Assembly: GCA_905478775.1 (NCBI GenBank)
Contig: CAJQKB010000162.1
Span: forward strand, 1 to 34,830
Direction: 5' to 3'
Source: an uncultured Opitutales bacterium
GTDB taxonomy: Bacteria; Verrucomicrobiota; Verrucomicrobiia; Opitutales; Seribacteraceae
Length of the DNA: 34,830 nt
A program made the translations under genes and the position numbers. Shown here in pieces: positions 1 through 34,830 of this stretch. The stretch's first letter is position 1, and each line of letters opens with the position of its first letter. The notes beneath the pieces are model-generated. The model did no database searches. It saw only the letters and a list, made by a program, of their open reading frames with translations, and was not told where the DNA came from.

Positions 1-884
1 GGATAATCCTGATTGGCCTGTAAATCAGCAACTGACAGCTCACTCGCTTTGGCCCCACCTGTGGGTACTTTTGCTTTGGAAATCCAAATAATTCCATTCA
101 AAACAAGCTTACGAAAATTATCAGACCCCCAATTTACATGGTTATGCCCACCAGTAAATCCGAACGCTCGTCCATTATTGTATTCTTCTCCTCGTTGGTA
201 AGCCCACGCAACATGTTGTTTTTCTTTACGTTCTAAAACTGATTCTCTTACATGTGGGTTATTGCTATGAGCTCCATCCTTTCTTTTTAATGTATCTGCA
301 GATGGTAGCGCGGACAATATGGGAGTAACTCCATTCATCGATTCGCGAAACCGCATATGATAATACCATTCATCTTTAATTGAAAAAGGCTTTACTCCCG
401 AACTAATGGGATGTTGGGGAAATAACTTAAATTCAGCGACCCAATGCGGGTTTACCGACCAATTGGTCTCAAAATATCCACCCAACCATTTAAGAAAATA
501 ATCCCCGGGTGCTCCCTTCGGTACCTCCACGCCATAGTGAATACAAGCCAGGCCAACCCCCCTCTTCATTACACGATCAAACTCCTTGAGGTGAGCGTTT
601 AAGAGGTGCCTTCCCCCACCATCACAATAAACAACAATCGCAGCCGCATCGTCAAATACACTTGGATCTTTAGGGTAACCGCCATCGGTCACAACAACAG
701 ATTGTAATCCCACATCTGCCTCATCAAGTTGCCTGGCTAATAATTTGGAACCTGCAATGTGCTCATGGGAGAAATAACCATGGCTCTTCGCTCCCGCGAC
801 AAAGACCACTTTTTTGTCTTCTCCTGTCAGGAAAGAACAAAATAAAGGTAACAATAAAAGAATGGATTTTTTTATAGTAGGCAT
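1..884 (-). CDS. ThuA-like exported protein, 3' part cut off by window edge
   Basis: Reading the reverse strand from an ATG at 884 gives an open frame of 294 codons that runs off the left edge without a stop, so the C-terminus is missing. The N-terminus MPTIKKSILLLLPLFCSFLTG is a signal peptide. It is followed by KKVVFVAGAKSHGYFSHEH, the first strand and loop of the ThuA-like (trehalose utilisation) class I amidotransferase-like fold, then AIVVYCDGGGRHLL and GVGLACIHYGVEVP, where this family has its GCP/GIH-type strand-loop, and an FTGGHNHVNWG stretch near residues 245-255. ThuA-like proteins are common in Verrucomicrobiota and Planctomycetota beside Gfo/Idh/MocA oxidoreductases. Their biochemical role is poorly known but tied to sugar or glycoside breakdown. 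The gene diverges from the permease/oxidoreductase pair at 1268-3869, which supports a shared sugar-related job. Family call confident; function uncertain. Confidence 0.85.
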   Translation of the reverse strand, partial: MPTIKKSILLLLPLFCSFLTGEDKKVVFVAGAKSHGYFSHEHIAGSKLLARQLDEADVGLQSVVVTDGGYPKDPSVFDDAAAIVVYCDGGGRHLLNAHLKEFDRVMKRGVGLACIHYGVEVPKGAPGDYFLKWLGGYFETNWSVNPHWVAEFKLFPQHPISSGVKPFSIKDEWYYHMRFRESMNGVTPILSALPSADTLKRKDGAHSNNPHVRESVLERKEKQHVAWAYQRGEEYNNGRAFGFTGGHNHVNWGSDNFRKLVLNGIIWISKAKVPTGGAKASELSVADLQANQDY

Positions 885-1070
885 AGAAGTTATAAGTTGA
901 AATAAAGAGATTTATTTATCGGGGTTTCATCACCTGCTTTCAAGTAGAAAAATACCTTCAATACAATGCTATTACTTGGTAACCTGACTTATTCCATTCG
1001 CCACACTTTCTTTTTGATACCCCATTATTGTCGCATATAGCCAAAACATGTCAGGCAAATTTGGAGGCTA

Positions 1071-1097
1071 TTTACTCTTTTAGTTCGGGAGAGTAAA
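1071..1097. repeat. Inverted repeat with 8-base arms in the divergent region
   Basis: TTTACTCT (1071-1078) and AGAGTAAA (1090-1097) are exact reverse complements separated by 11 bases. The stem is AT-rich (3 GC pairs of 8) and has no T-tract downstream on either strand, so it is not a convincing terminator. Lying between two divergent genes, it could be an operator half-site pair. This is seen in the sequence; a role is a guess. Confidence 0.4.
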
Positions 1098-1207
1098 AAA
1101 CATACATTGGATGAGAAAAAAAGGAAAGATTGTATAGCTAAAAGGAGCAAAAAAGATTCAAGCCAATACTGATTAGCCATACGGAATTAACCTTAGCACA
1201 AACAATG

Positions 1208-1223
1208 ATTGCATATATGTAAT
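1208..1223. promoter_or_regulatory. 16-base near-palindrome 45 bases upstream of the permease start
   Basis: ATTGCATATATGTAAT is symmetrical except for one mismatched pair (positions 4 and 13). It lies 45 bases before the permease ATG at 1268, a plausible place for a regulator binding site controlling the permease/oxidoreductase pair. AT-rich palindromes also arise by chance, so confidence is low. Confidence 0.3.
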
Positions 1224-1267
1224 TATTTCTTGGCACTTACGGAGATACTGTTAACTTTAAAACCAAT

Positions 1268-2533
1268 ATGAGTACATCCTTAGTTTTTCGTTTTTGTATT
1301 ATGATGTTTCTTCAATTTTTCATTTGGGGAGTCTGGTATGTCCCTATGTGGACCTTTCTTGGTACTTTAGAAATTGAAGCAAGCCTACGAGGAACTGCAT
1401 ATGCTGCAACTGGAGTCGCGGCAATTATTTCTCCTTTTATTGTTGGAATGATAGCGGACCGATTTTTTCCGACCCAAAAAGTGTATGGCTGGCTGCACAT
1501 CTTAGGAGGAGCCAGCTTGTTAATGATAGGCCAAGCTACTAGTTGGGAAAGTTTTTATCCCTATTTGCTCCTACATTTAGTTTTTTACATGCCAACCTTG
1601 GCGTTAGCAAATTCTCTGTCCTTTCAGAATATGATGGACCCACAAAGGGAATTCCCACCGATTCGGACTCTTGGTACAATTGGTTGGATTGCTTCGGGCA
1701 TATTAGTCGGTAGCAGTTTTTTTGAAAATGGAATTTATCATCTTTCATGGCCCGCTTTTTTAGGCGGGAACCCACCCCCAAATGGATGGAGTTCAATTGC
1801 CAATACATCAGGAACTTTTGAAATTGGTGCGATCGCCTCCTTCGCACTTGGCCTATACGCATTTTCACTTCCCAATACGCCTCCAAAAATGAAAGGGAAA
1901 ACTGTATCTGTGGGAGAAGTATTGGGACTCAAAGCGTTTAGGCTGATGAAAGATCGATCCTTTGCAATTTTTATTTTTTGTTCATTTCTTACCTGCATTC
2001 CACTGTCGTTTTACTTTCAGTCCGCCAATGGATTTTTAAAGGAAATGGGCATTTCAAATTCAGAAGGCGTAATGACCCTCGGACAAGTTTCAGAAATTTT
2101 CTTTCTCTTACTAGTGCCCTATTTTTTTCGTAAACTTGGTGTGAAAAAAATGCTGATGATTGGTATGTTTTTCTGGGTTCTACGGTATATTCTTTTTGCA
2201 AATGCAGATGCTCAAACACACGCATTACTTTACTTGGGAGTCATTTTTCATGGTATTTGCTACGACTTCTTTTTTGTAACTGGTCAGCTCTATGTGGATA
2301 AAGTTGCCCCCAAAGATATTCGCTCCAGTGCCCAGGGGTTTATCGCATTTGTAACTCTTGGGGCAGGCATGTTCGTTGGCGGAGAATTAAACGGTTGGTG
2401 GAATTCAAAGCAAGAGCTAGCCACCGGGATGAATTGGGAAGCAATTTGGTATTTTCCCGCGATTATGGCAGGAATAGTTTTATTGATTTTCTTTTTTATG
2501 TTTCGAGATCCAACCTCAACCAACGAAGTTTAA
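1268..2533 (+). CDS. MFS permease, nucleoside:H+ symporter-like (NupG/XapB-type)
   Basis: A 421-residue hydrophobic protein with about 12 predicted membrane helices. The first helix, MMFLQFFIWGVWYVPMWTFL, is typical of the nucleoside:H+ symporter branch of the major facilitator superfamily (NupG/XapB/YegT-like). The cytoplasmic loop after helix 2, GMIADRFFPTQKVYGWLH, matches the conserved DR loop of that branch, and later segments (PPIRTLGTIGWI, YGVD-like VDKVAPKDIRSSAQG) are also typical. It probably imports a nucleoside or sugar-like solute by proton symport across the inner membrane. In this phylum relatives commonly sit with Gfo/Idh/MocA oxidoreductases and may carry other carbohydrates. 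The Tat-exported oxidoreductase starts 58 bases downstream on the same strand, so the two are probably co-transcribed. No Shine-Dalgarno is evident; the ATG at 1268 begins at the first helix, so the start is reasonable. Confidence 0.82.
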   Translation: MSTSLVFRFCIMMFLQFFIWGVWYVPMWTFLGTLEIEASLRGTAYAATGVAAIISPFIVGMIADRFFPTQKVYGWLHILGGASLLMIGQATSWESFYPYLLLHLVFYMPTLALANSLSFQNMMDPQREFPPIRTLGTIGWIASGILVGSSFFENGIYHLSWPAFLGGNPPPNGWSSIANTSGTFEIGAIASFALGLYAFSLPNTPPKMKGKTVSVGEVLGLKAFRLMKDRSFAIFIFCSFLTCIPLSFYFQSANGFLKEMGISNSEGVMTLGQVSEIFFLLLVPYFFRKLGVKKMLMIGMFFWVLRYILFANADAQTHALLYLGVIFHGICYDFFFVTGQLYVDKVAPKDIRSSAQGFIAFVTLGAGMFVGGELNGWWNSKQELATGMNWEAIWYFPAIMAGIVLLIFFFMFRDPTSTNEV

Positions 2534-2591
2534 TTTTTCTTACTTTATTGCTTTTAAAATAACTTAATATCAATAAAACTGACCTACATCT

Positions 2592-3869
2592 ATGAACAAT
2601 CAATCTACTCGACGAAATTTTGTTAAAACTGGTTCTACTTTAACCGCAGGTGCCCTGCTAGCCAGTCCCTACATTGCGAATGCTGCCAAAGATGATAAAA
2701 TTATCAAAATTGGCCTGGTAGGGATCGGGGGAAGAGGTAGTGGTGCTGCCGCACAAGCCATGAATGCAGATCCTAATGTTGCCCTCACTGCTATCGGCGA
2801 TCTTTTCGAAGATCGAATAAAGCTTCGAAGTCGAATTCTTAAGGCTCGAGGAAGAGATAAATATCAGGTTACTGATGACACCACCTTTATTGGTTTTGAT
2901 GCCTACAAAAAAGTCATCGACTCTGGAGTTGATGTGGTGATCTTAACCACTCCCCCCGCCTTTCGCCCACAACATTTGGAATACGCTATTAAAAAAGGGG
3001 TTCATTGCTTTTTTGAAAAACCCGTAGCGGTTGATGCTGAAGGTGTTCGTAAAGTAATTGAACTGGCCAAAAGGGCAAAAGAGAAAAACTTAAGTTTTAT
3101 GTCTGGTTTTTGCTGGAGGCACCACCAACCAAAAAAGGATGTATTTGGACGGATTTTGGACGGAGCCTTAGGGGATATAAATGCAATGTACAGCACTTAT
3201 AACGGGGGTGAAGTTTGGAAGAAAAAGCGCGAGGAAGGCTGGGGAGATCTCGAGGCTCAAATGAGAAATTGGAATGCTCACTTATGGCTTTCTGGAGACT
3301 CAATCGTTGAACAAGCAGTTCATTGTATTGATATGATGCAATGGGCGATGGGCGAGACACTACCTACACACGCTGAAGGTTCGGGAGGTAGACAAGTTTA
3401 CAATGATCCTGATAAATACGGTAATATTTACGATCATTTTGCAATCGCTTATCAATGGGAAAACGGTGCACGCGGTTACCATTTCTCTAGGCAACAAAAT
3501 GGGACGGCTGGGAGTTATGAGCTTGAACTACTTGGGAAAAAAGGAAGCTGTTCTGCAAAAAATCGCCATATGATTGACGCGGGGGAAAATTCATGGAGAT
3601 ATCGAGGAGAAAATAATGATATGTACCAAAGCGAACACGATGAATTATTCGAATCCATTCGAAAAGGAAAACCATTCAATGATGGCGAACGAGCTGCCCA
3701 CAGTACAATGGTTGCAATCCTCGGTAGAATGGTAGCATACACAGGTCAGAAAATCACTTATGACGATGCATTGAATTCTAAAGAAACCCTCGTTCCTGAA
3801 AACTTTGACTGGGAAATGGAACTCGCAGTTCCGAATCCTCCAGTACCAGGCGTTACCCGTTTTTCATGA
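2592..3869 (+). CDS. Tat-exported Gfo/Idh/MocA-family oxidoreductase
   Basis: A 425-residue protein with a twin-arginine signal at residues 6-14 (TRRNFVKTG) and a hydrophobic stretch ending near ASPYIANAA, so it is expected to be exported folded with its cofactor. The Rossmann nucleotide-binding motif GLVGIGGRGSG lies at residues 41-51. EKPVAVD at 142-148 is the Gfo/Idh/MocA signature that carries the catalytic lysine. SIVEQAVHCIDMMQW at 237-251 matches the conserved VxxxxHxID region of the C-terminal alpha/beta domain. Relatives oxidise or reduce sugars, inositols or glycosides with NAD(P); the exported versions are abundant in Verrucomicrobiota and Planctomycetota and most are uncharacterised. 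It follows the MFS permease by 58 bases and lies near the ThuA-like gene, consistent with a periplasmic step in sugar breakdown. The substrate cannot be told from sequence. Confidence 0.88.
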   Translation: MNNQSTRRNFVKTGSTLTAGALLASPYIANAAKDDKIIKIGLVGIGGRGSGAAAQAMNADPNVALTAIGDLFEDRIKLRSRILKARGRDKYQVTDDTTFIGFDAYKKVIDSGVDVVILTTPPAFRPQHLEYAIKKGVHCFFEKPVAVDAEGVRKVIELAKRAKEKNLSFMSGFCWRHHQPKKDVFGRILDGALGDINAMYSTYNGGEVWKKKREEGWGDLEAQMRNWNAHLWLSGDSIVEQAVHCIDMMQWAMGETLPTHAEGSGGRQVYNDPDKYGNIYDHFAIAYQWENGARGYHFSRQQNGTAGSYELELLGKKGSCSAKNRHMIDAGENSWRYRGENNDMYQSEHDELFESIRKGKPFNDGERAAHSTMVAILGRMVAYTGQKITYDDALNSKETLVPENFDWEMELAVPNPPVPGVTRFS

Positions 3870-3889
3870 GGTGTTGCTGATTGATTCCC

Positions 3890-4627
3890 TTAGTTGGATT
3901 GTAATTTTCTGCCTAACCAATCAATCACTGACTCAGTAGCTAAGTGAAGAGCATCACCAGAAAAAAGGTGGTCAGCACCTTCAATTTCTACAAGTTCGCG
4001 GGTTTTTTCGAAGTTTGTAACTAAAGACTGAGACTCTTTACAAGATATAACATCATCCCTTTTTCCATGGATAAGAAGCCACGGAATTTCAACCCCAGAC
4101 ACACGGGGTACAATACTATTAATTTGAGTTATGTCGTCTGCAAATTCTTGAGATAATGGACATGTTTCTTCGTTCCACATATTATCCTTACCAGGAGTAA
4201 GCATAGCAAATTCTGACTCAAAAAAGTTCTTTGTATTGGCGATTCCGGCAAGAGAGATTAAAAATTCAATTCGAGAATCAACCGCAGCAGTCAATGCACC
4301 TACAGAAGCACCCATACTATGACCGGCATAAATAGGACGCCAACCGCGTTCTTTGACCGCGGTTACTATACATTGTAAATCCTCGATTTCCTTAGTCATT
4401 GTACATTGGTCAAACCGACCGCCTGAACTCCCATTACCAGGAAAAGAGAATCGCAAAACAGACATTCCCTGCTCCGCTACTTTTTCAGCCAACTTTTGAA
4501 TAATTGGTTCATCCATGTTCGAGGCAACTCCATGGCCAATAATCAAAAGATAAGAATTTCGTCCGGTTCCTTCATGAAAAATATATTCAATATTCTCTTG
4601 TAGGCTATTTGAGATATTTTCGTTCAT
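3890..4627 (-). CDS. Alpha/beta hydrolase (serine hydrolase, dienelactone hydrolase-like)
   Basis: A 245-residue cytoplasmic protein with no signal peptide. The alpha/beta-hydrolase fold is clear: LLIIGHGVASN (oxyanion-hole strand and turn, about 27-37), the nucleophile elbow GHSMGAS with Ser104, PWLLIHGKRDD with the acid Asp191 (or 192), and GADH with His220. The triad therefore looks complete. Small serine hydrolases of this kind (KANL3/Tex30-like, dienelactone hydrolase-like) act on esters or acyl groups; the substrate is unknown. The ATG at 4627 lies 54 bases downstream of the 470-residue gene, and the three minus-strand genes 7072-3890 are probably one operon. It converges on the Gfo/Idh/MocA gene with a 20-base gap. 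The neighbouring 470-residue protein may be a degenerate relative (see findings). Confidence 0.82.
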   Translation of the reverse strand: MNENISNSLQENIEYIFHEGTGRNSYLLIIGHGVASNMDEPIIQKLAEKVAEQGMSVLRFSFPGNGSSGGRFDQCTMTKEIEDLQCIVTAVKERGWRPIYAGHSMGASVGALTAAVDSRIEFLISLAGIANTKNFFESEFAMLTPGKDNMWNEETCPLSQEFADDITQINSIVPRVSGVEIPWLLIHGKRDDVISCKESQSLVTNFEKTRELVEIEGADHLFSGDALHLATESVIDWLGRKLQSN

Positions 4628-4681
4628 GGACCCTTTTGATTCTCAATACCTACATTCTAAAAACCCATCCAAGATAAAAAC

Positions 4682-6094
4682 TTAATTAAGCGGTGATTCC
4701 TCAATTGCTCTCAATGAAATATAATATCGATAAAAAAGGGGGTCTTTGGTTTTGATTTGCCCTAATACCCCTTGGCCCATTTCATCAAAACCCAAACCTA
4801 GTTTTAAAATTAAATCACGATTAGAAACTAGCTTTAATTTAGGATCATCCGAATTAATTTGTCTGTATTCCTTTATAATTTCACAATCAAAACTCGGACG
4901 ATTATCAAGCGGATTAATTTCCTCCTGCTTTTCCAAAACACTGATAGAATTTTCTATTCTGCCTAGATCAAAATTGTTTAATTCCTGAAAGTTCTCTGTC
5001 GTTTCTACGAGTTCATTCTCGGGAATTAAATTGGACTGAATTGATTCATCAACCGGAGCAAAATTTTGTGGTTTGATAAAATCGTACGAAATATCTTTCA
5101 TAAATCGGGAACAATTTATGACATAGGAAGCAAAAGAAGAAGGAATCGATTTATTTAGATAAAAATTTTGGCTTATTCTTACTAACCCGGCCAAACGTGA
5201 AACATAAATATTTTCATTAGAACGAGCTAAATTAATCCACTGATATAAATGATCTAAGCCTTCTTCCTCTAATCTCCTGTCATCATCAATTTCAAAGTAC
5301 ATCCAAGGCAACTTCACATCAGTAGGGGGAGGAATGAAGTCGTCTGGATCAGTTATCATAATTGCTTGCCAGCAACTGGGCTTTATTTGGCATGACTTTA
5401 ACAAGATTGTAGCAGTATTTCCATCTGCCCATGCATAAATGTTTCGAGCTAATAAACTTTCTTTCTTCTTAAAATTTTCAATTTTCTCAATGAGGTCTGT
5501 GCTGGAAAAAACGGGGAGTACGACGCAAGCAAAGCCTTGTTGTAGCATGAAGCCAAAACTGGATTCGAGTTCAGCATTTTGTTCTTTATATGAACCTGAG
5601 CTATCTCTTAAAACAACCTTTACAAAAACTCCATGCGCGTACTCCATAGGATCGCCCACTCTCCTCGCTTTCTGCTTTTGCACATCTACAACCGTTGCAC
5701 TCTTTTTTAATCCCGGTAACACGACACCTTGAATCTCTTCATAATCCCGGATTTCATAATTTGCGAGAGGTTCAAATACTGTCTGAATGTAATTTTCATA
5801 AATATCTCTTGTTGGCCGGGTAAAGCTCATCACTTTAGAAGAGTATTGATCCTCCTCCCCAACCCAATAGCCCAAATGCTGAGGTTTGGGTAAATCTGTT
5901 GGTCGCCTGACAAAATGATCTAGCGGTAATTTTTTAAGAATCGAGTTGAAGGCAGCTTCGCTAGGTTTTCCCCAAGCTAAAGTAAGTCTCCAGTTCGCAT
6001 AATTTTCAACTAAGCGAAAGCATGCACTCTCTAATATGTACAAACAAAATAAAGAAAAAAGGATACATAATAAACCCTTGGTGAAATTGATCAT
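4682..6094 (-). CDS. Unrecognised membrane-anchored protein, possible degenerate alpha/beta hydrolase
   Basis: A 470-residue protein I do not recognise by family. An N-terminal hydrophobic segment (about residues 7-24, GLLCILFSLFCLYILESA) should be a membrane anchor or uncleaved signal, with the rest probably outside the inner membrane. Residues 155-275 read like the strand order of an alpha/beta hydrolase: a strand at QQGFACVVLPVF, then NIYAWADGNTA at the place of a nucleophile elbow, then AIMITDP, then LPWMYFEIDDD. The last stretch resembles IPWLLIHGKRDD of the neighbouring true hydrolase. Where the hydrolase has YAGHSMGAS, this protein has YAWADGNTA, so the serine is replaced by Asp224 and the flanking glycines are lost. 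The C-terminal 150 residues are polar and lack recognisable motifs. Its ATG at 6094 directly abuts the stop codon of the upstream gene (TAAATG), so the two are translationally coupled. Confidence 0.7.
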   Translation of the reverse strand: MINFTKGLLCILFSLFCLYILESACFRLVENYANWRLTLAWGKPSEAAFNSILKKLPLDHFVRRPTDLPKPQHLGYWVGEEDQYSSKVMSFTRPTRDIYENYIQTVFEPLANYEIRDYEEIQGVVLPGLKKSATVVDVQKQKARRVGDPMEYAHGVFVKVVLRDSSGSYKEQNAELESSFGFMLQQGFACVVLPVFSSTDLIEKIENFKKKESLLARNIYAWADGNTATILLKSCQIKPSCWQAIMITDPDDFIPPPTDVKLPWMYFEIDDDRRLEEEGLDHLYQWINLARSNENIYVSRLAGLVRISQNFYLNKSIPSSFASYVINCSRFMKDISYDFIKPQNFAPVDESIQSNLIPENELVETTENFQELNNFDLGRIENSISVLEKQEEINPLDNRPSFDCEIIKEYRQINSDDPKLKLVSNRDLILKLGLGFDEMGQGVLGQIKTKDPLFYRYYISLRAIEESPLN

Positions 6095-7072
6095 TTAAGT
6101 CGGGCTTCTTTCATTAGAATTTTTTTCCTTCGAATTACCAACCCTAGTTTCTGGAGTTTGTAATCCATCCTCTGCTGAATTATTACCAGAAGGTACTTCC
6201 GTTTCTTGAAGGTCAGTATTTTCACCTGCAAGCGTTGCGCTATTTTCAACAGGGTTATTATCTAACTCAGTTCCTTGATTATCAGTCTCATGACTAGGAG
6301 GAGTACCTGAATTAATAATTGGTAAAATGTCTTCACTTCCGGGTTGAGTTATTTCATTATCCAATGATTTGCCCTCCTCACTATTCCCTAAATCATTGCC
6401 TTGAGTAGGTTGTGAATCGATCGGGGAAGCTGTACCTAATAACTCGCCTTCACCACCCTCTCCAGATTTCGAGCCCTCGTCCTCAGAATTCGATACACCA
6501 TCCGTTACACCAACTTGAATATCCGCACTGGATGATGAACTCTTTTTAGCAGAAGTTTCTACATTCTCTTCTACAAGTGTTCTTTTTGAAATTACCTTCC
6601 TCCTTGATCGTAATGAGTAGGAAAATAGAAAAATGGATAAAACTAATGAAATCGTAGTGGCGAGAAAAAGCTCTGTTTTTTCAGTCTTAACTATAATATG
6701 ATCTTCATCGAGAAATTTGAGCCAAAATAAAATTACTATAGTAAATAGGGGAATTGCGATACCGCGAAAGAGAAACTTGATGCGCTTTGTATTTTCCTCC
6801 ACCGAATATAAACTAATAAAAAATAGAGCATAGGCTAACAATGCGAGTGAAAGAAAAATTTTAAGTCGGAAAACTTGACTTACTGGTGAGTCAACATTTG
6901 AAGCACCAAACAATTCTGGTACGGGATACCCTACAAAATAACTTTGTGATAGGGTAAACATAAAATTTTCTAAGGACTTATAATCGAATACTAAAGCCAG
7001 CCAAAAAAATGGTATCAACAGAAAGCATACGCTTCCTAATGAAAGAAAAAACACTCGATTAATACTAAGCAC
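6095..7072 (-). CDS. Membrane protein with four helices and a long acidic low-complexity tail
   Basis: A 325-residue protein of unknown family starting at GTG (7072). About four hydrophobic segments are visible: residues 5-28, 70-90, 102-120 and 134-153. A basic stop (SLRSRRKVISKR) follows, then some 160 residues very rich in Ser, Glu, Asp, Gly, Asn, Pro and Thr with almost no hydrophobic clusters. That tail should be disordered and, by the positive-inside rule, probably cytoplasmic at its start. It is the first gene of the three-gene set 7072-3890. The long untranslated region upstream (7073-7467) carries several inverted repeats. I assign no function. Annotation as real rests on length, hydrophobic pattern and tight coupling to the next gene. 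Confidence 0.7.
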   Translation of the reverse strand: MLSINRVFFLSLGSVCFLLIPFFWLALVFDYKSLENFMFTLSQSYFVGYPVPELFGASNVDSPVSQVFRLKIFLSLALLAYALFFISLYSVEENTKRIKFLFRGIAIPLFTIVILFWLKFLDEDHIIVKTEKTELFLATTISLVLSIFLFSYSLRSRRKVISKRTLVEENVETSAKKSSSSSADIQVGVTDGVSNSEDEGSKSGEGGEGELLGTASPIDSQPTQGNDLGNSEEGKSLDNEITQPGSEDILPIINSGTPPSHETDNQGTELDNNPVENSATLAGENTDLQETEVPSGNNSAEDGLQTPETRVGNSKEKNSNERSPT

Positions 7073-7266
7073 GGAAATTTTATAATCTATATAAATAAGA
7101 TTAATGCAAGAATATCTAGGTTTCAGTTCTTATCAAAAAGACTGTTTTTTTAATTTGGGAAACAATCCGGCTATCAAACCAAGTTGAAATATTCTGCCTT
7201 GCTAATTCATTTCCCGCAGTCGAAGCCCCAGCTTCCGCACACAAAATAAATTTCGCGATACGGGAT

Positions 7267-7284
7267 ATTCTCTTGTGAGAGAAT
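7267..7284. repeat. Perfect hairpin, 7-base arms with 4-base loop
   Basis: ATTCTCT (7267-7273), loop TTGTG-derived TGTG (7274-7277), AGAGAAT (7278-7284), followed on the plus strand by TTTT. On the plus strand it looks like a weak terminator, but no plus-strand gene precedes it. On the minus strand, where transcription is expected, no U-tract follows. It may belong to a structured leader for the gene set at 7072-3890. Confidence 0.4.
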
Positions 7285-7303
7285 TTTTCTAGTTGTCGGA
7301 AGC

Positions 7304-7361
7304 AAGCGGAAATATGTCACTGTCCAATTATATCTTTTCCGTCTTATTGGATTCTCCGCTT
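7304..7361. repeat. Nested inverted repeat, two stacked stems
   Basis: The outer arms are AAGCGGA (7304-7310) and TCCGCTT (7355-7361). The inner arms are TCCAAT (7323-7328) and ATTGGA (7346-7351). Both pairs are exact reverse complements and share the same axis, so the transcript of either strand could form a two-stem structure with an asymmetric internal loop. It sits about 230-290 bases upstream of the GTG at 7072. This is directly visible; the function is unknown. Confidence 0.45.
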
Positions 7362-7467
7362 AATTGCACTGACAGGAATAGGAATAAAAAAGAAATCGTT
7401 TCATTTCTCCAAATTTCTAAAAAAACGGTCGGACACGGCACACATTACGCGTATCCAAAATGTCTTG

Positions 7468-8175
7468 TTATCTTTCAATGGATAAAATCCTAATATCATC
7501 AAATTGAATCGGCGTTCCCGCATAGGGGTATCCCCAAATGACACATTTACCACCTTTAAATAAAACATCATCTGAATGTTCTACAAGCCAAGATTTAGGT
7601 TCCTCTAAATCCCTTGGCCAAATTTTTAATTTTAGTAAATTCTTGTCCTGTTTTAGAGGAATAACTTGAAAACGGATTTTCCACCACTGGTCACTTTCCC
7701 AGGTAAATACTTTTTCCAACAATAGGGTCTCATCATTATAAATAAGGATTTTTCGAGTGGACGCATTCCAGCGAAATCGGTATCCGCGAATTCCCCCAAT
7801 ACCGGCAGCAATTGCTGGATACCTTCTGCCCTGCTTTGAGGAAAGAAAAGAGAAATTTAATTCCATCGCTTTTTCACGAACCCGAGGCCCGAACATGAAT
7901 CCAAAGTCGCCGACTGGACTGCCAGACAATTCTAATTGGTTGCCGGCTTTATTTTGTTCTACCAAAAAAGAACCATCCAGAATGAATAGGTTTTCCGGTT
8001 CATCTTGGGGAGTGAGGCCGGAAAAGTTTTCTTCAAATTCAACTTTCCATGAATTTATGTTCTCTACGATATCATTGTCAAAATCACCGGATAAAAAAAA
8101 CGGGATATTTAAAAGAGTAAAAATTAATAACGGTAATATTGTAACATTCATAATGTATTTCGAATTCGATTTCAC
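7468..8175 (-). CDS. Exported protein with a concanavalin/LamG-like domain, last gene of the long operon
   Basis: A 235-residue protein. The start is GTG at 8175, overlapping the stop of the permease gene by four bases (GTGA). An internal ATG at 8151 is possible but would remove the basic residues before the hydrophobic signal segment (about 10-30, NVTILPLLIFTLLNIPFFLSG), so GTG is preferred. The mature part looks all-beta and ends with WPRDLEEPKSW and a final IQFDDIRIL strand. The same pattern (WPKSAEEPDQW, VYFDNLSI) ends the 770-residue propeller lipoprotein encoded by the first gene of the operon, so the two share a jelly-roll/LamG-like C-terminal domain. Such domains bind carbohydrate or act as adaptors. 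Coupling to the ABC permease suggests a periplasmic or envelope partner for the transporter. This is an inference; no catalytic motif is seen. Confidence 0.72.
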   Translation of the reverse strand: MKSNSKYIMNVTILPLLIFTLLNIPFFLSGDFDNDIVENINSWKVEFEENFSGLTPQDEPENLFILDGSFLVEQNKAGNQLELSGSPVGDFGFMFGPRVREKAMELNFSFLSSKQGRRYPAIAAGIGGIRGYRFRWNASTRKILIYNDETLLLEKVFTWESDQWWKIRFQVIPLKQDKNLLKLKIWPRDLEEPKSWLVEHSDDVLFKGGKCVIWGYPYAGTPIQFDDIRILSIER

Positions 8176-11100
8176 TCATCGTGCAAATGCTTTATCTGGC
8201 TTTTTCTCAAAACCAAGTTCACTGAAAATTTAGTCCAAAGAAAGCACAAGATTATCAAAGCGAAGAAAAAGTATAGGAATCCCAACCCCGGTAACTGGCC
8301 AACTTCGCCAAGAATTGCCGGAGCAATTGCAAGAAGAGCAGAAATCGAACCCACGCCCAAACCCCAAAGGGCCAAAGTAAAGTGTTCCGAAAAAGCAAGA
8401 TTTCTCAAATGTCCAAGCCGATAACCCAAGGCCTCCATTACACCAAATTCTTTTCCTCTTTCCATTAAGTTCCTTGCCACCACGACGGCCAACCCAACTG
8501 TGCCCAATAACATACCAAGACCACCAAGACCCTGAAAAATTGAGAGATAAGTATTCTCCACTTTCTGAAATTCGGAAAGACGATCAATTGATTCGGTGAG
8601 CTCCAATCCATAATTCGAAAACTTTTCCTCTAAATACGATTGCATCATTTGAGATTCAGAAGGAGGAACACTGATCATAAAACTGCGATACCCTCCCTGT
8701 TGAGGAAACTTTTTTACAAATTGTTCTTCTGGTAAATAGATAGCTCCCTGTAAAATTGAACCCTTCACAGCTGCAACCAATTGGACGGAAAAGCTTCTTC
8801 CTTCTCCATCGAGAAATTCGATCTCATCTCCAATTCCTTTTTTTAAAGCCCACATCATTGTGTTCTGGTCCACCACCGCTGGTATTTTGCCATCTGGGAG
8901 TATTTTATTCAATTGCGACCAATCTCCAATAGCAAAAGAAAATCGGCCCGCCATTTCGCTTGGATTGACTCCGTAAATCCTGGGTCTGACCGCCTTATTT
9001 AAATTTAAACAGCTGGCATCATCTCCCTCCCTAAAACGTATTGGAACTACCTGTGTATTTTGTAAAAGAGTAGTATTCAAATCGTATAATTCCCGTCCTT
9101 CCACACCATTTAGATCATCATAAATCGGTAACGCAGATTCACCAAGCAATGAGAATCCTCCCGTGCCGGATAAAGGATCTTCTGGGGACACTGGCGGACC
9201 TTTGCGAAACGCTCCGGTACTGACTACTAAAAATGTCCCTGCCGCCATCGATGCCATGGTGACCAGACTCCGTCCAGTCCTTCTCCCCATATTTCGATTC
9301 GATAAATCTTTTGCAACCTTGAGTACTGTTATTTGTTGCCCGAATTTTTTTACCAAATAATAACGGAAATACAAAATTCCTGAAAGTAAAAGCATTGCTC
9401 CCGCTCCAAAATAACCTTCCGAAGCTCCCGGTGCTGAGAAATCCGTAATCGCAACCAATCCAATTGCTCCAATAAAAAAGATCATTGAAAGACAGAGAGA
9501 ACGGCTCCATTTTCTTTTTTTGTGATTCAAATTGTTTTGATTCAAATTTTCTCCTGCTGAAAGAAGCTCTCTCGGTTCAAATTTCAACTGCCGACGCGTG
9601 GACCATGCCATTGCAATAATCGACATTATTAATGCAGAAATTCCACCCCCTAAAATCGATTTTGGATCTACACTATACTCAAATATTGTACCGGATACGG
9701 CTCCGTTCCAATCGCCCGATAATAAACTTACCATTGACTGCCCGTAAAGAACAGCCAGTCCAACCCCAATCAATACTCCAATGATGGAGACGCAAAGCCC
9801 TTCACCAAGAACAAGCAGTCTAACCTTTTGGGGTGATAACCCGACGGCAAGAAGTAGCCCGACCTGCCGATTCCTTTGTTCAATTGAAAAAGCAAAAAGC
9901 ATCCCCGTTAACGCTAAGGCAGCAATAATGACAAAAAAACTAAATGATAAAAATAACTGTCCAAAATCAACTGGAGACTCAGTTCCTGCTTTTGCATCTG
10001 CACGCAAAGATTGAAATATCAGACCTGCCTGATTTGCAGTCATTACATTTCTAAGTTTATTTTCAAACTTTATTGGAGAATGAATTTCGCGGGAAAACCG
10101 TAAGCCGGTCAAAGAACCCCATCGATTCGTCCAAAGTTCTTGTCCCGCCTTCAGTGAGATGTATGCCTTCGGACTTCCCCTGTGCTGATTCCAATATTCT
10201 TCATCTTTTGGACGAATCTTATGGGTAATTGGAATTCCGGTATCCCATTCTCCACACGATTCTGCATCTGATAAACCTGGGAATTGCGGAGTCCAGTCAC
10301 TCTCCTCCCCTTCTACCACATTTGGCGGATTGGGGCATACTCCACGAAGAATAAACTTTTTGCTCTCCTCCACCAGTTTTCTACGCTTACCCACAGAAAA
10401 ATAACGCAATGTAATTGAATCTCCTATTTTTACACCGAGATCATCAATTGCCCATTGATTTAGGATGATCTCATCTTCACTCCAATCATCCGGCATAAAC
10501 AACACTTTCTTCGGATCGACTGCACTAACCATTGAATACGGGATCAACCCACTACCATTGCCATCTACATTTTCCGTTTCAATGGTGTTGACTAGATAAG
10601 TGAGCACACCAGTGGCGTCTGAATCGATTGACAGAGCCGCTTTTTCCAAAGAAGGATTGAGAAAGACTTGCCGTGTACGAACTGAGAAGGCACTGGTATC
10701 CCGTAAAAGTTTTACGCTGATCCCTGCATCGGCCAAAGTCCACGATTTTTCCAAAGCGAAGCGGGTAGAATTTTCATCAATTACTCCCTTGTCTGATCTA
10801 CCCAGCAAGAGGAAATTGGCAAAATCAGTTTTTCCATTCTCTTCATCAAAAGAACGAAACATTCTCTTCTGTAGTGTTTGAAGAGGGACAAATAATGTGA
10901 GAGGTTCTCGCTGGTTTCCCTGAATCCCGAAATGACCAAATCCGTCCGAAGAAACGGGGCCTGACAATTTACCATTAAAAGAGACAAATTTGTTATCCCG
11001 CTCGCCCGACAGAGGAGCATCCCTCGAGAAAAGGCTTGGTTCTTCAATGCGTAAAATAATCCTGCCCTGCCCTGCCACCTTCAAGAGTTTATGTAACCGT

Positions 11101-11549
11101 TCATTGGCGAAGAAATTACCCGCTCCCCATTCCGGCCAGTTTTTTTGATCCGCCCACGATCCTATTGGAGAATGTGCGATATCCGGGGCTAGTTGCCAAA
11201 AACTCTCCTCCACACCAAGAACCTGTACATTCCCCACCCTCCCCGATCCATCGGGCAGAGAAATCGTTCCACGGGAAACCACAACCGGTGCCACCACAGT
11301 TCCACCTTCCAATTCCGTTGAAATTTCATTTGCTAACTCGTCACGAAAAAAACCGTCGGTTGCCAACAGGGCCATGTCTGCTTTGCCAATTCTCGCTTCG
11401 GCTATCTTAGATAAAGTAGAACGGACTGAATCTCCCACAGTTAATGCTCCAATTAAAACCATTGCACACAACGCGACACCCAATGCGACGCCCAGATTTT
11501 GCCTGCGAAAATAAAGGAGATTTTTGGCAATTATTTTCCAAAAACTCAT
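8172..11549 (-). CDS. Large FtsX/MacB-type ABC transporter permease
   Basis: About 1,125 residues, far longer than single FtsX-type permeases (about 400) and longer than YbbP (about 800). The N-terminal helix (NLGVALGVALCAMVLIGALTVGDSVRSTLSKI) is followed by a large periplasmic domain of roughly 450 residues. A first FtsX core follows at about 530-610 with EQRNRQVGLLLAVGLSPQKV, then two or three more helices, a second periplasmic domain, and a second FtsX core at about 1020-1100 with ERGKEFGVMEALGYRLGHL. This duplicated layout matches permeases that pair with LolD/YbbA-type ATPases and move lipids, peptides or hydrophobic compounds out of the inner membrane rather than importing. I chose the ATG at 11549 (MSFWK), two bases after the ATPase stop. 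A TTG at 11555 overlapping that stop is the alternative. The substrate is unknown. Confidence 0.85.
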   Translation of the reverse strand: MSFWKIIAKNLLYFRRQNLGVALGVALCAMVLIGALTVGDSVRSTLSKIAEARIGKADMALLATDGFFRDELANEISTELEGGTVVAPVVVSRGTISLPDGSGRVGNVQVLGVEESFWQLAPDIAHSPIGSWADQKNWPEWGAGNFFANERLHKLLKVAGQGRIILRIEEPSLFSRDAPLSGERDNKFVSFNGKLSGPVSSDGFGHFGIQGNQREPLTLFVPLQTLQKRMFRSFDEENGKTDFANFLLLGRSDKGVIDENSTRFALEKSWTLADAGISVKLLRDTSAFSVRTRQVFLNPSLEKAALSIDSDATGVLTYLVNTIETENVDGNGSGLIPYSMVSAVDPKKVLFMPDDWSEDEIILNQWAIDDLGVKIGDSITLRYFSVGKRRKLVEESKKFILRGVCPNPPNVVEGEESDWTPQFPGLSDAESCGEWDTGIPITHKIRPKDEEYWNQHRGSPKAYISLKAGQELWTNRWGSLTGLRFSREIHSPIKFENKLRNVMTANQAGLIFQSLRADAKAGTESPVDFGQLFLSFSFFVIIAALALTGMLFAFSIEQRNRQVGLLLAVGLSPQKVRLLVLGEGLCVSIIGVLIGVGLAVLYGQSMVSLLSGDWNGAVSGTIFEYSVDPKSILGGGISALIMSIIAMAWSTRRQLKFEPRELLSAGENLNQNNLNHKKRKWSRSLCLSMIFFIGAIGLVAITDFSAPGASEGYFGAGAMLLLSGILYFRYYLVKKFGQQITVLKVAKDLSNRNMGRRTGRSLVTMASMAAGTFLVVSTGAFRKGPPVSPEDPLSGTGGFSLLGESALPIYDDLNGVEGRELYDLNTTLLQNTQVVPIRFREGDDASCLNLNKAVRPRIYGVNPSEMAGRFSFAIGDWSQLNKILPDGKIPAVVDQNTMMWALKKGIGDEIEFLDGEGRSFSVQLVAAVKGSILQGAIYLPEEQFVKKFPQQGGYRSFMISVPPSESQMMQSYLEEKFSNYGLELTESIDRLSEFQKVENTYLSIFQGLGGLGMLLGTVGLAVVVARNLMERGKEFGVMEALGYRLGHLRNLAFSEHFTLALWGLGVGSISALLAIAPAILGEVGQLPGLGFLYFFFALIILCFLWTKFSVNLVLRKSQIKHLHDE

Positions 11550-11551
11550 CT

Positions 11552-12241
11552 TCAAAACTCGGTCAGTTTTCCCTCGTCCATCAAGTAGGTCGTCTTCATC
11601 TGCCTGGCAATCTCTGGAGAATGAGTAACCATCAAAAGGGTCAGCGCAAGAGCTTGGTTCAATTCAACCAATAATTCAATCAGCCTTTCTGAATTCATCT
11701 TGTCCAAGGCCCCGGTAGGTTCGTCCGCTAAAAGCAAGTCCGGTTGATTGATTAGAGCCCTCGCCACTGCGACCCGTTGCTTTTCACCGCCGGAAATTTC
11801 AGCCGGCCGATGATTCACCCGGTGGGAAAGTCCGACCTTATCCAATAGTTCCATCGCCCTTTTTTGCAGTTCCTTTCCCGTTAAGTTGCCAAATCCGGCC
11901 AATGCGGGAACCATTACATTCTCCATCACGGTACATTGAGGTAGCAGGTGATGAGATTGAAATATAAACCCGATTGATTGATTACGAAATTCAGACGCCT
12001 CTGCCACGGTAAACTTTCCCGTCGACCGTCCATCCACATATACTTCTCCACCGTCGGGTTTATCCAGAGTACCAATCAAGTTAAGAAGCGTGCTCTTACC
12101 CGACCCGGAAGGTCCGACAATGGCCACCGATGAACCCTTGGGTATTTCCAGATTAACTTCGCCAAAAACATCCACTCTTTCTTCCCCTTCGGGAGACGGG
12201 TAGGATTTTGATATATTAGTAAGTTGTAAAAATGTTTCCAT
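11552..12241 (-). CDS. ABC transporter ATP-binding protein, LolD/MacB/YbbA type
   Basis: A 229-residue ATPase with all expected motifs: Walker A GPSGSGKST at 43-51, Q-loop Gln95 (FIFQSHHLLP), signature ISGGEKQRVAVARAL at 149-163, Walker B LLLADEP at 169-175, D-loop ALD, and H-loop His207 (VTHSPE). The length and the LxxQCTVxENV stretch after the Q-loop are typical of the LolD/MacB/YbbA subfamily, whose members work with FtsX-type permeases in mechanotransmission or lipid/peptide extrusion. The permease gene begins two bases after its stop, so the pair forms one transporter. It follows the PaaK-like ligase by 23 bases in the long operon and may export or insert the product of that pathway. That role is inferred from position. 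Confidence 0.93.
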   Translation of the reverse strand: METFLQLTNISKSYPSPEGEERVDVFGEVNLEIPKGSSVAIVGPSGSGKSTLLNLIGTLDKPDGGEVYVDGRSTGKFTVAEASEFRNQSIGFIFQSHHLLPQCTVMENVMVPALAGFGNLTGKELQKRAMELLDKVGLSHRVNHRPAEISGGEKQRVAVARALINQPDLLLADEPTGALDKMNSERLIELLVELNQALALTLLMVTHSPEIARQMKTTYLMDEGKLTEF

Positions 12242-12264
12242 AAATTGATACGTTTAAATTGATT

Positions 12265-13530
12265 CTATTCCCATCTTTTTGCCTTCATTTCGAAACGGGG
12301 CAATTTTCCTTCCTCCACCGATTGAACCGGAATGCGAAGAGAGAAAGCATCCTTTAACTCCGTTTCCACTAATTTTGCAATTTCGGGTTCCGCCTCCACT
12401 TTAATTTTTATTTCAACCATTGAACCAGTATTTTCTTTGTATACGCGATACTCACGAACCTGGTTAAATCTTCGAATTACCGCATCCACGGATGCCGGGT
12501 ACAGGTTTACTCCGCGTACCACAACCATGTCATCCGTACGCCCTAAAATTCCCCCAATCAGATCAAATATTGGATTTCCTTGCTGGTCCATCCCGGTTTC
12601 CAATCTTACCAAATCACCCGTTCGGTAGCGCAAAACGGGACAGCCAGTTCGTCCAAGGGTAGTAAGAACGAGTTCCCCTAATGCACCTTCGGCAACCGGG
12701 AGTCCAGATTTTGAATCGACGACTTCAGGGAAGTAACTATCTGCAATAATACGCAATCCACCCTGCCCACCCGGAATCTCATAGGCCACCGGGCCCACCT
12801 CAGTCATCCCGTAATGGTCAATTACCTTTACCCCATGCCACTGTGTTGCGATTTTCTCCCGGAAACTCAGCTGACTTCCTCCCGTTTCGCCCGCAACTAT
12901 GATCGAGCGTAAATGATTATCCGATAAATCTATTCCGGCCTCTTCCGCAACCTCGGGTAATCGAAGAGCGTAAGTAGGAGTGCAGAAAAGATGATCCGCT
13001 TTTTGCTCAAGAATCGTTTTTAATCTCTGCTCACTGCTTTGACCTCCACCCGGTATGCACAAGCAACCCCTCTTAGTAGCCGCATCATGGGCGGTCCAAA
13101 AGCCTAAAAAAGGACCGAAGGAAAAAGCGAAAAAACACTTTTCCCCTTTTTGTACCCCTGCATTGTCTAATACCAAGTCCCAATTTCCCAACATCCATTG
13201 CCAATCACCCGGCGTGTCCAACCAGGCCATTGGGACTCCCAAAGTTCCGCTGGTCTGGTGGAAACGGGTATATTGATTCAAGGGGTAGGTTAAGTTAGTT
13301 CCGTAGGGCGGATTATCAATCCGGTCCTTGGCCAACATATCCTTGGTGGTAAAAGGGCACTGCTCCTGAAACTGGACAAATCCATTCAGTTGACTCACAT
13401 TCTTAATTTGAGGCCAATGAGATTGTTGAAAACTATTTTTTTCCACCAACTCACCCAACATGGCCTGAAATTTTGGCCAGCGAATTGTATCTGGTTGATC
13501 AGCAGATTTTAAATCAGCCGATTGTTCCAT
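12265..13530 (-). CDS. PaaK-like acyl-/aryl-CoA ligase (adenylate-forming enzyme)
   Basis: A 421-residue member of the phenylacetate-CoA ligase branch of adenylate-forming enzymes. The phosphate-binding loop QTSGTLGVP is at 92-100, the A5-type motif HYGMTEVGP at 239-247, YRTGDLV at 302-308, and GRTDDMVVVRGVNLYP, the hinge and start of the C-terminal domain, at 330-345. Length is close to PaaK (about 435). Such enzymes use ATP to make an acyl-adenylate and then a CoA (or carrier) thioester, usually of an aromatic acid. In this operon the chorismate lyase-like gene at 17144-17695 could supply a hydroxybenzoate substrate, and the hotdog thioesterase at 14093-14524 could hydrolyse the thioester. 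A second, shorter ligase occurs at 22875-23951. Substrate assignment is inference. Confidence 0.85.
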   Translation of the reverse strand: MEQSADLKSADQPDTIRWPKFQAMLGELVEKNSFQQSHWPQIKNVSQLNGFVQFQEQCPFTTKDMLAKDRIDNPPYGTNLTYPLNQYTRFHQTSGTLGVPMAWLDTPGDWQWMLGNWDLVLDNAGVQKGEKCFFAFSFGPFLGFWTAHDAATKRGCLCIPGGGQSSEQRLKTILEQKADHLFCTPTYALRLPEVAEEAGIDLSDNHLRSIIVAGETGGSQLSFREKIATQWHGVKVIDHYGMTEVGPVAYEIPGGQGGLRIIADSYFPEVVDSKSGLPVAEGALGELVLTTLGRTGCPVLRYRTGDLVRLETGMDQQGNPIFDLIGGILGRTDDMVVVRGVNLYPASVDAVIRRFNQVREYRVYKENTGSMVEIKIKVEAEPEIAKLVETELKDAFSLRIPVQSVEEGKLPRFEMKAKRWE

Positions 13531-13539
13531 GGCTCAACC

Positions 13540-14058
13540 TTAGGAGGGTTTAGTCGCGACCGTATCTAAGGGCACCTTCGGCGGCTTGGGTGCATGCTTG
13601 GTAATCAAGTAGCCACCAAAGGCAGCCATCGCAATCCCCAACACGAAAGGCCATTTCACATAGGACCAATTTCCTTCCTTAGTAGTGCTTACCACTGCAT
13701 TGACCATCGGTGCACCCGCAAAAATAATCGACATAATGACCGGAACATAAGCAGGAGAAGACATTTTTCCAAAAGCAAGTAATACCCCCAATGCTCCAAT
13801 TGCACCAAGAGTCCCGGCAATTAGTGACCATTGCCAACCCTTGGTCGGATACGCCCAAAAAGCAATATTACCCCCTTTCAGCTTAAGAATGATCAGAGGT
13901 GCGACCACTGCGGTCAGGAAGTATGCCAACCCGACCCATAAGAAAGCCATGATTCTTCCGTTTTCCTTATCCCCCATATTGGTTGAGCCAATGTGCATGC
14001 AAACACCATAGGTTCCCCAACAAACAACTGTAATTAATGCATAATATAAAAAATTCAT
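13540..14058 (-). CDS. Small EamA/DMT-like membrane protein (half-size)
   Basis: A 172-residue protein with five hydrophobic segments (about residues 2-22, 35-57, 76-97, 103-122 and 133-150) and a proline-rich cytoplasmic-looking tail. Size and layout fit a single EamA-like half rather than the usual ten-helix drug/metabolite transporter, so it may act as a dimer. I chose the ATG at 14058, which is preceded by AAAGGATTGTT, a reasonable ribosome-binding site. A longer reading from 14106 would overlap the thioesterase gene and add a charged non-hydrophobic leader. It lies between the thioesterase and the PaaK-like ligase in the operon and could move a small metabolite or intermediate. The transporter assignment is from hydrophobic pattern only, and the family call is moderate. 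Confidence 0.65.
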   Translation of the reverse strand: MNFLYYALITVVCWGTYGVCMHIGSTNMGDKENGRIMAFLWVGLAYFLTAVVAPLIILKLKGGNIAFWAYPTKGWQWSLIAGTLGAIGALGVLLAFGKMSSPAYVPVIMSIIFAGAPMVNAVVSTTKEGNWSYVKWPFVLGIAMAAFGGYLITKHAPKPPKVPLDTVATKPS

Positions 14059-14092
14059 AACAATCCTTTTTTCATCTGTTTTAAATATAGTT

Positions 14093-14524
14093 TCACGACT
14101 GAACATTTATTTTTTCGAGAACTACTTCCGGAATCATAATCGGGGCCATTGACCCCGATGCTTGGTCGAAACTAACACATGCAGCCACGACTTCTCCGAC
14201 TGCAGCTTTTACCCGTTTTCCGCTTTCATCCTTCCAAAATTGAAAGGCGTAGGAAATTGATTTATCCCGAATTTCGGTAATGATTAATTTCACCTCCACT
14301 TCCTCCTCAAAACGAAGAGGTCTTTTAAATCGGCAGGATGTTTTGACTCGAGGCCAACCAAAGCGTCCATTCTCATCTTCCATGTCCACGGATAATCCCA
14401 CGCTGCGAAGGAATTCATGTTCGCAAATTTCCATCCAGCGATAAAAATTGGTAAAGTGCATGATGCCGGCCAGGTCAGTCTCGCTAAATTCAACGCGTCG
14501 GGTGATAGAAAATTCAATTGCCAT
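14093..14524 (-). CDS. Hotdog-fold acyl-CoA thioesterase (4-hydroxybenzoyl-CoA thioesterase/YbgC-like)
   Basis: A 143-residue hotdog protein. VEFSETDLAGIMHFTNFYRWME matches the active-site segment of the 4HBT/YbgC/FadM group (classically DxDAxGxVxxxNY), with Asp17 in the catalytic position and a His at 23. The next helix (CEHEFLRSVG) and SCRFKRPLRFEEEV, where the family has its xFxxPLxxGDxx strand, also fit. These enzymes hydrolyse acyl- or aroyl-CoA thioesters. Members include 4-hydroxybenzoyl-CoA and 1,4-dihydroxy-2-naphthoyl-CoA thioesterases. Placed among two adenylate-forming ligases and a chorismate lyase-like gene, it may release an aromatic acid from CoA or edit the pathway. The ATG at 14524 follows the glycosyltransferase stop by ten bases. 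Confidence 0.85.
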   Translation of the reverse strand: MAIEFSITRRVEFSETDLAGIMHFTNFYRWMEICEHEFLRSVGLSVDMEDENGRFGWPRVKTSCRFKRPLRFEEEVEVKLIITEIRDKSISYAFQFWKDESGKRVKAAVGEVVAACVSFDQASGSMAPIMIPEVVLEKINVQS

Positions 14525-14534
14525 GTTCTCAGTA

Positions 14535-15830
14535 TTAGGAAGTCGCTATTGCAGGGGCGAGAATATTATCGACCAAAGATTTTGCCAGTTTTTCGTTGGA
14601 ATACTTTTCCATGACAACATCACGACCGAAAATTCCCATTTTTTTTGAAACTTCTGAATCTTTTAATATTTGATCGAGTGCAATGGCGAGGTCACTGGGA
14701 TTATTTTCCTCATAAATAATTCCCCCACCCGTATCCTCCACAATTTCCGGAAATGCCCCACTTTTTGGAAGCACAACCGGAGTACCTGCCGCCAGCGCTT
14801 CGATTACATAAAGCCCAAACGCTTCGGGGTAGCGCGAAGGAACGGAAAACACATTGAGCCCCCTTAATAATTTGAGTTTCTCATCGCGTTCAATATTGGG
14901 TCGAAAAGTACTGCATGCAGAAAGACCGGCATTCTCGAGTTTGTCCTTTTGTTCCTGAACAAAAGGCTCATCTTCCCCTGTCATTCCACCTGCGATTTCT
15001 AACCGCAAGTCAGTATGCTTACTAGACTTTTTTAAAATAAGAAATGCGTCGATTAAAATATCCAATCCTTTCAACGGACAAAGACGGGCAAGAAATCCAA
15101 CCGTTGGGGGGGAAACCACATTTTCATTACAAGAAAATCCATCTGTGGTAATCCCATTTGGATGATGCAGGACATTTGCCGGTTCCAACTCCAACCGGGT
15201 CGCCATAAATTCGCCAAAATATCGGCTTGGTGAAATACAACCATTCAATTCCCTGACATCGTTTCTAAGAAGTTTCCAGGCTTGGTTTCTGTACTCTGGA
15301 AGCAGAGAATCGAGAAAGGAATCTTCACCCTGTAAAAATCCAAAAACGGGAATGTTTAGTTCCCTACGTAGAACCTTACCAATCCCGGCAAGCATGATCG
15401 TGGAGAGAAGAATAACATCTGGTTTTCCGTGAGCGTGAAACCAGTCCACCACCTTGCGTACTTCTTTAACAAGAGGCCCATCCTCTCCCCGAAAAGTAGA
15501 GAGCGTAATTTCACCCAAATCTTTACTGGATGTCATACCGCTTTTCGCTGCGGCTTTCTTTAGCAGCCACTTACTGTCAAGTGCCTTGTCCATCCAGGCG
15601 GGGGTATGGCGAAAGAGAGAGAACTTGTGTTGTAAGTAGACATTAATTCCACCAAAGAAAATAGGTAACTCATCGGCGGCAGGTTCTTCATCCAAAAAAT
15701 GAGGCAGGTAAGTGGGAAGCATGGTAACCTCATGCCCAGCATCAATCAAGCAACGGGCGAGGGAATTATCACGCATGCAAACACCGCAGTAGTAATTCCC
15801 CGTTCCCGGGGTAAGGAAAGCAAGCTTCAC
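14535..15830 (-). CDS. GT4-family glycosyltransferase
   Basis: A 431-residue GT-B glycosyltransferase. The N-terminus (KLAFLTPGTGNYYCGVCMRDN) is the first Rossmann strand and the glycine-rich acceptor loop. The second domain contains VGFLARLCPLKGLDILIDAF and the nucleotide-sugar E-x7-E motif EAFGLYVIE followed by ALAAGTPVVLPKSGAFPEIV, diagnostic of glycosyltransferase family 4 (glycosyl transferases group 1). The donor and acceptor cannot be told from sequence. It starts at GTG 15830, overlapping the flavoprotein stop by four bases (GTGA), so it is translationally coupled to the halogenase-like enzyme. That makes it a candidate for glycosylating the product of this pathway, possibly an aromatic hydroxyl. 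No signal peptide, so cytoplasmic. Confidence 0.88.
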   Translation of the reverse strand: MKLAFLTPGTGNYYCGVCMRDNSLARCLIDAGHEVTMLPTYLPHFLDEEPAADELPIFFGGINVYLQHKFSLFRHTPAWMDKALDSKWLLKKAAAKSGMTSSKDLGEITLSTFRGEDGPLVKEVRKVVDWFHAHGKPDVILLSTIMLAGIGKVLRRELNIPVFGFLQGEDSFLDSLLPEYRNQAWKLLRNDVRELNGCISPSRYFGEFMATRLELEPANVLHHPNGITTDGFSCNENVVSPPTVGFLARLCPLKGLDILIDAFLILKKSSKHTDLRLEIAGGMTGEDEPFVQEQKDKLENAGLSACSTFRPNIERDEKLKLLRGLNVFSVPSRYPEAFGLYVIEALAAGTPVVLPKSGAFPEIVEDTGGGIIYEENNPSDLAIALDQILKDSEVSKKMGIFGRDVVMEKYSNEKLAKSLVDNILAPAIATS

Positions 15831-17092
15831 GAGGAAGCAGTCGTCAAACCATGCTCCACTGGCTCGGGAAGGTCGGCAAGGTCAGACATGGCATCAAAGA
15901 GTTCTCGGAATTCATTATCGTCCACATTGCCAATCAAACAATCGGTAAGTGCGGCCCGTAAATGATCCCCTCTTTTGGCAAGGTCTCCAAAACTAAAATC
16001 CTGATCGTAGAATGCATAGACAATTTTTCTCATCGTCTCGATGGAGGATTGCATTCGTTTTCCGTATCGATCAAAACTTTTGGCAGAAAGATCGCCGGCA
16101 TCCAAAGCCAGATCAATTTCATCGGCAAGCATGACACCGCTTTTCAAGGCCAGGAAAACGCCTGAAGAAAAAACTGGATCTAAAAATCCTAGTGCATCAC
16201 CAGCTAATACAAGGCCCTCACTTGCACAGTAACGATTACGGTAAGAGTATTCTCCGGTAATACGATATTCCCCGGTTTGTTCGGCTTCGGCCAAATGTTC
16301 CTTAATCCATTCATTATTCAATACTTCACGCTGAAAAATTTCCTCGTGATCCTTGGTCGATCCATTAAAAAGATAATCCCGCTCCGCCACAATCCCGACG
16401 CTGACCATATCACCGCTCAATGGAATATACCAAAACCATCCCTTGTTGGGCAGGTAAGCAACCGTGGTTGCGCCTTCATCCAACCCGGGGTCGCGCTTAG
16501 CACCCTTATAATATGTCCACAGTGCAATCTTTTTAAGCTCCGGGTCACGAATCTTCCATTTTTGTTTATGTGCAGCAAAGCAATCCCGGCCCGAAGCATC
16601 TACTACAATTGGTGCCCGTAATTCTAATGATCCAAACTCTTCGGACTCGACTGTAATACCTTCCACTCGATCGCCCGATTTAATCAAATTCTTGGCTTTC
16701 GTTTCCTCCATGACTGTAGCACCATTTGATCGTGCTTTGTCGAGAATCATTTTATCGAATTCAGAACGCCAAACCTGCCAAGTGGTAGAGGATGGATGGT
16801 CGAAATGCTGGAAAAAATAAAAGGGCTGCGAAAGAAAGCCGTCTTGTCGAACAAATTGGACACAGTATTTTCGGGGATTTGCAGACTCCATCAAGGTATC
16901 AATCAAGCCCAGTCTTTCCAGCGGAAAATAACAAAATGGCATTAATGATTCTCCCACATGGTATCGGGGGAATTTTTCTTTTTCCACGATCAATACATCG
17001 CGACCTTTTTCTGCAAGCAGTGCACCGGTTGTGGAACCAGCAGGTCCAGCTCCCACAACGATTGCATCATAATTTTTTTTTAGGGATATCAT
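15827..17092 (-). CDS. Halogenase-like FAD-dependent oxidoreductase
   Basis: A 421-residue flavoprotein. The dinucleotide-binding motif VVGAGPAGSTTGALLAEKG is at 12-30, and EKEKFPRYHVGESLMP at 38-52 is the loop shared by flavin-dependent halogenases and geranylgeranyl-reductase-like enzymes. GWFWYIPL at 218-225 contains the WxWxIP motif regarded as the signature of flavin-dependent halogenases. GDALGFLDPVFSSGVFLALKSG at 299-320 is the second FAD motif. Lys75 (NPRKYCVQF) sits where these proteins have a conserved lysine, but I cannot confirm that it is the catalytic halogenase lysine. Relatives include true phenol/pyrrole halogenases (CmlS/PltA-like) and non-halogenating members in xanthomonadin and aryl polyene clusters. 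It may halogenate or oxidise an aromatic substrate. It needs a flavin reductase, which is not seen here. Overlaps the glycosyltransferase start. Confidence 0.82.
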   Translation of the reverse strand: MISLKKNYDAIVVGAGPAGSTTGALLAEKGRDVLIVEKEKFPRYHVGESLMPFCYFPLERLGLIDTLMESANPRKYCVQFVRQDGFLSQPFYFFQHFDHPSSTTWQVWRSEFDKMILDKARSNGATVMEETKAKNLIKSGDRVEGITVESEEFGSLELRAPIVVDASGRDCFAAHKQKWKIRDPELKKIALWTYYKGAKRDPGLDEGATTVAYLPNKGWFWYIPLSGDMVSVGIVAERDYLFNGSTKDHEEIFQREVLNNEWIKEHLAEAEQTGEYRITGEYSYRNRYCASEGLVLAGDALGFLDPVFSSGVFLALKSGVMLADEIDLALDAGDLSAKSFDRYGKRMQSSIETMRKIVYAFYDQDFSFGDLAKRGDHLRAALTDCLIGNVDDNEFRELFDAMSDLADLPEPVEHGLTTASS

Positions 17093-17143
17093 GATAGTAT
17101 TAATTCAAGTCAGGTTTTCTGTTTTTACAAATATAGAAAGTAA

Positions 17144-17695
17144 TCAAAGAGAGGGTAATATTTCTACAATGCGAGCTATTATATCGCCATTGTAAGAAGT
17201 AATTTCATTACTTCTACCATATAAATAATCCGCTTCCACAGAGCCAAATGCGTCGACAATTGCATTGTCGGGAACTATTTTTAGGAACGCCCGAGGCGCA
17301 CTGGAGTAGGGAATGCGGGCTTCATTTAGAATCGCCCCCAAGGGTCGTTGAGCCTCGATTACTGCTGTTCTCAGTTCTTCCTCCAAGTTCTGCAGGGTAA
17401 TTTCAATTGCACCATATTCTGTCGCTTTCTGAGCGTTTTCCGCGTGCAGTACAACTTCTCGAAAATAAGCTTTTCCATCACTGGAAGAACTTAACTTTCG
17501 GACCTTAATTTCATCCTCATGAAATGCTTCCAACCGGGATGTCATGTCTCCCTCATGTACTAATAAAGAATAATAGGGATCTGGTATTTCCTGGGGGTCC
17601 ACTTCCTCAAAAGATAATTTCGGAATCCCGCGAGCCCGACGAATAAAGCTCAAGGGATAAAGAAGGTCAGGAGAAAAATTTGATAAATTTGCCAT
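17144..17695 (-). CDS. Chorismate lyase-like protein (UbiC/DUF98 fold)
   Basis: A 183-residue cytoplasmic protein that I read as a chorismate pyruvate-lyase (4-hydroxybenzoate synthase) relative. LLVHEGDMTSRLEAF at 44-58 lines up with the LLLEDSMTKRFE region of UbiC. YFREVVLH at 77-84 carries an arginine (Arg79) where UbiC has its active-site Arg. RPLGAILNE at 117-125 matches the PLGxxL loop. The C-terminus DIIARIVEILP places Glu178 where UbiC has its C-terminal catalytic glutamate. EYGAIEI at 93-99 is typical of the DUF98 branch, which includes the mycobacterial enzyme Rv2949c. The reaction would be chorismate to 4-hydroxybenzoate plus pyruvate. It lies between a HemN-like radical SAM gene (ten bases upstream) and the halogenase-like flavoprotein (52 bases downstream). 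The family call is from motif order, not a search. Confidence 0.68.
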   Translation of the reverse strand: MANLSNFSPDLLYPLSFIRRARGIPKLSFEEVDPQEIPDPYYSLLVHEGDMTSRLEAFHEDEIKVRKLSSSSDGKAYFREVVLHAENAQKATEYGAIEITLQNLEEELRTAVIEAQRPLGAILNEARIPYSSAPRAFLKIVPDNAIVDAFGSVEADYLYGRSNEITSYNGDIIARIVEILPSL

Positions 17696-17704
17696 TACAA
17701 TCGC

Positions 17705-19042
17705 TTACACATACCGAGCATCTTGATGGTGAGGTAAGAAAAACTGATGGAGTAAAGAATCTACTCGTAAAAGTGCATCGCGTATAAGAACAAGATAGTC
17801 TCCTTCTTCTATCAGGTCACCATTTTCTTTCCACTTCGTAATAATTAATGAAAATCGCTCGGTTACAGATATACCAAACTTTTTTTGAAAATATTTTTTG
17901 TCCACCCGGCCCAATTTCCATTGCAGAATAAGTTCCCTGATAAAACGTTCTTCTTCCTGAGTCATTAGTGCCCGTCGAACGGGAGCTTTTTTAGCTTCCA
18001 CGGAGTCGCAATAATGATCGATATTGGTAATATTTTGATAATGAATACCACCCAAATGTCCAAAAGAAGATACCCCCAGGCCAACCATATCAGCACCCGA
18101 CCATAATCGATCACGGTAAATAAATTTTGTAGTTTCTGGATTTTTAACTGCGGTGTAAGCACTGGTTATCGTATAACCTGCTTTTTCCAATTTTTCATAC
18201 GCTTCTGCAACCCAGCGACGCTTAGTTGGCCAGTCTGCTACAGGAGCACTTAACTTGCCCTCCTCCTTCATATTTTTAAAAATCCCGGTATTAAATGGTA
18301 CTTCCATTTGATAAATGGTGACACAGTCCGGAGATAAATCTACCACCTGATCCACACAATCAGACCAATTTTCATCAGTCTCTTCGAGCATGCCTGCAAT
18401 CAAATCGATGTTAATATTATCAAAACCAAGTCCCCGAGCGAATTCATAAGCTCGAAAAACTTCTTTCGAGCGATGGGCCCGTCCATTAATTCCTAAGATA
18501 TGATCATTAAAATTCTCGACCCCTAAACTTAATCGGGTCACTCCAAATTCTTTGATTACACTAAGCTTCTTCTCCGAAAGCGTTCCCGGTTCGCACTCAA
18601 AGGTGACTTCCTCAGCTTCATCCCATGGCAAGATTGCCTTCATTTGATCGGTTAATTCGGTAAGTTGCTGGGCCGATAAATAGGATGGTGTACCACCACC
18701 AAAATAAACAAATTTAGGCTTACGCCCCTGCAAGTAAGGTGACTCAGAATACGTCCTCAATTCCTCAATCGTGGCCGAGAGGTAGCGGCGAACATCATTC
18801 GAGTTTTTATCTGTATATACTTTAAAATAGCAAAAATGACAGCGCTTTCGACAGAAGGGAACATGATAATAAATTCCCAATGGTGCAGTTCCCTGGGAGG
18901 GACTATTAATCATGCTGTTTACGCAGGGAACATCCTCATCATTCCAAAAAGAAAAAGGAGGGTAATTTGAAACAAAATAATTCCCTGCCTTTGTTTCATC
19001 TTCAGTCTGATAGTCAGGTTTAATAAAAGTTGAATCGCTCAT
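17705..19042 (-). CDS. HemN/HemW-like radical SAM enzyme
   Basis: A 445-residue protein. IYYHVPFCRKRCHFCYF at 57-73 contains the radical SAM cysteines Cys64, Cys68 and Cys71 (CxxxCxxC) in the HIPFC context of the coproporphyrinogen III oxidase-like family. FGGGTPSYLS at 114-123 is the SAM-binding GGGTP motif. The stretch around 170-250 (RLSLGVENFNDHILGINGRAH, INIDLIAGMLEETDENW) is the HemN-type barrel, and the C-terminus has the HemN C-terminal helical domain. It is not clearly HemN itself. Relatives include HemW (haem chaperone), HutW/ChuW and the class C radical SAM methyltransferases and cyclopropanases of natural product pathways. Being next to a chorismate lyase-like gene and a halogenase-like flavoprotein favours a tailoring role over haem metabolism. 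The ATG at 19042 overlaps the stop of the upstream gene (ATGA). Confidence 0.85.
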   Translation of the reverse strand: MSDSTFIKPDYQTEDETKAGNYFVSNYPPFSFWNDEDVPCVNSMINSPSQGTAPLGIYYHVPFCRKRCHFCYFKVYTDKNSNDVRRYLSATIEELRTYSESPYLQGRKPKFVYFGGGTPSYLSAQQLTELTDQMKAILPWDEAEEVTFECEPGTLSEKKLSVIKEFGVTRLSLGVENFNDHILGINGRAHRSKEVFRAYEFARGLGFDNINIDLIAGMLEETDENWSDCVDQVVDLSPDCVTIYQMEVPFNTGIFKNMKEEGKLSAPVADWPTKRRWVAEAYEKLEKAGYTITSAYTAVKNPETTKFIYRDRLWSGADMVGLGVSSFGHLGGIHYQNITNIDHYCDSVEAKKAPVRRALMTQEEERFIRELILQWKLGRVDKKYFQKKFGISVTERFSLIITKWKENGDLIEEGDYLVLIRDALLRVDSLLHQFFLPHHQDARYV

Positions 19043-20184
19043 TTGATTAATTTTACTTTAAAGGCATACACATTTCCATCTTCACAGCTTACTAGAATTC
19101 TTTCATTTACTACCGCTGGAGTTGATGAAATTGGCTCTCCCACTTCATAAGATGAAATTTCTTTTCCGTCTTTCATTGAAAGAAGATATAGTTTTCCATC
19201 CATTGAGCCAAATACTACTTTATCGCCCGAAACAACTGGCGAACTATCAATTCGGCCCCGTGCCGAGAAGCGCCAATCCTGCTTTCCCGAAATTCGGTTA
19301 ATGCAATGAAGTCCTTTATCCCGTCCACCAATTATAACTTGGGTTTTAGTTACCGCAGGGGATGAAAAGTAGGGGAAACTTTTCTGCCGATAATTCCATA
19401 CGATGTCTCCCGTTTTCAGGTCAAAAGCCATGACCGCTCTGTCCATATTTCCCACATAACCAATTCCGTCGGAAACCGAGACTGAAGCCGCAATAGGGGC
19501 CTCCACTTCTACGGACCGAACTAATTTCCCATCCTCTAGCCCTATCACATAAAGCACGGAATCACATCCCCCGATAACCACATATTTGCCCTCCGAAATA
19601 GTCGGTACTCCATTTACATAGTTTTGCGTTTCAAATGTCCAAACCACCTTACCTGTTTTAGCATTTACGCAATGAACAAAATTATCATAACTCCCAACCA
19701 CCAGAACAGAGTCCTTTGTAGTAGGGCGAATTCCCTGATTGGCCGCCCCCATAATTTCACCCCCCGTTTCATATTTCCAAATTAACTTCCCACTTTTAGC
19801 ATCAAGCGCATAAAGAAAGCCATCTGTTGACCCAGTGTAAACGACGCCCTCATGAACCAAGGGAGGAGCGTCAATCCCAAGACTCGTTTTGTATTTCCAC
19901 ACTTCCTTTCCATTATCTAAAGATAGCGCAAAAAGGGTACCCGTTTCGGCACCTATGAAAGCAAGGTTCCCAGAAACAACGACGGATGATTTAAGAAAAT
20001 CGCCTGTTTTAAACTCCCAATCAAGCTCAAGAGTTTTTCCGATTTTAGCTTGTGATATTCCTCTCAATTCAGCTCCACCCCGATGGCGGGGCCAATCAAT
20101 TCCAGCTTGTTTATTTTTTGCTATAATTGAACCACTTACAATGAACAAGAGAGCGTAAAAGAGTACTAGTATATTATTCCTCAT
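19039..20184 (-). CDS. Exported PQQ-like beta-propeller protein (BamB-like)
   Basis: A 381-residue protein starting, in my choice, at ATG 20184, which gives a compact signal peptide (MRNNILVLFYALLFIVSG). A TTG at 20193 overlapping the dehydrogenase stop is the alternative. The mature part is made of seven to eight tandem blades with the PQQ-like motif, for example LFALSLDNGKEVWKY, LYALDAKSGKLIWKYET, VHCVNAKTGKVVWTFET and VMAFDLKTGDIVWNY. The later blades vary. These are the repeats of the BamB/YfgL and quinoprotein dehydrogenase-like propeller. No dehydrogenase active-site elements or cytochrome domain are visible, so a scaffold or binding role is more likely than catalysis. It sits between the alcohol dehydrogenase and the radical SAM gene and is tightly coupled to both, so it probably serves the same pathway in the periplasm. 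Confidence 0.85.
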   Translation of the reverse strand: MRNNILVLFYALLFIVSGSIIAKNKQAGIDWPRHRGGAELRGISQAKIGKTLELDWEFKTGDFLKSSVVVSGNLAFIGAETGTLFALSLDNGKEVWKYKTSLGIDAPPLVHEGVVYTGSTDGFLYALDAKSGKLIWKYETGGEIMGAANQGIRPTTKDSVLVVGSYDNFVHCVNAKTGKVVWTFETQNYVNGVPTISEGKYVVIGGCDSVLYVIGLEDGKLVRSVEVEAPIAASVSVSDGIGYVGNMDRAVMAFDLKTGDIVWNYRQKSFPYFSSPAVTKTQVIIGGRDKGLHCINRISGKQDWRFSARGRIDSSPVVSGDKVVFGSMDGKLYLLSMKDGKEISSYEVGEPISSTPAVVNERILVSCEDGNVYAFKVKLIK

Positions 20185-20189
20185 TGGAA

Positions 20190-21422
20190 TCAATTTGCCT
20201 GAGCGACCTGATTTTCACAAAAAGCAGTCGGGAAAAGAAGAGAATAAAGATATTTGAAATCACTTGAATTAATGGATCGTGGATTAAAACTGGCAGTCCA
20301 TTGCTCTTGAGCGGCAGCGGCTAAAGAGTTTATCTCTGAAGGTACAAAACCATAATCCTCTAACGAGGATGAAATATTAGCTAACTTCAAGATTTCACAT
20401 ACCCGGGCAATGAGATTTCTTGTTGCCTCAGAATCTTGACTATTCGGCCCTGCCAGTCCCGACTTTTTGGCAACCTCCGCATAAATACTGTTAGTCTCCT
20501 CTTGTTCTGCATTAAATTTCATAACTTGAGGCAGCACCATACCCACCGCAATTCCATGGATCACTCCACGGCTTGCGGTTAATGGATTCGCCATTGAATG
20601 GGCAGCACCAAGCATACTTCTTTCAATTGCGGCACCCGCATGGGAAGCACCCAGCAATACCGCTCCCCTACTTTTTAAATCTTGAGGGTTTTCAAAAACT
20701 AATGGTAGGTTTTTCTGAATTAAATCAAAAGCAAGTTGAGCGTGTCGATTGGAACTGGGATTTCTTTTAGTTGTCACTAAAGATTCAAGCGAATGGGCCA
20801 GTGCATCAACTCCAGTACAGGCTGTAACCGAACTCGGTAAAGAAAGAGTTAATTCTGGATCCAGAATGGTAATTTTAGGAAGTGCTTTCTTATCCCCACA
20901 AGCCATTTTTTTATTAGTTTGATCCTCTGAAATTAAAGCAAACGACTGGCATTCGCTTCCAGTGCCCGCGGTAGTTGGAATTGCAATAAATGGGAGCATT
21001 GGTTGGCTGGCTTTGCCAATACCCCAGTAGTCTGACATCCTGCCTCCATTACTAAGAATGAAGTTACATCCTTTTGCAGTATCCATAGAACTTCCTCCTC
21101 CCAGTCCCACTATTAAGTCAACATGTGCTTCACTTGCTACCTGCACGCAACTTTGCACACTTGATTCAGTTGGATTCTCGATAGACTTGTCAAAAAGAGT
21201 AACATTCAAATTCGATTGTTCGAAAATCTCTTTTAGTTTTTGAGGGTGCCCCGCAGAAGATAAACCGGAGTCAGTAACAAGTAAGAGATTGCTTCCACAT
21301 TCCTTAGCTACTTCCCCCGCCTTATTAATTACCCCATTTCCATAAATAATTTTTTGAGTAGCCTTCTCGCCATCAATAAAAAAAGAATCTCCTTTTACAT
21401 CATCTGCGTGTGAATCTATCAT
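20190..21422 (-). CDS. Iron-containing (group III) alcohol dehydrogenase
   Basis: A 410-residue group III metal-dependent dehydrogenase, read from the ATG at 21422 (a TTG at 21428 is the other possible start). NAD(P)-binding GLGGGSSMDTAKG is at 107-118 and the conserved PTTAGTGSECQSFA at 149-162. Expected metal ligands are Asp206 and His210 (GVDALAHSLES), His275 (GAAHSMANP) and His289 (VIHGIAVGM). All four are present, so the enzyme should be active. Family members interconvert primary alcohols (or hydroxy acids) and aldehydes. In this operon it directly follows the LuxC-like acyl reductase and an acyl-activating enzyme, so it may complete acid to aldehyde to alcohol, or run the opposite direction. 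About 17 bases separate it from the upstream reductase gene. Substrate not identifiable. Confidence 0.9.
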   Translation of the reverse strand: MIDSHADDVKGDSFFIDGEKATQKIIYGNGVINKAGEVAKECGSNLLLVTDSGLSSAGHPQKLKEIFEQSNLNVTLFDKSIENPTESSVQSCVQVASEAHVDLIVGLGGGSSMDTAKGCNFILSNGGRMSDYWGIGKASQPMLPFIAIPTTAGTGSECQSFALISEDQTNKKMACGDKKALPKITILDPELTLSLPSSVTACTGVDALAHSLESLVTTKRNPSSNRHAQLAFDLIQKNLPLVFENPQDLKSRGAVLLGASHAGAAIERSMLGAAHSMANPLTASRGVIHGIAVGMVLPQVMKFNAEQEETNSIYAEVAKKSGLAGPNSQDSEATRNLIARVCEILKLANISSSLEDYGFVPSEINSLAAAAQEQWTASFNPRSINSSDFKYLYSLLFPTAFCENQVAQAN

Positions 21423-21439
21423 TGGCAATGGAAAGTCAA

Positions 21440-22873
21440 TTATGCTGCCATTCCGATTGATCTGCGCTTGTAGAGAAACTCAAACATATTTCCTTCGTGA
21501 GGCTGATCCCAAGATATTTTCATTGTGGAGATTGGGCCAAGGTTTAATCGTTCGATATTCGATGCAGAAAGTAATTGTCTCTTAAATGTTTCATCTTTTG
21601 TGATAGCAGAAACAACTAAGGTAGGCCCTATTGCATTGAGCATATCTGGTTGAGGAACTTCAACTACACTGGCATAGGGACATAGGAACTCGCGGTTAGA
21701 AAGCGGGTGATCCATCGATTCACAATAGACAATTGTGGGGCATAAATAGGTTCCACCCTCCGCTTGTAATAGACGGGGTCCGGTACGATAAATCGCGGTA
21801 GTGTCGATCGCCCCTTTCTGGCATAAATCAGCATCGATTGCACCATCTATCCATTCGCCCATTTTAGGATTTGCAAATCCAGAAAGTACCGCGTTCGGGT
21901 CATCGACAGGTAGCGGTTTTAGGGAACCCAACCTTTTACCAAGAGCGTCCGCAATTTCCTTTGCATATTTGGGAACAATGATAGCGGATGCATTTACGCA
22001 ACTTCTACCACCATTATCTGAAATAGAGGATGCCATAACATCAATAAAGTCAGGCCAATTTTCAATTTCGTCTTCCCCAATCAGTACTTTACTAAACCCC
22101 GGTCCATGTACTTGTACTCCGGGATTGCCCGCATATAAATCAGTGGTGCTTTTATCTCCAAAAATCAATGCTCGATTGCAAAGTCGAAGAATATCCGCCG
22201 CACCCTCATGGTCAGTGGGATAAAAACCAAAGGCTTCCCGTGGGCAACCTGCGGCAATAAATGACTGAATAAGCCTGAAAGGGGTCCATGGTTCATCCCG
22301 ACCCGGTTTCATAATAATGGGAATTTTTAGTGCAATTGAGGGCAACCATAGTGAGTTTACTGCCGGCGAATTACTTGGCATAACTAAGCCCAATGCATTG
22401 GTTGTGGGATAAAAACATACTGGAGATCCTGCCTGTTCTCCAAAACCTCGATCTAGAATCGAAGGATCAATCCCGCGGGTCAACCCATTCAAAATTAATT
22501 CCACATGGGTAAGAGCATAATGAATTTTATCCATATTTCTTTTTACCATCACATGGGGTAAACCACTGGTGGCTGAAAGCGTTTCCAGATAATCTTGCCC
22601 ACTTTGTGACCTTCCCCCTTCTCCCAGCGGAAGAGTTCCATTCAGAAATAACTCACCAGCCTTTGCACTAATATCAATTAATTCTCGGGTAGTAAACTTT
22701 TGCAGTGCCTCACGTGCTTGATCGATCTTTAATAGATCTCTTCGAATTACGCCGGCATTGACTTGGCTCATAGTAGCTTTTACCGCACCGTTACGGTAAT
22801 CTTTTACTTCTGATTCGTTAAAGCTACGATACTCTTTTCCAAGACGTAAGCACGGTATATGGGGTGTATTCAT
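21440..22873 (-). CDS. Acyl-CoA reductase/aldehyde dehydrogenase, LuxC-like
   Basis: A 477-residue ALDH-superfamily enzyme. GLVMPSNSPAVNSLW at 162-176 holds the family Asn (Asn168), with PIIMKPGRDEPWTPF as the nucleotide-binding Lys region. The nucleophile segment SISDNGGRSCVNASA at 283-297 carries Cys292. The divergence from ordinary aldehyde dehydrogenases, the length and the pairing with an adjacent LuxE/PaaK-like activating enzyme point to the acyl-CoA reductase (LuxC-like) branch, which reduces activated acids to aldehydes with NADPH. I see no signal peptide. It lies one base after the ligase gene stop and is followed by the iron alcohol dehydrogenase. The three genes look like a carboxylic acid reduction module made of separate proteins. 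Catabolic aldehyde oxidation is the alternative. Confidence 0.8.
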   Translation of the reverse strand: MNTPHIPCLRLGKEYRSFNESEVKDYRNGAVKATMSQVNAGVIRRDLLKIDQAREALQKFTTRELIDISAKAGELFLNGTLPLGEGGRSQSGQDYLETLSATSGLPHVMVKRNMDKIHYALTHVELILNGLTRGIDPSILDRGFGEQAGSPVCFYPTTNALGLVMPSNSPAVNSLWLPSIALKIPIIMKPGRDEPWTPFRLIQSFIAAGCPREAFGFYPTDHEGAADILRLCNRALIFGDKSTTDLYAGNPGVQVHGPGFSKVLIGEDEIENWPDFIDVMASSISDNGGRSCVNASAIIVPKYAKEIADALGKRLGSLKPLPVDDPNAVLSGFANPKMGEWIDGAIDADLCQKGAIDTTAIYRTGPRLLQAEGGTYLCPTIVYCESMDHPLSNREFLCPYASVVEVPQPDMLNAIGPTLVVSAITKDETFKRQLLSASNIERLNLGPISTMKISWDQPHEGNMFEFLYKRRSIGMAA

Positions 22874-22874
22874 A

Positions 22875-23951
22875 TTAATATACTCCTTCTACAATATTTT
22901 TTTCCATTGCACCGAAAGGGCGAACTTCTGCGACCCCGTCCCATGGAGCCTCGCTCCAAGGTTTTCGACGTAAAGCTTCATCACGCTCCAAAAATCGGGG
23001 CATAAAAAATTCTTTCGTTAAAGTTGTTAATTCGACCCGACCCCAAGAATCGTAGTCGACAGTATTATTTGTATCGGGGTTAATAACACGAAGAACGGCC
23101 CTTGGCTGTGGAGCATAGTACGCGATTGAGTAGTCATTTTCTGCACCAAATGGATGGTGCCTGGCAAGACCCATTAAGGTATTTCCATAAGTGGGTACAA
23201 ATCCGATTTTTCCGCCTTCACATACTTCCTCGACTAAAAATCGGGCATATTGCTTGTCCATGGTAGTACCTCCACAAAAAACGCCCTTAATTCCTGCTTT
23301 TATCAAATCCTTTCTCTCCGCCAGGGCTTCAAGTAATTTCGGTGTGGTGAATAATGCACTTACTTTTCGATGCTTCAGAATTGTTAAGGCCTGATCCACG
23401 GCATGGTCCATGTAGGCCCGGGCCTGATCAAATTGCTTACTCGCAATCAATCTCTTCACCCATCGCGGGTCTAAATCAACAAAGTAACACGAACAACCTC
23501 GCTCATTGGCTAGGTGCTCTATCGAGAGTCGTAAGCGACGCGGCCCAGTAGGACCGACCATCATCCAATAATCATCACGCGGGAAATGCTCGTCTTTTAA
23601 TGTTTCGGAGAATGCAGTGTAATCAATACGAAAATCGTCCCAACCAATTCTTTGCTTGGGCATACCTGTAGTCCCACCTGTTTCAAATATATTAAAAGGT
23701 TTTCCCTTGTAAGGTTGGGGAACCCATACTTCATTGGGCAGATCCCTCAACCATTCATCTTCAAAATTAGGGAATTTCTGACAAATATCCTCAAAGTTCT
23801 TGATTTCATTCAAGGGATCCCAATTTTGCTCTTTCGCCCAATCAAGCCAAAAGGGAGATCCTGTATCTGGCGAAAAATGCCACTTGATCATTTCTACAAC
23901 ATGAGCATCAAGCTCGTCTGCCGCATGTTTAACTTTTTCATCTATACTCAT
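22875..23951 (-). CDS. LuxE/PaaK-like acyl-activating enzyme
   Basis: A 358-residue adenylate-forming protein, shorter than PaaK and close to LuxE in length (about 370). The phosphate-binding loop FETGGTTGMPKQRIGW lies at 89-104, and IGFVPTYGNTLMGL near 245 takes the place of the A5 motif. The lid after YDSWGRVELTTLTKEFFMPRF is truncated: there is no clear C-terminal hinge/domain with a Lys-containing motif. The last 100 residues have no cysteine, so the C-terminal acyl-accepting cysteine of bacterial LuxE is not conserved. The acyl group may therefore pass directly to CoA, to a carrier, or to Cys292 of the adjacent LuxC-like reductase. The tight spacing (one base) to that gene supports a pair. 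It is distinct from the 421-residue ligase later in the operon. Confidence 0.78.
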   Translation of the reverse strand: MSIDEKVKHAADELDAHVVEMIKWHFSPDTGSPFWLDWAKEQNWDPLNEIKNFEDICQKFPNFEDEWLRDLPNEVWVPQPYKGKPFNIFETGGTTGMPKQRIGWDDFRIDYTAFSETLKDEHFPRDDYWMMVGPTGPRRLRLSIEHLANERGCSCYFVDLDPRWVKRLIASKQFDQARAYMDHAVDQALTILKHRKVSALFTTPKLLEALAERKDLIKAGIKGVFCGGTTMDKQYARFLVEEVCEGGKIGFVPTYGNTLMGLARHHPFGAENDYSIAYYAPQPRAVLRVINPDTNNTVDYDSWGRVELTTLTKEFFMPRFLERDEALRRKPWSEAPWDGVAEVRPFGAMEKNIVEGVY

Positions 23952-23982
23952 AATGTTTCCATTAAAAAAGGATTTAATAAAT

Positions 23983-25692
23983 TTACAATTTTTTGGCCGA
24001 GGGGAAAAATTTTTGTAATGTTTCTTCCGTTGGTGGTTTTGTCAGCAGGGAAACAAGAACCATTGCGATTGCTGCCACGGCAAAACAAACTGCGGCTGGA
24101 ATAATACCTGGGCCAATCACCAATTCACCTCCGTACCCAGAAAGGTGAAAGAAATAAAGCCAAGAAATAAGAGCTGCAATGATACTGGCAAATGCACCTT
24201 CTTTTGTTGCCCGCTTCCAATATAAAGCTGCAAAAACGACCGGAAAAAGAGCTGAGAATCCGCTAAAACACCAAATCGCGAGATCGAAGACGTTGGCATT
24301 TTTTGCCCACATGGCGAGGACATAAGTCAGGGCAACAATGACCACAATAAATACACGGGCGATCAATATCACCTGTTTATCACTGTACTTATTTTTTCCC
24401 GCTCGGTGGATCACAATATCATTGGTAAATATGGTTCCAAGACAAAGAAATTGAGAATCCAATGACGACATGATTGCAGCCAAAACTCCTGCCGTTAAAA
24501 GCCCAGTTAGCACGGGATCTCCAACTAATAAATTAAGCATGGCGGATAACACTGCGGGAGGAGGAATACCGGGCGGAAGCACTCCCGATGCCCACACTCC
24601 GACTAACACGCATGGCACCCAAACCACCATAATACACAGAGGGTGAGCAATTACGGTTAAACGAAATGCTTTGGCACTTTTCGCAGTAAGCCAATGTTGA
24701 AAGAGGTGGGGAAACATTCCCACGCTTAGCGGTATAAAGAAGTAGGATAAAAAGGTAATGAAAGGAATTCCGAGCTCTCTTTCAAACGAAGAAATTACTC
24801 CTGTTTTTGGGTTCTTCTTTTTGAATTCCACCTGGATTGGGGTACGGGCTAAGTGAGGTTGCTTATTTGATAAATCAACAGTGGTTGAATCGGTAACCCG
24901 TCCAATCGGTTTTGGTTTTTCATTCTTTACCAACTCCTTTGTGGTTTTATCAAATTGATAATCTTGTACAATTATTCCCTTCTCGGTTATTCGTGCCGGC
25001 ACCTTACCCGCCTGCTCCATTCCCCCTAATCCATTAATGATATATACAAAAGCGACTACTCCCATCACCATGAAAACTATTGTCTGAAATGTATTCGCAT
25101 ACGCGGCCCCTCTGGACCCCCCCATAAAGACATAAGTCAGAACGACAAGGGAAACAACTAAGCCGGTTAGCCAGGGAGGTATCCCCCCCAGCCATTGGGG
25201 AGCGGTAGGGTTGGTAAAAATTTCTGTAAATGCACCCGCGGTAACCGGCTCGATCGTCTTACCGGCTCCAATTATTCCTATCAAAAGATAAGGAACAACG
25301 AGCAATACAAGAATTGGAAAAAGTAAATAGCCCAACCCATCTGATTCAAACCGTGCCCGAAAAAATTGGATTTGAGTAATATATCCATACTTTTTCCCAA
25401 AAGCCCACAATCGAATCCCAATAAGAAAAAATATACCAGCATGTACAAGACCACTGATCGAAGCCATTAAACCATAAGTTCCGATCCCTCTTTCAAAAGA
25501 TTTTCCAGTCGAGCCAACTAATGCAAAGGCGGTCATAGTTGTACCAAAAACACTCATTAACAGTAAAAAAGGCCCAATACTATGGCTTGCAACGAAGTAG
25601 TCTTTGCTCGTACCCCTAAATAAACGACTGCTAAAAAAACCTAGTCCAAGTAGTAAGCACAGGTAAAGAATGATTACAATTAGGGTAGTCAT
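23983..25692 (-). CDS. Sodium:solute symporter (SSS family)
   Basis: A 569-residue member of the LeuT-fold SSS family with about 13 helices. The first segment MTTLIVIILYLCLLLGLGFF, followed by SKDYFVASHSIGP and FGTTMTAFALVGSTGKSFE, matches the start of SSS transporters with the typical gating helix. SSLDSQFLCLGTIFTNDIVIH in the middle is the helix 8 region that usually carries Na+-site residues. A hydrophilic insertion of about 85 residues (roughly 234-318, PARITEKGIIVQDYQFDKTT to SSFERELGIPF) breaks the usual layout between two helices. It is probably a cytoplasmic or periplasmic extra domain. The gene overlaps the stop of the DUF3311-like gene by one base (TAATG), a pairing common in these phyla. 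Likely imports an organic anion for the pathway; the substrate is unknown. Confidence 0.9.
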   Translation of the reverse strand: MTTLIVIILYLCLLLGLGFFSSRLFRGTSKDYFVASHSIGPFLLLMSVFGTTMTAFALVGSTGKSFERGIGTYGLMASISGLVHAGIFFLIGIRLWAFGKKYGYITQIQFFRARFESDGLGYLLFPILVLLVVPYLLIGIIGAGKTIEPVTAGAFTEIFTNPTAPQWLGGIPPWLTGLVVSLVVLTYVFMGGSRGAAYANTFQTIVFMVMGVVAFVYIINGLGGMEQAGKVPARITEKGIIVQDYQFDKTTKELVKNEKPKPIGRVTDSTTVDLSNKQPHLARTPIQVEFKKKNPKTGVISSFERELGIPFITFLSYFFIPLSVGMFPHLFQHWLTAKSAKAFRLTVIAHPLCIMVVWVPCVLVGVWASGVLPPGIPPPAVLSAMLNLLVGDPVLTGLLTAGVLAAIMSSLDSQFLCLGTIFTNDIVIHRAGKNKYSDKQVILIARVFIVVIVALTYVLAMWAKNANVFDLAIWCFSGFSALFPVVFAALYWKRATKEGAFASIIAALISWLYFFHLSGYGGELVIGPGIIPAAVCFAVAAIAMVLVSLLTKPPTEETLQKFFPSAKKL

Positions 25693-25925
25693 TATATGGC
25701 ATTCTCCTCGTCGTTATTTTCTTCGGCAAATCGTTCCAAATCGTGCGGCCATGCATACTTAATTGCTGCCCAACCTAAAATTGCACACACGATTGAAAAA
25801 CCGGCATGGAAAGCTAATCCTATTGGTAAGAAATCAAAAACAAGAAAGGCATCATCCCACCACCAAAAATCTTGGTGCACAATGAAAAGAAGTAGGAAAA
25901 GGAACCAAATAACTCTTTTTTTCAT
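25692..25925 (-). CDS. DUF3311-like small membrane protein, symporter partner
   Basis: A short protein of about 77 residues with two hydrophobic segments (KKRVIWFLFLLLFIVHQDFW and DFLPIGLAFHAGFSIVCAILGW) and an acidic tail (WPHDLERFAEENNDEENAI). The FLPIGLAFHAGFSIVCAI..WP pattern is what I know from DUF3311-like proteins that accompany SSS symporters. I chose ATG 25925; a GTG at 25946, two bases after the stop of the propeller gene, would add seven residues. The end overlaps the start of the symporter gene by one base, so coupling is strong. Probably a small subunit that stabilises or assists the symporter. This is by analogy; no catalysis expected. Confidence 0.75.
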   Translation of the reverse strand: MKKRVIWFLFLLLFIVHQDFWWWDDAFLVFDFLPIGLAFHAGFSIVCAILGWAAIKYAWPHDLERFAEENNDEENAI

Positions 25926-25948
25926 TAGGCTGGATAAAGAATTCACCT

Positions 25949-27475
25949 CTATTTTCCGATTGCGTATAGATGTGTTTGCGTACCGATATAAAGAACGCCG
26001 TTTGCAACGACAGGGGAACTATAAACAGGAGCACCCATGTTTATTGTCTTCACTTTCGGTTTCGATTTTCCATGATCCATTACCAATAAATCGCCATCCT
26101 CATTTCCTAAAATAAGTTTTCCATCGGCAATGAGAGTGGAACCCCAAATCCGGCTAAATGAATCGTGGGTCCAGTATACTTTTCCAGTGTTTGCATCTAC
26201 ACAATGGATTAGCCCGGCATATTCTGCGATGTAGACCAAATCATCGGCAATAGATACCGTGGATATGGTTCGACCCACATCTGTGTATTTCCAGACTATT
26301 TTGCCCGTCTTTGCATCGATACAGGAGAGTCTCCCGACCCCATCTCCATGCTCTGGATCCTGACCGATCGCACAATACACTTTTCCTTCATACAAAACTG
26401 GCGTCCCAATTAATTCACTTGGTCCAGGAGGAGTGGCATAAGGAATTTTCTTTCCGTCCGAATCTTTGCGGTAATTGGGTTCATTACAATCAACCTTCCA
26501 GATGGGTTGAAACAAATCATACCCATCGGCATCTTTCTCTGTTTTGTTATTATAACCATAACAAAATCCATCCGTTCCGCCCCATATCAAAATTTCAGCC
26601 CCATCGACATTACCATAGGTTAATGAAGACCAAGCCGCATGTAGTGCATTTTCGCTTGCTCCGGAACCATCTTCCCCAATTAATTCACCCGTGGTCTTGT
26701 TGAGGGCAATCCAACTCGGTGAAAGAGGGCTGGGTATGTTCGTATGTGACCAATCCACCCCGTTAGAAGTCGCAACATATACTGTATCACCAATAATTAC
26801 CGGAGAAGAACTCGTTACATTGTGTGGAAAAACTCCCAATTCGTCCCGCATGTCATACATCCAAAGAATATCAGCATCTAATTTTTCATTCAGAGCATCT
26901 GACATCCCCTTTGGTTTGATATAGGATGCCTCGTCTTTAAAGGGACCGTCATTTCCATTAGTTAAACCATGAATGTCCAAACAGACTACCTCACAGCGAT
27001 TTGTAACAACATAAACTTTATCGCCGTCTATTGCGGTAGAGGAACAAATGCCAATATACTCCCAATCACTCACCTTTCCTGCACCGAGCTTGGGTATAAC
27101 TAATTGCCACTTTAATTCGCCCGATTTTTCATCCAAGCACATCACTACTCCTCGGTCTCCTTTTTTTCCTGGATCGCGGGGCGACTCATTATTGGTTCCG
27201 ACAAATACACAACCGTTTCCAATGGTTACATTTCCATATGCCTGAGATCCCAATTTCGCCACCCATCTAAGGTTTTTCGTGGTTTTCATATCCACCACTT
27301 CATCGTCACTCATTTCACCCGCCACGAAATCGAAAGTAATTTTCTTTTCATCGGAGACCATATTTCTACTTCCATCTTTTCCCCACATGGGCCAATCTGC
27401 GCCGAGCAAACTGGACATCGAAAAAAGGAATATAACGAGTGGGACTGTTGATTTATTGATCATGTGTAATTTCAT
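25949..27475 (-). CDS. Exported PQQ-like beta-propeller protein (quinoprotein-like)
   Basis: A 508-residue protein with a signal peptide (MINKSTVPLVIFLFSMSSLLGAD, residues about 5-27) and several PQQ-like blades, for example VVMCLDEKSGELKWQL, VVCLDIHGLTNGN, LSCIDAKTGKIVWKYTDVGR and IHCVDANTGKVYWTHD. ADWPMWGKDGSRNMVSDEK at the start of the mature part is the entry motif common to quinoprotein-like propellers of Planctomycetota and Verrucomicrobiota. It is not a complete PQQ dehydrogenase: no cytochrome domain, and I cannot identify the disulphide or catalytic Asp/Glu pair. The gene begins eleven bases after the first gene of the operon. It may carry or sense the same exported molecule. Role unknown. 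Confidence 0.85.
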   Translation of the reverse strand: MKLHMINKSTVPLVIFLFSMSSLLGADWPMWGKDGSRNMVSDEKKITFDFVAGEMSDDEVVDMKTTKNLRWVAKLGSQAYGNVTIGNGCVFVGTNNESPRDPGKKGDRGVVMCLDEKSGELKWQLVIPKLGAGKVSDWEYIGICSSTAIDGDKVYVVTNRCEVVCLDIHGLTNGNDGPFKDEASYIKPKGMSDALNEKLDADILWMYDMRDELGVFPHNVTSSSPVIIGDTVYVATSNGVDWSHTNIPSPLSPSWIALNKTTGELIGEDGSGASENALHAAWSSLTYGNVDGAEILIWGGTDGFCYGYNNKTEKDADGYDLFQPIWKVDCNEPNYRKDSDGKKIPYATPPGPSELIGTPVLYEGKVYCAIGQDPEHGDGVGRLSCIDAKTGKIVWKYTDVGRTISTVSIADDLVYIAEYAGLIHCVDANTGKVYWTHDSFSRIWGSTLIADGKLILGNEDGDLLVMDHGKSKPKVKTINMGAPVYSSPVVANGVLYIGTQTHLYAIGK

Positions 27476-27486
27476 AGAGATTTAAA

Positions 27487-29799
27487 TTAATTGTTATAGC
27501 GGATAGACAAATTATCGAAATATACCTTCTTCTTACTCTGAGGTGACATTGCATAAACACCTGGAGCACCTTGTAAGTGGGGAGTTTCATGTGCCACCTC
27601 GATAGTCCATTGGTCTGGTTCTTCGGCCGATTTTGGCCAGGCTTTAGCCCGAATCATGCCCGTTCCATCCTCGAGAATATCAACCCGGGTTTTTAGTGTA
27701 TACCAAATATTTGTCTTAAAAGAAAACGGGACGGAATGCCTAAATCGATCGTAGTTTGAAATAATTTCTAACTTTTGCCCATTTCCAATCAATGCAAATA
27801 TATAACGCTGATTAATTAACCCAATATTTGATTTTATACGACGATCCCCATCTGTCATAACATCGGCTTCAGCAGTATAATTATTCATATCCTTATGCCC
27901 AACAAAATTAATAGCCCGTTGAAATAAAATTCGATCCAAAGTATTACCGGCCACTAAATTTCCTGATAGCTCCTGTACCTGCCATCTCATTCTTGCTCCA
28001 AGCCAGGCAAGGGGAGCATAAGAAAATGGGATTTGGTCCGAACTTTTCTGGGTTAATGAAAATCCTTCCTCAAAATTTTCTTCATAGGGTAAGTCCTGTA
28101 GGATCCGGCCTCGAGTAACCCCGTGCAAGTCACCCTTACTTACCCGAATAGCACCTGCAGAAAGCGTGGCATCCTTTTCGGCTACCAAGATTCCGTTAGG
28201 CCTTATTTCTGCATCTACTTTAGATTGAACTTTTGCAGTTGGCGGTATCCATTTTGCCCAACTTAAGCCCTCTTTGATTTCAGCAATTCTTTGGCCATTC
28301 TCATTCAAAGAAAAAACCTTAAAGGCGAGTGAATCTCCTGACTTAAGCGCAAACTCTGCAGGAATTACTTGCAAGGAAACGGCTTTTTGACTGCTGAGTT
28401 CTTTTTCTGATTGATGGGATATAAATGCAGGAGCGACTTTATTAGAACCAAAGCAATAAAGTCTTTTTTTGGATTGAACAAATACTCGCCCGTGCGCCAC
28501 TGCCGGACCCGCTAAACACGAACCATCAAGTTGTACCTGGCTTAATATAACGCCTTCCTGACCCGTATCCTTCACTACTGAAACTTGACCGTCAAACATG
28601 GGAACAAAAAGTTTTCCATCCGCCCAAACGGGGGAGGCATGAACCTGATCGGGTGCCAATTTTAAAGTCCAGATTTCTTCTCCTGTACCAGCATCTAAAC
28701 AAATGAGTTCGCCGCGTTTAATCGTAGAATAGACTCGATCATCTTTATAAACTGGAGTGCTCGTAAATGCTTCCATTGAATTATTCCTCCAAACCTCATC
28801 CTCTTTTCCAAGAATTAGAATTTCTTCATTTAACAAGGGAAGTTTTTTGGGTTTTTGAATCGCGACCATTCTGCCAATGGTGGAAGAATCAATATTTTCC
28901 TTACCGTGAACCGCAATCACAGAGTTTTCGTGAATCACTACTCCGGAATTGACTCCTCCGTACGACATCTGAAATCGCCACAAAGGCTGTCCAGTACGTG
29001 CATCGATGCAAACCACATGTCCGCAACCCGTTCCACTGTAAAAGACTCTTCTTCCACTTGGCAAATCTTCAAATGTTAAAGGCGAAAAAGAACTGTCTTT
29101 CGGGGTAATTCCAGGAGTCGATGACCAAACTAAATCTCCAGTATTTTTATCAAATGCATAAAATCGATCCCGCGCAGGTCCTTGTTTGCCCCAATTAGCG
29201 GTAATTGCGTGAATGATCACTAAATCTCCATCCACGCAAGGCCCACCTGTCCGCCCATTAGGAAATGTTAGTCGGGCAAACTCCTCCATTAATGAACGCT
29301 CCCATAGCATATTTCCATCCGAGTCATATCCAATTAATAATCCCGGACTAGTTTGGAAGTAAACATTTCCAGTAGCAGGATCGACCGAAGCGGCTCCTAC
29401 GCCATATCTATTATAAACAATATCACTTATGAAATCACTATGAGTACGCTCCCAAAGAATTTCACCGGATGCCGCATCAAAGCAAACCAAGGCCTCCTTC
29501 AACTCCTCTTCTACCCCATAATAACCGAATTGGTATGCCCTACCCCCAGCAATTACGGGTACTCCACCGCCTTGTATTTCGTGGCTCCACAAAAGAGATT
29601 CATCATCTAAACTAAGAATATCAGGCAAATTGGTCTGCTTAGAGACTCCGCTTCCGTCCGGCCCACGCCAAAAAAGCCAATCCTGGTCCATGGTGAGTGT
29701 TTTGACCTCTTCCTTAGAAACCCTCTTGGAACTGCTAACCGGAGAACAACTGGAAAGAAAAGTAAAGATCAAGCAAGTGGTAAATATTTGATAAATCAT
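27487..29799 (-). CDS. Lipoprotein with PQQ-like propeller and C-terminal LamG-like domain, first gene of the operon
   Basis: A 770-residue protein. The N-terminus MIYQIFTTCLIFTFLSSCSP has the lipobox LSSC, predicting lipid anchoring at Cys18. The central 450 residues are PQQ-like propeller blades (LVCFDAASGEILWER, FYAFDKNTGDLVWSST, VVCIDARTGQPLWRF, LICLDAGTGEEIWTLKL). A beta-rich linker near 480-560 is followed by a C-terminal jelly-roll-like domain with WPKSAEEPDQW and a final VYFDNLSIRY strand. That domain is shared with the last gene of the operon (7468-8175). The start at 29799 lies about 34-39 bases downstream of a promoter with a MarR-type palindrome. Probably displayed at the outer membrane or periplasmic face. 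No catalytic signature was seen. Confidence 0.85.
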   Translation of the reverse strand: MIYQIFTTCLIFTFLSSCSPVSSSKRVSKEEVKTLTMDQDWLFWRGPDGSGVSKQTNLPDILSLDDESLLWSHEIQGGGVPVIAGGRAYQFGYYGVEEELKEALVCFDAASGEILWERTHSDFISDIVYNRYGVGAASVDPATGNVYFQTSPGLLIGYDSDGNMLWERSLMEEFARLTFPNGRTGGPCVDGDLVIIHAITANWGKQGPARDRFYAFDKNTGDLVWSSTPGITPKDSSFSPLTFEDLPSGRRVFYSGTGCGHVVCIDARTGQPLWRFQMSYGGVNSGVVIHENSVIAVHGKENIDSSTIGRMVAIQKPKKLPLLNEEILILGKEDEVWRNNSMEAFTSTPVYKDDRVYSTIKRGELICLDAGTGEEIWTLKLAPDQVHASPVWADGKLFVPMFDGQVSVVKDTGQEGVILSQVQLDGSCLAGPAVAHGRVFVQSKKRLYCFGSNKVAPAFISHQSEKELSSQKAVSLQVIPAEFALKSGDSLAFKVFSLNENGQRIAEIKEGLSWAKWIPPTAKVQSKVDAEIRPNGILVAEKDATLSAGAIRVSKGDLHGVTRGRILQDLPYEENFEEGFSLTQKSSDQIPFSYAPLAWLGARMRWQVQELSGNLVAGNTLDRILFQRAINFVGHKDMNNYTAEADVMTDGDRRIKSNIGLINQRYIFALIGNGQKLEIISNYDRFRHSVPFSFKTNIWYTLKTRVDILEDGTGMIRAKAWPKSAEEPDQWTIEVAHETPHLQGAPGVYAMSPQSKKKVYFDNLSIRYNN

Positions 29800-29832
29800 T
29801 GGATAATTCAGATTAATGTGGATTTATTTTAA

Positions 29833-29861
29833 ATTAGTACTTGTATGTACTATATTGTCAA
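29833..29861 (-). promoter_or_regulatory. Candidate sigma-70-type promoter of the long operon
   Basis: On the minus strand TTGACA (29861-29856) is a perfect -35 box. With 17 bases of spacing, ACTAAT (29838-29833) fits -10 at 4 of 6 positions. It lies 34 bases ahead of the first gene's ATG at 29799. The palindrome at 29835-29852 occupies the spacer and reaches into the -10, so a bound repressor would block polymerase. Confidence 0.5.
29835..29852. promoter_or_regulatory. 18-base palindrome, candidate MarR operator
   Basis: TAGTAC (29835-29840), spacer TTGTAT, GTACTA (29847-29852): the arms are exact reverse complements. Size and symmetry suit a MarR dimer. It lies in the 99-base divergent region between the operon (start 29799) and the MarR gene (start 29899), so one site could control both. 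The 11 bases AGTACTTGTAT recur at 32749-32759 on the other strand. Confidence 0.6.
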
Positions 29862-29898
29862 ATACCGAAGGTCTAAAAACACTATTTTATAATTCAAG

Positions 29899-30366
29899 GT
29901 GAAACCGCTCATTCAAACACCCAAAAGATTACCTCCGCTACTTAGAGAGTGCTGGAATAAGTTAAACAGTACTTTTATGAAACGGGTAAAAACGGTAGGA
30001 CTTACCCCCGATCAATACATTGCCCTTCGTTGGCTTCATGAATTTCCTGCGGGGCAAATATCGCAGGTAAAACTTGCCGAGTTGATGTTTACTGACTCGA
30101 ATAACATTGCCGGCTTAATGAAGAGAATGGAGCAATTAAATTTAGTTCGAAGAAAAGCCAATGCAACGGACCACAGGAAAAAAAATATTTTTCAAACTAA
30201 ACTTGGGAGTTCCTTATTCCACAAAGGGAAAAAAATTGCGGAGAAATTGGAGTCGGAGGCTCTTTCTTGTCTTTCTTCCAATGAAAAAGAACATTTCCTT
30301 GAATTGCTTACTCGATTGTCGGAGCGAATCAATGAAGAAAGAAATCTACCGATCGATCATACATAA
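29899..30366 (+). CDS. MarR-family transcriptional regulator
   Basis: A 155-residue winged helix-turn-helix protein. LTPDQYIALRWLHEFPAGQISQVKLAELM forms helices 2-3 and the start of the HTH, DSNNIAGLMKRMEQLNLVRR is the recognition helix and following strand, and NATDHRKKNIFQTKLG is the basic wing with the DxRxxxxxLT-like motif of MarR. The C-terminal helices form the dimer domain. It begins at GTG 29899; a stop codon three codons upstream excludes a longer reading. Family members are usually repressors released by phenolic or aromatic carboxylates, which fits an operon with aromatic-acid genes. It is transcribed divergently from that operon and converges, with a one-base gap, on the next propeller gene. 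Autoregulation through the palindrome at 29835-29852 is likely. Confidence 0.9.
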   Translation: MKPLIQTPKRLPPLLRECWNKLNSTFMKRVKTVGLTPDQYIALRWLHEFPAGQISQVKLAELMFTDSNNIAGLMKRMEQLNLVRRKANATDHRKKNIFQTKLGSSLFHKGKKIAEKLESEALSCLSSNEKEHFLELLTRLSERINEERNLPIDHT

Positions 30367-30367
30367 T

Positions 30368-31570
30368 TTATTCCCCCATCTTCAAACAAACCCAATTTCC
30401 TTTGGAATTTCGACAATGCATCTTTCCATTTAGATAAGTGGGAGGAGTCCAATTATTTTTTCCTGATAAAACTTGGAATCGAGCCAATTCGATAAATTGC
30501 CTGTTATTTGCCTCCGCCAAACACAATTCTCCGCGATCACTGAGAATGACCAGCGTATCCCGTACAAGAAGTACTGTACCAAGTCCGAAGCCTTTTTCAC
30601 TCCATTTCTCTTTACCGGTCGCCAGGTCTATGCAAAAAAGTTTTGACTGTTCAGAGCGCCCACCCGCTTGCCCATGTATTCCAAAGCCATACTGCCCTTT
30701 TTTCACCAAACTCGCCATTTGACATGAGAAAGATTCTGATTCCCATATTGCAGTAGGAACCCGTTTTGTAAAATCAACCAAAGCAGCTCCTTTTCCATAT
30801 GCAGAACTGATCAGGATACGATCTCCATAAAGCATTGGTTGTGCTGCGTTGATTCCATAACGGGTCTTATGCTGATACGATTTTATTACTTTTCCTGTGA
30901 GAATTTCGTGACTGACAATCCCAAATTCATTAAAAATAAGAATTTCATTTTTTGAATTAAGCATGGGCGAAGCATATCCCGCCTCATTTTCCCCACTCCT
31001 CCAAATCACATCACCCTTTTGGGCATCTAAGCAGACTAATGAGCCATTCGCCGAACCCGTCTCTAGAATTAGCTTACTTTTAACTACTAATGGAGAGCCA
31101 GAATACCCCCACATTGGTCGCCTTCCATCAAAATCCTTTATCAAATTTTTTGTCCATAAAATTTGGCCACTCTTGGCATCTAAGGCATAAAAGTCTCCCT
31201 CGTGACTACCTAGGTATAAAATTCCATTTGCTATTGTGGGAGTGGCACGGCTCCCACCGTCAAAAAACTTTGGTGCTTTTTCACAGGGATAACTGTGTTG
31301 CCAAATTTCTTTACCGGTCAACGCTTCAACGCAATATAATGTATTTCGACCCTCTGAATGACCCTGCGTGTAAGCGAACCCACCCACCTCTATTACTGAA
31401 GAATAACCGAGGCCAATATTAAGTTCCCATAATCTTTTTGGCTCTTCCTCCTCCCAATCTGTTTTTAATCCTTTCTCATCCGAAATTTGATTACGTAGAG
31501 GACCGCCAAAATTTGGCCATGTACCCCCATATGCTTGGGTCAAAAAGAGAAAAAAAAGAAGAAATTTCAT
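30368..31570 (-). CDS. Exported PQQ-like beta-propeller protein, outside the long operon
   Basis: A 400-residue propeller protein. The ATG at 31570 is preceded by GAGGGG at good spacing, one of the clearest ribosome-binding sites in the window, and gives a clean signal peptide (MKFLLFFLFLTQAYGG). An ATG 12 bases upstream at 31582 is less likely. Blades include LYCVEALTGKEIWQHSY, FYALDAKSGQILWTKNL, LVCLDAQKGDVIWRSGE and LFCIDLATGKEKWSEKG, each with the usual G-x-x-x-W core. The gene converges on the MarR gene. It is the fourth PQQ-like propeller in 12.5 kb but is transcribed from a separate promoter. Function unknown; probably periplasmic. Confidence 0.85.
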   Translation of the reverse strand: MKFLLFFLFLTQAYGGTWPNFGGPLRNQISDEKGLKTDWEEEEPKRLWELNIGLGYSSVIEVGGFAYTQGHSEGRNTLYCVEALTGKEIWQHSYPCEKAPKFFDGGSRATPTIANGILYLGSHEGDFYALDAKSGQILWTKNLIKDFDGRRPMWGYSGSPLVVKSKLILETGSANGSLVCLDAQKGDVIWRSGENEAGYASPMLNSKNEILIFNEFGIVSHEILTGKVIKSYQHKTRYGINAAQPMLYGDRILISSAYGKGAALVDFTKRVPTAIWESESFSCQMASLVKKGQYGFGIHGQAGGRSEQSKLFCIDLATGKEKWSEKGFGLGTVLLVRDTLVILSDRGELCLAEANNRQFIELARFQVLSGKNNWTPPTYLNGKMHCRNSKGNWVCLKMGE

Positions 31571-31632
31571 GCCCCTCACCATTCCTCAGGCATGTTCGTT
31601 GTCAAGAACAACCGAATATTTTTATGCTTTTA

Positions 31633-32733
31633 TCAGAGCGGTCCGATTGTATCTTTTCGATCAATCAAGAGATTGATCGAAAGCCCATCTGCATAGTGTC
31701 CTCCAATATCAGGAAGCAGTGCATTAGGACCTTCTTTTTTTGCAGTCATAGAAACGATTACAAATTCGGTTCCGGATGGTAGCATGAAGTCTTTTTTCAG
31801 TTCCTCCCAAGTGGAGGGATTCACATCGCTATCTAGTAAGTAGTCCTGATACCCAATCGAAGTATTTTCATTATTCGCGTCACTTGCAATCGCATGGATA
31901 GAGAGTGCAAATTCTGTGGAGTCGCCGGCAATGCTCACGCCTTTGTTGAAATACAAACTGGTCTGGAGATAGGCAGTCATGTCTTTGTCTTCTTGGCTTA
32001 CCTCCCTTACATCCAGGATTTGTAAAGTCTCCGAAATTTCAGCAACTTGTGCATGCACATCTACATTCATCGAGGAGAATTTTATCATTTCTTCCCCCTC
32101 CATTGGTAAAATACCATTCTCTGCAGGCACTGAAAGATGTTCCGTTCTTTTCCAACTGGAAATATCATTCGCAAATTCAACGACTCCCCCCACTCCGAAA
32201 CTTTTATTTTTTCTCAGAATTTCTATTCCATATGCAGCATCATTTCGAGCGACTACCGACCTGGCGAGTTGGGAATTAAACGGTAAATTAAGGGATGGGG
32301 AAGATTGTGCGGTGTCAGATTGCTCAAAAGTTAAGTTTGGAAAAGAAGTGAGATCCGGAAAATTACTTTTGCCGGGAGAAGCTTGGTTTGTGTAAAGTGC
32401 GACTTCTTGTGCATCCAGACCAGGATTTACATCGGTCGTGTGAAAACGCCATACTCCAAATAATGCGACTATTGCTGCCGCAATTGAAGTGATAACGGGA
32501 AAAGTAATAATTGAAGATCGACCGTTCCCCGAATTTGCGGTTTCCAAATAATCTACTGACTCCCAATGCAATAATGAATCTTGAATCGTTAATTCTGAAT
32601 ACCTCGTTCGTGCCGATTTACTCTCCTTCAACAGGCTAGTTAATCGGTGTAGTTCTTCTTCGGTAAAATTATCATCCAAAATCTTGGATGTTAACAATTC
32701 AACCTCAGATAATTTATTGGGGTAAGTTCTCAT
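31633..32733 (-). CDS. Membrane-anchored anti-sigma-like protein linked to the ECF sigma factor
   Basis: A 366-residue protein read from ATG 32733; a TTG 21 bases upstream is less likely. The first 60 residues (KLSEVELLTSKILDDNFTEEELHRLTSLLKES) form a helical domain like the short anti-sigma/FecR-type N-termini (LxxLLDxxLxxEExxxLxxLL) found beside this class of sigma factor. One membrane helix follows at about 75-96 (IITFPVITSIAAAIVALFGVW). The rest, about 270 residues, is probably periplasmic, beta-rich and without cysteines or catalytic motifs. It is similar in layout to the FecR/LamG-containing partners of planctomycetal and verrucomicrobial ECF systems. Lies 84 bases downstream of the sigma gene on the same strand. 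Predicted to hold the sigma factor at the membrane and release it on an envelope signal. The signal is unknown. Confidence 0.72.
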   Translation of the reverse strand: MRTYPNKLSEVELLTSKILDDNFTEEELHRLTSLLKESKSARTRYSELTIQDSLLHWESVDYLETANSGNGRSSIITFPVITSIAAAIVALFGVWRFHTTDVNPGLDAQEVALYTNQASPGKSNFPDLTSFPNLTFEQSDTAQSSPSLNLPFNSQLARSVVARNDAAYGIEILRKNKSFGVGGVVEFANDISSWKRTEHLSVPAENGILPMEGEEMIKFSSMNVDVHAQVAEISETLQILDVREVSQEDKDMTAYLQTSLYFNKGVSIAGDSTEFALSIHAIASDANNENTSIGYQDYLLDSDVNPSTWEELKKDFMLPSGTEFVIVSMTAKKEGPNALLPDIGGHYADGLSINLLIDRKDTIGPL

Positions 32734-32742
32734 AGGATAAAA

Positions 32743-32769
32743 GTTGGTATACAAGTACTTAGCACCAAC
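32743..32769. promoter_or_regulatory. Inverted repeat around an 8-base palindrome, upstream of the anti-sigma-like gene
   Basis: GTTGGT (32743-32748) and ACCAAC (32764-32769) are exact reverse complements. Between them lies the perfect palindrome AAGTACTT (32753-32760). The minus strand at 32759-32749 reads AGTACTTGTAT, identical over 11 bases to the candidate MarR operator at 29836-29846. It is 10 bases upstream of the ATG at 32733. Regulatory role inferred. Confidence 0.4.
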
Positions 32770-32817
32770 CGGAATTTTCTTACAAAAAAATTCGACTTTC
32801 TTTTAGCAGAAGACTTT

Positions 32818-33351
32818 TTATGAATCCATTTCTGCCTCTATGGAGGGAATTTTTTCTTTCACGCAGGCAATTAAATTAATACGAATTCGATGTAATGTGG
32901 CCGAAACAGAACCCATAGGCCGTTTCAATGCCTCGGATATTTCACTTAAACTCTTATCCTCTCTAAACCGTAACTGCGCCATTGCTTTCATGTGCTTTGG
33001 CAGTAGTTCATAGCAAATTTGCAGTGCCTTCCGGGATAAGTCCATCTGTATTATATCAGCCGATTCCTCTGCGAGATTTTCGATCAAATCGGGGCTGAAG
33101 TATAATTTACTGCGCTTGAATTTTGACATATGGCCCATCACTTGATACCGAGCGATGTTAAATGCCCATCCTTGAAAATGCCCATCCGGGTCATATTCTT
33201 TTGCTTTTCGACAAAGAATGAGGTTTGTCTCCTGTAAAACATCCTCTGCCTCCGTCCGATTCGGAAGAAGCGTAAGTATGTAGGCGTACAGGGGTCTCTG
33301 CAGTGCAGTTAACTTTCTTGAAAAGTCAAAAGGGATAGGATCTTCTTCCAA
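32818..33351 (-). CDS. ECF-type RNA polymerase sigma factor (Rhodopirellula/Verrucomicrobium family)
   Basis: A 177-residue sigma-70 family protein. Region 2 includes RTEAEDVLQETNLILCRKA (32-50) and GHFQGWAFNIARYQVMGHMSKFKRS (57-81), with core-binding and -10-recognition elements. Region 4 is the helix-turn-helix KSLSEISEALKRPMGSVSATLHRIRINL at 133-160. The FxGWAFNIARYQV segment is characteristic of the ECF group described from Rhodopirellula and Verrucomicrobium. The start is TTG at 33351; no ATG or GTG lies in frame upstream before a stop. It is followed by the anti-sigma-like gene. Two direct copies of AATGCAACC lie just upstream and may be its regulator or promoter sites. Confidence 0.9.
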   Translation of the reverse strand: MEEDPIPFDFSRKLTALQRPLYAYILTLLPNRTEAEDVLQETNLILCRKAKEYDPDGHFQGWAFNIARYQVMGHMSKFKRSKLYFSPDLIENLAEESADIIQMDLSRKALQICYELLPKHMKAMAQLRFREDKSLSEISEALKRPMGSVSATLHRIRINLIACVKEKIPSIEAEMDS

Positions 33352-33392
33352 AACAACTACATGGAAAATTGAATAAATTCTTTTGTCAACCT

Positions 33393-33467
33393 AATGCAAC
33401 CTCCCCACCGAATGCAACCACCCAGGATGGCTTTCATTGGAGGTGTGATAACTTGTTGCATTAATGC
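33393..33467. promoter_or_regulatory. Triple AATGCAAC motif in a divergent promoter region
   Basis: AATGCAACC occurs at 33393-33401 and again at 33411-33419 (exact direct repeat, 18-base period). Its reverse complement GTTGCATT occurs at 33455-33462, and a perfect palindrome GCATTAATGC (33458-33467) overlaps the start codon of the plus-strand gene. The region lies between the ECF sigma gene (minus) and the coiled-coil gene (plus), so the motifs may be binding sites of one regulator for both. Seen directly; the function is inferred. Confidence 0.45.
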
Positions 33468-34678
33468 TAAATGTTTTTTTTACTATTCTCATGCATCCGT
33501 GGCAAAGCGTATTGCTTATATTGATTACTTTAACTGTTTTTGGGGTTGGCTTTTATTACGACCAAATCGAAAAAGATTCTGCCCTTGCATATGAAGATTC
33601 CTTAATCGCATTAAAAGAGCAGATTACGGAAAAGAATGAGATGAACTCTTCCACCCCGTTCCTGCAAGAAAGTGCCCATTTGGAAAAATCAAACGCCTGG
33701 GCAGAAACAAAAATAATCCTTGAGGTATTGCATAAGAATTCCAATTTCGCCCATATGCACAAAGAAGCCATTAAGGGGGATACTTTCATTGCCTCGCTTT
33801 TGGAAACTCTAGATAAAAACCCAACAGCGAAGGAACTAATTTTTAGTCCTTTTATAAATGATTTTTTTTCAGAACCCGAATCTGCAATTTTGCAATCACT
33901 CTACTCAATTGCTTTAGAGATTAAGGCCAAGAATCAGTTGTTATTAACAGTCCGGGGGCACTCGAGCAAAGCATCAACTCTCCTCGCTAAAGCGATTATT
34001 GACACCTACAAGAGAGATCTAGGACAAGAATCAAGAGATAAACCACTTGTGAATAAGTTACTCAAGCAACGAAAGGAAATTACCATGTTGGAGCAAAATC
34101 AATTACAATTGGCCGAACAAATACAAGAGGAAAATGAAAACAGCTCAAGCCAATCGATCGAAGAAATCGCGATCCGTTCTGAACTCATACAGACCACAAA
34201 CGAAATTAATTCGTATGTTGCCGCACTCTTAGAAATCGAAAAAATTCATCTCAGTAAGAAAGATCCAAATGAATATCTTACCATCAACGAACTATCTACT
34301 TTTGGATCTGTAGAAGAATTTCTTACCAGTATTGATCGATTACAAAGAATGCTTGTTAATCAAGATTTGGAACCGATTTTGAAAAAAGAAGTTACTAAAA
34401 ATCTGACAAAATTAAAAGCCTCACTTAATCAAGAACTCGCAATGGGAATAGAGCATATTAAAGAATTATCGAGAACTGCTTTGGAGCAAAAAATACAACT
34501 ACAAAAAAAACTTTTGGATTTAGAAATGATGAAAAACGATATTCACTCGCTTCATCCACGCTTCAAATTATTAAAATCTGTAAAAAGTCAACTCGATGAA
34601 AAAAGAGCTATCTTTTCAGCCGATTTTCAAAGATGGCAAAATGTGAAACAAGGGGTAGTCTTTACAATAGTTCCTTAA
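33464..34678 (+). CDS. Membrane-anchored coiled-coil protein of unknown function (weakly Wzz-like)
   Basis: A 404-residue protein with one N-terminal membrane helix (about 12-32, HPWQSVLLILITLTVFGVGF) and a long, strongly charged helical body. Heptad-like stretches are clear at about 200-245 (KLLKQRKEITMLEQNQLQLAE and following) and 315-385. Residues 150-190 (LLLTVRGHSSKASTLLAKAIIDTY) resemble the xVxxxxxxPxxAxxxANxxxxxY segment of Wzz/GumC-type polysaccharide co-polymerases, but the second membrane helix and any kinase domain are missing. I therefore leave the family open. The start ATG at 33464 is the first after an in-frame stop. A later ATG at 33491 is possible. The end overlaps the end of the flagellin gene by four bases (convergent). 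Confidence 0.7.
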   Translation: MLNVFFTILMHPWQSVLLILITLTVFGVGFYYDQIEKDSALAYEDSLIALKEQITEKNEMNSSTPFLQESAHLEKSNAWAETKIILEVLHKNSNFAHMHKEAIKGDTFIASLLETLDKNPTAKELIFSPFINDFFSEPESAILQSLYSIALEIKAKNQLLLTVRGHSSKASTLLAKAIIDTYKRDLGQESRDKPLVNKLLKQRKEITMLEQNQLQLAEQIQEENENSSSQSIEEIAIRSELIQTTNEINSYVAALLEIEKIHLSKKDPNEYLTINELSTFGSVEEFLTSIDRLQRMLVNQDLEPILKKEVTKNLTKLKASLNQELAMGIEHIKELSRTALEQKIQLQKKLLDLEMMKNDIHSLHPRFKLLKSVKSQLDEKRAIFSADFQRWQNVKQGVVFTIVP

Positions 34679-34830
34679 GATAGTAACTCATCCACATAAT
34701 TTCTTTGGTTAAATAATTTGTTAGCCTGTGCAAATATAGCGGTTGTGGACTGCATCTTTATTTCCGCCCGGGCCAGCCTGCTTGCCGTGATTGCCATATC
34801 AACATCCTCGATACGGGATAGGGATTTTTC
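34675..34830 (-). CDS. Flagellin C-terminus, partial (5' part beyond window)
   Basis: The reverse strand of the last 156 bases gives a 51-residue frame ending in TAA (34677-34675). It contains SRIEDVDMAITASRLARAEI and QSTTAIFAQANKLFNQ, the hallmark of the bacterial flagellin C-terminal domain (SRIxDxDxAxExxxLxxxQIxxQAxxAxLAQAN). The usual final VLxLL is here YVDELLS. This domain forms the inner D0 helix of the filament. The N-terminal part lies beyond the right edge. It shows that flagella genes are close by. Its stop overlaps the stop of the convergent coiled-coil gene. Confidence 0.9.
   Translation of the reverse strand, partial: EKSLSRIEDVDMAITASRLARAEIKMQSTTAIFAQANKLFNQRNYVDELLS

Follow-up and report, generated by a model that had tools for sequence, protein, structure and literature searches.

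The window, the whole stretch of 34,830 nucleotides analysed here, comes from an uncultured Opitutales bacterium and contains a 99-bp intergenic region in which a marR gene is read rightwards from a GTG at 29899 and an operon leftwards from an ATG at 29799 (Table 1). A palindrome made of TAGTAC (29835-29840), TTGTAT (29841-29846) and GTACTA (29847-29852) had been claimed for this region in a preliminary description and is found there by direct reading, separated by 35 nt from the ATG of the operon and by 46 nt from the GTG of marR. The TTGACA hexamer claimed together with it is present as well, since TGTCAA on the plus strand at 29856-29861 is a perfect minus-strand TTGACA directed towards the PQQ-propeller gene that heads the operon. 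The exact 6-6-6 pattern has a single occurrence in the 2.78-Mb genome.

Table 1. Positions in the window of the genes and of the observed or predicted regulatory features.
Feature	Position	Strand	Remarks
Predicted palindromic operator TAGTAC-TTGTAT-GTACTA	29835..29852	.	6-bp arms, 6-bp centre
Conserved 32-bp island (operator, -35 and -10) in unconserved intergenic DNA	29832..29863	.	Column information content, 30 orthologous loci
-35 hexamer TTGACA of the operon promoter	29856..29861	-	Read directly; kept alongside marR
Predicted -10 TACTAAT	29833..29839	-	Placed by position and conservation; overlaps one palindrome arm
marR, winged-helix MarR-family regulator, 155 aa, proposed repressor	29899..30366	+	Pfam MarR and MarR_2; start GTG somewhat uncertain
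First operon gene, PQQ-like beta-propeller, lipoprotein-like N terminus	27487..29799	-	PQQ_2
Second operon gene, PQQ-like beta-propeller	25949..27475	-	
Small conserved membrane-protein ORF, unlisted, in an apparent gap	25692..25949	-	Alignment of ten loci
Rest of the operon	8172..25692	-	

Beyond the small membrane-protein ORF, the operon encodes a Na+/solute symporter, an EhpF-like adenylating enzyme, an aldehyde dehydrogenase family protein, a Fe-alcohol dehydrogenase, a third propeller, a HemN-like radical SAM protein and a protein of unknown function, followed by a FADH2-halogenase-like flavoprotein, a glycosyltransferase, a 4HBT thioesterase, a small protein, a PaaK-like ligase, an ABC ATPase and an FtsX permease, and this gene order is kept in related genera and families. 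The small ORF has no Pfam match; its product, encoded upstream of the sodium/solute symporter, is similar to the small partner proteins of symporters of this type. The possibility that the apparent gap between 25692 and 25949 holds a second promoter was considered and rejected, since the gap is filled by this conserved ORF, and the operon therefore shows no apparent promoter gap at this point. At another locus (L083, genome G037; FAD_15827 orthologue 14518-15776) the match to the halogenase-like gene is split into two segments that overlap, which suggests that the frame is broken or the assembly wrong. On the far side of marR lies a unit (30368-33351, minus strand), convergent with marR and conserved in the genus, that consists of a propeller gene and of genes for a sigma factor and a possible membrane anti-sigma-like protein without a Pfam match.

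The adenylating enzyme (22875-23951, minus strand) matches solved EhpF with an E value of about 1e-42 and is encoded beside the aldehyde dehydrogenase and the Fe-alcohol dehydrogenase, an arrangement that looks like a module for the reduction of an acid to an alcohol and is conserved class-wide. In phenazine biosynthesis the substrate of EhpF is an aromatic acid and, on that basis, one may reasonably guess by analogy that the operon takes an aryl or acyl acid through an acid-to-aldehyde-to-alcohol step.

The marR product matches both MarR domains, PF12802 at 40.3 bits (cut-off 27) and PF01047 at 38.7 bits (cut-off 24.6). None of the cut-offs of the NCBIfam equivalogs is reached, the best score being that of the Saro_0803 family (46.2 vs 200), with SlyA at 43.4 vs 120 and HpaR at 35.1 vs 121.2, and the protein is filed under none of these families, nor under HosA. 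A predicted model of the monomer, made with five sequences (pLDDT 73.9, pTM 0.63), has its helices and strands in the order of MarR proteins and is matched by Foldseek to structures of MepR, MexR, MarR, HosA, SlyA and HpaR; residues D91 and R93 of the wing are invariant in a 16-member alignment. The model, the Foldseek matches and the alignment support a winged-helix topology having dimerisation helices at both ends and a D-x-R wing. In the nearest relative (L003, genome G008, 85% identical) GTA stands where the window has GTG 29899, with a TTG two codons upstream, and the true start of marR may therefore differ. The home genome also holds a second MarR-like gene of 31% identity. The upstream regions of such second genes mostly have no similar site, the exception being L076 (G028:C1, around 58487), a second MarR gene, paralogous to the first, which adjoins a diverged paralogue of the propeller gene and has a comparable site, AAATACCTGTACGTACTT.

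With its two-fold symmetry, its length within the range of about 14-22 bp and its position in the regulator's own intergenic region, the 6-6-6 palindrome has the form of an operator. The six central bases (YTGTAY across the genus) are conserved, yet not fully symmetric. A simple two-fold operator has no need of such a centre, and its conservation would mean either that the protein reads it asymmetrically or via DNA shape, or that these bases also serve the promoter. Taken by itself, the window sequence does not place the palindrome beyond chance: among dinucleotide shuffles of the 99-bp region, 48% contain a perfect palindrome with 6-bp arms and any spacer of 0-10, 7.6% contain one with a spacer of exactly 6, and TTGACA occurs on either strand in 7.9%. 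The single sequence is thus weak evidence, since shuffles often give such palindromes; once conservation is counted, the predicted operator is far beyond chance.

Orthologues of the MarR protein occur within the genus, in two further genera of its family and in a second family belonging to the same order, the relatives including marine Opitutales and Opitutia metagenome-assembled genomes and one uncultured Verrucomicrobia genome. The divergent neighbour of marR is the same propeller gene in 30/30 orthologous loci and, in every one of these, the intergenic region contains the palindrome and then TTGTCAA. Column by column, the positions flanking 29832-29863 are near background in this set. When 134 genomes were searched, the site was found with at most one mismatch in 24, once per genome and always beside marR, while the reversed control pattern gave single matches in seven genomes only. 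A regulon beyond this site is not supported in the home genome, where arms with up to 2 mismatches gave 44 sites vs 128 for the reversed control (no excess) and the full motif with up to 3 mismatches gave five sites vs twelve for the control.

The preliminary description had also placed the palindrome in the promoter spacer and in part of the -10, and the predicted -10 and one arm do share bases. As for a sigma-70-type promoter, a perfect and conserved -35 is accompanied by a weak -10, either ACTAAT at 17 bp from the -35 (4/6) or TACTAA at 16 bp (3/6), which is conserved in register and kept without marR. The predicted promoter is absent from the list given by a generic promoter scan. Among the loci with or without marR, most have one of the variants TACTAAT, TACCAAT, TAGCAAT, TACCTAT and TACTGAT at the -10, and where indels occur in marR-bearing loci the distance from -35 to -10 is still 16-18 bp.

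Loci that have the operon without marR offer a comparison between the operator and the promoter that it overlaps. Such loci were seen in 8 genomes from a sister genus and, within the genus of the window itself, in one (G001); immediately upstream of the operon they have the neighbouring propeller gene (30368). A marR remnant was looked for in G001 and none was found. On the tree of the first operon protein, the presence of marR must have changed at least twice, separately, and loss of marR is the simpler reading because the second family has the gene. TTGAC, the first five bases of the -35, is kept in 9/9 of these loci, and a TAC[T/C]AAT-like -10 persists 16-17 bp from it; at L059, one of the loci without marR, the -10 is less clear and an insertion is possible. 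In the sister genus, the 16 bp between the boxes match the window at just 1-7 positions. In G001, 13/16 spacer bases match and the palindrome has 4 mismatches.

Comparison therefore strongly supports the claim of the preliminary description that the divergent operon has a MarR operator within its promoter: the predicted site accompanies marR at 30/30 loci and is lost or decayed at 9/9 without it, through at least two losses, with the promoter hexamers kept. Because the palindrome goes with marR and the promoter stays, two physically overlapping elements have been separated by evolution, and the two natural losses of the regulator resolve operator and promoter to the base, which is seldom available without experiments. 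On this comparison, the predicted operator is a real element, tied to marR and distinct from the promoter around it.

The association was followed further with a profile of the MarR orthologues, which found relatives in 67/384 genomes of the class. The region upstream of marR was searched for the core TAC[C/T]T[A/G][T/C][A/G][C/T]GTA, the outer arm bases being ignored. This core, TAC[C/T]T....GTA in short, is present in 31/45 loci in which the propeller gene (the first gene of the operon) is divergent from marR vs 0/15 loci in which it is not, with 0.05 matches expected by chance and p = 1.5e-6 for the contrast (Fisher test, shared ancestry ignored). The core count is not blind, since the core was defined after some of those loci had been viewed, and the contrast between the two groups of loci is the stronger part of what the comparison suggests. 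In the remaining 14/45 loci with a divergent propeller gene, the core as written is missing. The outer arm bases differ between lineages, and the third base tends to complement its partner (19/31 distinct cases vs a shuffled mean of 10.3, p about 0.001; with one case per family, median p 0.03). Full dyads among the variants include TACTAC/GTAGTA, TATTAC/GTAATA, TGCTAC/GTAGCA and TCGTAC/GTACGA. The proposed recognition helix, SDPNTIASLLERME (TDSNNIAGLMKRME in the window), is nearly invariant, its assignment coming from predicted secondary structure and general knowledge of MarR proteins, and this constancy matches the invariant core of the predicted operator.

The palindrome is very probably the operator of the adjacent MarR, a dimer of which, placed in the promoter spacer, would repress the operon, and probably marR as well, until released by a ligand. 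As proposed, a MarR homodimer would bind 29835-29852, between the -35 and the -10 of the leftward operon promoter, and when bound would keep RNA polymerase off the operon and probably off the marR promoter on the opposite strand; a small ligand, made or used by enzymes of the operon, would free MarR from the DNA. The position of the site makes autoregulation of marR plausible, and even likely, because 46 nt separate the site from the marR start downstream and it shares bases with a possible -10, TATATT (29851-29856), which is only a candidate in a poorly defined marR promoter. What we thus infer is that MarR binds directly, represses instead of activating, regulates its own gene and is released by a ligand, the first two points being weighed below against other readings of the same site.

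An activating or dual role of MarR at this same operator is improbable. Certain activated promoters likewise have a weak -10, and activators are known among MarR relatives, but the spacer from -35 to -10 is taken up by the site, and a dimer bound there would stand in the way of polymerase. Moreover, the marR-less loci keep both boxes without visible repair towards consensus, as expected of a promoter working without MarR. A repressor operator remains the reading that is preferred here.

Very improbable, in turn, is a role of the conserved dyad as an RNA hairpin, either a leader element or an attenuator, rather than as a protein site. The isolated 22-nt element does fold at -6.1 kcal/mol (z -2.75), and the complementary arm changes fit base pairing too; in leader context, however, its stability is that of shuffles (z 0.05 and -0.76), and the element lies upstream of the expected start of the operon transcript, vanishes where marR is lost and has a conserved core that accompanies the nearly invariant recognition helix of MarR. 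We give the same slight credence to the binding of a different regulator, with marR as just a neighbour, since comparison cannot identify the protein directly and the genome has its second MarR-like gene, but loss of the site tracks loss of marR twice and a similar site is missing upstream of most second MarR-like genes, the L076 exception adjoining the propeller-gene paralogue.

The predicted MarR operator can be compared with known systems. Divergent promoters with the site inside are a common arrangement in the MarR family (PMC5487221), and HucR has one operator between the regulator and its divergent target gene, derepressed upon ligand binding (PMC5487221). The window, with its single predicted operator, shares this divergent layout with HucR among the switches of the HucR / PecS type, but differs from them in operator sequence, target genes and protein subgroup, and has no urate gene. 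For the SCO3205 type, the operator was predicted from conserved DNA upstream of orthologous marR genes and binding was shown later (PMC3737563). The method and logic used for the window operator are the same, whereas the consensus is TTnAAnnnTCAA there and TAC[C/T]T....GTA here, and the target genes are unrelated. MepR, MexR and SlyA share the fold of the predicted window model, at TM-scores of roughly 0.6-0.8, but are about 22-27% identical, and MepR and MexR control efflux pumps.

HosA of E. coli, besides being a Foldseek match, comes first by sequence when the MarR profile is compared with solved structures; it has a 14-bp site and responds to 4-hydroxybenzoate (PMC6261655). The likeness would be that of a MarR protein freed by its ligand from a short palindrome, which for the window protein is a proposal, while identity is about 27% and both operator and operon are others. 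The match may thus be taken as a lead, no more, to the ligand in the window. MarR regulators often bind phenolic compounds (PMC5487221), and the earlier remark that their ligands are often phenolic acids holds for the family generally and fits the enzymes of the operon. Our best guess for the ligand is an aryl or acyl acid, or an activated thioester thereof.

This kind of system is well known, its mechanism is textbook and its regulatory logic ordinary. Neither the regulator subfamily nor the operator or the operon seems to have been described, in that the literature collection searched yielded no paper on the operon or on a TAGTAC-type MarR operator. It is conceivable, with slightly less than even confidence, that an uncharacterised MarR subfamily with a near-invariant helix and a TAC[C/T]T....GTA operator forms an old dedicated switch across many families of one class, governing an undescribed operon for acid activation and reduction (EhpF-like ligase, aldehyde dehydrogenase, Fe-alcohol dehydrogenase, symporter, propellers), a substrate or intermediate of which would be the ligand. 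For uncultured marine Opitutales bacteria and their class-level relatives, the analysis provides a predicted operator, base-resolved and testable, for an uncharacterised operon, and what the operon metabolises would probably become apparent from the ligand of this MarR.
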